Program-made: the position numbers and the translations under genes | The notes under the pieces: model-generated | Told to the model about the DNA's origin: nothing | Databases searched by the model: none | The model's input: only the letters and a program-made list of their open reading frames with translations | DNA from: an uncultured Eubacteriales bacterium | Lineage (GTDB): Bacteria; Bacillota; Clostridia; Lachnospirales; Lachnospiraceae | Assembly: GCA_949289145.1 (NCBI GenBank) | Contig: CASEML010000149.1 | Span: 1 to 50,858, forward strand | Direction: 5' to 3' | DNA: 50,858 bases | Shown: one piece after another, positions 1 to 50,858 of the stretch | How the letters are laid out: the number at the start of each line of letters is the position of its first letter | Numbering within the stretch: the first letter of the stretch is position 1

Positions 1-96
1 GATGAGCTTACAATGAAATATATGAACTGGTACAATTATGTTCGACCACATTCATACAATAACTATTTAACACCAATGGAAGCTCGTTACAAATAG
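1..96 (+). pseudogene. IS3-family transposase, C-terminal fragment
   Basis: The first 31 codons are open from the window edge to a TAG stop. They read as the end of an IS3-type integrase-core transposase: a W-Y-N-Y-V-R-P-H-S stretch followed by N-N-Y-L-T-P-M-E-A. That is the family's usual ending around the catalytic glutamate helix, where YNxxRPHxxLxxxTPxE is typical. The body of the gene is outside the window, so I cannot say whether the complete gene is intact. An unrelated transposase remnant starts about 30 bp downstream, so this is probably a decayed mobile-element junction. Confidence 0.7.
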
Positions 97-127
97 ATAT
101 TTATCGAACAAAGTGTTACCAAAATGA

Positions 128-373
128 TTGACCAGTACAATCCAGAGTGAAGAAGGAATCCTGAAACGGCAGACACGGTCGATCCAGACGGAAGGGCACT
201 TTGGAGATATCAAGGAGAATGAAAACTTCCGGCGTTTTAACTACCGGTCAGAGGAGAAAGTATATAAAGAGTTCATGCTGTATGCGATTGGCAGGAATAT
301 CATGAAATACCATCGTTTTTTACATCATGAGATTGAAAAATACGAAGGAAAAAAGGAGCAGAAAACAGCTTAA
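128..373 (+). pseudogene. IS1182-family transposase, C-terminal remnant
   Basis: This 81-codon stretch matches the last part of an IS1182-type DDE transposase. It has R-S-I-Q-T-E-G-H-F-G-D-I-K, containing the conserved catalytic Glu region, then F-R-R-F-N-Y-R and the tail A-I-G-R-N-I-M-K-Y-H. The decayed element at 8196-9536 ends with the same pattern (N-R-S-I-Q-I-E-G-A-F-G-V-L-K). About 80% of the protein is missing and the TTG start has no convincing ribosome binding site, so I regard it as non-functional debris abutting the IS3 fragment. Confidence 0.75.
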
Positions 374-438
374 CCGAAGGAGTGCTCCAAAAAATCCAGA
401 CAAGGGGATTTTGCGCTCTGAAATAAGGGTTACAAAAG

Positions 439-507
439 GGAAGAGACAGTCCACTGGAGAATTCAGGTCTTAAAAAAGTCCGAATTTTCTAGGATTGTCT
501 CTTCTCT
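439..507 (+). terminator. Long imperfect hairpin at the end of the IS1182 remnant
   Basis: The arms GGAAGAGACAGTCC and GGATTGTCTCTTCT face each other around an inner GAATTC/GAATTTT pairing, making an approximately 69-nt imperfect hairpin. It lies just past the transposase remnant and in front of the 3' end of glgP. It could be the old IS end plus terminator, or a terminator shared by the convergent genes. I cannot separate these from sequence alone. Confidence 0.45.
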
Positions 508-570
508 ACATGTCAGGGGTTAAAAATCGGTATTAACCGACAGCCCCTTTTTCTTTCTTTATTTATTATA

Positions 571-3039
571 CTATCCTTCAATTTCCACTGTCACTTTATC
601 CAAATGCCAAATTTCATCCACATATTGCTGAATCGTTCTGTCAGAAGTAAATTTTCCAGAACATGCAGTATTTAAAATGGCACTCTTTGCCCAGCGACGT
701 TCATCTCTGTAAGCTTCTTCTACCTTCTTCTGTGCTTCCATATATGCCCGGAAATCTTTTAATATAAAGTAAGTATCTGCTCTGTCGCTATTGTTTGTAT
801 TTAGCAGTGAGTCATAAATTTCTCTAAACATATCCGGATCATTTGGTGCGTAGAATCCATTTATTAACTGCATCAATACTTTTCTTATATCCTGATCATT
901 ATTAAAAATTTCCATTGGATTATATCCGCCATTCTGCTCATAATTAATTACTTCATCTGAAGTAAGTCCGAATATAAATGCATTTTCTTCTCCAACTTCT
1001 TCTACAATCTCCACATTAGCACCATCTAAAGTCCCCAGTGTAAGTGCACCATTTAGCATAAATTTCATATTACCGGTGCCAGAAGCTTCCTTACTTGCTG
1101 TGGAAATCTGTTCACTGACGTCTGCTGCTGCAAAAATTATCTCCGCATTTGATACTCTGTAATCTTCAATGAATACTATTTTAATCTTTCCATTAATGGA
1201 ACGATCATTATTAATAATTGCTGCTACAGAGTTAATTAACTTAATAGTAAGTTTTGCTCTGCGGTATCCTGCCGCCGCCTTAGCACCGAAAATAAATGTT
1301 CTAGGATAAAATTCCATTTCTGGATGTTCTTTGATTTCATTATACAGATACATTACATGCAAAATATTAAGCAGCTGTCTTTTGTATTCATGAAGACGTT
1401 TTACTTGTACATCAAAAATTGAACGTGGGTCCACATCGATGTCATTATGCTCTTTAATATATTTTGCTAGACGAACTTTATTCTGATATTTAATATTCAT
1501 AAATTCCTGCTGTGCTTTTTCATCATCTGCATAGATTTTTAATTTTTTCATTTGCGATAAATCTGTAATCCATTCACTTCCTATATGTTCTGTTACCCAT
1601 CTGGCTAACAATGGATTTCCATGTAATAAGAAGCGGCGCTGGGTAATACCATTTGTTTTATTATTGAACTTTTCCGGCATCATTTCGTAGAAATCTTTTA
1701 ATTCTTTTTTCTTTAAGATTTCTGTATGAAGTTCCGCAACACCGTTTACAGAATAGCTTGCTGCAATAGCCAAATGAGCCATTTTCACCTGACCATCATA
1801 TATGATTGCCATTTTTCGGATTTTTTCATTGTCGCCCGGATATTTATTCTGTATTTCAAGTACAAATCTTCTGTTAATCTCTTCTACAATTTGATAAATT
1901 CTTGGAAGCAGTCTTGAGAACAATTCTATTGGCCATTTTTCCAATGCTTCTGCCATAATAGTATGATTTGTATAAGCACAGGTTTTAGTTGTTACTTCCC
2001 ATGCTTCTTCCCATGAGAGTCCCTCTTCGTCCATAAAGATTCTCATTAATTCAGCTACTGCAACGGTAGGATGTGTATCATTTAACTGGAATGTTACTTT
2101 CTCATGGAATTTCTTGATATCATCATGTTTGTCTTTATATTTCTTGATTGCAGTCTGTACGCTGGCAGAAATAAAGAAATATTGCTGTTTTAAGCGAAGT
2201 TCCTTACCTGCATAATGGTTATCATTAGGATACAGCACTTCTACAATAGTTTTTGCCAAATTTTCTTGTTCCACCGCTTTTTGATAATCCCCTTTATCAA
2301 AAGAATCTAAATGGAACTCGTTGATTGCCTGTGCATCCCAGATACGAAGTGTGTTTACCACATTATTTCCGTAGCCCACAATTGGCAAATCGTATGGTAC
2401 TGCTAATACAGAACTATAATTTTCCTGAATAAAAACATTACGCTTTTGTTCTTTATCATATTCAATACGAATATTCCCACCGAACTTTACTTCTGTAGCG
2501 TATTCCGGACGGCGCAGTTCAAAAGGATTGCCATCTTTCAACCATTGATCTGGTACTTCCACCTGATATCCGTTTTCTATTTTCTGTTTAAACATACCAT
2601 AACGGTAACGAATACCGCACCCGTAGGCTGAATACCCCAAAGTAGCAAGTGAATCAAGAAAACATGCTGCCAGCCGTCCCAAACCGCCATTTCCTAATGC
2701 TGCGTCAGGCTCCTGATCCTCAACTACGTTAATATCTAAACCTAATTCTTCCAATGCTTCTTTTACATTATCATAATAACAAAGATTAATCAGATTATTT
2801 CCCAAAGCCCTGCCCATTAAGAATTCCATGGATAAATAATATACTGTTTTTGGGTCGGACTTTTCATATTCTTTCTGTGTTGCCAGCCATGCATCAATAA
2901 TATTATCCTTAACAGCATAAGATACTGCCTGAAATATTTGCTGATCATCTGCCTCCTTCAATTGTTTACGAAAAAGTGTTTTTACATTATATTCCACACT
3001 TCTCTTAAACATTTCTTTGTCAAATTTCGGTCTTGCCAT
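571..3039 (-). CDS. glgP: Glycogen/starch/maltodextrin phosphorylase
   Basis: This 822-aa protein has the full length of family GT35 alpha-glucan phosphorylases, which release glucose-1-phosphate from the non-reducing ends of alpha-1,4-glucans in the cytoplasm using pyridoxal phosphate. Visible signatures are the N-terminal Y-Y-L-S-M-E-F-L-M-G-R, the glycine-rich G-N-G-G-L-G-R-L-A-A-C, Q-L-N-D-T-H-P, the V-K-R-L-H-E-Y-K-R-Q block, and the PLP-lysine motif E-A-S-G-T-G-N-M-K-F near residue 658. The ATG follows a strong GGAGGAGG ribosome binding site. It is apparently monocistronic, with a possible structured RNA about 240 bp upstream. The exact substrate (glycogen or maltodextrin) cannot be told, so the symbol is by family. 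A secreted CBM21-like starch/glycogen-binding protein lies about 4 kb away on the other strand. Confidence 0.96.
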   Translation of the reverse strand: MARPKFDKEMFKRSVEYNVKTLFRKQLKEADDQQIFQAVSYAVKDNIIDAWLATQKEYEKSDPKTVYYLSMEFLMGRALGNNLINLCYYDNVKEALEELGLDINVVEDQEPDAALGNGGLGRLAACFLDSLATLGYSAYGCGIRYRYGMFKQKIENGYQVEVPDQWLKDGNPFELRRPEYATEVKFGGNIRIEYDKEQKRNVFIQENYSSVLAVPYDLPIVGYGNNVVNTLRIWDAQAINEFHLDSFDKGDYQKAVEQENLAKTIVEVLYPNDNHYAGKELRLKQQYFFISASVQTAIKKYKDKHDDIKKFHEKVTFQLNDTHPTVAVAELMRIFMDEEGLSWEEAWEVTTKTCAYTNHTIMAEALEKWPIELFSRLLPRIYQIVEEINRRFVLEIQNKYPGDNEKIRKMAIIYDGQVKMAHLAIAASYSVNGVAELHTEILKKKELKDFYEMMPEKFNNKTNGITQRRFLLHGNPLLARWVTEHIGSEWITDLSQMKKLKIYADDEKAQQEFMNIKYQNKVRLAKYIKEHNDIDVDPRSIFDVQVKRLHEYKRQLLNILHVMYLYNEIKEHPEMEFYPRTFIFGAKAAAGYRRAKLTIKLINSVAAIINNDRSINGKIKIVFIEDYRVSNAEIIFAAADVSEQISTASKEASGTGNMKFMLNGALTLGTLDGANVEIVEEVGEENAFIFGLTSDEVINYEQNGGYNPMEIFNNDQDIRKVLMQLINGFYAPNDPDMFREIYDSLLNTNNSDRADTYFILKDFRAYMEAQKKVEEAYRDERRWAKSAILNTACSGKFTSDRTIQQYVDEIWHLDKVTVEIEG

Positions 3040-3273
3040 TGCTGTGCCTCCTCCTTTTTAACTGATAACCTACAAAATGGCGTTATTCATATTATCGTCA
3101 TTTTTTTATGGAAACATAAACCTTTTTTTATTATTTATGTAAAAATATGGAAAGCGTGATTTTAATCTCTATGATATTTTTCCTTCCTATTTTCCATTCT
3201 ACCACAGTTCTAAGAGCGAGAAAATAGCGAGTTTTTCAGGTGGATTCCTACCTTTTGGGGATACGAAAAAAAT

Positions 3274-3382
3274 AAAAAAAGGCCTCCTCCGTCCTCCCAA
3301 TGGAGCAGGTCCTGCTGAATACCTGTATCCCGTTGGCCCAGCTTGAACGGGAAACCATATTGAAGCGGTAGTATATGAGGCT
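3274..3382 (-). ncRNA. Candidate small structured RNA ending in a U-run
   Basis: Between the ABC permease gene and glgP there is a compact, comparatively GC-rich block that folds into several stems on the minus strand. An outer stem pairs GCCUC (about 3382) with GAGGC (about 3281). An inner stem pairs CAAUAUGG with CCAUUG. There are hairpins CCCGUU/AACGGG and CAGGU/ACCUG. The outer stem is followed directly by seven U's, as in an intrinsic terminator. It might be an independent small RNA, a leader of glgP, or an elaborate terminator of the upstream operon. It matches no riboswitch class I recognise, and it lacks the GGAAGxA loop expected of SRP RNA. Confidence 0.4.
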
Positions 3383-3405
3383 ATGATAAAATTCAGAAAA
3401 CATTA

Positions 3406-4617
3406 CTATTCCGTTTCCTTTGATAACTTTAGCAATACCAAGATATCTTTTTGGGTATATCTATAAAGAATATTACTTATCACTGCCCATATTATGATCA
3501 TCAATATTATAACCCCAAATGCCACAATTCCCAATGCTATAAAATTTGCTTTTCCTAAAATACCCATACCCATAATGAATCCTACTATAACTACCGCACT
3601 TAAAATAACTCCAAATATGCCATTTAATCCATGAGAATATATATTCCATATTGTCTTTTGAGAATAGCCCATTTGTTTTAAAATCCCCATATCTTTTTGT
3701 TGTAATTTATAGTAATTTCTAAATGATATAATTGTTGACGTTGTTGAAATCATGACTATTACTATCACAAACAAAATGGCAGATATAATAATAAGTCGAA
3801 CTGTTCCATCTAAATTTTCAAAGGCTTTTATTGTGTATTGTGTGCAGTAGTTTTTATCCTCTAATTCCTCTGCTATAACTTTCACCTCACTAATATTATT
3901 CACATATATATAATAACTTTCAATCATGTTCATCCCATAATTATCTCCATTATCATAATTATGTTGAATTTTATTCCACTCTATATTATATATTTGCTCT
4001 ATTATTTTTTTATAATCATTATATGTTATATAACTATCTTCCGAACTCCCATTTGTATATAAAGAGTATATATTATTATTATTTTCAATTTGTTTTATTT
4101 TATATTCTTCTTCTAAATAATCATATGCCTCACATCCCCCTTCTGAAACTCTTATTTTAGGAATTTGTAAAGTCACATTATTGTTTCTTACTGTATTTTG
4201 ATATATAACATTTTCTTCTTCCTGATATTTTCCAAGCATATACAATGTTTTGGGATTAATTGCTTTTATATAATACATGTCCTCAGTAATGCTATTAATA
4301 CCACACTCAATTTGATATACCCCATAGGTGTCATATCTGTTCCTATATTTTTTATCTAATATTTTTTTAATATTCTCTTCATCCTGAAATTTTAACATTT
4401 CAATTTGATTATTTTCATCCCATTTATAGGTGATTTTTATCATATGCGTATTTTCATTTTTTATAAATTCCTGATTTATATTCTCATATTCCTTTATTAA
4501 AAGACAACCGCCTAGAATAATAAGTAGCATGGAAAAAAAGAAAAATAACAAAGATACCTTAAATAGCCCTGTTGTTTTTTTTAATAATAATTTAGATAAA
4601 TTCTTGTTCTTTATCAT
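3406..4617 (-). CDS. ABC transporter permease, FtsX/MacB-like
   Basis: This 403-aa membrane protein has one N-terminal transmembrane helix (about residues 18-40), a roughly 220-residue extracytoplasmic domain, and three C-terminal helices (about 270-295, 325-350, 355-385). That is the topology of FtsX/MacB-type permeases, which act mechanically on extracellular peptides or lipoproteins rather than forming a classic channel. The cytoplasmic segment after the second helix has the L-Q-Q-K-D-M-G-I-L-K-Q-M-G coupling motif typical of the family. Its start overlaps the end of the ATPase gene by 26 bp, so the two are translationally coupled and form one exporter. The substrate may be the secreted 175-aa protein or another peptide of the same operon, but this is inference. 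Confidence 0.8.
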   Translation of the reverse strand: MIKNKNLSKLLLKKTTGLFKVSLLFFFFSMLLIILGGCLLIKEYENINQEFIKNENTHMIKITYKWDENNQIEMLKFQDEENIKKILDKKYRNRYDTYGVYQIECGINSITEDMYYIKAINPKTLYMLGKYQEEENVIYQNTVRNNNVTLQIPKIRVSEGGCEAYDYLEEEYKIKQIENNNNIYSLYTNGSSEDSYITYNDYKKIIEQIYNIEWNKIQHNYDNGDNYGMNMIESYYIYVNNISEVKVIAEELEDKNYCTQYTIKAFENLDGTVRLIIISAILFVIVIVMISTTSTIISFRNYYKLQQKDMGILKQMGYSQKTIWNIYSHGLNGIFGVILSAVVIVGFIMGMGILGKANFIALGIVAFGVIILMIIIWAVISNILYRYTQKDILVLLKLSKETE

Positions 4618-5224
4618 ATTTCAATTTCCCTTCCTTTATGGCTAAAACTTCACACTTCATGTACTTTTCAATATTATCATGACTTACTATAATAAGAGTT
4701 TTATCTTTAAAACATTCCTCTATTAACTCCATTATTTTTTTCTTATTCTTTTCATCTAATCTAGATGTTGGTTCGTCCAGCAAAATGATATCAGGATTAG
4801 ATAATAGACTATTTACAATCTGTACTCTCTGTCGTTCTCCTCCTGAAAGTAATGATATTTTTTCATGTCTTAGTTGTTCTAAACCAACTCTTTTAAGATA
4901 TTCTGATATTTTACAATGTTCCACCTCTATATTTTTTTCTTTTAAAGCTCCGGCTTTTAACTCTATATTTTGCAATATACTTAGATTTTGAAACAACATA
5001 TCTTCCTGAAACATATACTCTATTATTTTATTTTTTAATATTATTACTCTGCCTTCTTGTGGTTTTATATAGCCACATATAAGATTCAAAATTGTTGTTT
5101 TTCCTATTCCACTTTCTCCTTTTATGACATATGTTTTTCCTTCTTCAAAATTATAGCTGCAATTTATCAGTAATTTTCTATTGTTAAAACCATGAGTTAT
5201 ATTTTCTAACTTAATTTCACACAT
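4592..5224 (-). CDS. ABC transporter ATP-binding protein, MacB/LolD-like
   Basis: A 210-aa stand-alone nucleotide-binding domain. It shows Walker A G-E-S-G-I-G-K-T (about residues 37-44), a Q-loop glutamine (F-Q-E-D), the signature L-S-G-G-E-R-Q, Walker B I-I-L-L-D-E-P-T-S and the switch histidine in I-V-S-H-D. It powers the permease encoded immediately downstream. The length and type resemble ATPases placed beside small secreted peptides or bacteriocins, but no family-specific motif identifies its cargo. It lies 15 bp after the lipoprotein gene in the same direction. Confidence 0.87.
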   Translation of the reverse strand: MCEIKLENITHGFNNRKLLINCSYNFEEGKTYVIKGESGIGKTTILNLICGYIKPQEGRVIILKNKIIEYMFQEDMLFQNLSILQNIELKAGALKEKNIEVEHCKISEYLKRVGLEQLRHEKISLLSGGERQRVQIVNSLLSNPDIILLDEPTSRLDEKNKKKIMELIEECFKDKTLIIVSHDNIEKYMKCEVLAIKEGKLKYDKEQEFI

Positions 5225-5239
5225 ATTTTTTTCCTTAAC

Positions 5240-6124
5240 TTATTTTTCTAATTTAATTTCTTCTATTCCATTTTGGCAATAGACCTTCATAATTCCGTCG
5301 TTAATCTGATAATCTATAGGATTTTTAATACTTTTAATCACATGTCCATCATTGGTATCTGTAATATAACACATCAGCTCACCTTCCGAAGATGCGTCTA
5401 TTTGAATTAGTAAGTGATATTCTTCTATAAAATGATTATCTATTTTCTTTGTGAACTCTCTTGTTTGTGAAATTAATTTTCCGTTTTCTTCCAAAAAAAT
5501 ATTGTTATTTACTTCATATATTTCTCCTCCTTCTATATCTTCATATATAATATTGTTATTTTGTTCTTCAGATTCTGCTTCTATTTTTATCTCGTATATA
5601 TCGTAGGTATCCTTGTTTTCTTTATATACGCTATATAATAATTTATCATCTATGATTGCTCCATCTGATATTTTCTCTTTCGTTTTATAACATAATTCCA
5701 AGGTTCCGTCTGTGGACAATTTTACAATTTCTCGCTCTTCTCCGGTAATTCCTCTATAAATTAAAAAATAATAAAGATTTCTTTCTTGATCTGCTGCCAA
5801 TGGAAAAATTGCATCCTCCTTATTTTCCATTTTATATACCTCTTTTACTGTTCCATCTATGATTTCTATAATTTTAAAATTTCCATCTTCATTATTTCCT
5901 GTAGTATAATACCTATTGGTAGTATTAAATTCGTATTGATAGGTATCCTCCTCATCATATAATTTTTGTACGCCGCCATTTATTGTATCGTACAATACCA
6001 GATTATTGTTCCAATGATCATATATCACTATACTTTCTTTTAATTTTCCATCATCTGCCTTTCCACAAGCCGTAAAGCCCAAACATAAAAACAATAAATA
6101 AACACATAATTTTATATTTTTCAT
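5240..6124 (-). CDS. Putative lipoprotein, unknown function
   Basis: A 294-aa protein beginning with a short basic n-region, a hydrophobic core and a lipobox L-G-F-T-A-C (Cys at about residue 20). It should be lipid-anchored outside the membrane. The mature part is acidic and rich in short beta-strand patterns (Y-D-T-I-N-G-G, D-G-T-L-E-L-C), with DG-containing turns spaced like the blades of a beta-propeller. That fold is a guess. I recognise no named family. Its place between the secreted protein and the ABC exporter suggests it is the exporter's surface partner or part of an immunity function. Confidence 0.75.
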   Translation of the reverse strand: MKNIKLCVYLLFLCLGFTACGKADDGKLKESIVIYDHWNNNLVLYDTINGGVQKLYDEEDTYQYEFNTTNRYYTTGNNEDGNFKIIEIIDGTVKEVYKMENKEDAIFPLAADQERNLYYFLIYRGITGEEREIVKLSTDGTLELCYKTKEKISDGAIIDDKLLYSVYKENKDTYDIYEIKIEAESEEQNNNIIYEDIEGGEIYEVNNNIFLEENGKLISQTREFTKKIDNHFIEEYHLLIQIDASSEGELMCYITDTNDGHVIKSIKNPIDYQINDGIMKVYCQNGIEEIKLEK

Positions 6125-6144
6125 AATTCTCCTTAACCTAACAC

Positions 6145-6173
6145 AAAGCCCCCACCGAAAAGGTAAGGGCTTT
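6145..6173 (-). terminator. Intercistronic hairpin (attenuator-like)
   Basis: A 12-bp stem, AAAGCCCTTACC with GGTGGGGGCTTT on the minus strand (two T-G wobbles), sits between the secreted-protein gene and the lipoprotein gene. The good T-run lies on the plus-strand side, so on the minus strand it should act as a partial terminator or an mRNA-protecting hairpin. This would give more message for the first gene than for the transporter genes. Confidence 0.55.
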
Positions 6174-6183
6174 TTATACTTAA

Positions 6184-6711
6184 CTAAACACCAGCCGAAA
6201 TTGTATATGGTTTTTTATTTCCTTTAATCAGAACCCTAGCTTCATTTATTACACTAAATGTTTTTCTCCGATAATCTTTTTTAGGTGCAACAATCGCATT
6301 AGACCTCCAACTTGATTCTTTTGCTCCATTGGTATTAGACCAATATCTAGACGCTGTAGGTACTGTTTGCCAACTAGAAGAACTGCTTGCATTAGCACTT
6401 ACTGTTGCTCCATAGCCCACTCCCATTGCTAAACTTGCTCCACTTCTTAATGAAGCTGATACACGCCATGTTGTTCTTATTTCCTTCACTTTTGCTTTTC
6501 CACTATATTTTGCCGAAACCTGATAATCCCATTGATATGTTGTTCCTGACTTTGATGGACTATTACTTCTCCATACATTCGAATATAGCTTTCCCCCTTC
6601 CTTTACGCTCTTTGATTTACTTTGATTTGCTGCATACACATCTATTGTCATACAAGCTGTCATAATACTTAATGCCATTAAAATGACCCCAATTTTTTTA
6701 ATCTTTTTCAT
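6184..6711 (-). CDS. Secreted 175-aa protein, unknown function
   Basis: The N-terminus has a basic start, a hydrophobic helix (V-I-L-M-A-L-S-I-M-T-A-C) and a probable signal peptidase site after V-Y-A-A, so a mature protein of about 147 residues is exported. The mature part is basic, rich in Ser, Tyr, Trp and Lys, and has repeated aromatic-Ser patterns (Y-S-N-V-W-R-S-N-S, R-Y-W-S-N-T-N-G, S-S-W-R-S-N) like small beta-sandwich secreted proteins. The gene is first in an operon with a lipoprotein and a MacB-like exporter and has its own consensus promoter. The arrangement is reminiscent of bacteriocin loci such as lactococcin 972, but I cannot confirm membership in that family. Confidence 0.75.
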   Translation of the reverse strand: MKKIKKIGVILMALSIMTACMTIDVYAANQSKSKSVKEGGKLYSNVWRSNSPSKSGTTYQWDYQVSAKYSGKAKVKEIRTTWRVSASLRSGASLAMGVGYGATVSANASSSSSWQTVPTASRYWSNTNGAKESSWRSNAIVAPKKDYRRKTFSVINEARVLIKGNKKPYTISAGV

Positions 6712-6757
6712 CCTATTAATTAACTCCTAATTTGTATTTTTTGTCATGACGAAGCAT

Positions 6758-6787
6758 ATTATAATATAGCTATATATATATAGTCAA
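6758..6787 (-). promoter_or_regulatory. Predicted vegetative promoter of the 6711-3406 operon
   Basis: On the minus strand, TTGACT (6787-6782) and TATAAT (6763-6758) are separated by 18 bp. They lie about 47 bp upstream of the ATG at 6711, which is preceded by AGGAG about 12 nt away. This is close to the housekeeping sigma-factor consensus. Confidence 0.65.
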
Positions 6788-7390
6788 TATGTTTTTTGTT
6801 TTATTAATTTTATCTACATTTAAATCTAAGAAAACATATTTTTTTACAATAAGTTTTTACTAGTCAAAATAATATAAATATATTCGTTTTATCTTATTTA
6901 TTTTATCAACGACAATATCATAAGAGCAACTACATCAAAATGCAAAATTATTCCACCTCACTAAAATCTATATTAATAAAAAAAATTTAGTACTTCCACC
7001 ATAATTCGTAAATTTTGCTCATTATATCAAAGTCATGACCCCCATTTCAAATGGGAAATATAAATATTATTCATTATTGTTTCAAGACAAACTAGCAATT
7101 CATTACCAATTACAAAGAATTTTGGAAAGCCTTATAAATTAGGGAACTATAGAGATTTTAAGGACAGACCATCGAAAATACAATTTTATCAAAGAAATTG
7201 CATATTCACAATCTGGCTTTGCCTCTTGCCTTCTATAATTAACTTTGATCTGCCATATATACCCTTTACCTATTATCTACACTTATTTTAAATACCAATG
7301 TTTTTGTTAACTTAATGTATTGTTTAATATAATTATTTTTTATATTATTTTGTAGTATTATTATACTGTAAGTACTTGCAGCAAAATTAT
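6788..7390. other. AT-rich divergent intergenic region
   Basis: About 600 bp between two divergent genes contains no convincing ORF, repeat or RNA fold. The part next to 7413 is very AT-rich and contains a TATACT at about 7364 that may be the -10 of the plus-strand CBM21 gene. Otherwise I see nothing supportable. Confidence 0.4.
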
Positions 7391-7412
7391 ATATAACAAA
7401 AGGAGGAATTTT

Positions 7413-8156
7413 ATGAAAGTAAGGAAAAAAATCAAAAAATTATCAGCTGTCATAATGACATTTGCAATGTTATTTGGACTTCTGCCCATGTTAGGCTGTG
7501 GGATTACAGCAAAAGCAGATTATAATCCGGTAAAGATGTATTCTGTAGATACAACATTTAGCAGATATGGTATTACAACCCGCAATATTTACATTCAGGT
7601 AGATGCCAGCAGCGCTGCTAATAAACAGGTATACGTTCACTATGAACTTGTCAATGAAGATGAGTGGCAAGATGCACAGGCATCTTTTGTTACTAAATTA
7701 GATGACAACACTGAAATCTGGAAAGCAACTGTTTCAGGGATCATAACTGGGCAGTTTGCTATTAAGTATGTAGGCGATGGTCAGGTTTACTGGGATAACA
7801 ATAATGGGAATAATTATGCATATGATGATATTTTAGGAACAGCTAACGTATCTGCCCAGCGCCTGAGATCTAGTCTAGATGGCTACTCTTTATATGTTGC
7901 AGTGAAAAATCTTGCTTATAATAAAGTAGTTAGAGTAAGATATACTTATGACAACTGGGCGACTTATCAGGATGCTGATTTAACCTACTCTTATACTCTT
8001 ACAGGTACAAACAATGAAATATGGGGTACTACACTTAGTATTCCAAGTTCAACTAGCGGTTTCCAATTCTGTGTTTACTATCAGGTAAATGGTCAGACAT
8101 ACTGGGACAACAATTTTGGTTCTAATTATGATTCCAGTTATTACAGAGCATATTAA
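7413..8156 (+). CDS. Secreted protein with two tandem CBM21-like modules
   Basis: A 247-aa protein with a Sec signal peptide (K-K-I-K-K-L then a hydrophobic core, probable cleavage after I-T-A-K-A, about residue 35) and nothing else but two carbohydrate-binding modules. Module 1 (about 40-140) and module 2 (about 150-245) both end in the family hallmark G-Q-x-Y-W-D-N-N-x-G-x-N-Y. Module 2 also has V-R-V-R-Y-T-Y-D-N-W-A-T-Y. These match the CBM21 fold known from fungal glucoamylase and animal glycogen-targeting subunits, so binding to starch or glycogen outside the cell is likely. No catalytic domain or sortase signal is present. The ATG follows AAAGGAGG. Module 1 is more divergent (E-L-V-N-E-D-E-W replaces the Y-D-N-W block). 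A CBM53-type assignment is the main alternative. Confidence 0.8.
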   Translation: MKVRKKIKKLSAVIMTFAMLFGLLPMLGCGITAKADYNPVKMYSVDTTFSRYGITTRNIYIQVDASSAANKQVYVHYELVNEDEWQDAQASFVTKLDDNTEIWKATVSGIITGQFAIKYVGDGQVYWDNNNGNNYAYDDILGTANVSAQRLRSSLDGYSLYVAVKNLAYNKVVRVRYTYDNWATYQDADLTYSYTLTGTNNEIWGTTLSIPSSTSGFQFCVYYQVNGQTYWDNNFGSNYDSSYYRAY

Positions 8157-8258
8157 TTAGTTAACCCATTCCAAAGGAAATACATTCAACACATTAAAGG
8201 GGCTGTTGCAAAATCATGAAATTAGATGATGGAGTGATACCCTCGCTCTAGCAAAAAG

Positions 8259-8307
8259 GAAAACCGGAAGAAATTCCACTCAATCTGTGAATTCCTTCCG
8301 GTTTTTT
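8259..8307 (-). terminator. Terminator hairpin inside the IS1182 end
   Basis: The arms AAACCGGAAGAAATTC and GAATTCCTTCCGGTTT form a long stem just after the transposase stop and inside the left inverted repeat. It has A/T-rich flanks on both sides, so it could stop transcription in either direction. Confidence 0.6.
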
Positions 8308-8356
8308 GCACACTTTAATAAGGCTGTTTTGTTATATTCATTTTAAGCGGATTCCT

Positions 8357-9422
8357 TCACCGGAAACAGATATTTTCCAATACAGTCATTCTGTATTTTG
8401 CGTGGAGTTTATTGAGATTATAGCCCATACTAAGCAAAAGAATCTCCAGTTTGACTTTGCTTTTCCCACGAAGCAGAAATCTTTGAAACTCATAGTCGTT
8501 TTTCAGAACCCCGAAGGCTCCTTCGATTTGGATTGAACGGTTCATCCGATACAGGATTCCTGTTTCACTCAGGATAATTTCATAAGATTCCTGCCGCTTC
8601 TCTAAAAAGCTTTTGGAAATGTACAGACGCTTGTTCCCTTTTGCTTTCGTACACTTTTTCTTATAAGGACAACTGGTACAGTCTTTGCATTCGTAGACCG
8701 CTACCTCCGATTCAAAACCGCTCTTGCTTTTCTGTTTTTTCAAAAAGATCGGCTGTAGTTTCTTTCCGGCATGGCAGGTATAAGTATCTGTAATCTCATC
8801 ATATCCCATGTTTTCCCACCTGCTGATATCCTTCTTATAAAGCTCCTCTTTTTCCATTTCTCATAAGTCTGCGGTTTGATGTATGGTTCTTGCCCCTGTT
8901 CCCGCAGATAGGTGTATCCTTCTTCACTTTCATACCCGAAATCCCTGTTTTCTTCCATTGTTTTTAGAAAGGGTACAAGCGTCCAAACATCATTCCGATC
9001 CTGGAAAATATCTGCTGCTACAATGTATTTGCTGTCCACTACGATCTGTACATTATATCCCGGTTTCAACTGAGCGTTACGCATATGGTCATCTTTCATG
9101 TGCATGAATGTAGCATCCGGATTTGTCTTACAGTAATTATTCCATCCCTGAAAGCTGGCCGTGTGCCAGTTGTAGATCGTCTGGCGCTCCAGGAAGCATT
9201 GAGACAGTTCCAGATATTTTTGATCCTTGCTTTTGCATTTTCCTTTTCCATGTACGAAAGCTGTTCCATCAATAAATACCGTTTCTTTTGATAATTCTCC
9301 GTTTTTCTCCAGTCAACGTACCATCTGATAGAAAAGATTTTCGCAGGCGTCTGCCAGAAAACCAGTTGATAAGGTTCACCGAATTCGGTATCATTTTTAT
9401 GGTATTTTGAATTACTTGTCAT
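8357..9422 (-). pseudogene. IS1182-family transposase, frameshifted and internally deleted
   Basis: Pieces of the transposase are spread over different frames. They are an N-terminal start (T-E-F-G-E-P-Y-Q-L-V-F), a segment with H-M-K-D-D-H-M-R-N-A-Q-L-K-P-G-Y-N-V-Q-I (catalytic-core region), and a C-terminal part. The C-terminal part has a Cys-rich zinc-like patch (C-K-D-C-x-x-C-P-Y-K-K-K-C) and R-S-I-Q-I-E-G-A-F-G. The shifts lie near 9300 (after the N-terminal piece, plus a deletion), 9100 and 8855. The total coding length of about 1.07 kb is well below a normal member, so the gene cannot make an active transposase. Confidence 0.85.
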
Positions 9423-9566
9423 AATTAATTATACCACGGATTACGGACTCTTCGGAGTCCGTTTTCTGTATTCAGGCATAAAAATGAAGCCATTGCTCCA
9501 TAGATGATTACTCATCTATTTTGCAACAGTCCCTTTCATTCAATTATTTGGTTTATGTTATTCCCC

Positions 9567-10322
9567 CTATTTTTCCTCCAATTCTTCTTCAGAAAATATT
9601 TCATATAACTCATGCTCTGTGATTGTGCAAAATATTCCATGATTTCTTAATACTTCAATGCCATATCCTTCTTCTTCCTTCCATACATATGTATAAAGTC
9701 CATTTTCCTCCTCATCATATGGATATACTATAATACAAAGCTGTTCTTCGCCAAACATATTTGTATATTCTTGATAAAATCCTTCTTTGGGTTTATTTAA
9801 ATTTCCCAGACTTTCAAGTTCTGTTTCTAAATATTCTTCGGGATAACCACATACCTCTTTAAAAAATCCTACTACTCCATCTGTTCTGCTTACATACTCC
9901 TTCAGCTTATCTCGAGGATAAAACATTACATTTCCATAATTTTCCTTTAATGTTTTTGCCACTTCATCATCAATATGTAGATATACACTTAGCTCTCTTC
10001 TTGATTCATATCTGGCACTTGCTATCTGATATTGTTCTGTCGGTGTCAGTTTTAGTTCTGCACAAATAATACTCATTTCTTCTTCGGTAAAACTTGTTTT
10101 TACCCAGCTTAATGGTGGCTGCTGCAACCGTTCCAACATGGAATGTGTTCCCCACATCAATATAACACTTATGATAACAGCCATGATAGATAGCCATAAA
10201 TCCTTAATGATTTTCTTCTTCTCTTCTTCTTCCCTTTTCCTAATCAGTATTACAATATATTTAATAATTCGGTAGGAATGCACCACTGCAATTGTAAGAA
10301 AGATAATTCCGATTCCACCCAT
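9567..10322 (-). CDS. Small membrane-anchored protein, paralog of the 10369-11121 gene
   Basis: A 251-aa protein with two N-terminal transmembrane helices (about residues 4-26 and 42-60) separated by a basic/acidic E-E-E-E-K-K-K linker, then an approximately 190-residue soluble domain. The domain is rich in acidic and Tyr residues (Y-P-Y-D-E-E-E-N-G-L-Y-T-Y-V-W-K-E-E-E). With both ends on the same side, that domain is probably outside. It is about 80% identical by eye to the next gene upstream, so the pair is a recent tandem duplication. No named family is recognised. The position directly downstream of a large secreted vWA/thrombospondin-repeat protein suggests a partner or immunity role, which is inference. 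Confidence 0.75.
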   Translation of the reverse strand: MGGIGIIFLTIAVVHSYRIIKYIVILIRKREEEEKKKIIKDLWLSIMAVIISVILMWGTHSMLERLQQPPLSWVKTSFTEEEMSIICAELKLTPTEQYQIASARYESRRELSVYLHIDDEVAKTLKENYGNVMFYPRDKLKEYVSRTDGVVGFFKEVCGYPEEYLETELESLGNLNKPKEGFYQEYTNMFGEEQLCIIVYPYDEEENGLYTYVWKEEEGYGIEVLRNHGIFCTITEHELYEIFSEEELEEK

Positions 10323-10368
10323 AAATTATAAGTTCTCCTCTAATTAGTTACCTTACATGATTTTTGCT

Positions 10369-11121
10369 CTATTCGTTCTCCGATTCCTTTTCATAAAATA
10401 TTTCATATAACTCATGTTCTGTGACTGTACAAAATATTCCATGATTTCTTAATACTTCAATGCCATATCCTCCTTCTTCCTTCCATATATATGTATAAAG
10501 TCCATTTTCTTCCTCATCATATGGATATACTATAATACAAAGCTGTTCTTCGCCAAACATATTTATATATGTCCTAACCCCGCCTTCTTTTGCATTTAAA
10601 TTTCCTAACCGCCTAAGTTCTTTTTTTAAATATTCTTCTGGATATCCACATACTTCTTTGAAAAATCCTACTACCCCATCTGTTCTACTTACATACTCTT
10701 CCAGCTTATCTTGAGGATAAAATCTCATATCTCCATATGCTTTTTCTAAAGTTCCTGCCACTTCATCATCAATGTGTAGATATACACTTAATTCTTCTCC
10801 TAACTCATATCTAGCACTAGTTATCTGGTATCGTTCTGTCGGTGTCAATCTTAATTCTCCACAGATAAGATTTATTTCGTCTTCGGTAAAACTTGTTTTT
10901 ACCCAGCTTAATGGTGGCTGCTGCAAGCGTTCCAACAGAGAATGTGTTCCCCACATCAATATAGTACTTATAATAACAGCAATAATAGATAGCAATAAAT
11001 TCTTAATGTTTTCCTTTTTCTTTTTTTCTTCTCTTTTCTTAATCAATATTACAATATATTTGATGATTCTATAAGAATTCACCACTGCAATTGTAAGAAA
11101 AACAATTCCTATTCCGCCCAT
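10369..11121 (-). CDS. Small membrane-anchored protein, paralog of the 9567-10322 gene
   Basis: A 250-aa protein of the same design as its neighbour: two N-terminal helices beginning M-G-G-I-G-I-V-F-L-T-I-A-V-V, a charged linker, a second helix ending W-G-T-H-S-L-L-E-R-L-Q-Q-P-P-L-S-W-V, then a soluble domain. It differs from its copy mostly by conservative changes and a two-residue gap near G-N-L-N. It starts 45 bp after the end of the secreted thrombospondin-repeat gene and should be co-transcribed with it. No catalytic motifs are visible. Confidence 0.75.
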   Translation of the reverse strand: MGGIGIVFLTIAVVNSYRIIKYIVILIKKREEKKKKENIKNLLLSIIAVIISTILMWGTHSLLERLQQPPLSWVKTSFTEDEINLICGELRLTPTERYQITSARYELGEELSVYLHIDDEVAGTLEKAYGDMRFYPQDKLEEYVSRTDGVVGFFKEVCGYPEEYLKKELRRLGNLNAKEGGVRTYINMFGEEQLCIIVYPYDEEENGLYTYIWKEEGGYGIEVLRNHGIFCTVTEHELYEIFYEKESENE

Positions 11122-11166
11122 TGATTATATTTCTCCTCTTTCAATTATTGGGTTTATAAATTTTTC

Positions 11167-12129
11167 TTAAAACCAATGCATTTTAACAATTTCTCCATAT
11201 ACAAAATATGGTTTAGCAATCCCCAAGCTTGTCATTTTCCACATTTCTGCATTTGAAAATCCCGGAATCAGTTCTTTTTCGTCACCATCATCCCAATCGT
11301 AATAGTCACATACAATATACCTTATTTTCATGGTATAACTATCACCATTTCTTGTTGCAGTTGCAACCATATAACCGCTCGCCTGACCTAATGCAATAAA
11401 CCAATTAAAAGCTTCATATGGATTTGTTCCATTTATTTCATTTTCATGAGCAACAAACAACTCCTTCGTAACTATGGTCATACTTTCTCCGTTTTTTAAT
11501 GTATTCAAAAAGTAATCTGACATTTCTTCTAATCCCGTTGCATAAGTTTCCTTTCCCACCTTTTCTGTTGTAATAAAACCATTCATATCCGAAAGTTCAA
11601 AATCTGTTCCTGAGTTATCAAGATAATGTAGCATTGATTTTGCTCCTAATGATTCTCTATTAATACCTACTGCTGCTCCTTCTAATCCCGTTGCCATTAC
11701 CCCCATTAAGACATATTTCTTATAAATCTCTTCTATTTCTTTTTCTGAATATTTTCCCTTTCCATAATCACGTTCTCTCTTTCTCTCTCCAACTTCTTTT
11801 ATGTTCATCACTTCCTGTACTTCGCTCATAAAATCCATATCTACCAAAACATAATCCTCATAATTAACTGATGTTGTCAACGGATGTTCATCATGTAAAT
11901 CATCCACCCCATCTCCGTCCGTATCTTTCAACAATGGATTACTTTTGTAATTCCAGTTTGCAAATACTGGAACCAGCTCACTATCTATAGCAATCTCTTT
12001 ATCCTGAGGCATTCCGCCCAACTCATCATAATCGCTTACCCCATCTCCATCTGTATCGGCATTATATGGGTCTGTACATACAACCTCACCATTCGGAAGT
12101 TTAAAACCTTCTTTCTCATATATTATATA
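11167..12129 (-). pseudogene. C-terminal part of the split vWA/TSP3 secreted protein
   Basis: This frame is open from 12129, well before its first usable start (TTG at 12021), and continues the preceding gene exactly. It reads Y-E-K-E-G-F-K-L-P-N-G-E-V, then two more Ca-binding repeats (N-A-D-T-D-G-D-G-V-S-D-Y-D-E and K-D-T-D-G-D-G-V-D-D-L-H-D-E), then an approximately 230-residue C-terminal domain. The domain's last 100 residues (F-N-W-F-I-A-L-G-Q-A-S-G-Y-M-V-A-T, D-Y-Y-D-W-D-D-G, Y-F-V-Y-G-E-I-V-K-M-H-W-F) look like the C-terminal ends of some secreted toxins. I hold that loosely. If the 5-nt insertion is real, this part is probably not made. Confidence 0.7.
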
Positions 12130-14717
12130 TCATATAACCCATCACCATCCGAATCAATATAATCCTCCTTTGATGCCCGTTCAAATAGTTTTCCTATTTC
12201 TTGTATTTCCTGCTCTGTAGTTGCTGTAAAATATCCTCCGCCCGTTTCTTCTACAATTTCCTCCAGTTCTTTTACCCCCATTGTATCTACATTTACTACA
12301 TATATTTTTATACCACGTTCTTTTGCTATTTTAGCTTTTTCACAAATATCATCTGTTTTATAATTATAGTTGACCCTTCCATCACAAATTATAATCATTA
12401 TCTGCTGATTTCCAGTTGTACTGTCTTCTAAGTTTTCTAGCGAAATCCTTAAAGCATTATATAAATTATGATCTTTAGCCCAGCCACCAGTAATTCGATA
12501 TGTTTCATCTTTTCCTGCCGTCATATAATTAGAATACAACATAATGAAGTTTTTACCACCTTTTGATAAACCAGAACCAGAAACGCTATACGCATATTCA
12601 TGCAACATCTCCCAGTCTTCATCCAACGTAACATTTGCAATTGAATAAAGTACCTTTCTTGCCCTATCAAATTTTGAATCGTATGTCATAGTTGTTGAAA
12701 TATCCACAAGAAATGAGATATCATAATATTGTCCTTTCTCTAGAATTACATCATCATAATTCATTTCCTTGCACATAATTTCATAATACTTTTCTGCATC
12801 TACCACCCCATATTTTGAAAAATGAGTCGTTGTATAACTAATAGTATGATTTTCTTTATCAAGTACTGTTTCATCTTCATAGATTACAAATTTATTGTTA
12901 GCCTCATCAAACCATACAATCGCTAAATCTTCTTCCGAAGTTTCACCTAATTCCTCCGGCTCATATTCAAAGGTAATCTGAGCACTTTCAAATTCATGCT
13001 TTGCAGTAATTTCAATGGGTACACCTATCAAACCTTGCAGATTTGAAAATAGTGCATCCATTTGATATATATTTTCTATTGTTACTTCATTTTCTATTAT
13101 TCCACTACAGGAAAGATGAACCGCTGCTTTTTTAATCCCCTTCTGCTCCGTATCCTCCGGCTCAAATGTAAGTGTCTGCTCCACCTTTTCATCGCAATCC
13201 AATATTCCATCTTCATCTGTATCTGGTTTATTTGGATTAAATCCCAGTGTAATTTCATCATCATCTGACAAGCCATCTTCATCTGTATCTGCAGATAACG
13301 GATTGGTATGATATCGATTCATTTCATCGCCATCTAACAGACCGTCTCCATCTGTATCTGCATTCAGCGGATTTAATTCATGTTCTATTTCATAACAGTT
13401 ACTAAGCGTATCTTGATCTACATCTTCATCTCCATCTGATACACCATTTCCATCACTGTCAGCCTTTAAAGGGTCTGTACCTAATATGATCAGCTCATAT
13501 ACGTCTGATAAGCCATCTCCATCTGTATCCCATTTATCTTTATCTGTGCCAAAGAGTAGTTCTTGATAGTTATTTATTCCATCACCATCATCATCCGATT
13601 CATCTATGGAAAGATTTTTACTATTTCCATCCTGTGTATTAAACACTTCAATGCTTTCCTTATATATTTCATTCGCTTTATTGGTGGCTGTAATCGTGAT
13701 TTTATTAAACCCGGTTACCATTCCAAAATCTCGTATATTCCAATACTCTGAAATACCTATTTCCCCTTGCTGTACCACATTTTCCATCACATCTGTTACC
13801 TGATATTCTAATTTTCGTACCTGCCCCACTGACTCTATGCTTCCTGATAATCCATCTATTACCTGGTTGCACTGCCATGCCTCAATTGCCTCATTGTACT
13901 CAAACTTTTCTGTATCCACCTGAATTTTTATTTTCGCTTCTTTCTCTTTTTTGGTAAGATAACCACTGACATTCCAATCAGTTATTTTAACACAGTTCAT
14001 ACCTGCCTGATATTCTTCTGCAGTAAGTGCCACGGAACAATTCCAAAGGGTATTTACATTTCCCCTCCAAAACCTTAATATATTTGCCCTTTCATCTTCC
14101 TCGGTAACAGTATAAGCATAAAGATATTCACTTTGAATATCATCTACTAGCTTTGGTGCATATAGATTTATATTTGCTGTAGGAAAATATATATCCTGTC
14201 CATTATTTTCACTCTTAGTGGCAATAGAGAAATTTATATAAAATAGTGCTTCACTCTGCTTCCAGTCACTAAATTCTGAAAAGTCAAGATATATTACATC
14301 TCCTGAATGAAAGTATTTTCCCTGAGAATCTTCGCCCCAATATCCATACTCATGACCTTCTGCATAATATGTAGTAAAGCTATCTCTCCCGCCTGCACTC
14401 CATGAATTCCACTGCATACTCTGAGTTGAATCCATACGATTAAATGTAATATTCGCCGCACTTTTAGGAACCTGTGCACTCCACATGGTTTCATTCACTT
14501 TAGTCATAAGATAATGCTTTTGATAATTAGAATTATCTACTAACTCTATCACAGCAGAATCATTTCCAATCCAATGTTCTTTTGAGTTGTCTATAAAATA
14601 TAATGTAATTTTCTCTTCTGCATTAACTTTTATCACAAATTGTGTTGGTTGTAAATTATTAAATACTATCAAACATATTAGTAAAGCCGCATATATTCTT
14701 TTTATTTTTGTACCCAT
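12123..14717 (-). CDS. Secreted thrombospondin-type-3 repeat and vWA-domain protein, cut short by a frameshift
   Basis: The best start is the ATG at 14717 (M-G-T-K-I-K-R), which follows GAGGGGG; the upstream ATG at 14759 has no such site. There is a signal peptide, then a beta-rich N-terminal region (about residues 30-370) with two-strand adhesin-like modules. Five to six Asp-rich repeats of the D-x-D-x-D-G type (about 372-510) follow, as in thrombospondin type 3 Ca-binding repeats. A vWA domain (about 665-860) has the MIDAS-like D-I-S-T-T. The frame hits a stop within the next repeat (D-S-D-G-D-G-L-Y-D-I-stop). The rest of the protein continues in another frame at 12129. Removing five bases (TAATA, about 12121-12125) rejoins the frames. 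No LPxTG or other sorting signal is seen. Two duplicated membrane-protein genes follow. Confidence 0.8.
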   Translation of the reverse strand: MGTKIKRIYAALLICLIVFNNLQPTQFVIKVNAEEKITLYFIDNSKEHWIGNDSAVIELVDNSNYQKHYLMTKVNETMWSAQVPKSAANITFNRMDSTQSMQWNSWSAGGRDSFTTYYAEGHEYGYWGEDSQGKYFHSGDVIYLDFSEFSDWKQSEALFYINFSIATKSENNGQDIYFPTANINLYAPKLVDDIQSEYLYAYTVTEEDERANILRFWRGNVNTLWNCSVALTAEEYQAGMNCVKITDWNVSGYLTKKEKEAKIKIQVDTEKFEYNEAIEAWQCNQVIDGLSGSIESVGQVRKLEYQVTDVMENVVQQGEIGISEYWNIRDFGMVTGFNKITITATNKANEIYKESIEVFNTQDGNSKNLSIDESDDDGDGINNYQELLFGTDKDKWDTDGDGLSDVYELIILGTDPLKADSDGNGVSDGDEDVDQDTLSNCYEIEHELNPLNADTDGDGLLDGDEMNRYHTNPLSADTDEDGLSDDDEITLGFNPNKPDTDEDGILDCDEKVEQTLTFEPEDTEQKGIKKAAVHLSCSGIIENEVTIENIYQMDALFSNLQGLIGVPIEITAKHEFESAQITFEYEPEELGETSEEDLAIVWFDEANNKFVIYEDETVLDKENHTISYTTTHFSKYGVVDAEKYYEIMCKEMNYDDVILEKGQYYDISFLVDISTTMTYDSKFDRARKVLYSIANVTLDEDWEMLHEYAYSVSGSGLSKGGKNFIMLYSNYMTAGKDETYRITGGWAKDHNLYNALRISLENLEDSTTGNQQIMIIICDGRVNYNYKTDDICEKAKIAKERGIKIYVVNVDTMGVKELEEIVEETGGGYFTATTEQEIQEIGKLFERASKEDYIDSDGDGLYDI

Positions 14718-14776
14718 TATTCTTCCCCCTCTTTTATAAAAGGTGCTGTAGTTATCCACAGCACCTTTTATTCATA

Positions 14777-17700
14777 TTACTGTTTTTCCACACCAAGTAC
14801 TACATTTTCCCCATTAATATTCCATTCCTTAACATAACCCTTGGTTTCACCTAATACAATATCTACCGCAAGAACTTCAGACTTAATGTTATCACCAAAT
14901 TTCTTGATAATTCCTGTAACCTTGTCACTTCCTGTTTCGTAAATCTTAATCTTATCCATTACCTCGAATCCGGCTTCCTTACGCATAGTCTGTACTTTAC
15001 TGATAATTTCACGCACAAATCCTTCTTCAATCAATTCCTCTGTTAAGTTCGTATCCAGAACCACAGTGGCCTCGTTATCGCCTTCAGATACATAGCCCTC
15101 CATCTGCGCCATGTCGATCAGCAGATCTTCCTTGGTAAGTTCCACTGCTTCACCATTAATATCTAAATGTAAGACACCCTTCTCATTTAATTCATCCATG
15201 GCTGCATTTCCATCTAAAGAACTTAATGCTGCCTTAATTCCGCCTAACAGCTTTCCGTATTTTGGTCCCACTGTCTTTAACTGCGGCTTAAAGGTGTAAG
15301 AAGTAAATGCACGAACATCATCGGTGAAGTTCACTGTCTTCACATTCAATTCATCTGCAATAATTTCCTTATAGAAATCGCTTAATTCTCTGTCGGCTTT
15401 AATAAACATGGTTCCGATGGGCTGACGATTCTTAATGTTAGCTGCATTTCTTGCCGCACGTCCCATAACAACATATTTTAAAACAGCATCCATATTATTT
15501 TCTAATTCTTTGTCAATGAAGCTTTCTTCCACCGTTGGAAAATCACATAAGTGAATACTTTCCGGTGCTGTTTTGTCAATGCTTCTGACTAAGTTCTGAT
15601 AAATATCTTCTGTCATAAACGGAATCATTGGAGCCGCTGTTTTACAAATTGTTACCAGTGCTGTATAAAGTGTCATGTAAGCATTGATTTTATCCTGTTC
15701 CATTCCTTTTGCCCAAAAACGGTCACGACAACGTCTTACATACCAGTTACTCATATCATCTACAAATTGTGCCAATGCTCTTGCTGCTTCAGGAATCTTA
15801 TAGGAATCCAGATCAGTGTCTACTTCTTTTACCACAGAATTTAATTTAGATAACAACCATTTATCCATAACGGATAATTTATCATATTCTAACTTATATT
15901 TTGTTGCATCAAACTCATCAATATTGGCATATAACACAAAGAATGCATACGTATTCCATAAGGTACCCATAAACTTTCTCTGACCTTCCGTAACTGCCTT
16001 GCCATAAAAACGATTTGGCAGCCATGGCGCACTGTTAATATAGAAGTACCATCTTACAGCGTCTGCACCAAATTCATTTAATGCATCAAAGGGATCCACT
16101 GCATTTCCTTTTGATTTAGACATTTTCTGTCCGCTTTCATCCTGTACATGCCCCAGTACGATTACATTTTTGTATGCCGGTTCATTAAAGAGAATGGTGG
16201 ATTCTGCCAGTAAAGAATAGAACCATCCTCTGGTCTGGTCTACTGCTTCGGAAATAAAGTCTGCCGGAAACTGCTTCTCAAACACTTCTTTGTTTTCAAA
16301 TGGATAGTGATGCTGTGCAAAGGGCATGGCTCCTGAATCAAACCAGCAGTCGATTACTTCCGGTACTCTATGCATTTCCCTGCCGCAATCAGGACATTTG
16401 ATCGTAACTGCATCGATGTATGGACGATGGAGTTCAATATCCTCAGGACAATTATCACTCATGCTCTTTAATTCTGCAATACTTCCCACAGAATGCTGGC
16501 ATCCACATTCACATTCCCAGATGTTCAAAGGTGTTCCCCAGTAACGATTACGGCTGATGCCCCAATCCTGAACGTTCTCTAACCAATCACCAAAACGTCC
16601 TTTACCAATACTTTCCGGAATCCAGTTAATCTTATTATTGTTTGCAATTAAATCCTCCTTTACTTCTGTCATCTTAACAAACCAAGATTCTCTTGCATAA
16701 TAAATTAACGGTGTATCACATCTCCAGCAATGGGGATACTCATGCTCGAATTTAGGAGCATCAAATAATAAGCCTTTTTCTTCTAAATCCTTTAATATCT
16801 GCGGATCTGCTTTTTTACAGAAGGTGCCTGCATATGGTGTTTCTTCTGTCATTTCACCTTTTCCGTTTACAAACTGAATAAAGGCAAGGTCGTATTTTCT
16901 TCCCACGCTGGCATCATCTTCACCAAATGCCGGTGCAATATGAACAATACCGGTACCGTCTGACATGGTTACATAGTCATCACAGGTGACAATATGAGCT
17001 TTTTTTCCGACCTGCTTCTTTACTGCTTCTCCGGTACATTCAAACAACGGTTCATATGATTTTCCTTCTAAATCTTTACCTTTGTAGCTTTCTAAGATTT
17101 CGTATGCTTTTTCTTCCTCATTTTCCACTAATTTACCAAGCACTTTATCAAGCAGTGCTTCTGCCATATAGTACGTATATCCGTCTGCTGCCTTTACCTT
17201 ACAGTAAGTTTCATCCGGATTCACACAAAGACCTACATTGGATGGAAGAGTCCAAGGTGTAGTTGTCCATGCTAAAAAGTAAGCGTCTTCTCCTATGAGT
17301 TGGAATCGCACCACTGCAGAACGTTCTTTTAATGTTTTATAACCCTGAGCTACCTCCTGTGCAGAAAGGGGAGTTCCGCAGCGAGGGCAGTAGGGCACAA
17401 TCTTAAAGCCTTTGTATAATAACTTCTTATTCCAAATTTCCTTTAATGCCCACCACTCAGATTCGATAAAGTTATTGTCATAAGTAACATATGGGTTATC
17501 CATATCAGCCCAAAAGCCTACCGTAGAAGAAAAATCCTCCCACATTCCTTTGTACTTCCAGACACTTTCTTTACACTTCTTAATAAATGGCTCAATACCG
17601 TATTCTTCAATCTGCTCTTTTCCGTCCAATTCCAAAAGCTTTTCCACTTCCAATTCCACCGGAAGACCATGGGTATCCCATCCCGCCTTTCTGGGAACCA

Positions 17701-17932
17701 TATATCCCTTCATGGTACGGTAACGGGGAATCATATCCTTAATTACACGCGTTAAAACGTGGCCAATATGTGGTTTACCATTTGCTGTGGGCGGTCCATC
17801 ATAAAAGGTATATGTTTCTCCTTCCTTGCGGTTTTCCATACTTTTTCTAAAAATATCATTATCTGCCCAGAATTTTTCTGTGGCTTTTTCCCGTTCTACG
17901 AAGTTAAGATTTGTAGATACTTTTTGATACAT
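14777..17932 (-). CDS. ileS: Isoleucyl-tRNA synthetase (long, type 2 class)
   Basis: A 1051-aa class Ia aminoacyl-tRNA synthetase that charges tRNA-Ile. The HIGH signature (G-K-P-H-I-G-H-V-L) is near residue 51 and KMSKS (K-M-S-K-S-K-G-N) near 604. The CP1 editing domain has G-W-D-T-H-G-L-P and W-T-T-T-P-W-T-L-P-S-N, and the tRNA-binding region has W-Y-V-R-R-C-R-D-R-F-W. The C-terminal half and the two C-x-C/C-P-D-C pairs in the middle fit the longer, eukaryote-like IleS2 group rather than the roughly 930-residue E. coli type. IleS2 enzymes are often less sensitive to mupirocin, but this is family knowledge and not shown here. Expression is under a T-box leader at 18268-18533. The ATG follows AAGGAAGA. 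Confidence 0.97.
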   Translation of the reverse strand: MYQKVSTNLNFVEREKATEKFWADNDIFRKSMENRKEGETYTFYDGPPTANGKPHIGHVLTRVIKDMIPRYRTMKGYMVPRKAGWDTHGLPVELEVEKLLELDGKEQIEEYGIEPFIKKCKESVWKYKGMWEDFSSTVGFWADMDNPYVTYDNNFIESEWWALKEIWNKKLLYKGFKIVPYCPRCGTPLSAQEVAQGYKTLKERSAVVRFQLIGEDAYFLAWTTTPWTLPSNVGLCVNPDETYCKVKAADGYTYYMAEALLDKVLGKLVENEEEKAYEILESYKGKDLEGKSYEPLFECTGEAVKKQVGKKAHIVTCDDYVTMSDGTGIVHIAPAFGEDDASVGRKYDLAFIQFVNGKGEMTEETPYAGTFCKKADPQILKDLEEKGLLFDAPKFEHEYPHCWRCDTPLIYYARESWFVKMTEVKEDLIANNNKINWIPESIGKGRFGDWLENVQDWGISRNRYWGTPLNIWECECGCQHSVGSIAELKSMSDNCPEDIELHRPYIDAVTIKCPDCGREMHRVPEVIDCWFDSGAMPFAQHHYPFENKEVFEKQFPADFISEAVDQTRGWFYSLLAESTILFNEPAYKNVIVLGHVQDESGQKMSKSKGNAVDPFDALNEFGADAVRWYFYINSAPWLPNRFYGKAVTEGQRKFMGTLWNTYAFFVLYANIDEFDATKYKLEYDKLSVMDKWLLSKLNSVVKEVDTDLDSYKIPEAARALAQFVDDMSNWYVRRCRDRFWAKGMEQDKINAYMTLYTALVTICKTAAPMIPFMTEDIYQNLVRSIDKTAPESIHLCDFPTVEESFIDKELENNMDAVLKYVVMGRAARNAANIKNRQPIGTMFIKADRELSDFYKEIIADELNVKTVNFTDDVRAFTSYTFKPQLKTVGPKYGKLLGGIKAALSSLDGNAAMDELNEKGVLHLDINGEAVELTKEDLLIDMAQMEGYVSEGDNEATVVLDTNLTEELIEEGFVREIISKVQTMRKEAGFEVMDKIKIYETGSDKVTGIIKKFGDNIKSEVLAVDIVLGETKGYVKEWNINGENVVLGVEKQ

Positions 17933-18013
17933 GTGTATTTCTTCCTTTCTATAATTAATAGTCTATTGTTCCAAGGACGTTTTTTATATATTTGCACATT
18001 TCCGTAAGTTAGC

Positions 18014-18245
18014 GTAAGACAGATAGGAAGTGGGCTGGCAATGCCTGTAGAGGGCGGTTAGAAGTGTCTTAGTATCCCATTCATTGCATTAGCAATTTCC
18101 GGACAGGATGTCGGGAAAAGGAACCCCTGAGCCATGGATGGCGAATGTGTTCCGGTTGCGACCGTTTTCCACAATCCTTCTCGGGATACTTAGAACTTCT
18201 TACCTCCCGTAACCGGTATGCCAGCCCACTTTCTATCTGTCCTAC
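18014..18245. repeat. 232-bp large imperfect palindrome between T-box and ileS
   Basis: The arms 18014-18078 and 18183-18245 are imperfect inverted copies of about 65 bp. Both contain GACAGATAG, AAGTGGGCTGGC and AGTATCCC in the same order. The 104-bp centre holds further stems (ATTGC-TAAT-GCAAT; GGAAC...GTTCC around CCATGGATGG; GGAAAA...TTTTCC). Many pairs are covarying-looking G-T wobbles. It is too elaborate for a terminator and lies downstream of the T-box terminator, within the ileS leader. It may be a MITE-like repeat or an unknown structured RNA; no ORF is present. Confidence 0.75.
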
Positions 18246-18267
18246 ATCAACTTTCCCAATTCTAAAC

Positions 18268-18533
18268 TACAAAAAACTCCCGCCTTATTGTAAAAAGACG
18301 AGAGTTAATTTCGCTATACCACTGTTTACAACATACCATCATATGTATTCCCTATAACGGGGGATACCGTCAGTGCCTAGCTGACATTTCAGTTCAGCCT
18401 GAAACTCAGAAGTGATATTCAGTATTTTCTACTCCTACCGGACTTCCACCATCTCCGGCTCGCTATCAGTTTTAAAAGTACTTACTGTCTTCGTCTTAGT
18501 CTTTTTCATTTTTATAATATAAAATTACTCACC
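18268..18533 (-). promoter_or_regulatory. T-box riboswitch (isoleucine) controlling ileS
   Basis: The minus-strand leader has the T-box sequence CAGTGGTATAGCGAAATT (about 18324-18309), a derivative of the AGGGTGGNACCGCG consensus. A terminator hairpin (AACTCTCGTC with GGCGGGAGTT, then TTTTTT) can be exchanged for the antiterminator that includes that sequence. In the Stem I specifier region, G-A-A-T-ATC-A-C-T-T (ATC at 18416-18414) offers an isoleucine codon. When uncharged tRNA-Ile pairs with it, the antiterminator forms and ileS is made. The leader begins just after a perfect promoter. Confidence 0.88.
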
Positions 18534-18540
18534 ATGATTG

Positions 18541-18569
18541 ATTATATAGTCTTTTTCAAAGAGTGTCAA
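18541..18569 (-). promoter_or_regulatory. Consensus sigma-A promoter of the ileS T-box leader
   Basis: TTGACA (18569-18564), a 17-bp spacer and TATAAT (18546-18541) on the minus strand are a perfect match to the housekeeping consensus. Transcription should start near 18533. Confidence 0.88.
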
Positions 18570-18596
18570 GATACTTGACCAAATTAAAAAATAATA

Positions 18597-18657
18597 CGGT
18601 GTACCATCAGATGAGGTTGCCGCCTCATCTAGCAAGAGTGGTAGTAAGGGGTACCGC
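18597..18657 (-). terminator. Structured terminator downstream of the DUF4132 gene
   Basis: On the minus strand, CGGTACC pairs with GGTACACCG around an internal hairpin, GATGAGG-CGGCAA-CCTCATC. It is followed by TTATTTTTTAATTT. It lies about 140 bp after the stop of the 1722-aa gene. It is more branched than an ordinary terminator and could be a short RNA in its own right. Confidence 0.55.
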
Positions 18658-18798
18658 ACAATACAGATTTAATCTGCAATACATACAAAGTTACAATTAT
18701 TATACGTTAAAATTTTATTTTTACATTAATAATGTTAATGTAATTCCACAGGGGTATCTAAGTGAGAAATTAGTGTTTGTAAGTTTTCTTCCTATTTC

Positions 18799-21700
18799 CT
18801 ATCTAACAATCTGTTCCATAATATATGGATCCTTGATTTTCTGATCCTGTGCAAACAATAATACCTTTGCCATAATTTCAGCCGTCTTTGGATCATCGTC
18901 TATAAACGGCAGAAATATTTTACCTCTGTTTTGGGAATGTACCGGCAATACATTAATCTGATGGCCTCCTACCTGATGAATCACACCGCTGCCAAGATGA
19001 ATACTATATTCTCCATACTTCCCCTTCACAAATGCATGGGTACCTTCTAAGGTGACATTTGTCAGCTTAAACAGTTCCAAATTAAACTGTACAATTACCT
19101 TTCGCATTTCAATGGTAGAATGACTGGTCAATGGGTCCACGCCGCCGGCATGGGCTACACTGACTGCCAGATCCGTATCCCGCATAACCTCTGAATATAC
19201 AATATCCGGCACCTCTGAAAGTTTCATCTGGCGGAAAGTTTTCCTGTCGTAAAATACAACATATTCCAACGTGGGTTCTTCCGTATCTGCCGGTGAAAAC
19301 CAATCTGCCATTGCATAAATGGTGGCAATAATATTTTCCTTATAATAAATCTTCTGTAAGCCATTTTCATAATCTGCAACCCAGCGCCGGTTCTTTAACG
19401 CACCCACCGTTTTCGCAGGCTGAATCTGGTTTCCGGCAAACATTCTGGACTTATCTGCTTCTGCCTCCTCCGGAAGCTTCACATAAAGCTCACGGAATAC
19501 CTGCTTAAATGGCTGCTTTCTACCAGTATCCTGCTGTCTTTTAAAAAACAGCTTTTGATAGTCTGTCCAGCATCCGTTCTGGTACAGATCATAAGGGTGT
19601 GCCACACAAAGTTTTCTATCTCCGGCAAGAGAGATTACCTGCCCTTTTACATTAGTCATTCCATCTCCATTCTCCGCTAATATACCAATCTGCACATCAG
19701 CTTCTTCCTCTATACCGGGAATCACATAAACCAGATTTGTAAGGATGGCCTTTGTCACCGGATTCATACATAGCTTTTGCAGCTCACTGTAGGTATAATA
19801 ATCCCTCTCTTCCATTGCCCGTTCAAACATCTGCACACAGCGGGAATACTGATTTTTCAGTTTCGTGACAAACTCCCTCATTGCCAAATATGTTTCATCC
19901 TTTTTTATAGCCGCCGGTATTGATTTTAACTTTTTACCCTCCTTCTGGATACAAAGCTCTGCCTTGCCCTGCGTACTGATTGCAATTTTACATTCATATT
20001 CACCAATGGCAACCCCTTCAAAATAAGCTGCATTGGAGGTAACTAAAGCTGTCTCCATGGCAAGTATCAGTCTTAAATCATCTGCATAACCTGCTGTGGT
20101 TGCCAGATTTTTTAATGCAACCTCTACGCATTTTGCCTCACTTGCCCGCCGTTGTGCACCAAATTGCTTGCTTTCCTTTCGAAATTGCTGCAAAAATTCA
20201 TAGCGATGTATTTCATCTGCTTCATCCACCACCGGCAATATACCATAACTCATCAACAAATCCTTGTTCCGCTTTTGGGATATAGCCTGCTCCAATTCTT
20301 CTCTTGTGATCTTTCCTAATGCTGCATCTGCATACTTTCTGGCACGGGAATGTTTGCTGCCATCGGAAATGTATTTTGCTGCCTTGTAAAGCTTCGAAAA
20401 CATATCCTCTCCCAACTTTTCATAGGCTTCAAAGAACCAGTCCACATCAAAGCAGCCGGCATTTAATTCCTCTGCTGTAAGGGGGGTATATTTTGCAATC
20501 ATTGCTTTTTTCTTATCATCAAACTGCTCATTCATATGTGCCATAAAATAATAACATCCGCTCTTAAAGCCTTCACACTGCAGATATGCCTCCGCCAAAT
20601 CCAACCATTGAGGTGCATACATAACCGTCTCAATCAGACGCTCCTTTGATATCTTCCGCTGCTTCATTCCTTCGGCAAGCTTCTCCACAGTATCTTCTGC
20701 CAATGGATAACAAACCTGCAGCAAGTGGCTTAAACATTCCCTTTTGCCTGTTCCTGACGTCCCCCAGTAGTAATAGGTATTACGATCTAAGGTATCTTTT
20801 CCAAGTGCTGCCAATATAGACATTAATCGGTCTAATCCATAGACACAGGTAATCTTCTTTACTGCCTCTGAAAAAATAGTGGCAGAATCCCCACGCTTTA
20901 GCTCCACCTCCAAAATCGTGTCTACAATCTTCTGGTAGAATATTTTTCCTGACTGATAAAATGCTGACTTCATATCAACTGTTCCCTGTTCCAAATCAAC
21001 CTGCATATAATTTTTTAAATTCTGCAGTTCACTTCTAGTCAGCTTCTCCTTCATAAAGCATCCTAACTGCTCCACTGCTATGGAAAGCCCTAGTGTTTCA
21101 AAGGCATTCCGATACACAAGATCTGCCGGAATCAACCCCAGCGTATATGCCTTTATGTAATGATACATGGAAAGATAATTCTTCTGATCTCCTCTGACAT
21201 AAGGTGATTCTTTTGCCTTTTCTTGAAATTGGTATGATTCATCTAATCGATAAAAGGTGTAAAATGCCTCTGCAAACTCAGAATCATCCTTCCAATCACT
21301 TACCCGAGCTGATAAATACCCAAATTTTCGGTTACGCATAAAGGAAAACGAACTGCCGGTAATTGAAAAATAATAGCTGTCTTTTTGTTCCGGATGCTTA
21401 TACCATTTTTGATTTTCTGGTAATGCTGCTGCATATAGGCATGCCTGTACCGCTACCTTCCTCGGCAATTCCAACTTCTGCTGACATTTAATAATAGTTA
21501 GAATCTGGCGCAGCATATTATGATAATATCCTTTCTTTATATATTTCTTATCTGGTATATCATAATCAGAACTACAAGCATGGAATACTTTTCTCTCCGC
21601 CGCCAGAAATCCTGGAACATCTTTCACATTGTGTCTATCATAGCCTGATTCCATTGCCATATACATATTCCAGAAATTCTTCGGTGTCTGAATATAGGTT

Positions 21701-23967
21701 TGATAAAATTCCTGCCATAACTCTGGGAAGGGATACTGTTTGTCCACGGAAAGTGTATAATCACGCACTATCATTTCCAGACCATTTCCCAAAAGTCTGG
21801 TTTCTCCGTCTGCACTTACATATTCATCCTTTGCATGAGCATCGATAAAAGCAGTTAATTGAAGATACAAACGGTCCAAGTCCCGTTTCGATAATGAAAA
21901 ATATTCCGCCAATATTTTTTTATCTACCGACTGCTGTGGAAGCTCTATAACAACTTTAGGATCATATAATCCATATCCTTCGGTACTTAATATCTCACCT
22001 GCTCCACCCTTCCCGGTAATTTCCTCTAAAAGAATCTTCTCCTGCTCGGTAAATACAATATCTTCGTTCATTCTGTTTTGCACCAATGCAGTATACTGCT
22101 CTCGTTTCTCAGGCTGCTGCTGGCATTTAGTTTTCACCAGATCCAAGCCTGCCAGACGTATATTCTCCTGTTCTGACCAAAGCAGTCTTTTTATACTCTT
22201 TTGCAGCTCACCCTCGCTGCGCTTTTCCAGAAGTTTTAATACAAACTGGCGAATTGCTTCTGTTTTGTATTTCAGATACCCCTCTAACTGCTCATACTCC
22301 TCATCGGAAAGTGTCATATCCGAAAGAAGGGCATAAGCAGTTCTTCTTGCATAGGTTTCTTTATCGGCAATATAAGAAATTAAAGCCTGACGCTGAATTT
22401 TTGTCTTTGGTTCATGCAATAACATACGGATATAGTATCTTCTTGGGGAATAGTATCCGTTCACCTCCGAAAGCATTACACAGACCTCATCAATCAACGT
22501 CTGATCCTGCAATGCATAAGCAATCAATGACATACGGGAAACAAAGTCTCCCCGCTCCAATATCACTCCATACCAGGGAAAGATACATGGGCAATATTCC
22601 TGCTTTCGCTTTTTCATTCCATGATAAGCATGCTTTAATATCTCATAATGCTTTCTTGCTTCCATCTCATTGTCAAACAAGTAGGTCACCGGCACGGATT
22701 TATAAATAAACTCTGTATCTAAATCATTATAATAATAACTTCCCTCCTTACTTTGAAAGCTCCCTCTTACATAATCCTCCGTCCCTTCCATATAGGTAGG
22801 CATATAAGCAGCTAACAACTCATAATCTTCGGAATACCGTTCAAATATTTGCGTTGAAATACGACATGCCAGCTTACGATCCTGTATCATGCGATTATAA
22901 TAGGATATAGTTAATAGCTGATTTCTGGTGCCGGTCTGTGCCAGCCGCTGCATTTCCGCCAATGCATCCTCCACCTCATAAAAACCCAATGCCCACAGAC
23001 CGATCATAATCTGTACACTGTCATTGGTGTCTGTCATCTGTTTTGCGATTTCTCGATTCCATACCGCAGCCTGAATATCTGTAAATACTTTTTCTGTAAT
23101 CCGCTCCATATGCGCCATATCACAGATTCCGGTCCAAGTGGCGATTGCACGCTTCACTGCGGCAAAACGAATCAAGTTCTCTCGGCTAATAGCATCTAGA
23201 ATTGTAAGAAATGCCTCTGCCAAACCACAATCGGCGTTTTCACAAATCACCTGACGCACACCTTCCTGCAATCGTGCTGCAATTAAAAACTTTGCCAATA
23301 ATTGATGAAGCTCTTTTGCATTTGACTTTAAAACTCCCCGTACTATTTCCGTGGTCACAATTACAGAATTATTTTCACTTAAAAATGCTTCCTGCACAGC
23401 CTCAATGACCCGTGTATCCCCGGCATTAATCCTTGCCGCCAAGATATCGTCAAAGTATGCCAGATGCAGTTTGCTGTAATAATTATCGTGACGCTTAAAA
23501 TCCAAAGCTTCTGGCGATAACCGATCCATAAGGTAATCCTCTACCGTCACCTGATAACTGGCAAATACCATATAAGAAAACAGTAACCCAAAAGCATGAT
23601 TAATATGTACCTCTAAATTCTTAGTCCGAATTGTTCGGCGAAATGCACCGGTTGTATATTGGTAATTAGGAAACTGATCTATAATCCCGTAGTAATCATC
23701 CAAATATTCCTGTGGCACATATAACTCTACTAGCGGCTTACAATGCTTCTTCATAAATGCGGAAAGAGAATCTTCTGGCTTATTATTCTGCCAAAAATCC
23801 GTCACCTGTTTTGCCAGATGATCGGAGGATGTACCCAGATTTGTAATATCCGGCATCAAATTACTTAGTTCGGAAGACAGCTTCTTTTTCTCTGAAGAAT
23901 GCTGCTTTTCCCATTTTGACAGGCATTTATTTGCGTACTTTTCTCTTGTCTGATAATCGAATTCCAT
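18799..23967 (-). CDS. Giant DUF4132-family protein
   Basis: A cytoplasmic 1722-aa protein without a signal peptide or membrane segments. Much of the middle (about residues 250-700) is helical, with HEAT/TPR-like repeats. The C-terminal part (about 1480-1690) reads Y-V-V-F-Y-D-R, L-S-E-V-P-D-I-V-Y-S-E-V-M-R-D-T-D-L-A-V-S-V-A-H and then F-L-P-F-I-D-D-D-P-K-T-A-E-I-M-A-K, typical of the DUF4132 domain found in YehI/MolR-like proteins. That domain's molecular function is unknown. The gene is translated from an ATG behind GGGAGG. It shares an operon with a 139-aa gene 55 bp upstream. Codon use and GC content are higher than in the lantibiotic region. Identification of the domain is from memory, without a search. 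Confidence 0.7.
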   Translation of the reverse strand: MEFDYQTREKYANKCLSKWEKQHSSEKKKLSSELSNLMPDITNLGTSSDHLAKQVTDFWQNNKPEDSLSAFMKKHCKPLVELYVPQEYLDDYYGIIDQFPNYQYTTGAFRRTIRTKNLEVHINHAFGLLFSYMVFASYQVTVEDYLMDRLSPEALDFKRHDNYYSKLHLAYFDDILAARINAGDTRVIEAVQEAFLSENNSVIVTTEIVRGVLKSNAKELHQLLAKFLIAARLQEGVRQVICENADCGLAEAFLTILDAISRENLIRFAAVKRAIATWTGICDMAHMERITEKVFTDIQAAVWNREIAKQMTDTNDSVQIMIGLWALGFYEVEDALAEMQRLAQTGTRNQLLTISYYNRMIQDRKLACRISTQIFERYSEDYELLAAYMPTYMEGTEDYVRGSFQSKEGSYYYNDLDTEFIYKSVPVTYLFDNEMEARKHYEILKHAYHGMKKRKQEYCPCIFPWYGVILERGDFVSRMSLIAYALQDQTLIDEVCVMLSEVNGYYSPRRYYIRMLLHEPKTKIQRQALISYIADKETYARRTAYALLSDMTLSDEEYEQLEGYLKYKTEAIRQFVLKLLEKRSEGELQKSIKRLLWSEQENIRLAGLDLVKTKCQQQPEKREQYTALVQNRMNEDIVFTEQEKILLEEITGKGGAGEILSTEGYGLYDPKVVIELPQQSVDKKILAEYFSLSKRDLDRLYLQLTAFIDAHAKDEYVSADGETRLLGNGLEMIVRDYTLSVDKQYPFPELWQEFYQTYIQTPKNFWNMYMAMESGYDRHNVKDVPGFLAAERKVFHACSSDYDIPDKKYIKKGYYHNMLRQILTIIKCQQKLELPRKVAVQACLYAAALPENQKWYKHPEQKDSYYFSITGSSFSFMRNRKFGYLSARVSDWKDDSEFAEAFYTFYRLDESYQFQEKAKESPYVRGDQKNYLSMYHYIKAYTLGLIPADLVYRNAFETLGLSIAVEQLGCFMKEKLTRSELQNLKNYMQVDLEQGTVDMKSAFYQSGKIFYQKIVDTILEVELKRGDSATIFSEAVKKITCVYGLDRLMSILAALGKDTLDRNTYYYWGTSGTGKRECLSHLLQVCYPLAEDTVEKLAEGMKQRKISKERLIETVMYAPQWLDLAEAYLQCEGFKSGCYYFMAHMNEQFDDKKKAMIAKYTPLTAEELNAGCFDVDWFFEAYEKLGEDMFSKLYKAAKYISDGSKHSRARKYADAALGKITREELEQAISQKRNKDLLMSYGILPVVDEADEIHRYEFLQQFRKESKQFGAQRRASEAKCVEVALKNLATTAGYADDLRLILAMETALVTSNAAYFEGVAIGEYECKIAISTQGKAELCIQKEGKKLKSIPAAIKKDETYLAMREFVTKLKNQYSRCVQMFERAMEERDYYTYSELQKLCMNPVTKAILTNLVYVIPGIEEEADVQIGILAENGDGMTNVKGQVISLAGDRKLCVAHPYDLYQNGCWTDYQKLFFKRQQDTGRKQPFKQVFRELYVKLPEEAEADKSRMFAGNQIQPAKTVGALKNRRWVADYENGLQKIYYKENIIATIYAMADWFSPADTEEPTLEYVVFYDRKTFRQMKLSEVPDIVYSEVMRDTDLAVSVAHAGGVDPLTSHSTIEMRKVIVQFNLELFKLTNVTLEGTHAFVKGKYGEYSIHLGSGVIHQVGGHQINVLPVHSQNRGKIFLPFIDDDPKTAEIMAKVLLFAQDQKIKDPYIMEQIVR

Positions 23968-24022
23968 TTTTTTACCTCCCTGATATTTAACACCATACCT
24001 GCAAAGCAGATGATAATCTACC

Positions 24023-24442
24023 TTACCACATACGTCCAGCTAAAAATGTCAATCTTACAAAAGTCACTTCGCTGTTTTCTCTTAATGGCACCGGCTGTTC
24101 CAGTTCTTCATAACGTTCCTGATCTATAAATACTACAATCATACCATCCAAAAAGCATTGCAACATATTCTTTATAGCTTCCTGCTCATCTGCCTCCTTC
24201 TTGCCGTAATGAAGTCCAAATGCAACCTTTCCTGAAGCCGCCTGATCAGAAATTTCTATAGCCGATAAATTCTTTAAAACCTCAGCCACTGATTTTCCCT
24301 TGTTATAATTCAAAACTGTAATTCTTACTGTCTCTGTAAGAAAATCTTTTAATGCCATTTCTTTATCCGGATATATATACTCCATATGCAGGATTTTATT
24401 TTTTCGATTAGAAACACCCTTTATATTAATTTTTATCTTCAT
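24023..24442 (-). CDS. Uncharacterised 139-aa protein, partner of the DUF4132 gene
   Basis: A soluble protein that begins with a beta-strand-like K-I-K-I-N-I-K-G-V-S-N-R-K, has a central helix segment (A-L-K-D-F-L-T-E-T-V-R-I-T-V) and ends with F-V-R-L-T-F-L-A-G-R-M-W. No domain I recognise. It starts behind GGGAGG and is followed after 55 bp by the giant DUF4132 gene, so both are probably made together. Function unknown. Confidence 0.65.
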   Translation of the reverse strand: MKIKINIKGVSNRKNKILHMEYIYPDKEMALKDFLTETVRITVLNYNKGKSVAEVLKNLSAIEISDQAASGKVAFGLHYGKKEADEQEAIKNMLQCFLDGMIVVFIDQERYEELEQPVPLRENSEVTFVRLTFLAGRMW

Positions 24443-24602
24443 TTTACACCTCCCAATTCCATTCTTATTTTTACAATACTTCTCTCTCTTTGATTAATAG
24501 TATAGAATATATGATAGAAAAATGCATTAGCAAATTTGAAAATTAAAAAATAAATTTATGCAACCCTTTTAGAAATATTTAATTATTTTTATTTTTATTC
24601 TA

Positions 24603-24630
24603 TTGTAAATATGGAAAAAAAAGCTATAAT
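24603..24630 (+). promoter_or_regulatory. Predicted promoter of the ABC fusion gene
   Basis: TTGTAA (24603-24608) and TATAAT (24625-24630) are separated by 16 bp, about 40 bp before the ATG at 24672. A divergent intergenic space of 229 bp separates this gene from the 139-aa gene. Confidence 0.5.
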
Positions 24631-24671
24631 TTTCATATGCGATTTGAAAAAGCAGAAAGGAAACATGATAT

Positions 24672-27368
24672 ATGCTTAGTTTAGTAAATATTAAAAAAGA
24701 GTATGCATCCGGAGATACCAAAGTTCAGGCTCTCAAAGGAATCAGCGTTGATTTTCGTGAGAATGAATTTGTTTCTATTCTTGGACAGTCCGGCTGCGGT
24801 AAGACCACCACACTGAATATTATTGGTGGATTAGACCATTATACCAGCGGTGACTTGATCATCAACGGCAAATCAACAAAAGAATTCAAAGCCAAGGACT
24901 GGGATACTTACCGAAACCATTCTATTGGTTTTGTATTTCAAAGTTATAATCTGATTCCCCACCAGTCGGTATTGGCAAACGTGGAAATTGCATTGACACT
25001 GTCCGGTGTATCCAAAAGTGAACGCAGGGAACGTGCCATTAAGGCTCTGGAACGAGTAGGGCTTGGTGATCAGCTTCATAAACGACCGAATCAGATGTCC
25101 GGCGGACAGATGCAGAGAGTTGCCATTGCAAGAGCCCTAGTAAATGATCCAGATATTATTTTAGCGGATGAGCCTACCGGAGCTTTGGACACAGAAACCA
25201 GTATTCAGATCATGGAAATTTTAAAGGAGATTGCCAAGGATAAGTTGATTATCATGGTAACACATAATCCGGAACTGGCAAAAGAATACTCTACTCGAAT
25301 CATCAGACTTTTAGACGGCAAGGTAATCGATGATACCAATCCATATCAGCCGGAAAAAGAAATTCCAGTAAAAAAAGAGAGTAATAAGAAAAAGTCTTCT
25401 ATGTCTTTTGCCACTGCTTTATCCTTAAGTCTTAACAATTTAATGACAAAGAAAGGACGTACTATTCTGACTGCATTTGCAGGTTCCATTGGTATTATCG
25501 GAATTGCATTGATTTTGGCTCTTTCCAATGGTGTTCAAAATTATATTACTACCACCGAAGAAGAAGCCTTGTCCAGCTATCCTATTAGTATTCAGGAAAA
25601 TACTGTTGATATATCCACTATGATGACTGCTATGATGGGCATGAACAAAGGTTCCGATGAAACTGTTTCCAATCAGGCAGAAGACAGAGTTTATTCTAAC
25701 AATATTATGACTAACATGATAGAATCTATGATGTCGGAGACAACCACCAATAATTTAAAAGATTTTAAGAAATTTATTGAAGATGACTCCAATGGAATCA
25801 AAGAGCTTACTACAGATATCACCTATGGATATTCTACACAGCTTAATATCTACAAAGCAGATACTTCTGAGGGCATTACTCAGGTAAATCCCAGTCAGGT
25901 ATTTAATGATATCGGTATGGGCGGTCTGATGGGTACAGATGACAGTGCAGGTTCTTCCATAGTAAGTACGTATTCCATGGGTTCCGGAACTGATGTGTGG
26001 AAAGAGTTATCAGATAATCCAAAGATTATAACTTCCACCTATGATGTGATTGAAGGAAAACTTCCTGAAAACTATGACGAAATCGTTATTGCAGTGGATC
26101 AAAACAACCAGATCAGTGATTATTGTCTGTATTCTCTGGGAATTTTGAACACAGATGAATTAAATGATATTATCCGTGATATTTATCAGGAAAATGACGT
26201 AAAAGAAACGGCACAAACCGATTATTCCTGTGAAGATATCCTAAATTTAAAATTCAAATTATTGCTGAATACAGATTACTATGAAAAAGAAAATGGTATT
26301 TGGGTAGATAAAAGAGACGATACTTTATTTATGAAAAATAAATTGGAAAATGCCTTAGAATTAAAGGTAGTTGGTATTATCCGACCAAAAGAAGACAGTG
26401 AACAGACAGAAACGGGAAATATTTATTATTCCAGTGATCTTATGAAATATCTGATCAATCAGATCAATGAATCGGAAATTGTAAAGGAGCAAATGGCTGA
26501 TCCTGATACAGATGTATTTACTGGACTTCCTTTTGTTTCCGATGAAGAGGAAAATACTGAATTTACACAGGAAGAATTTATGGCAGCACTGCAGTCCTTA
26601 GTGGACGCCGGTGAAATGACACAAGAAGAGCTGGTTTCTATTCAGACAGAAATGACACAAATGTCAGCAGCCGGAATGGAAGAAGATGCTATGATGTTAG
26701 AAATTGTTAATGCACACCCTACAGTTTCAACCTTATTTTCCTCTAAGGAAAGTACAAATACGTTGGAAGAAAATAAGCTTACACTTGGCATTGCATCTCT
26801 TGATTCTCCAAGCAGTATAAATATCTATCCAAAGGATTTTGAGGCAAAAGACCAAATTTCTGATATTATAGAAAATTATAACAACTCAGTTTCTGAAGAG
26901 GATGCCATTACTTATACAGATTACATTGGACTGATGCTTTCCTCCATAACAACCATTATTAATGCAATCAGTTATATTTTAATTGGATTTGTTTCCATTT
27001 CACTAATCGTATCCTCTATTATGATTGCCATTATTACTTATATTTCTGTTATGGAAAGAACAAAGGAAATCGGTATCTTAAGAGCTGTAGGTGCATCAAA
27101 GAAAGATATTTCCAGAGTATTCAATGCTGAAACATTAATTGAAGGTTTTGTATCAGGTGTAATCGGAATCGGAGTCTCTTTATTGATTTGCATTCCAATT
27201 AATATTATTGTTAACACTCACTTTGATATTGAACGTATTGCTAATCTACCTTGGCTAGCAGGTTTGATATTGGTATTGATCAGTATGTTCTTAACATTTA
27301 TTGCAGGTCTGGTACCATCAAAAATGGCCTCCAAGAAAGACCCTGTGGTTGCGCTGAGAAGCGAGTAA
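24672..27368 (+). CDS. ABC transporter, fused ATP-binding and FtsX/MacB-like permease
   Basis: An 898-aa fusion. Residues 1-220 form the ATPase: Walker A G-Q-S-G-C-G-K-T, signature M-S-G-G-Q-M-Q-R, Walker B I-I-L-A-D-E-P-T-G-A-L-D, switch H in V-T-H-N-P. A linker leads to a first helix (about 265-285), a large extracytoplasmic domain (about 290-755), and three C-terminal helices (about 760-795, 815-845, 860-890), with the coupling motif M-E-R-T-K-E-I-G-I-L-R-A-V-G. This is the MacB design, used to export or sense peptides and antibiotics at the membrane surface. The extracytoplasmic domain is unusually long, acidic and Met-rich (M-M-T-A-M-M-G-M-N-K). It lies convergent to the lantibiotic operon, but I see no evidence that it works with it. 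Confidence 0.88.
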   Translation: MLSLVNIKKEYASGDTKVQALKGISVDFRENEFVSILGQSGCGKTTTLNIIGGLDHYTSGDLIINGKSTKEFKAKDWDTYRNHSIGFVFQSYNLIPHQSVLANVEIALTLSGVSKSERRERAIKALERVGLGDQLHKRPNQMSGGQMQRVAIARALVNDPDIILADEPTGALDTETSIQIMEILKEIAKDKLIIMVTHNPELAKEYSTRIIRLLDGKVIDDTNPYQPEKEIPVKKESNKKKSSMSFATALSLSLNNLMTKKGRTILTAFAGSIGIIGIALILALSNGVQNYITTTEEEALSSYPISIQENTVDISTMMTAMMGMNKGSDETVSNQAEDRVYSNNIMTNMIESMMSETTTNNLKDFKKFIEDDSNGIKELTTDITYGYSTQLNIYKADTSEGITQVNPSQVFNDIGMGGLMGTDDSAGSSIVSTYSMGSGTDVWKELSDNPKIITSTYDVIEGKLPENYDEIVIAVDQNNQISDYCLYSLGILNTDELNDIIRDIYQENDVKETAQTDYSCEDILNLKFKLLLNTDYYEKENGIWVDKRDDTLFMKNKLENALELKVVGIIRPKEDSEQTETGNIYYSSDLMKYLINQINESEIVKEQMADPDTDVFTGLPFVSDEEENTEFTQEEFMAALQSLVDAGEMTQEELVSIQTEMTQMSAAGMEEDAMMLEIVNAHPTVSTLFSSKESTNTLEENKLTLGIASLDSPSSINIYPKDFEAKDQISDIIENYNNSVSEEDAITYTDYIGLMLSSITTIINAISYILIGFVSISLIVSSIMIAIITYISVMERTKEIGILRAVGASKKDISRVFNAETLIEGFVSGVIGIGVSLLICIPINIIVNTHFDIERIANLPWLAGLILVLISMFLTFIAGLVPSKMASKKDPVVALRSE

Positions 27369-27500
27369 CCATATGTAATATTAACTTTAGGGAATGATAT
27401 GCTCCTTTGTAGGTAGACAAATAAATTAAAAAACTACAAAAAAATCCAGTTGTATTAACACCTATAAAAAACATAATATATATTTACACGAAGCATAAGA

Positions 27501-27527
27501 CTGCCAGTAGGTAAAACCTACTGGCAG
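27501..27527. terminator. Convergent terminator hairpin between ABC fusion and lanG
   Basis: A perfect 11-bp stem, CTGCCAGTAGG / CCTACTGGCAG, with a TAAAA loop lies between the ends of the two convergent genes. T-rich stretches follow on both strands, so it probably serves both. Confidence 0.7.
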
Positions 27528-27633
27528 AAAAAATTTGTATTTTTAAATTTTCTACTTAATGGGATCGGTTTACAAGGAAGTTTTACATTATAACTTATAA
27601 CTGAAAAGAAGGTAAACTATTTCTATCATAACG

Positions 27634-28350
27634 TTACATTTTTTTCCTCTTTATCCATTCATCAATAATATGAAATCCCCATAACCATAAAATTCCCACT
27701 ATAGCAACGCATATAATAACTTTTACAATCGCATTTTCATAGTCCATGGCAATATTATATGCATAGCAAAGTGCCCAATATACTGTAAATTTTGTTTGAG
27801 AAACAACTAACACCAATATAATTTCCAAAATTCCAATGGTTACCTTGCAAATCATATTATCACACAAAATGCAAATATATAAAATAACTGTCATATTTAT
27901 GCCAAAACATATCCATGATAAAATAAGTGGAATACAAACAGCTTCTATTATGACCTCTAATCCACGAGTATGCAAAAAATAGCAACCGTAAATATTCATT
28001 ACAAAATATACTGCAAAACATATTACCCAGTTCAAAACTACTTTTCCGCCAATACTTAATTTACAACTCCCTTTATTTGCAATAATCAACTGCCACCCAT
28101 TTTCTTCATTTTCTACACACGAAAAATAGGTATTCATAATTAGCAGAAACAACGGCAACACTATCATTATCATCACATTAATCATTGTAAAATACAAATA
28201 AACATCTAACGGCAATTCAACATAATCCATAACCATGTTGCCTACAAACTTATCTATGCCTAAAAGTACTATAAAGCTTAAGAAAATCGCCAACAACAGC
28301 CATCTTCCAAAATTATTTTTTATAATTTCAATTTTAATAATATTTTTCAT
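27634..28350 (-). CDS. Lantibiotic self-immunity ABC permease, LanG-like
   Basis: A 238-aa ABC-2-type permease with six predicted helices (starting W-L-L-L-A-I-F-L-S-F-I-V-L-L-G). It has no enzyme motif. It is the last gene of the lan operon and starts 4 bp after lanE ends. In class II lantibiotic producers the LanFEG exporter removes the antibiotic from the producer's own membrane. Which permease should be called E or G is a naming convention; I assign by order. Confidence 0.8.
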   Translation of the reverse strand: MKNIIKIEIIKNNFGRWLLLAIFLSFIVLLGIDKFVGNMVMDYVELPLDVYLYFTMINVMIMIVLPLFLLIMNTYFSCVENEENGWQLIIANKGSCKLSIGGKVVLNWVICFAVYFVMNIYGCYFLHTRGLEVIIEAVCIPLILSWICFGINMTVILYICILCDNMICKVTIGILEIILVLVVSQTKFTVYWALCYAYNIAMDYENAIVKVIICVAIVGILWLWGFHIIDEWIKRKKM

Positions 28351-28353
28351 AAT

Positions 28354-29103
28354 TTATAACCTTATTTCATGATTTCTTTTCAAATTTATTTGAGCTATGA
28401 TGTAAAAAATAATTGTTAAAACGATACATATCACACATATTTCTATGCTTTCTGAAACACTTGCCCTAAATCCATATGAGCCGTACGTAAATGGTAAATG
28501 AATTAGTAATTTAACATCATCCACATAATAGAAGGTGATATTAAGCACGAAAAAGCAAATGGAAAGAGGAATTACAACAAAAATTTTCTTTATAATGCAA
28601 ATAATCATAATGTAAAACGAAACCATCATAGTGGCCGTTAAAAATTGTATACAAAAACTTTTTAAAAATAAATTCCATTCTATATTTTCTGCCACATCTA
28701 TTTGCTTTCCAACAACCAGTGTCGCAATAAAATGAACCACAAAAAAAAGAAATATGTCAATTAATGCAACTTTCATCTTACCAATATTAACACTTTTATT
28801 TACATATTGTGTGCTTGCAACCAGATTCCAAGCATTACATTTTATCTCCTGTATATAAATCTCATATACAATTGCCGCTACCAAAATATGGACAATTTCC
28901 ACTATGTAAAAAACCGACTGTTCCTTAAAAACTAACTGCCAATTAGTTAGATTATATTCCACTTGATGTAACAAAAGATAGTCCTGAAATCTAAATGTTA
29001 AATCTATATATAAAAGCAAATTTAATACTATTGGTAAGAATAAGCAGATGATTATATTGATTTTTGGTTGTTTCAGCCATTCTATTTTAAAATTTTTCAT
29101 CAT
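28354..29103 (-). CDS. Lantibiotic self-immunity ABC permease, LanE-like
   Basis: A 249-aa ABC-2-type permease with about six hydrophobic helices and the N-terminal F-K-I-E-W-L-K-Q-P-K motif typical of such subunits, which run just before the first helix. Its start overlaps the lanF stop (ATGA), so the two are translationally coupled. Together with LanF and LanG it should form the self-protection exporter. Confidence 0.82.
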   Translation of the reverse strand: MMKNFKIEWLKQPKINIIICLFLPIVLNLLLYIDLTFRFQDYLLLHQVEYNLTNWQLVFKEQSVFYIVEIVHILVAAIVYEIYIQEIKCNAWNLVASTQYVNKSVNIGKMKVALIDIFLFFVVHFIATLVVGKQIDVAENIEWNLFLKSFCIQFLTATMMVSFYIMIICIIKKIFVVIPLSICFFVLNITFYYVDDVKLLIHLPFTYGSYGFRASVSESIEICVICIVLTIIFYIIAQINLKRNHEIRL

Positions 29104-29822
29104 TCCACCTTCTTTTTCGCATTAATACAAGTAATATATGATTCTTCGAGAGTGTCACATTGATATTTCTGAAGAAAATTATCTAAGCTTCCACTATACA
29201 TAATTTCCCCGGCATTAATCAGAATAATGTCATCTATCACCTTATCCAATTCATTCAAAATGTGGCTTGAAATTAAAAATGTAATATTATTATCTCGATG
29301 GATTTTTTCAATAAGTTGTCGCACTTCTATGATACCTTCCGGATCCAATCCGTTTATAGGTTCATCCCATATCAATACCTTGGGATTTCCAACCAAAGAC
29401 ATTGCAATGCTTAATCTCTGTTTCATACCTAATGAATAGTTTTTAACTTTTTTCTTACCTGCATTTTTCAATCCAACTAGATCGATTAATTCTAAAATTT
29501 CTTCTTTTTTAATTTCAATATCTTTCATATAAGCTACCAATTGAATATTTTTATATGCATCAAGATTTGCGTAGTATGATGGACCACCTACAATGGAACC
29601 GATCTTATTTACTGATATTTTTTCTTCTGCATTGAAATTAATCTCTCCTTTATCTTTTGGAATTATACCAAGTAACAATTTAATTATTGTTGTCTTTCCG
29701 GCACCATTAGGACCAACAAAACCACACACTGATCCCTTCTTTATTTTAAACGATACATTTTTTATTACATCAGTCTTATTAAATTTTTTACAGACATTTT
29801 TAAATTCAATTATATTCTCCAT
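29100..29822 (-). CDS. Lantibiotic immunity ABC ATPase, LanF-like
   Basis: A 240-aa nucleotide-binding domain of the bacitracin/lantibiotic-resistance type (BcrA/LanF). Walker A is G-P-N-G-A-G-K-T, the signature is Y-S-L-G-M-K-Q-R (an LG variant normal for this subgroup), and Walker B is V-L-I-W-D-E-P-I-N-G-L-D. W-D-E-P-I-N-G-L-D, with Trp before Asp and Ile-Asn after Pro, is typical of LanF. Its start overlaps the end of lanT by one base (TAATG). Confidence 0.88.
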   Translation of the reverse strand: MENIIEFKNVCKKFNKTDVIKNVSFKIKKGSVCGFVGPNGAGKTTIIKLLLGIIPKDKGEINFNAEEKISVNKIGSIVGGPSYYANLDAYKNIQLVAYMKDIEIKKEEILELIDLVGLKNAGKKKVKNYSLGMKQRLSIAMSLVGNPKVLIWDEPINGLDPEGIIEVRQLIEKIHRDNNITFLISSHILNELDKVIDDIILINAGEIMYSGSLDNFLQKYQCDTLEESYITCINAKKKVE

Positions 29823-31975
29823 TAATTATTATCCTCTTCTATTAAATTACCAGTTTGGTATAATTTATAATACTCTCCTTCTAAATCTAACAGTTCCTCA
29901 TGTTTTCCATGCTCGACAATTTCTCCATTTTTCATGACATATATATAATCAGCATCAATTATAGTAGATAACCTATGCGCAATAATCACTTGCGTACATC
30001 CTTTTTGTGTTAAATAATCTATAACTCGTTTTTCATTAACTGCGTCCAGAGAACTAGTTGCCTCATCTAGTATTATTATTTTAGGATCATTTACCAATGC
30101 TTTAACCAATGCTATCCTTTGTCTTTGTCCACCGGACAAATTAAGTCCCATTTCTGAAACAATTGTATTAAATCCCATTGGCATTTCGGATATTTCTTTA
30201 TAAATATTTATTTTTTTACATACCTCAAAGATTTCTTGCTCTGTCACTTTACTGTTTCCTATAGTAATATTTTCCATTATACTTCTATTCAATAAATATA
30301 TTTCCTGTGGAACAATGCTAATTTGTTGACTAATAGATTCTTTTTTGATTTCATTGATATCTACTCCATCAAAAAATAGCATATTGTCTTCAATTTGATA
30401 CAAGCCAGCTATTATTTTAGCAATTGAACTTTTTCCGGATCCCGATTTTCCAACAAAGGCAACTCTTTTTCCTTTCTCTATTTTTAAATTAATATTATGT
30501 AACACTTCAACAGAATTCTTTGAATAAGAAAACTTCAAATTTTTGCATTCAATACTGCCCTCTATTTCAATTTTTTTAGTATTTGAATAAGATTTTTCTT
30601 CTTTCTCACACCATATATCATTAACCCTATTTAAGTATGTTTCTGCCAATAAAAACTGAGTATAGGCTGTGAAGAGAGAGGTTTCTGATAAAAATAGCGT
30701 TGATGATAAACTTTGAATTGCCACTATTTCACCCACAGAAATTGTTCCTTCATAATATAGGTATATTCCTGAAATTAGTATCACTATAGGAGCAAACATC
30801 TGAAATGTCCCTGTAATAGCCCCATATATATTACTAATTGAATATCTTTTTTTATAAGAATCTAATAACTTCTGAAAACTGTTTAGCCACAAATTATACA
30901 TGTCCTGTTCAACTCCAGAAGTTTTGACAGTCGAAATCGTAGTAATACTTTCCGTTTCAATCGCACTCATTTCCGCCTGTTTTTGTATTTCATTATTTAT
31001 CGATGTGCTAAGTGGATTTTTAGTAATAATTAGTATAGCAAAATTAATTATACTTAGTATAATTGCCGCTATACATAAATATGGTGATTTTCCCCAGATA
31101 AAACATATTGCAGCAACGATAATTCCACTTTCAACGACCCCACTTATAACTTGTGATGCTAGTAATTCTCTAAATGCATTTAAACTTGTTAATCTATATA
31201 TGATATCACCAACAGTTCTAATTTCAAAAAATTTATATGGTAATCTTAATATGTGCCAAAATGTTTTTTTTCCTAATTTTCTTGAAAATATAATATTTGA
31301 CATCATAATACTCATACTTCTTACGAAAAATGATATAAAATATAAACATCCTAATGCCGCAATCATAATAATTGCTGTTTTTATATTTGCAAATCCCTGA
31401 TTAGCAATAGTCTTATTTATAATATTCGATGTCTGATCCGGCAACTTTATTACTACTATATATGATAAACCTGTAAATAATATTGCCAACATTATCCACC
31501 ATTTGTTATCTACAAATACTGAAAAAACCATCTTCCACGGCGAGGGGACTGTACTCTTTCTTGGTAGATAATCAGCGTTTGGTTTAGCAATCATTACTGC
31601 ATTGCTAAAATGCTTCACTGCATCCTCTATACTATATTTTTCATAACCACATGCAGGATTCATAATGTACAAATCATGGTTTGTTATTTTATACAGTATT
31701 ACAAAATGATTATTATTCCAGTATAAAATTATTGGAACATTTATACCTTTCAAAGAACAAATATCTTTTATCTTATAGGTCTTAACTTCGAAATTTCTTT
31801 TTTCCATTAGTTCTCTTAATTTCGAAAGACTATACCCGTCCCTGCCACATTCCACATCATTACGCAGCTCATACAATGTTTCTCTTCCCTTATAATATTT
31901 TAATATGGAAAGGCAACAACATAAACCGCACTCAGTTTGTGTCATCTGCTCTATAAATGGAACTCTTTTACCCAT
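29822..31975 (-). CDS. lanT: Bifunctional leader peptidase and exporter, LanT-type
   Basis: A 717-aa peptidase-containing ABC transporter that cleaves the leader of double-glycine-type precursors and exports the core peptide. The C39 peptidase domain (about 1-135) has the catalytic Cys16 in Q-T-E-C-G-L-C-C, the catalytic His in N-N-H-F-V-I-L-Y, and the third residue as N-P-A (Asn in place of the usual Asp). Six membrane helices follow (about 150-430). The ATPase has Walker A G-K-S-G-S-G-K-S, signature L-S-G-G-Q-R-Q-R and Walker B I-I-L-D-E-A-T-S-S-L-D. The predicted cleavage sites of the two precursors (ending V-V-A-G and E-V-G-A) fit this class. It is downstream of lanM2 and overlaps lanF. 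Confidence 0.93.
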   Translation of the reverse strand: MGKRVPFIEQMTQTECGLCCCLSILKYYKGRETLYELRNDVECGRDGYSLSKLRELMEKRNFEVKTYKIKDICSLKGINVPIILYWNNNHFVILYKITNHDLYIMNPACGYEKYSIEDAVKHFSNAVMIAKPNADYLPRKSTVPSPWKMVFSVFVDNKWWIMLAILFTGLSYIVVIKLPDQTSNIINKTIANQGFANIKTAIIMIAALGCLYFISFFVRSMSIMMSNIIFSRKLGKKTFWHILRLPYKFFEIRTVGDIIYRLTSLNAFRELLASQVISGVVESGIIVAAICFIWGKSPYLCIAAIILSIINFAILIITKNPLSTSINNEIQKQAEMSAIETESITTISTVKTSGVEQDMYNLWLNSFQKLLDSYKKRYSISNIYGAITGTFQMFAPIVILISGIYLYYEGTISVGEIVAIQSLSSTLFLSETSLFTAYTQFLLAETYLNRVNDIWCEKEEKSYSNTKKIEIEGSIECKNLKFSYSKNSVEVLHNINLKIEKGKRVAFVGKSGSGKSSIAKIIAGLYQIEDNMLFFDGVDINEIKKESISQQISIVPQEIYLLNRSIMENITIGNSKVTEQEIFEVCKKINIYKEISEMPMGFNTIVSEMGLNLSGGQRQRIALVKALVNDPKIIILDEATSSLDAVNEKRVIDYLTQKGCTQVIIAHRLSTIIDADYIYVMKNGEIVEHGKHEELLDLEGEYYKLYQTGNLIEEDNN

Positions 31976-31998
31976 GTTCCTACCATTTCCTTTCTATT

Positions 31999-34767
31999 TT
32001 ATATATCCAACAATAACAAACTTGGATATTTTTTAGTTTTATATCTTAAAATTGAGTATGCCATTCCTGTAATTCCTAACATAAAAGATAACATGTCATA
32101 AGCATTTGAAATTCCACAAACTACACCCTCATCAAAAATATCATTTATCGTATTTGTAAATTTATCATTAATTTCTTTTTTCATATTTTTGTATTCAAAT
32201 ATATTGTTGGAAATTAAATCCAATACTTCAATGTTCCCCATTTTACCATGACATAAACTATGATTGCTTACCTTATAAAAATCTTGATTAATCTTTTTTA
32301 CAGCTCTTTGAATATCACTTTTACATATTGGAAGATTTGTATACTCATAAACTCTCATACGTGAAATAGCAATCCCAGAAGCACCATGACACCAGTACAA
32401 AGAATCTCCAATATTATTTTTATCCCTAACATCTTTCCAATTTTCTATTTTATTATCAAACATCTTATTTTCTCTAATAATCAGTTCTTCAACTATTTTC
32501 AAATATTTTTTTTCTTTAAATATATTATAACATCCAGCAATTGCCAAACTAACACCAGCATAACCATGTGCCAAACCAGCTAAGTTTATGTTATCAATAT
32601 TTTCTATTATGTATTCTGAATATTTCTTCAATAGATTTTTGATTATAATATTTTTATCTTTTTTATATATATTAACTAGCAGAACAACCATTCCAGCTAA
32701 CCCATTACAAAAATCTATATTTATATTACTATTAATTTCAATATGCGCAATTTCATTTAACATATTTTGAAATTTTGTATAATAAATACTTTCGTTCCAT
32801 AATTCATATAAATAATAATATATATATAATAATGAGCCTATACCATTATATGCTGATAGTACTTTTGACATTTCTAATGATTCAAATCCTCGTAAAGCTG
32901 CTTTTACGGTTAATTTATATAATTCATTTTGGGTTTCAACATATTCACTAGCTAATAAAACAATTATTCCCCCACCATCATATAGAAAACTATTAATAGG
33001 GTATATTTTTAATTTTTCCATTCCTACTGCATGTGCGGCCCAAGTACATAAATTTTTATCCTGTGAAAATACCGCTTCACTACACACATAATCACAAATA
33101 TTCTCTACATAATCTTCTTTATTAACAAAATAATAATTATAATCTTTTATATCCTTATTTATTTTTAGATTTCCATAGTTCCAATTTGACTTACCCAAAG
33201 TTGCCATTGATAATTTAATCATTCTTTGTTGAGTAATTAAATCGTCATAATCAATTTTTTCAATTCGTTTGAGAATTATTTCTAAAATATTTTCTTCATA
33301 AAAATCATTCACATTTCCATAAACAGAACATAATTTCTTAGAGTCCACAATTTCATAAAAATATGGTATATCACCATTTAATAAGCTTTCTATTTCCTTA
33401 TACGCCTTTTTTAAAAATTTATTGTTAGGAGAGACATTTTTGGGTTTTAAGATACCAAATAAATTATTTTGCTCTTGTACACTATGCAGATAATCTGGAT
33501 GATTTGATGCATCATAAAATTTATAATATGAATAAGTAGGCTTTAAAACTTGTCTTATTTTTATGTTGTTATTTTTAAAATAATCAATAATAAATTTTTT
33601 AATTCTTTTCTTATTTTTTATAATTAAAATATAACACTTTGTGAAGCCATCCAATAATTCCTTCAAATACAAGCAAGGATTTATACCTTTTTTTGTCTCA
33701 GATTTATAATATTGCCTTTCAAAGTGTATTTGATCCGAAAACTCATCAACTACAATATAACCACTTAATTGCTCAGAATTTTGTTCTTCGTATATGGAAA
33801 GAGGACTTAAGTCAAAATCATAAAATCCGCCAAGAATATTTAATGGAAGTAACATAGTATTTAGTACAGAGTCCGTAATCATCTGATTCATCAACCCATA
33901 TGCGTTTTGCATAACAGGAATATTATTTGCATAGCTGCTATTAAATATCATTGTTTCTGTATCAATAATAATAGGATATATTCCATTTTGTATTACATTT
34001 TCATTATGTAAATCTGTCATTTTTAAACTATACGAAAGGCAAAGCATCTCTCCATAACGATAATAATATTCTTTATTATCGTTATCATTATCTCTCTTAA
34101 ATTCTTCTACAAATTCTTGCCAACCGTATGTATTTTGATTAATAGTTTTAGGTACTCTTAACTCTTTTTCTAAATTTTCATTTAACATATTAACTAATTT
34201 CCCAAAAAATATATCCGTTTCTAAATCATGTGGTTTATAAAGTATTTTACAAACTCCATCGGACAAAATAATAGTTTGCTGACCATGATTATGCACATCC
34301 CCTCCTGCACTTATATCAATATATATTAACGCGTTAGCTTTAAAACCAAACTTATCTTTTAATTGTTCTTCATCCTTAAATAGATGTGTAAAGAATAAAT
34401 CAATAAACTCAACTGTATAATTAATTTTCTTTTGAATTTTATCAATTAATACAGGGTATTTTTTTTCGAAGTTTTTTGTAAACGTTTTATTAAGAAAATT
34501 TTTGCAATATAGTAAATATACTTCATTGTGTGTATATTTATTTAGTTCATCAAAATACTGATTTTTCCAAATATTTAACTCGTATATCAATGTACGAACA
34601 GAAATAGAATATATTACCTGATATATTTGTCTTTCCAAATCCAATAATATTTTTTCTTCATTTTCTAACTTATATTTTTTCAAAATGTTACTTATTCTTC
34701 TTGTTGCACCGTTTATATACTTTTCAAAGAAACTATAAAACTGTAATTTATTATTCTTATCTTTCAA
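31999..34767 (-). CDS. lanM: Class II lanthionine synthetase LanM2 (beta-peptide side)
   Basis: A LanM-type enzyme dehydrates Ser/Thr of a precursor and joins the products to Cys. The N-terminal dehydratase part shows I-L-Y-K-P-H, M-T-D-L-H-N-E-N-V and Y-P-I-I-I-D-T-E-T-M, as in the kinase-like LanM fold. The C-terminal LanC-like cyclase part has zinc ligands in L-Y-W-C-H-G-A-S-G (about 790) and L-C-H-G-K-M-G-N (about 835) plus G-L-A-H-G-Y-A-G. The most likely start is the TTG at 34767 behind AAGGAG, giving 922 aa; a GTG at 34803 has no ribosome binding site. It follows the beta precursor gene, as halM2 follows halA2 in the haloduracin locus. Pairing with beta is inferred from position. Confidence 0.93.
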   Translation of the reverse strand: MKDKNNKLQFYSFFEKYINGATRRISNILKKYKLENEEKILLDLERQIYQVIYSISVRTLIYELNIWKNQYFDELNKYTHNEVYLLYCKNFLNKTFTKNFEKKYPVLIDKIQKKINYTVEFIDLFFTHLFKDEEQLKDKFGFKANALIYIDISAGGDVHNHGQQTIILSDGVCKILYKPHDLETDIFFGKLVNMLNENLEKELRVPKTINQNTYGWQEFVEEFKRDNDNDNKEYYYRYGEMLCLSYSLKMTDLHNENVIQNGIYPIIIDTETMIFNSSYANNIPVMQNAYGLMNQMITDSVLNTMLLPLNILGGFYDFDLSPLSIYEEQNSEQLSGYIVVDEFSDQIHFERQYYKSETKKGINPCLYLKELLDGFTKCYILIIKNKKRIKKFIIDYFKNNNIKIRQVLKPTYSYYKFYDASNHPDYLHSVQEQNNLFGILKPKNVSPNNKFLKKAYKEIESLLNGDIPYFYEIVDSKKLCSVYGNVNDFYEENILEIILKRIEKIDYDDLITQQRMIKLSMATLGKSNWNYGNLKINKDIKDYNYYFVNKEDYVENICDYVCSEAVFSQDKNLCTWAAHAVGMEKLKIYPINSFLYDGGGIIVLLASEYVETQNELYKLTVKAALRGFESLEMSKVLSAYNGIGSLLYIYYYLYELWNESIYYTKFQNMLNEIAHIEINSNINIDFCNGLAGMVVLLVNIYKKDKNIIIKNLLKKYSEYIIENIDNINLAGLAHGYAGVSLAIAGCYNIFKEKKYLKIVEELIIRENKMFDNKIENWKDVRDKNNIGDSLYWCHGASGIAISRMRVYEYTNLPICKSDIQRAVKKINQDFYKVSNHSLCHGKMGNIEVLDLISNNIFEYKNMKKEINDKFTNTINDIFDEGVVCGISNAYDMLSFMLGITGMAYSILRYKTKKYPSLLLLDI

Positions 34768-34813
34768 AACTAATATCTCCTTCCATAATAAACATGCTCT
34801 CACAAGATTATTT

Positions 34814-34837
34814 TGGGGGAATTAGCAAGGGAGTGCG
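34814..34837 (+). repeat. Inverted repeat flanking the lantibiotic precursor genes, left copy
   Basis: TGGGGGAATTAGCAAGGGAGTGCG here reads, as the reverse complement, almost identically to 35241-35264 (22 of 24 positions). This copy is just past the beta-precursor stop and before the lanM2 start. Confidence 0.75.
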
Positions 34838-34860
34838 CCTTATTTAGTCATTTATATTAC

Positions 34861-35034
34861 TTATTTATTACAGCTTTTTGTACATGCACTTGTTGGACAT
34901 GCACCAGCTAAATATGTAGCAGCGATAGTTGCTACGATAACAATCGTTACTGGATGAGAAGCTCCTACTTCCTTTTCCTCTGCTAACAGTTCTAGTTCTT
35001 TTTCATCAATTTTTCCTGTTATTTTATTAAACAT
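34861..35034 (-). CDS. lanA2: Two-peptide lantibiotic beta precursor (LanA2)
   Basis: A 57-codon gene too short for the usual ORF cut-off. The ATG follows AGGGG, which overlaps the stop of the alpha gene. The leader is about 25 residues, acidic (K-E-L-E-L-L-A-E-E-K-E-V-G-A), and ends in a GA site. The 32-residue core starts S-H-P-V-T-I-V-I-V-A-T and ends C-P-T-S-A-C-T-K-S-C-N-K. That C-terminal pattern (CPTxxCTxxC) matches the beta peptides of lacticin 3147, haloduracin and plantaricin W, where those Cys and Thr/Ser residues make the conserved rings. The hydrophobic N-terminal half fits the pore-forming role. It has three Cys residues, giving up to three rings. The first core residue (Ser) would be an N-terminal dehydroalanine, often hydrolysed to a 2-oxopropionyl cap. 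Confidence 0.93.
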   Translation of the reverse strand: MFNKITGKIDEKELELLAEEKEVGASHPVTIVIVATIAATYLAGACPTSACTKSCNK

Positions 35035-35045
35035 GTTTTATTCCC

Positions 35046-35222
35046 CTATCTACAATTATTTTGACACTCTATGGTTCCAGTACAAACACTACCTTTATTT
35101 CCTAGAGCCTTGCTAACTGGACTTAATTTGAATGTTGACCAAATACCAGCTACAACTGTGTTCTCCTCAATTTCTTCAAATATACATTCGGTCATTGTTT
35201 CCATCAAAATTGGATTTTTCAT
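35046..35222 (-). CDS. lanA1: Two-peptide lantibiotic alpha precursor (LanA1)
   Basis: A 58-codon gene behind AAAGGAGGGG. The leader (about 26 aa) contains E-C-I-F-E-E-I-E-E-N-T-V-V-A-G and is cut at the AG site, leaving a 32-residue core that begins I-W-S-T-F-K-L-S-P-V-S-K. The C-terminal half, A-L-G-N-K-G-S-V-C-T-G-T-I-E-C-Q-N-N-C-R, aligns with lacticin 3147 A1 and haloduracin alpha (L-G-N-K-G-A-Y-C-T-L-T-V-E-C). C-T-G-T-I-E-C is the CTxTxEC lipid-II-binding ring of the mersacidin group. Three core Cys residues allow three rings. There is no Cys at the core N-terminus, unlike several relatives. The leader has an unused Cys13. The alpha peptide docks on lipid II and the beta peptide then forms the pore. 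Confidence 0.93.
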   Translation of the reverse strand: MKNPILMETMTECIFEEIEENTVVAGIWSTFKLSPVSKALGNKGSVCTGTIECQNNCR

Positions 35223-35240
35223 TTTTACCCCTCCTTTCTA

Positions 35241-35264
35241 CGCACTCCTTTGTTAATTCCCCCA
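35241..35264 (-). repeat. Inverted repeat flanking the lantibiotic precursor genes, right copy
   Basis: The reverse complement of 35241-35264 reads TGGGGGAATTAACAAAGGAGTGCG, matching 34814-34837 with 2 mismatches out of 24. This copy lies in the 47-bp space between the lanM1 stop and the alpha start, so the two copies bracket exactly lanA1 and lanA2 over about 450 bp. Confidence 0.75.
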
Positions 35265-35269
35265 ATGAT

Positions 35270-38200
35270 TTATTCAATCCATAAGAAGTGAGGTACTTCT
35301 TTTTCCGCATAATGTGATAGCATAGAATACCCCCACCCAGCTAGACCGATTAATAATCCAAACGTATTGCAACTTTTAAACTCCTTATTTCTCCATTGTT
35401 TTGATAGTATGTTGGAATATAATTCCTGAAACGTTTGTCTTTCTATATCTACTAATTCAAACTTTCCTAATATATTACCTGCAAATTTTAATATATCAAG
35501 ATTTCCCAAATCTCCATGACAATATGTTACATTATTTCCGAATCCCTGCAAGATAGTTGTTTTAATTGCATTCTCTATTTGTTCTTTTATATTGATGTCT
35601 TTGTATCCTTCCCTATACAAAAGCAATTTACTTAATAGAATTCCAGAAACACCATGACACCATGCATAGGAAACTTTTTGTTCTTTTTGCGAACGAGACC
35701 AATTTTTTTGTTTTGGGATATAGAATTTTTGTTCTCCGCACAAAGATAAATCAACTAATTTAAAAACTGATTGATCATTTAAATGTTTTCCTGCCATGTA
35801 TAAATATGAATGAATGCCAGCATTGCCATGTGCAAAACCACTATAATTATTTCTAGATACATTCCAAAAAGCTTGTCTCTCATCATTGTAGATTGCATTG
35901 GTTTTTAAATGCTCAATACAATTTTTTATTGTCTTATTAATCTGAGATAAATTGTTTGAATTTTTTGCCATTTTAAGAGCAACCGCCATTAAACCTGCTG
36001 TTCCGCCTACTATATCATAATTTTTATCTTTTTCTATTAACTTATTACATTTATATAATATAGTTTCTGCAATTTTTCTATATTTTTCTTCTTTTAATTC
36101 ATAGGCCATTGAATCCAATAAATATAATGTTCCACCCACTCCACAAAACGCTCCTAGGGGGCTAATCCTAAATGTTTCCTCGTTTTTTAAAAGAGACACA
36201 GGAATTTCAGCTGCCATTATCATTGCGGTATAAAATCTTTTTTCCCCTGTTATTTTCCATAAGTAAAGGTAGAACAAAGCTATACCAGCATTCCCACTAT
36301 AAAACTCGCTGCTCAGAACAGAAGGAATCCAAACATCTTCTTCAAACCCTTGAAGAGTTACACAAATCCATGATGCATCTTCTCTATTAAAATCATTTTT
36401 ACCGACAATCATATTCTCTAAAATATAATCTCCTATTTCAATAGCTGTCTTTAGCCACGCCTCTGGGGTAAGTATATTATTTTTTACTTCAAATTTAAGA
36501 TTAGTTTTTTCACTTTTATTTGCCCTTGTAATAAATGAATCATTAATATAGCTTAATTGCTTATTCAAATCATCTTCTGAAAAATTGAGCACTTTATTTT
36601 TAACTATTTCAATTACATTTTTAACTCCACTATTTTCTATCTCTTTTCCTGTGGATGAATATATTTTATTTTCCCCAACTACAAAGGAAAAGTATGGGAC
36701 ATCTCCGATTTGTAAATCCATATATTCATTTTTAGCCACTTCAGGATTTTTTTTATATTGCTCTATTAAAATTCTATATAATATTATATCTCTCTCAAAC
36801 TTTTTTCTTGCAAATTCTTGGTGTAATGAAATATTCAACAATTGACTATACAAATATGTTGGACGAACTACAACTCTTCCTCTTATCCCAATAAATAAAT
36901 CATAAATTTTTTTTATATATTTTTGTTTATTTTCTAAAATCCATTTGTACACATAAGAAAATGATTTTTTTATTTCTTCCTGAAATTCAGTTGCATCAGT
37001 CCTTTTACCATTAATTATTGGATTATTTTTTTCAACTTCTAATTTAAAATTTTTCCTTTCAATATATATATTATTATCTTCTTTAACAATGAATTCTGTC
37101 TTTACGTCTGTCTGTTGAATCTCATTTGCCCCTAATCCACCAACTTCTAGTTTTCCCATAAGGTAAGTTGGAAGCATTCCAACAGTGACAACTGACGATT
37201 CAAACATATCGGTTGCAATCTGTAAAGAACTGTTTTGATTTTGTTGTAATTTACCAGTAATTCGAGGATGAAGCAAAGTTTCTAAGTCTATTAAAATTGG
37301 ATATTCTCCACATGCAATAATATTTTCATAATGAATATCTACTGTTCCTAGTGAATATAAAATACATAATAATTCTCCGCATCTTCCATAAAAATTTTTA
37401 ACTTTCTCCATGCTAGTGCATGGAATATATTTAATTTTTTCAGCAAATCCATATTGTTCATCACTTATGATCGTGGCATATTTATAATCGTACTGAACTG
37501 CTCCCATTTCATATAACCAACAAATTAATTCTGAAAATTTCTCATCCATTTTTAATGGATGCGGCTTATAGTAAAAATTTTTTCCATCTCTTAGTTCTAT
37601 TCTCGCTACACTTTTTCCTCCTTGATGGGTATCCCCATCTCCAAGAAAAATATTTAGTATAGATTTTTCTTGTATATAAATATCCATTTTTTTTTCAAGT
37701 TCTTCTTTATGAAATAAAATATCGTCTAATATTTGATACACATATTTTATCCTCATTTCTATACGCTTTGATAAAAACGTTGTAATCTCAATATACTCCT
37801 TATAATACGATTGGATTTTTTTTATATCTTTTTGACAAATATCAATATATTCTTTCAATGATTTTCCATTTTTTTTATTATACTGGAACTCATGGATTAC
37901 TGTCTTGTATACTCCCTGATATACTTCTTCGCAACAACCAGACAGTATATTTATCCAAAAATTTTCCGAATCTGATATCAACTTTGACCTATCAGTTTGT
38001 TTTACTCCATTTTTATATTGATAATTTACAATTGGTAATATAAAAGGAGTAAATATATCATCAAGTTCAAGATTCTCACAAGCTTTCCTAACCAATGTAT
38101 CTATGTTAAAATCCACATATTTTTCTATATCATGTTCATAATCAACTTCGTCATAGTTATCATACTTATTACATAATTCTGAAAAACTATATTGACCTGC

Positions 38201-38293
38201 AAATTTTAAAATATTATTTAATTCATCAATTTCAATTTCTGGAAAATATTTAATCCAAAATTTTTCGATTTGTTCTTTTTTAAATTTAGGCAT
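35270..38293 (-). CDS. lanM: Class II lanthionine synthetase LanM1 (alpha-peptide side)
   Basis: A 1007-aa LanM. The ATG at 38293 (M-P-K-F-K-K-E) has AGGAG seven bases upstream; the ATG at 38314 has none. The dehydratase part shows F-Y-Y-K-P-H-P-L, then V-D-I-H-Y-E-N-I and P-I-L-I-D-L-E-T-L. The cyclase part has zinc-ligand motifs Y-A-W-C-H-G-V-S-G (about 873) and V-T-Y-C-H-G-D-L-G-N (about 923), plus F-A-H-G-N-A-G-I-H. LanM1 precedes the alpha precursor, so it likely processes alpha. Its sequence differs clearly from LanM2, so the two enzymes are not a recent duplication. Confidence 0.94.
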   Translation of the reverse strand: MPKFKKEQIEKFWIKYFPEIEIDELNNILKFAGQYSFSELCNKYDNYDEVDYEHDIEKYVDFNIDTLVRKACENLELDDIFTPFILPIVNYQYKNGVKQTDRSKLISDSENFWINILSGCCEEVYQGVYKTVIHEFQYNKKNGKSLKEYIDICQKDIKKIQSYYKEYIEITTFLSKRIEMRIKYVYQILDDILFHKEELEKKMDIYIQEKSILNIFLGDGDTHQGGKSVARIELRDGKNFYYKPHPLKMDEKFSELICWLYEMGAVQYDYKYATIISDEQYGFAEKIKYIPCTSMEKVKNFYGRCGELLCILYSLGTVDIHYENIIACGEYPILIDLETLLHPRITGKLQQNQNSSLQIATDMFESSVVTVGMLPTYLMGKLEVGGLGANEIQQTDVKTEFIVKEDNNIYIERKNFKLEVEKNNPIINGKRTDATEFQEEIKKSFSYVYKWILENKQKYIKKIYDLFIGIRGRVVVRPTYLYSQLLNISLHQEFARKKFERDIILYRILIEQYKKNPEVAKNEYMDLQIGDVPYFSFVVGENKIYSSTGKEIENSGVKNVIEIVKNKVLNFSEDDLNKQLSYINDSFITRANKSEKTNLKFEVKNNILTPEAWLKTAIEIGDYILENMIVGKNDFNREDASWICVTLQGFEEDVWIPSVLSSEFYSGNAGIALFYLYLWKITGEKRFYTAMIMAAEIPVSLLKNEETFRISPLGAFCGVGGTLYLLDSMAYELKEEKYRKIAETILYKCNKLIEKDKNYDIVGGTAGLMAVALKMAKNSNNLSQINKTIKNCIEHLKTNAIYNDERQAFWNVSRNNYSGFAHGNAGIHSYLYMAGKHLNDQSVFKLVDLSLCGEQKFYIPKQKNWSRSQKEQKVSYAWCHGVSGILLSKLLLYREGYKDINIKEQIENAIKTTILQGFGNNVTYCHGDLGNLDILKFAGNILGKFELVDIERQTFQELYSNILSKQWRNKEFKSCNTFGLLIGLAGWGYSMLSHYAEKEVPHFLWIE

Positions 38294-38404
38294 TTGTTCG
38301 CTCCTATACTCCATTAATCATCTATTCCATTTACTTTTCCAATTAATTTTCCTATTTTTATCGATAGATTTATGTTTATACCAATCATCTTGTGGCAAAA
38401 AACT

Positions 38405-38674
38405 TCATTGGGAAAACTTATAAATATACTCAAAATATCCTAATACCAGCGGTATATTAATGCTAATTGATAACTGCATCATCATCCACTGCCTAACAAA
38501 TTCCACCGTAATCTGCATAATGGAACCCTCGAGAAATACAGTCAATACTATTTTTAAAGTGTTTTCCTGTTTACAGGAAAGAACCATATCATATATTATA
38601 TTGTTAAAAACGGAGAGAACTATCCCTAAAATCGTCATGAAAAGTGACGCAAGTATTCCAGAGAAGAACAGTTT
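38405..38674 (-). pseudogene. Degenerate small membrane-protein gene, DUF2798-like
   Basis: Starting after a stop codon at about 38677, the frame reads K-K-L-F-F-S-G-I-L-A-S-L-F-M-T-I-L-G-I-V-L and then two hydrophobic stretches, ending Y-I-Y-K-F-S-Q. The only ATG (38638) cuts through the first hydrophobic segment and has no ribosome binding site, so the gene looks truncated. Pairs of short membrane helices of this kind occur in DUF2798 proteins, but the match is weak. Confidence 0.4.
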
Positions 38675-38772
38675 CTTCTAAGGTAACAGAAGACAAAGAT
38701 ATCTGTGAAAACTCTTTTCTCCTTATATTTTTTCCTTTGCAAACTCATTATTAGGCTTAAGTATCAACATTG

Positions 38773-38933
38773 CTCAAGTAAAACTCTTGTAAAATTCGTC
38801 TATTTCTATACGAATTATATATTTTTCTGCCACAACGTGAGTTTTCATGCTCTTAAAATAACAACAAAATGGCTTAACCCTTCTTTTTTCAAAATGTTTT
38901 CTATAGCTGGCAGTGTGTAGTTACTTAAGAATC
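38773..38933 (-). pseudogene. Remnant of a small DNA-binding-type protein
   Basis: Two frames read together as one protein-like stretch: G-F-L-S-N-Y-T-L-P-A-I-E-N-I-L-K-K-E-G-L, then F-V-V-I-L-R-A, and, after a one-base shift, M-K-T-H-V-V-A-E-K-Y-I-I-R-I. It ends F-Y-K-S-F-T. A helix-turn-helix-like pattern is possible. It has no start codon and is broken, so it is debris upstream of the lan operon. Confidence 0.35.
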
Positions 38934-39099
38934 CCTACCCATCTCCCCTAACTGCCTGTAATGGTAATTTCTTTTATATAATGTAAACATATCATTTCAA
39001 GACACGCTGCTGCGTAATCTATCATATTGTTTTGTAGATTTTCGTTTGATTTTATTTATTTCTTTTTATTTATTTTTCATTTTCTAAATTTATGTTGTA

Positions 39100-39129
39100 A
39101 TTATATATATACATTTATATAGTTGTCAA
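39100..39129 (-). promoter_or_regulatory. Candidate promoter of the lantibiotic operon
   Basis: TTGACA (39129-39124) and TATAAT (39105-39100) are separated by 18 bp on the minus strand. It is the best consensus promoter between the hairpin at 39205-39231 and lanM1. The resulting leader would be about 800 nt and run through gene remnants, so a closer, weaker promoter is also possible. Confidence 0.45.
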
Positions 39130-39204
39130 ACACTTTATTTCGACATTTTTCGCACTAAATTATATCCTTCTACATTTTCTTTATAATTATTAATCAAACT
39201 TAAA

Positions 39205-39231
39205 AACAGCCGCTATTTTACTGCGGCTGTT
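39205..39231 (-). terminator. Terminator hairpin upstream of the lan region
   Basis: A perfect stem, AACAGCCGC / GCGGCTGTT, with a nine-base loop (AGTAAAATA on the minus strand) is followed by TTTTT on that strand. It would stop transcripts coming from 39700 before the lan promoter. Confidence 0.75.
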
Positions 39232-39429
39232 CCATTGATTACTTTTCAATTTGCTATAAGAACTCTTATAGGTTTTTATCACTGCTCTGATTTTATTATA
39301 ATAAGTTCTATTTCCATTCAAATTTTTTTATATAGGTAACTTTTGTTCTCTTGTAATGGCTGCTGTCTGTTCAGTTTAACTTTGTTGTTCTGATATTTTA
39401 CAGAAGTAATGACCGGCTTCTTAAAAACA

Positions 39430-39698
39430 ATTTAAAAAATTATCTATTTCTTACCCTTATCAACTTCAATTCCCTGCATAATTATGGTTAGTTTTCCTAC
39501 TTTTAATGCAGTTTCTCTCTACTTTACCTTAACAGTAGCTGTGTTCCTGGGACCTACAGTTACACTTTGACTTATTGTTATACTTGAATTCGTGTTACTG
39601 TAGAAGCAACTGTTATGCTAGATCTCACTGTTAGCCTCAAACTTGGTGTAGCTTCAGTCTCTAATCCTATTAATGTGCTCATCAGAGTGATACTGTCC
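39430..39698 (-). pseudogene. Degenerate coding remnant, surface-protein-like
   Basis: Frames with stops read in pieces such as S-I-T-I-S-Q-S-V-T-V-G-P-R-N-T-A-T-V-K-V-K and S-I-T-V-A-S-T-V-T. These Thr/Val-rich patterns look like beta-sandwich repeats of secreted proteins. No intact frame, start or stop pair survives. It fills most of an approximately 1.4-kb gap between the HAD gene and lanM1. Confidence 0.35.
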
Positions 39699-39699
39699 T

Positions 39700-40527
39700 T
39701 TAAATCTTCAATATTTCATAAATCCCATAAGCTACCCCGTCTTCATCATGATGTTTTGTAATCAAATCTGCTGCCCGAATGCACGACTCTGAAGCATTTT
39801 CCACAGCAATACCCGTGCCCACAAACTGCAGCATATCAATATCATTATCTGCATCACCAAAAGCGGCTATTTCTTCCTTTTTCAATCCAAGCAATTCCAT
39901 AATAAATTTTACACCAGAGTGTTTTCCTGCCTTTTCATTGGAAATCTCAATCAATTGTGCTACAGATGACGTAATATAGATTCCTTCTATTTCTTTCCTT
40001 AAAGATTCCATTAGCTTCTTCTTTAAATTTTGGTCGCCTACGATAATATCCATACAATCTAACTCATTTATATTTTCATAAATAAAGTTTTCAATGTTGT
40101 CCACCATATGCCTTGTATTTTTTACATACTGAACTGCCTCTTTGCTTGCTCCAAATCTTACCGGATTGTCAATATATGTTTTGTCTGCATATGCTGTTCC
40201 ATTTACAAAAGCTTCATATGTAATATGTTCATTTTCGGAAACCCGCAGAATCTCCTTTACATTATTACTTCCTATTTTATACTGGTGCAGGCATTGTTCT
40301 GTTGGAATATGATAAATGGCAGTTCCATTGGATGTAATTGCATATTCAATTCCCTGTATTTCTAATACATCCTTGGGAAGCGTATGAAAAGCCCTTCCAC
40401 TGGCAACCACAATATTCACACCTTTTTTGATGGCATATTCTATGGCTTCTTTATTTACTTTTGATAATCTGCCATTGGCATTTAAGGTAGTTCTATCTAA
40501 ATCAAGTGCAATACATCTAACTGCCAT
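39700..40527 (-). CDS. Cof-type HAD-superfamily hydrolase
   Basis: A 275-aa protein of the HAD IIB (Cof/YidA) group, usually cytosolic phosphatases of sugar phosphates or nucleotide-like cofactors. Motif I is D-L-D-R-T-T-L at residues 9-15 (Asp9 nucleophile and Asp11; Arg-Thr replaces the usual Gly-Thr). Motif II is V-V-A-S-G-R, motif III Lys is in the S-N-E-K-A-G-K region, and motif IV is A-F-G-D-A-D-N-D-I-D-M-L. A cap domain lies between motifs II and III. Substrate is not predictable. The ATG follows AAAGGAG. Confidence 0.88.
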   Translation of the reverse strand: MAVRCIALDLDRTTLNANGRLSKVNKEAIEYAIKKGVNIVVASGRAFHTLPKDVLEIQGIEYAITSNGTAIYHIPTEQCLHQYKIGSNNVKEILRVSENEHITYEAFVNGTAYADKTYIDNPVRFGASKEAVQYVKNTRHMVDNIENFIYENINELDCMDIIVGDQNLKKKLMESLRKEIEGIYITSSVAQLIEISNEKAGKHSGVKFIMELLGLKKEEIAAFGDADNDIDMLQFVGTGIAVENASESCIRAADLITKHHDEDGVAYGIYEILKI

Positions 40528-40564
40528 TTATTTCTCCTTTTTTTACTACTTCATTTTAATACAA

Positions 40565-41350
40565 CTATTTTACTCCACTTGGCAATTTTAACGAAGATGT
40601 CTTATTAATTTTGGAATAAGTAACAGAAGCACTGCATTTTGTAATCTGCAAGTCTTCAGAACCTGCGAAAACACCCATGAAAGTCTGATAAAAACCTTTC
40701 ATATCTATACTGCACTTTAATGGATAATAGGTCTTCTTATCAATCCAATAAGTTACTGTTAACTTTTTTCCTTCAAACTGTGATAAATCAATAATGTCTG
40801 TATTATCAATCTGTGCTATTTTATCCAATGCTATATCTGCAGTAATCACATAAGCCTTTCTTCCCGAAACTTTTGCATTCTTATTTTTCAGTTTTACATT
40901 TTTTAAGCCCTTTAAATTTGATTTTACTGCTGCACCGGGATCAGAATTTATCAACAGATTTCCACCTTGTTCATCTAATAAGCTTTTTGTCCATTTGCCT
41001 CCGCTTTTTTCATATGTATAAACTTTACTGCCTTTTTTTACAAAATAACAGGTTGCTTTTTGTTTTTCACCTTGTACCTGTACGGTAATTTCAGATTTTG
41101 CTTTAAATGGCTTTTTAATATAATTCATTTTTTGCATTAATTTTATTGCATAGGGCGTTCCATTATATTTCATGGTAATGGCAATATCTGTTTTGGACGT
41201 ATAATTTTTAATTTTTGATGATGTAGCCGCTGCCTTTTTCATAATCTGACTTGCAGTAAGTTCTTTTGCCTCTACAGGTGTGGATGCAGCCGATAACCAG
41301 ACAAATACGGCTGCCATCATAAGTGCAATTAGTTTCTTTCCTTTTTTCAT
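40565..41350 (-). CDS. Secreted protein of the DUF6612/LppX-like type
   Basis: A 261-aa protein with a Sec signal peptide (K-K-G-K-K-L-I-A-L-M-M-A-A, cleavage near V-E-A-K). It then has A-S-Q-I-M-K-K-A-A-A-T-S-S-K-I-K-N-Y, a half-barrel pattern with Y-V-I-T-A-D-I and V-T-Y-W-I-D-K-K-T-Y-Y-P-L-K. This resembles lipoprotein-carrier-like folds found in many Firmicutes secreted proteins (DUF6612). There is no lipobox Cys, so it should be released or loosely held. The role is unknown. Confidence 0.65.
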   Translation of the reverse strand: MKKGKKLIALMMAAVFVWLSAASTPVEAKELTASQIMKKAAATSSKIKNYTSKTDIAITMKYNGTPYAIKLMQKMNYIKKPFKAKSEITVQVQGEKQKATCYFVKKGSKVYTYEKSGGKWTKSLLDEQGGNLLINSDPGAAVKSNLKGLKNVKLKNKNAKVSGRKAYVITADIALDKIAQIDNTDIIDLSQFEGKKLTVTYWIDKKTYYPLKCSIDMKGFYQTFMGVFAGSEDLQITKCSASVTYSKINKTSSLKLPSGVK

Positions 41351-41370
41351 ACTATTCTCCCCTTTTTAAT

Positions 41371-41832
41371 TTACACATTCTTCATTAAGTTAACCATTTC
41401 AATGGCAGTACATGCCACATCGTATCCCTTATTTCCTGCTTTTGTTCCTGCTCTTTCGATGGCCTGTTCAATATTATCTGTAGTTAACACACCGAAGATA
41501 ACCGGAAGTTCTGTTTCTAAAGATACAGCGGCAACTCCCTTGCTTACTTCTGCACATACATAATCATAATGAGAGGTAGAACCTTTTATTACAGCACCAA
41601 GACAGATGACTGCATCGTACTTTCCTGACTTTGCCATCTTCTTTGCCACCAAAGGAATTTCAAATGCTCCCGGTACCCACGCCAGTTCGATATCATCAGA
41701 ATTTACACCATGACGGATACAGGCATCCTCTGCTCCGCTGACCAATTTAGAAACAATAAATTCATTAAATCTTGCTGCTACAATACCTACTTTAATTCCA
41801 CTTGCTACTACATTTCCTTCTAATACTTTCAT
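41371..41832 (-). CDS. ribH: 6,7-Dimethyl-8-ribityllumazine synthase
   Basis: A 153-aa protein of the normal family length that joins 5-amino-6-ribitylamino-uracil with 3,4-dihydroxy-2-butanone 4-phosphate in riboflavin synthesis. Typical motifs are [34 protein letters not shown] and [14 protein letters not shown]. It is the last gene of the rib operon. Confidence 0.96.
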
Positions 41833-41882
41833 TTTTCATTCTCCTTTTCATATATATAATATTTTTAACTCAAGTATATATT

Positions 41883-43082
41883 TTAATAATTTGTCATGTG
41901 TTCCATTTTATTTTGCTTTGTTTTCAAGTAAAATTCATCATACTTCTGAGGTGCAATCTGAATTGGAACACGCTTTTCAATGGTAATACCATATCCCTTG
42001 AGTCCTGTAATTTTCTTCGGATTATTGGTTAAAAGATGTAATCTTTTAGCTCCTAAATCATATAGTATCTGAGCTCCAATTCCATAATCTCTCATGTCTG
42101 CCGGAAAACCAAGCTTAATATTTGCTTCCACCGTATCAAAGCCCTGTTCCTGAAGTTCGTAGGCCTTTAACTTATTGATCAATCCGATTCCTCTTCCTTC
42201 CTGACGCATATAAAGTAAAATTCCTCTGCCCTCTTTTGCAATGGCTTTCATAGCTGCTTCTAACTGTTCACCACAGTCACAACGCTGTGAACCAAATACG
42301 TCACCTGTTAAACATTCAGAATGAACACGACAAAGTACCGGCTCTCCGTCAGATACATTTCCCATGGTAAGCGCCACATGATGTTCTCCATTTAATTTAT
42401 TTACATAGCCATGAATCATGAACTCTCCAAATTTCGTGGGAAGTTTTGCTGTTGCTACACGTTCTACCAAAGATTCTCTCTCAATTCTGTATTTAATTAA
42501 GTCCTCAATAGTTATCATAGTTAAATTATGCTCTTTTGAGAATTCTTTCAATTCGGTAGTACGCATCATAGTTCCGTCTTCTCTCATAATTTCACAGCAA
42601 AGACCGCATTGACCTAAACCTGCTAATTTTACCAGATCAACAGTAGCTTCTGTATGTCCGGTTCTTTTTAATACACCTCCTTCTCTTGCCTGCAGTGGAA
42701 ACATATGTCCCGGTCTTCTGAAATCTTCCGGTTTTGCATTTGGATCTTCCACTTTTAACGCAGTGATGGAACGCTCATATGCCGAAATACCTGTTGTAGT
42801 GTCTACATGATCAATGGAAACTGTAAATGCAGTTTCATGGTTATCTGTATTTTTTTCTACCATTTGATTTAATTCTAACTTTTCACAAAGTTCTTTTGTC
42901 ATTGGCATACAGATCAGTCCTTTTGCATAACTTGCCATAAAGTTTACATTTTCCTGTGTAGCAAATTTGGCAGCACAGATTAAATCTCCTTCGTTTTCTC
43001 TATCCGGATCATCTGTTACTACAATGATTTTTCCGTTTTTAAGGTCTTCTAATGCCTGTTCGATTGTTGCAAATTCACTCAT
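41883..43082 (-). CDS. ribBA: Bifunctional DHBP synthase / GTP cyclohydrolase II
   Basis: The start at 43082 (M-S-E-F-A-T-I) follows AAAGGAGG and gives 399 aa. The N-terminal half (about 1-200) makes 3,4-dihydroxy-2-butanone 4-phosphate, with [11 protein letters not shown] and [14 protein letters not shown]. The C-terminal half opens the GTP ring, with [19 protein letters not shown] (zinc cysteines) and [10 protein letters not shown]. It is third in the rib operon, 57 bp after ribE. Confidence 0.97.
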
Positions 43083-43138
43083 GATAAATTTCCTCCTTTT
43101 ATGCTGACACATATCAAATAAAATTTTAATATGTATAT

Positions 43139-43789
43139 TTAAAAACCATACTTTCTAAGAAATTCCTCTGTAATATTACTTTTGTATTCTTCTTTTACTT
43201 CTAAAGGAGTCAAAAGTTTTTCAACGTACTTGCCAATAATATCGCATTCTAAATTTACCTTATCACCAATTCCTCTAGAAGAAAGATTTGTTTCCTGCCT
43301 TGTATGAGGTATAATAGATACTTTAAAACAGCTATCATCCACATACGCTACCGTAAGGCTGATCCCGTCTATGGTAATGGAACCCTTTTCAACAATATAA
43401 TGCAATGTTTTTTCATCTGCTCCTATCGTATACCATATGGCATTATCCTCTGGCTCTATGGCAATTATGGTTCCCATAGAATCTACATGCCCTGATACAA
43501 TGTGACCGCCAAATCTGCCATCTGCAGCCATAGCACGTTCCAAATTTACAGGGCTTGCGTTGTTCAAAGTCCCAAGAGAACTTCTTCTTATGGTTTCTGC
43601 CATTACATCAGCAGTAAAATAATTACTTCCAAGTTTTGTAACAGTAAGGCAAACACCACTTACAGCAATGCTGTCACCTGTTTTTGTATTTTCTAATACT
43701 TTAGAAGCTTCAATCGTCACTATTGCCGAACTGCTTCCCATGGAAATTGCTTTAATTTTTCCTACTTCTTCTATAATTCCTGTAAACAC
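43139..43789 (-). CDS. ribE: Riboflavin synthase, alpha chain
   Basis: A 216-aa protein with the duplicated lumazine-binding fold that turns two lumazine molecules into one riboflavin. The GTG start at 43789 ([10 protein letters not shown], the family's usual N-terminus) is placed behind AAAGGAAG; an upstream TTG at 43810 overlaps ribD and is less likely. Repeats: first [10 protein letters not shown]...S-G-V-C-L-T-V and [10 protein letters not shown]; second D-G-I-S-L-T-V-A and [12 protein letters not shown]. Shares the rib operon. Confidence 0.95.
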
Positions 43790-43806
43790 ATTTTCACTTC
43801 CTTTTG

Positions 43807-44916
43807 TCAATTATCATTTAAATATCCCTTTATCAAAATATCTTCTCCCAACTGCTCTACTGTAACATTCTTTAATTTTTCTGCTTCCTGCATTTTTTCA
43901 ATTCCTCTGCCTCCGATCGGTGTTGCGGCAGTACTTCCGCCTATCAGCTTTGGTGCAATATAAGCATACACCTTATTTACCAAACCTTCTTCTAAAAAGG
44001 AGCCATGAATTTCCCCTCCGCCTTCCACCAAAATACTGTCTATTCCCATTTCTCCAAGTTTTTTTAATAATAACTTTAAGTCAATTCTTTCTTTGCTCCC
44101 TGCCTGTACTAAAATAACTCCGGCATTTTTAAGCTTTCTCTTTTTTTCTTCTTCTGCCTGTACATAGGCCGCGATTGTCTTAATATTTTTAGCAGTTTTT
44201 ACAATATTACACTCCATATAGTCTGCCATAGACAACTTGGAATCACAAATGATTCGTATTGGGTTTACACCTTCTTCTATTCTGCAGTTTAACATAGGAT
44301 CATCTTCTAAAACAGTTCCTATTCCCACCAAAATTCCACTGTATTTTTTTCGAAGAAGCTGAACATGGTTTCTTGCTTCTGTTCCGGTAACCCATTTAGA
44401 ATCTCCGGTATAAGCTGCAATCTTCCCATCCAGTGTCATGGCATACTTCATAACCACAAAAGGCATTTTCTTTTCTATATAATATAAGAATACTTCGTTT
44501 AATTTTTCACACTCTTCCTTTAAAATTCCGCACTCTACTTCTATACCTGCCTCTTCCAGAATCTTAACACCTTTGCCGCCTACCAATGGATTTGAGTCCA
44601 TGCTTCCTACATAAACTTTTTTAATGCCCCGCTCTATAATAATATCCGTACAGGGTGGTGTTTTTCCATGGTGACAGCATGGCTCTAATGTTACATAAAG
44701 TTCTGCCCCCTGCAGGTCTTCTTTACAAGAAAGCAATGCATTTCTTTCTGCATGATACTCTCCATATTTTTCATGATATCCCTCTGCTGCAATTATCCCA
44801 TTTTTAACTACTACACAGCCTACCATTGGATTTGGAGACGTATGCCCCATTCCTTTTTTTGCTAGTTGCAACGCTTTATGCATATAAAATTCTTTTTTAT
44901 TTTCCATATCAGACAT
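43807..44916 (-). CDS. ribD: Diaminohydroxyphosphoribosylaminopyrimidine deaminase / reductase
   Basis: A 369-aa two-domain enzyme for the second and third steps of riboflavin synthesis. The N-terminal zinc deaminase has H-A-E-R-N-A-L and P-C-C-H-H-G-K-T-P-P-C. The C-terminal NADPH reductase has L-D-G-K-I-A, V-G-I-G-T-V-L-E-D-D-P-M-L and V-E-G-G-G-E-I-H-G-S. It is the first gene after the FMN riboswitch. Confidence 0.96.
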   Translation of the reverse strand: MSDMENKKEFYMHKALQLAKKGMGHTSPNPMVGCVVVKNGIIAAEGYHEKYGEYHAERNALLSCKEDLQGAELYVTLEPCCHHGKTPPCTDIIIERGIKKVYVGSMDSNPLVGGKGVKILEEAGIEVECGILKEECEKLNEVFLYYIEKKMPFVVMKYAMTLDGKIAAYTGDSKWVTGTEARNHVQLLRKKYSGILVGIGTVLEDDPMLNCRIEEGVNPIRIICDSKLSMADYMECNIVKTAKNIKTIAAYVQAEEEKKRKLKNAGVILVQAGSKERIDLKLLLKKLGEMGIDSILVEGGGEIHGSFLEEGLVNKVYAYIAPKLIGGSTAATPIGGRGIEKMQEAEKLKNVTVEQLGEDILIKGYLNDN

Positions 44917-44972
44917 TCCCCTTTTTATGAAAAATTAAACTTAATATTTTTCTGGATATTCGCAAATAAAAA

Positions 44973-44997
44973 AGCTCCAAGTATTAAACTCAGAGCT
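44973..44997 (-). terminator. Terminator of the FMN riboswitch
   Basis: On the minus strand, AGCTCTGAG / CTTGGAGCT with a short loop is followed by TTTTTTATTT. It stands between the aptamer and ribD, so it is the natural off switch. The approximately 65-bp block around it is a near copy of the end of the glycosyltransferase gene at 46906-46974 (see findings). Confidence 0.8.
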
Positions 44998-45106
44998 AAA
45001 TTTACTTACACTTTTGCATCTTCCTTACTTTTACATTTTACCTGCCATTTCAGTTCTTTCAACCTGAAACAACAAGTAAATGCGTCATAAGCAATCTGTT
45101 ATTTGT

Positions 45107-45216
45107 TACCTTCTTTCATCCAGACTTTAACTGTCGGCTTTGGAATTACACCAAATCTGCACATTACTGCTCGCGGGCTTTACCGCCGGTAGGGACTTAC
45201 ACCCTGCCCTGAAGTT
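45107..45216 (-). promoter_or_regulatory. FMN riboswitch (RFN element)
   Basis: The minus strand reads the conserved FMN aptamer: CAGGGCAGGGTGTAAGTCCC, then TACCGGCGGTAAAGCCCGCG, GATTTGGTGTAATTCC, AAAGCCGACAGTTAAAGTC and GGATGAAAGAAGG. It is followed about 110 nt later by the terminator at 44973-44997 and then ribD. High FMN should stop transcription of the rib operon. Confidence 0.96.
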
Positions 45217-45329
45217 ATTGCTAATTATATACCTATCTGTGATGTTTTTCAAGTACCTTGTTGCAAAAATTATGCAATTTTTGTGTTTGATAGAAGTATT
45301 CTTACAGTCACAAGTGCTGTTTCTGGCAC

Positions 45330-46226
45330 TTATTTTTTCTCTTTAGCAATTATTCCATAAACAAATCCACCTTCCTCTCCCTTCCATTCTTTTTGCGTGA
45401 CTACTCTGTTTTCATCCACCATAAGCTTTGTTGTGGATAATTCATACTCTTTTGACAAACTACTTCCATTCGAATATGTAATAATAATTTTAAGAACCGA
45501 ACCGTCAAATACATCTAGCGCACTATGTGATGCAGCTGCCAAATCTTCTTTATCATCAATTTTCGACATATCGTCATCAGGAATATAAAATCCATAATAC
45601 TTTTCACTGTCATAGTTCTCTGTAATGCCGGTTCCAACTTTCTCGCAATGGTACAATGTTACATTTTTATAAGACATATCATCCGTACTTTCCTCTAAGT
45701 CAGATGTTTCTATAACGGTATAGGTATTCGGATTGTTATCTACATCATATGCCCCCTGTGAAAGCAAATCATTCAAAGCTTCTTCAGTTGTCTTTTCAAT
45801 CGTTGCCGAATACAATTCACCTTTATTTATTGAAATATCAACATTTGAAATATTATCCCCTTGTATACTAAACATGATTCCTGTATAACCGCCATCTCCA
45901 ATTCCCATATCCATAAAAACAATATTTTCTTCATCTGCAGCAAGTTTCTCTCTCTCTGCGGCATATGAAATAATAGAAAATGGCTCTGAATTTCTTTTTT
46001 CAATATTTTTAGCACCCAAGCTTACTGCTGTAACTAAAATTGCACATGATGCAACTGCAATCATCGGTTTTACATATTTCTTAACTTTAGAATTCTTATT
46101 TGTATTTTCTTTCATAATATCCATTCCTTTCATTCTGATTTTCAAAAAGGCGGCATCTGCTTTTTCTTGCACAGTTGGCGGTACTTCGATATCTTTCATA
46201 AAAATATTTTTTTCATTTTTACTCAT
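45330..46226 (-). CDS. Membrane anti-sigma factor-like protein
   Basis: A 298-aa protein with a cytoplasmic N-terminus (about 1-50, with A-D-A-A-F-L-K-I-R-M-K-G-M), one transmembrane helix (about 52-70, P-M-I-A-V-A-S-C-A-I-L-V-T-A-V) and an extracellular C-terminal domain of about 220 residues. It starts 5 bp after the end of an ECF sigma-factor gene, the usual order sigma then anti-sigma. It probably holds that sigma factor at the membrane until a surface signal. The extracellular domain belongs to no family I recognise. Confidence 0.75.
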   Translation of the reverse strand: MSKNEKNIFMKDIEVPPTVQEKADAAFLKIRMKGMDIMKENTNKNSKVKKYVKPMIAVASCAILVTAVSLGAKNIEKRNSEPFSIISYAAEREKLAADEENIVFMDMGIGDGGYTGIMFSIQGDNISNVDISINKGELYSATIEKTTEEALNDLLSQGAYDVDNNPNTYTVIETSDLEESTDDMSYKNVTLYHCEKVGTGITENYDSEKYYGFYIPDDDMSKIDDKEDLAAASHSALDVFDGSVLKIIITYSNGSSLSKEYELSTTKLMVDENRVVTQKEWKGEEGGFVYGIIAKEKK

Positions 46227-46231
46227 ATTAT

Positions 46232-46750
46232 CTACTCCTTTCGACTCTCTCCAAAGTAATATTTTGCAAGCTTTTCACGTCCACGCTGAAGTCTGGTCTG
46301 AACCGTACTTTTGGGAATTTTTAACATTCTTGCAATTTCATCAATATGGTAACCCTCACTATAAAAAAGAGTCATTATGATACGATATTTCTCATTCAAT
46401 GTAGACAATGCTTCTTTCAATTCCAGGTTGTAATTATCTTCCTGTGCCGGTTCATCATACTCATCAAAGCTTGTAATTTTTTGATTTCTCTTGCGAATAT
46501 CATAACATTTATTGATAAGTATCCTTATCATCCATGTATGAAAATATCGGATTTGCCTTAAGCTATGTATCTTCTCCCAGCAAGTAAGTATTGTATCCTG
46601 AATTGCATCTGCTGCATCCTCATCATTCATAAGAATTGCCAAAGCAACTCGATACATGTCTTTCATATAAAGTTGCATTAACTGTGTAAAAGCATCCGGT
46701 TCTCGCCTTCTTGCTCTTTTTACCAAGTATTCTAATTCATTTGCCTGCAT
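46232..46750 (-). CDS. ECF-type RNA polymerase sigma factor
   Basis: A 172-aa sigma-70-family protein of the ECF group (start at 46750, M-Q-A-N-E-L-E-Y, behind AGGAGG). Region 2 has the D-A-A-D-A-I-Q-D-T-I-L-T-C-W-E core-binding helix; region 4 has Y-H-I-D-E-I-A-R-M-L-K-I-P-K-S-T-V-Q-T-R-L-Q-R-G-R. It lacks regions 1 and 3, as expected. It is encoded with its likely anti-sigma factor. Target genes cannot be read from this window. Confidence 0.92.
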   Translation of the reverse strand: MQANELEYLVKRARRREPDAFTQLMQLYMKDMYRVALAILMNDEDAADAIQDTILTCWEKIHSLRQIRYFHTWMIRILINKCYDIRKRNQKITSFDEYDEPAQEDNYNLELKEALSTLNEKYRIIMTLFYSEGYHIDEIARMLKIPKSTVQTRLQRGREKLAKYYFGESRKE

Positions 46751-46910
46751 TATGGCACTTCCTCCTGTGCGCACAGTTTAATTTAGGATTCATTCAAAGC
46801 GTCCTTTATTTTCATCCTACATACATTAGACAGAAAATCTTAACAAAAAATCTCATTCTTTGAAAAATTTTTTCAAATTCCCTCCCCTGTAATGTATTTT
46901 CACATAAAAA

Positions 46911-46935
46911 AGCTCCAAGTATTACACTTAGAGCC
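46911..46935 (-). terminator. Terminator of the GT14-like glycosyltransferase gene
   Basis: On the minus strand, GGCTCTAAG / CTTGGAGCT pair and are followed by TTTTTT. The position is right after the stop at 46958. Nearly the same hairpin occurs in the FMN riboswitch region. Confidence 0.8.
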
Positions 46936-46957
46936 TAATTTGTTTACACTTTTACAG

Positions 46958-47890
46958 TTATTCCTTACTTGTCTGCTTCTCCATCAATTCCTGATAAATC
47001 TTATCCACGATCTGCCTTTGTTCCTCCGTTTTCAAATCAAATTTTCTTGCAAACAGACAGCCGCAATTCATCAGTTCATTATAATCATCAATGGTAAAAG
47101 TATATGGATTGCCGCGTTTCCAGTCAATATAGCGCATACATGCCATATAATTGTCATCCATTTTATCATAATATAACCTGTCTTTAAATTTGGAATTATA
47201 GGCAAGGGTTTGTACATAAATTTCATCGGGTGCAAATGTATGTTTAAAAGAATTCAGAAGATAATCCCAATGCTCTAAAATATAAAAAGCAAATTCATCC
47301 GTAATACTAAACCAAGAAGAACCAAAGCACAATTCATATGGATTGTGCTTTTGCCTGTCCACTTTGAAAAGCTTTTGTACCCCCACATATATTTTTTCTA
47401 AGATTACTCCAAATAAAATCCTCTTTACAATACTATTTTCTCTGATATGTTTATGAAATCTGTGATCATATGCATACCTGTCATAAATTCTCCGTTCAAT
47501 TGGCGGTGGACAGGTAAAATGCACAAATTCTTTTCCATCATTTTCGTCAAAAAACTTATGAATCTCGTCCTGAGTTTTTAAAGGCATGCACGCACCGGAC
47601 AATACATGGTAGTACTGATAATTTTCGATGCCATGTGCCATCTGCAAAAAATACATTTGTGCCACCATAAGCCTTGGAGTCCCCCACTCTGTATGAAACC
47701 GCTCTGTATAATATACCTTTGACTTTTCTGTCAGTCCTTGAAAATAATCAAAATCAAAGTCTGTAATCGCACTGTTAATATGAATGTAAATATCGTTTCG
47801 TTCATGATCCAACAACCGGATCAGCTTCTCTAAAATCGGCCAGTTATTAAAAGCAATAATCAAATAAGCATGTCTGTTGGTCTTTTTCAT
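46958..47890 (-). CDS. GT14-like (core-2/I branching) glycosyltransferase
   Basis: A 310-aa protein of the beta-1,6-N-acetylglucosaminyltransferase type. It begins H-A-Y-L-I-I-A-F-N-N-W and has Y-I-H-I-N-S-A-I, R-F-H-T-E-W-G-T-P-R-L-M-V-A-Q, Y-H-V-L-S-G-A-C-M-P-L-K, G-K-E-F-V-H-F and F-G-S-S-W-F-S-I-T. These match bacterial GT14 enzymes that act on surface polysaccharides. No signal peptide. The donor is probably UDP-GlcNAc or a related sugar, by family only. It stands alone, followed by a terminator. Confidence 0.8.
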   Translation of the reverse strand: MKKTNRHAYLIIAFNNWPILEKLIRLLDHERNDIYIHINSAITDFDFDYFQGLTEKSKVYYTERFHTEWGTPRLMVAQMYFLQMAHGIENYQYYHVLSGACMPLKTQDEIHKFFDENDGKEFVHFTCPPPIERRIYDRYAYDHRFHKHIRENSIVKRILFGVILEKIYVGVQKLFKVDRQKHNPYELCFGSSWFSITDEFAFYILEHWDYLLNSFKHTFAPDEIYVQTLAYNSKFKDRLYYDKMDDNYMACMRYIDWKRGNPYTFTIDDYNELMNCGCLFARKFDLKTEEQRQIVDKIYQELMEKQTSKE

Positions 47891-48096
47891 CTTTTTCCCT
47901 CACTGTAGTACTACCTGATACATTTTTACAAATCTTATTACCTATGGGGATATTATACCACAATTTAAGGGAACTTTATTATTTTATATAAAATTTTCCT
48001 TACTTTTAGTTCCGGCACATTTACATAAATATATAACTGCATTTTTTAGTAATTTACATTACTTTAAAAAATTTTAATTTTTTTTTAAAAAAGTAC

Positions 48097-48125
48097 TTGC
48101 TTTTTTTATTTTGTTCATATATAAT
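48097..48125 (+). promoter_or_regulatory. Promoter of tRNA-Lys
   Basis: TTGCTT (48097-48102) and TATAAT (48120-48125) are 17 bp apart, about 32 bp before the tRNA. Confidence 0.75.
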
Positions 48126-48156
48126 ATTTTTTGTGCTGATGAAGCGGGAAAAATAA

Positions 48157-48229
48157 GCGCGATTAGCTCAGTTGGTAGAGCACCTGACTCTTAATCAGGG
48201 TGTCCAGGGTTCGAACCCCTGATCGCGCA
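48157..48229 (+). tRNA. tRNA-Lys (anticodon CUU)
   Basis: A complete 73-nt cloverleaf. The acceptor GCGCGAT pairs with ATCGCGC plus discriminator A. The D-arm is TAGCTCAGTTGGTAGAGCA, the anticodon stem CCTGA/TCAGG has loop CTCTTAA (anticodon CTT), and the T-arm is CAGGGTTCGAACCCCTG, with one mismatch at its outer pair. The CCA end is not encoded. A T-rich hairpin region follows at 48240-48282 and may be its terminator. Confidence 0.97.
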
Positions 48230-48318
48230 CTCTAAAGGTTCCAGTTTGGCAGATTGAACTGCTGGGTTGGGACTTTTTTTGTATTATAAAATATCTTTAT
48301 AAGGAGTATAAATATCAA

Positions 48319-48882
48319 ATGAAAAAAATTCTAAATTTTTTTAAAGAAAAAAATATTTCCAGACAAACTGTAACAAAAGAAATTTTCAGTTATACTAAAA
48401 TTATTTTAACTGCAGCAGTAATTTCCTTTGGTATAAGTCACTATGTAATTGCAAATGCCATTGTTCCCACCGGTTCCATGGAATCAACAATAGAACCTAA
48501 AGACAGAATCTTTATCAATCGGCTTGCTTATATTTCAAGTGAACCTAAAAGAGGAGATATTATTTCCTTTTGGTATCCAGATGATGAAAGTCAGAACTTT
48601 TTAAAAAGGGTTATTGGACTGCCCGGAGAAACCATTGAAGGAATAGATGGTGAAATTTACATTAATGGAGAACTTTTACAGGAAGACTATATTAAAGAAA
48701 AATCTTATGTTGACTTTGGACCTTATGAAATTCCAGAAGGCTGCTATTTTGTCATGGGTGACAACCGCAATAACTCCCATGATTCCCGATTTTGGCAAAA
48801 TAAGTTTGTTTCTAAAAGTAAAATTCTCGGAAAAGCAGTAATTAAATATTATCCTCATCTTGAAAATTTATGTGAGGAATAA
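48319..48882 (+). CDS. lepB: Signal peptidase I
   Basis: A 187-aa membrane serine protease that removes Sec signal peptides. One N-terminal helix (about 27-46), then the catalytic Ser53 in P-T-G-S-M-E-S-T-I and the catalytic Lys96 in F-L-K-R-V-I-G-L-P-G-E. The box E motif is G-D-N-R-N-N-S-H-D-S-R-F-W. The length fits the Gram-positive SipS class. The gene is followed, with 4 bp between the stop and the next start, by a methyltransferase gene. Confidence 0.96.
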   Translation: MKKILNFFKEKNISRQTVTKEIFSYTKIILTAAVISFGISHYVIANAIVPTGSMESTIEPKDRIFINRLAYISSEPKRGDIISFWYPDDESQNFLKRVIGLPGETIEGIDGEIYINGELLQEDYIKEKSYVDFGPYEIPEGCYFVMGDNRNNSHDSRFWQNKFVSKSKILGKAVIKYYPHLENLCEE

Positions 48883-48886
48883 CCAT

Positions 48887-49450
48887 ATGAAGTCTTATCA
48901 AATTACAGAATTTGTACACCACTTTCTTGATTGCCATGTAAAATCCGGTAATATTTGTATTGATGCAACTATGGGAAATGGTAATGATACCCTAAAGCTT
49001 TGTGAGCTTGTAGGAGAACAAGGCCATGTTTATGCTTTCGACATTCAGGAGCAAGCTTTGGAAAATACAAAAAAACTTTTAGCAGAACATAAAGTTATCC
49101 ACACTGCCTCTCTGATTTTGGACTCTCATACACATATGTGCCGCCATATTGAGGAAAAACAAGTAGATTGTATTGTTTTTAATTTCGGTTACCTGCCCTC
49201 CGGCGACCATAGCCTTGCCACCAAAGCAGAAACCAGTATAGAAGCTATTACTCAGGGATTATCACTATTACGAAAAGGCGGATTGATGTCACTTTGTATC
49301 TACAGCGGCGGAGATTCCGGCTTTGAGGAAAGAGATGCACTGCTTTCTTTTCTAAAGAAACTAGATTCAAAAAAGTATCTGGTGGTCCTTTCCAGCTACT
49401 ATAACCGCCCCAACAATCCGCCAATTCCGGTTATGATTATCAGGCGGTAA
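48887..49450 (+). CDS. SAM-dependent methyltransferase, MnmM/YtqB-like
   Basis: A 187-aa class I methyltransferase. Start at ATG 48887, behind GAGGAA. It has the SAM-binding I-D-A-T-M-G-N-G-N-D-T (about residues 34-44), an acidic F-D-I-Q-E residue for the ribose, and I-V-F-N-F-G-Y-L-P. The last is the motif expected for the YtqB/MnmM family, which methylates the wobble modification nm5U (to mnm5U) in tRNA. It is also annotated as an rRNA methylase in many genomes. It is co-transcribed with signal peptidase. Confidence 0.8.
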   Translation: MKSYQITEFVHHFLDCHVKSGNICIDATMGNGNDTLKLCELVGEQGHVYAFDIQEQALENTKKLLAEHKVIHTASLILDSHTHMCRHIEEKQVDCIVFNFGYLPSGDHSLATKAETSIEAITQGLSLLRKGGLMSLCIYSGGDSGFEERDALLSFLKKLDSKKYLVVLSSYYNRPNNPPIPVMIIRR

Positions 49451-49463
49451 TTTACCGCCTGAT
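49439..49463 (+). terminator. Terminator hairpin overlapping the methyltransferase stop
   Basis: ATCAGGCGGTAA and TTACCGCCTGAT form a near-loopless 12-bp stem that includes the TAA stop codon. A T-containing stretch (TCTGTTTTATAT) follows on the plus strand. Confidence 0.65.
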
Positions 49464-49499
49464 ACAAGTCTGTTTTATATAAAGTTGGTATCCTATTTT

Positions 49500-50096
49500 T
49501 CAATCATCTATAAAAGAATATCCGTCTCCTTCCTCATCAGGAAAATAATATATATTATATGCACTATTTATTTGTTCTTCAACATCACTCTCGCGGATAG
49601 CATATTTTTCATCAACAATATTTTGTAAATTACCTAATTGTGAAAATACATAAGTAATAGTTTTACTTTCTTCCTCAAGCATTGCATACTCATATGTGCC
49701 TGCATAATCATATATTGTAATATAGGTCAAATATCCTCTTTCTGTAGTATTGCATAAAGCAGATTGTTCACTGCCATTGTAGTTAACTGCAATATTTTCC
49801 AGACGCTGGTTTTCTTCTTCATATGTTTCATTATCATAATTACAAACTATACTTAATTGATATGTTCCATCGAATAATCCTTCCTCTTCCGCATAATTAC
49901 AGTTTTTGATATATTCTTTAACCATTTCCGGCTCTGGAAATATGAACAGTTTACTATGAATATCACTGTTCTCTTTCATTTTTATTAACAATGTTCCATA
50001 TGATTCTGGATCAGCTATGTTTTCTTTTTTTCCACAGCCTGCACAAAATAGTATAACACAGAAAAATATACATATAATTCTGTTTTTGCTCTTCAT
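49500..50096 (-). CDS. Putative lipoprotein, partner of the GG-leader gene
   Basis: A 198-aa protein with a lipobox (I-L-F-C-A-G-C, Cys at about residue 21) and an acidic mature part (E-E-N-Q-R-L-E-N-I-A-V-N-Y-N-G). No domain recognised. It begins 46 bp after a gene for a double-glycine-leader protein and is probably co-transcribed with it. A lipoprotein immunity factor is possible but unproven. Confidence 0.7.
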   Translation of the reverse strand: MKSKNRIICIFFCVILFCAGCGKKENIADPESYGTLLIKMKENSDIHSKLFIFPEPEMVKEYIKNCNYAEEEGLFDGTYQLSIVCNYDNETYEEENQRLENIAVNYNGSEQSALCNTTERGYLTYITIYDYAGTYEYAMLEEESKTITYVFSQLGNLQNIVDEKYAIRESDVEEQINSAYNIYYFPDEEGDGYSFIDD

Positions 50097-50142
50097 TTTA
50101 TATCCTTTCTATATTTTCCCTCATGTTAAAACAAAGGATTTT

Positions 50143-50547
50143 TTAACATGGTGCCGTTACAAATAAATTTTTAAATATTTTATATCTTGGAATACCTTGA
50201 AATTTCTTTGTATCTAAACCATTTTCTACATCAATGCCATTAGTTAATGATTTTAACATATCATTTGCCTTCCCTATACCCATTTTAGATAAAGTTAACA
50301 AAAAACCACCTGCGTTATAAAAAGCAAATGCATGCGAATAAATTTCTGCTGCTAAATCATAACAGGAAATTTTTGTCCACCCATTTTCCTTTAAAATTTT
50401 AGCTGCTTTCCACATGGCACCAGTTCTTGTAAGATAAGATATAGAATACCCGTATTTTTTTCCTCCTTCCACATAAATCATTTCTTCTTCATCCATTATA
50501 GTACAACTGCTTGGCATTACTAATACGCCATCATAAATCATTTCCAT
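50143..50547 (-). CDS. Protein with a double-glycine leader, bacteriocin-like
   Basis: A 134-aa protein whose first 29 residues look like a class II bacteriocin leader (V-L-V-M-P-S-S-C-T-I-M-D-E-E-E-M-I-Y-V-E-G-G). It is cut after G-G by C39-type transporters. The remainder is about 105 residues, basic, with helix-like stretches (Y-L-T-R-T-G-A-M-W-K-A-A-K-I-L) and ends F-V-T-A-P-C with one Cys. This is longer than typical bacteriocins. The ATG follows AAAGGAGG. No transporter gene is next to it; LanT, about 18 kb away, is of the right kind. Confidence 0.7.
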   Translation of the reverse strand: MEMIYDGVLVMPSSCTIMDEEEMIYVEGGKKYGYSISYLTRTGAMWKAAKILKENGWTKISCYDLAAEIYSHAFAFYNAGGFLLTLSKMGIGKANDMLKSLTNGIDVENGLDTKKFQGIPRYKIFKNLFVTAPC

Positions 50548-50806
50548 CTTAGTATTTCCTCCTTTATAATAAATCGAATTACTTTTGTTTACATTTAACC
50601 TCCCATCTATAGTTTAAATAATTGTTCAATATTTTATTGAATTTATTATTTCAAAATATTATATATTTTAATATTATTTCTGTCAATTGATTTTTTATAA
50701 TATTCTTATATTAAATTACTCAAACTTCGCACATTAAAATGTGCCTATGCACCTTGAAAATTCAATAATAACTGGCATAAAAATAGCATGAAACCGAAGG
50801 TTTTGG

Positions 50807-50858
50807 TATAATTGAGTTGCTAGAAACAATTACAAACCGGAGGCTCATGCTATGAATA
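50807..50858 (+). other. Promoter and 5' end of a gene cut by the window edge
   Basis: An extended -10 element (TTTTGGTATAAT, -10 at 50807-50812), a ribosome binding site GGAGG (50839-50843) and an ATG at 50852 mark the start of a plus-strand gene with only two codons in the window. The upstream sequence AGCATGAAACCGAAGG / CCGGAGGCTCATGCT can pair, and GCACAT-TAAA-ATGTGC is at about 50729-50744. That layout is common for insertion-sequence ends. The family cannot be stated. Confidence 0.45.

Follow-up and report, generated by a model that had tools for sequence, protein, structure and literature searches.

The two precursor genes of a predicted two-peptide lantibiotic operon from an uncultured Eubacteriales bacterium (Lachnospiraceae) are bracketed by a long inverted repeat, which recurs around lanA1-lanA2 in all six loci of the lineage, in the same two gaps and with a length of 25–38 nt. 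The mirror-image arms, with pairing kept despite changed letters, suggest an unfamiliar control of the precursor genes. In the window, i.e. the whole stretch of 50,858 nucleotides analysed, arm 1 (35241..35265, minus strand) is located between the lanM1 stop and the lanA1 start, and arm 2 (34813..34837, minus strand) between the lanA2 stop and the lanM2 start; both arms comprise 25 nt and are 92% complementary. A pattern covering both arms was found only at these two sites of the window (0.00 expected from 100 shuffles). The clade had already been delimited from gene order and tree when the repeat was discovered, and the observed repeat score was reached by none of 300 shuffles in each of the six loci. 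The repeat is absent from the initial annotation of this DNA and is first described here.

Arm sequence varies among the six loci, the best partner of each arm being its own counterpart, except in two near-identical loci. RNA duplex energies of own pairs range from -38.5 to -55.3 kcal/mol and those of cross-locus arm pairs from -10.4 to -32.8 kcal/mol, the exception being the near-identical L060 and L061 (-47.1 and -50.6); fairly good pairing was also observed for the upstream gap of L062 with the downstream gap of the window (-32.8). The long stem is maintained by compensatory change: in pairwise comparisons of the three loci with alignable arms, aligned on a shared string, 3, 4 and 4 of 25 positions differed in both arms while remaining paired. 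In all eight bracketed loci the stem is closed in the sense fold of lowest energy, and since the antisense folds likewise do so in 8/8, folding does not separate an RNA from a DNA function. The lanM1-lanA1 gap (47 bases) consists almost wholly of the repeat arm and the ribosome-binding site and therefore leaves no room for a promoter. None of 4227 Rfam models matched positions 34000–36000 at E values up to 1. A role of the repeat as intrinsic terminator was rejected (loop of about 400 nt, no terminator listed at the arms).

Bracketing pairing is not a general feature of such loci, since in a coarse duplex survey of 61 precursor groups z -2.7 was not reached by any of the 55 other groups; groups with N or with flanks shorter than 60 nt had been left out. 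This survey also missed three loci: L060 and L061 (z -0.26 and -1.84), owing to truncation of the downstream stretch at 200 nt (full gaps yield z -7.8 and -10.5, respectively), and L129 (z -0.82), the gene start of which had been set too early. Locus L085 was dropped as a bracketed lanA candidate, as a search between its arms revealed no precursor. From the surveys, the duplicates L059, L072 and L100 (identical to L039, L035 and L036, respectively) were removed, as was L082 for a false alpha; one distant LanM from viral contigs was included. Searches of genome contigs with LanM1 of the window alone retrieved no related loci, which were recovered with an alignment of five LanM1s.

The genes lanM1-lanA1(alpha)-lanA2(beta)-lanM2-lanT-lanFEG form a single-direction run on the minus strand (27634–38314), and all eight are open frames according to the ORF list. 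With considerable confidence, this locus is regarded as the biosynthetic operon of a two-peptide class II lantibiotic. The initial annotation had likewise proposed a two-peptide class II locus with two LanMs, in agreement with the common strand of all genes and with alpha, beta and both LanMs scoring above curated cut-offs; the layout it described, two short precursor genes between two different LanM genes followed by LanT and LanFEG, was also observed. Of the range it gave (27634..38293), the lower bound holds, while the upper one has to be moved to the lanM1 start at 38314, position 38293 being the in-frame Met8. Neither a regulator nor a LanP is encoded among the eight locus genes.

The alpha precursor (lanA1, 35046..35222, minus strand; 58 aa) exceeds the cut-offs of PF14867 (32.5 bits, cut-off 27) and NF000539 (33.5 bits, cut-off 29) and contains the previously noted lipid II motif CTGTIEC, which is not unique to this locus, as it is also found in L058 and Streptococcus cristatus L062. 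The beta precursor (lanA2, 34861..35034, minus strand; 57 aa) matches NF038161 (49.9 bits, cut-off 26) and no Pfam family; it contains CPTSACTKSC as annotated, yet this motif is not its terminus, since beta ends CPTSACTKSCNK, two residues further on. Among 72,556 plasmid records (E up to 1), seven match the alpha precursor (best-ranked match 43% over 90% of the precursor, one short match 54% over 41%) and none the beta precursor. The alpha core is predicted to start at Ile27, following AG of the leader, and the beta core is predicted to start following GA. The expectation of a new product, with cores unlike known ones, was borne out among the loci surveyed: no identical core was found (best values 24/32 for alpha and 21/32 for beta), and by these core identities the locus counts as a new two-peptide class II lantibiotic. 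The calculated masses of the unmodified cores are 3440.70 Da for alpha (7 Ser/Thr) and 3190.62 Da for beta (8 Ser/Thr), from which each dehydration would subtract 18.01 Da.

For alpha, rings Ser11-Cys21, Thr22-Cys27 and Thr24-Cys31 would be expected, without the N-terminal disulfide of haloduracin; the Ser at -10 from the motif Cys is present in 6/6 clade rows and 21/25 others. In the window beta, no Ser/Thr occupies the position of the canonical ring A, four positions ahead of the first Cys in CPTxxC: Leu is found at -4 and Thr at -6. Ser/Thr at -6 is shared by all six clade rows and all three sister rows, with Ser/Thr at -4 in two and none of these, respectively; the remaining 20 beta rows have it at -4 in 16 and at -6 in 8. 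Judged from these alignments, ring A of beta is probably closed between Thr15 and Cys21, with a spacing of six residues versus the usual four. The lipid II loop of alpha carries a Gly, and Gly or Ala there recurs in relatives. This Gly, at the equivalent of lacticin 3147 position 21, counts against the lantibiotic reading. In the saturation set reported for that position only Met, Val and, weakly, Tyr were tolerated, and C55alpha carries Ala at the corresponding position (both PMC3918158).

Both LanMs are class II lanthionine synthetases according to TIGR03897 (cut-off 304). LanM1 (35270..38314, minus strand; 1014 aa) scores 703.5 bits and comprises DUF4135 and LANC_like domains; LanM2 (31999..34803, minus strand; 934 aa; GTG start at 34803, alternatively an in-frame TTG at 34767) scores 612.8 bits, its best PDB match being LicM2 (335.5 bits). 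In the alignment, the YKP, DxHxxN, DxE and zinc-ligand columns are retained in both. Counting against the lantibiotic reading, Lys replaces Arg in the RPT column of LanM2, and HalM2 falls outside the 23-row M2 group and HalM1 just outside the M1 group (support 82). The LanM tree (67 rows) was built from loci in which a precursor had been recognised together with two LanMs of at least 700 aa, and also took in the single-LanM loci L078, L091 and L094; L073, with two LanMs, lies outside it because its precursors were recognised only later. In the M2 group, the gene directly upstream is beta in 15 of 23 rows and alpha in none. In the M1 group (24 rows), alpha directly adjoins in 15 (upstream in 9, downstream in 6), and beta is directly upstream in none and directly downstream in 7. 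In either group, the clade of six rows is supported at 100. By tree position and gene neighbourhood, the two LanM lineages travel together with alpha and beta precursors, and on the same basis LanM1 is predicted to modify alpha and LanM2 to modify beta, i.e. each would dehydrate and cyclise its own precursor.

LanT (29822..31975, minus strand) is a C39 peptidase/ABC exporter with Peptidase_C39, ABC_membrane and ABC_tran domains above cut-off; the Cys and His of the C39 domain are kept, and the third residue is Asn, as in L058 (Asp in five others aligned). It would cut both leaders, alpha after AG and beta after GA, and then export the peptides, of which alpha, with its lipid II motif, would bind lipid II and bring in beta for pore formation. 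LanFEG would protect the producer cell. LanF (29100..29822, minus strand), the putative immunity ABC ATPase, has TIGR03740 as best NCBIfam model, scoring 220.3 bits and thus below the cut-off of 309.75. A hallmark of LanF proteins is the E-loop Glu replacing the Q-loop Gln; Gly is found there in the window, L058, L060, L061 and L062, and Glu in L063, L064, L055, L066 and L084. The missing Glu is a further point against the lantibiotic reading. LanE (28354..29103) and LanG (27634..28350), both hydrophobic proteins encoded on the minus strand and presumed membrane subunits, were named from their position and the adjoining LanF because no Pfam or NCBIfam model matched them.

The six-locus lineage with this gene order comprises Clostridia and Streptococcus cristatus: the window, L058 (uncultured Eubacteriales), L059 (identical to L039; Lachnospiraceae, roe deer rumen; its contig terminates within lanM2), L060 (R. 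flavefaciens RUG10802), L061 (Clostridiales Firm_05) and L062 (S. cristatus A53). L058–L062 share gene order and direction, the alpha/beta pattern and the repeat around lanA1-lanA2 with the window, and their LanM1s are 39–44% identical to that of the window; in contrast, their cores are identical at only 20–24/32 (alpha) and 19–21/32 (beta) positions, their arm sequences differ, and L060 has a LytTR regulator and a GHKL kinase upstream of lanM1. The Halalkalibacterium halodurans record L112, which we take to be haloduracin, likewise has two LanMs, alpha CTxTxEC, beta CPTxxCTxxC and LanT. The haloduracin gene order claimed for the window applies to the linear sequence M1-A1-A2-M2-T and not to the strands, because A1-M1 of L112 is encoded on the strand opposite to beta-M2-T, whereas all window genes share one. 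Furthermore, haloduracin alpha has two N-terminal Cys and window alpha none, haloduracin beta has Ser at -4 versus Thr at -6, core identities amount to 13/32 (alpha) and 10/32 (beta), and no comparable bracketing pairing was found in L112 (z -0.51 and -2.28). The alpha of L135 (S. ratti), presumably of the BHT-A/Smb type, resembles that of the window in lacking N-terminal Cys (16/32 identical), but its LanMs are on long branches and its gene order differs. Flavecin (R. flavefaciens FD-1) and vagococcin T are also two-peptide systems with two LanMs. For vagococcin T the motifs CTxTxEC and CPTxxC(T/S)xxC are described (PMC9431498), and FD-1, compared by its description only, is reported to have 12 precursors (PMC3951391), unlike the two of the window.

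A possible main promoter (TTGACA-18-TATAAT, 12/12 consensus match; 39100..39129, minus strand) precedes the operon, although promoter-like sites in all (101 versus a shuffle mean of 87.7, sd 9.6) are little above chance. P0010 (38405–38638) was rejected as an ordinary gene; together with neighbouring scraps it resembles the start of a decayed C39-ABC transporter, at weak E-values (2e-4 and 0.018 at best). This relic just upstream, together with the Gly in the lipid II loop of alpha, the Asn of LanT and the missing E-loop Glu of LanF, would fit a locus that is silent or decayed, or a product that serves as a signal instead of a killer. Such an outcome is considered quite improbable in light of the eight open frames, and of the recurrence of the loop Gly/Ala and the LanF Gly in relatives and of the LanT Asn in L058.

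Judged from the pairing and folding analyses, the most likely role of the repeat is that of a long-range RNA stem. The precursor message would be cut out or stabilised and protected by it, so that, as proposed here, the small precursors would outnumber the enzymes. A comparable arrangement is that of the RNase III processing stalks in rRNA operons, where the released RNA is flanked by long inverted arms, except that a message encoding peptides would be enclosed here. The full proposal, a lineage with a co-evolving rRNA-like stalk that excises and stabilises the lanA1-lanA2 message, the device also being present in L073 and L129, is put forward tentatively. The stalk would set the precursor:enzyme ratio after transcription, and the same stem device would have arisen in, or spread to, at least these two further lanthipeptide loci.

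Recombination offers another, rather unlikely explanation: the arms could delimit an invertible cassette, lanA1-lanA2 being flipped on and off by a recombinase (phase variation). Near-identical arms indeed flank a segment of 400–640 bp, and recombination, too, would produce arms that match within each locus while differing from one locus to the next. The two mismatches of the window, A.C in sense RNA, do not favour sense RNA either, antisense pairing being slightly better than sense (-46.8 versus -41.2; L062, -39.1 versus -38.5), but those of L058 (4/5), L060 (2/2) and L061 (2/2) are mostly G.U in sense RNA. Moreover, the precursors are oriented with the operon in 8/8 bracketed loci, and no recombinase was detected by Pfam among the 17 of 34 window ORFs (at least 150 aa) submitted, five of them without a family, or among 10 flanking ORFs of L058, L060 and L061. 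Similarly doubtful are paired operator sites, with a regulator binding each arm before lanA1 and before lanM2. TATAAT strings in the arms of L039 and L058 as well as the LytTR regulator and GHKL kinase of L060 point in this direction; the two sites are, however, oppositely oriented relative to transcription, the window arms lack TATAAT, and arm sequence is not kept over the six loci. A small mobile element that carries the arms as its terminal repeats, or a by-product without a role in the operon, appears very improbable: long repeats away from lanA also exist (6/14 in the repeat scan), but here the arms co-vary and occupy the same two gaps in 6/6 lineage loci, and a mobile element is thought unlikely because the own draft genome holds no further copy (up to 3 mismatches).

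With this locus, a new lineage of two-peptide lantibiotics is added that belongs to Clostridia and includes a single streptococcal member; two structural departures are predicted for it, a larger ring A of beta and, in the lipid II loop, Gly/Ala. Of more weight than the new lineage is the bracketing repeat. Precursor should be required in larger amounts than enzyme by a lantibiotic operon, and a stem acting as processing stalk would represent a simple, transferable amplification of a small gene inside an operon; if the repeat instead delimits an invertible cassette, it would mean phase variation of an antibiotic.

Eight genes in the order lanM1-lanA1-lanA2-lanM2-lanT-lanF-lanE-lanG occupy the minus strand of the window from 38314 to 27634. 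Both LanMs (TIGR03897, DUF4135, LANC_like), the alpha precursor LanA1 (PF14867, NF000539), the beta precursor LanA2 (NF038161) and LanT (Pfam Peptidase_C39 and ABC domains) score over curated cut-offs. The two-peptide class II lantibiotic system proposed in the initial annotation was right; the locus is a new member among lantibiotics. LanF scores under the cut-off of its nearest model (TIGR03740), and LanE and LanG, without a match in the family scans, are named by position. Among solved structures, LicM2 is the closest to LanM1 (263 bits) and to LanM2 (335.5 bits). Functions in LanM enzymes are ascribed to the YKP, DxHxxN, DxE, RPT and WCHG/CHG zinc-ligand columns. When aligned with the LanMs of the haloduracin record (L112), both enzymes retain YKP, DxHxxN, DxE and the zinc ligands (WCHG, CHG); in the RPT column of LanM2, Arg is replaced by Lys. 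LanT keeps the C39 Cys and His, its third catalytic position being Asn here and in the related locus L058, and Asp in the other five aligned. LanF of five members of the clade described below carries Gly where five other LanFs carry Glu. No LanP was found among the eight genes; PMC10006061 attributes beta trimming to LicP in lichenicidin and, for haloduracin, to a protease whose origin is unknown. Colinear scraps with weak E-values (pieces compared separately, unmended) at 38405-39030, ending just before lanM1, resemble the C39 portion and the initial membrane region of a degraded peptide exporter.

Within the host family, alpha (PF14867) and beta (NF038161) precursors over cut-off occur in 6 of 397 genomes each, and both sets consist of one and the same six (G000, G011, G013, G135, G138, G151). 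LanM1 is absent at E <= 1e-30 from all 4 other genomes of the genus. One congener, G002, retains flanking genes (71-95% identical), read as HAD-type phosphatase and riboflavin genes, but with other ORFs beside the HAD gene, and the cluster thus occupies a variable place. GC content is 25-31% at 27000-39000 and 32-43% at 15000-27000 and 39000-50000. An ordinary FMN riboswitch (45104-45220) precedes genes reading as riboflavin genes. At a contig edge of G000 (C133:2-3168), a second lanthipeptide-type locus (L040) comprises a C-terminal LanM-like fragment, a dehydrogenase-like protein and an ABC transporter nearest PmtC/PmtD models. Scanning an 84,980-species collection with two peptide patterns built on an alignment of five LanM1s, a search that can miss members, yielded 196 relatives. 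Among the best 80 of the 196, five loci share order and direction, forming a six-locus clade with the window: L058, L059 (= L039, whose contig stops inside lanM2), L060, L061 and L062. The last, from Streptococcus cristatus A53, belongs to an otherwise clostridial lineage, repeat included, which suggests horizontal transfer. The LanM1 of Ruminococcus flavefaciens XPD3002 (L087) is 38% identical to that of the window and accompanied by several precursors without CTxTxEC; the precursor run after the LanM (L087:13225-15127) combines near-identical leaders with very different cores, and the Hungate1000 paper (PMC13289728) gives six core peptides for this strain.

A tree of 67 LanMs resolves an M1 group with 24 rows at support 98 and an M2 group with 23 rows at support 99, and 23 loci are represented in both. 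The beta gene lies directly upstream in 15/23 of the M2 group, and alpha there in none; in the M1 group alpha adjoins in 15/24, and beta is directly downstream in 7/24 and directly upstream in 0/24. Both groups contain the six-locus clade (support 100 each) and, joined to it with support 98 and 97, the sister L063-L065, so the two enzymes travelled together. The placement of HalM1 and HalM2 outside both groups and several long branches count against this neat picture.

The alpha core, aligned with relatives having GG there, is predicted to begin after AG, as IWSTFKLSPVSKALGNKGSVCTGTIECQNNCR, and contains three Cys; its Ser11-Cys21 spacing equals that of the L112 alpha under the haloduracin ring pattern. 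The string CTGTIEC was not found in the open-licence papers searched. All six clade alphas lack Cys throughout the 20 residues preceding the alpha motif. The loop residue is Gly in three and Ala in three clade alphas, Ala in two sister alphas, and Leu (7), Ile (7), Trp (3), Tyr (3), Val (2) or Ala (1) in the others. According to PMC3918158, only Met, Val and, weakly, Tyr could replace the loop Leu of lacticin 3147, and C55alpha has Ala at this position. For beta ring A, Ser/Thr is present at -6 in 6/6 clade, 3/3 sister and 8/20 other sequences, and at -4 in 2/6, 0/3 and 16/20, respectively. As -6 is the only position from -2 to -8 offering Ser/Thr in the window beta, its ring A likely closes six residues apart; possibly the Cys is instead left unlinked.

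Upstream of lanA1 lies GGGGGAATTAACAAAGGAGTGCG, with an inverted near-copy after lanA2. A pattern covering both arms matched twice in the window (0.00 expected), and found no further copy in the draft genome. For 6/6 loci of the clade, the arms of the longest inverted repeat within the examined stretch fall in the lanM1-lanA1 and lanA2-lanM2 gaps (window, 25 nt, 92% complementary; L058, 37 nt, 86%; L039, 27 nt, 96%; L060, 27 nt, 93%; L061, 33 nt, 91%; L062, 38 nt, 82%), with ungapped scores of 19-24 versus shuffled maxima of 10-13 (300 shuffles per locus). Across 1,849,749 bases (window, L034-L041, L055-L138 minus three duplicates, L149-L155), 14 repeats score at least 18 with a gap of 150-1500 nt: six in the clade loci, one around two beta-like precursors (L073:12952-13472, arms 19/19 identical), one around an alpha-like gene (L129:981-1319, arms 27/28 identical) and six elsewhere, including one at a TwoAYGGAY RNA of the window. 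A second scan of small loci (154,814 bases, score at least 17) gave three matches: the L039 locus again, L023 and L028. In Bacillus mojavensis (L085:9472-9742), an inverted repeat whose arms are separated by 229 nt directly precedes a LanM gene; no precursor ORF was found between the arms. A 27-nt inverted repeat (2 mismatches) at window 18014-18245 lies just outside a TwoAYGGAY RNA (RF01731, 18046-18214, plus strand), with the gene for a class I tRNA synthetase on one side and that for a 1722-aa DUF5724 protein on the other. A bracketing repeat of the lanA1-lanA2 kind at lantibiotic genes was described in none of the open-licence titles and abstract starts searched.

Among the bracketed loci, pairing is kept and arm sequence is not. 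Duplexes between a locus's own upstream and downstream gaps reach -38.5 to -55.3 kcal/mol (z -5.7 to -11.2, 200 shuffles), versus -10.4 to -32.8 kcal/mol with other loci, except for L060/L061, where the foreign partner is equally good. Over 25 positions in the three loci with alignable arms (L039, L058, L062), the three pairs show 3, 4 and 4 positions changed on both sides with pairing retained, 3, 0 and 3 changed on one side, and 1, 3 and 3 unpaired in one locus. Four clade loci rank highest among 61 precursor groups (25 shuffles each), with z from -4.6 to -6.9, and the next group reaches -2.62; for the sister loci, the S. aureus locus and haloduracin, z lies between -2.28 and 2.00.

The 47-base lanM1-lanA1 gap consists almost entirely of repeat arm and ribosome-binding site, and lanA therefore needs readthrough or a promoter lying within the lanM1 gene. 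At 39129-39100 there is a perfect sigma-70-like site. The two arms, both located in non-coding gaps, would form a stem of some 25 pairs, such as RNase III would need. The repeat is tentatively, at somewhat under even chances, regarded as a putative RNA stem of this kind: RNase III would cut it and thereby release a lanA1-lanA2 RNA some 400-450 nt long. The stem closes in the sense folds of 8/8 loci, with antisense folds nearly as good; the sense duplex is the stronger in 4/6 (L058, L039, L060, L061) and the weaker in the window and L062, and the window segment folds in sense at z -2.78 (1/100 shuffles as good). That the arms are paired operators appears improbable, and an invertible cassette of the bracketed lanA1-lanA2 is equally unlikely. 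With its conserved bracketing repeat and its altered ring spacing, this locus is a new variant.
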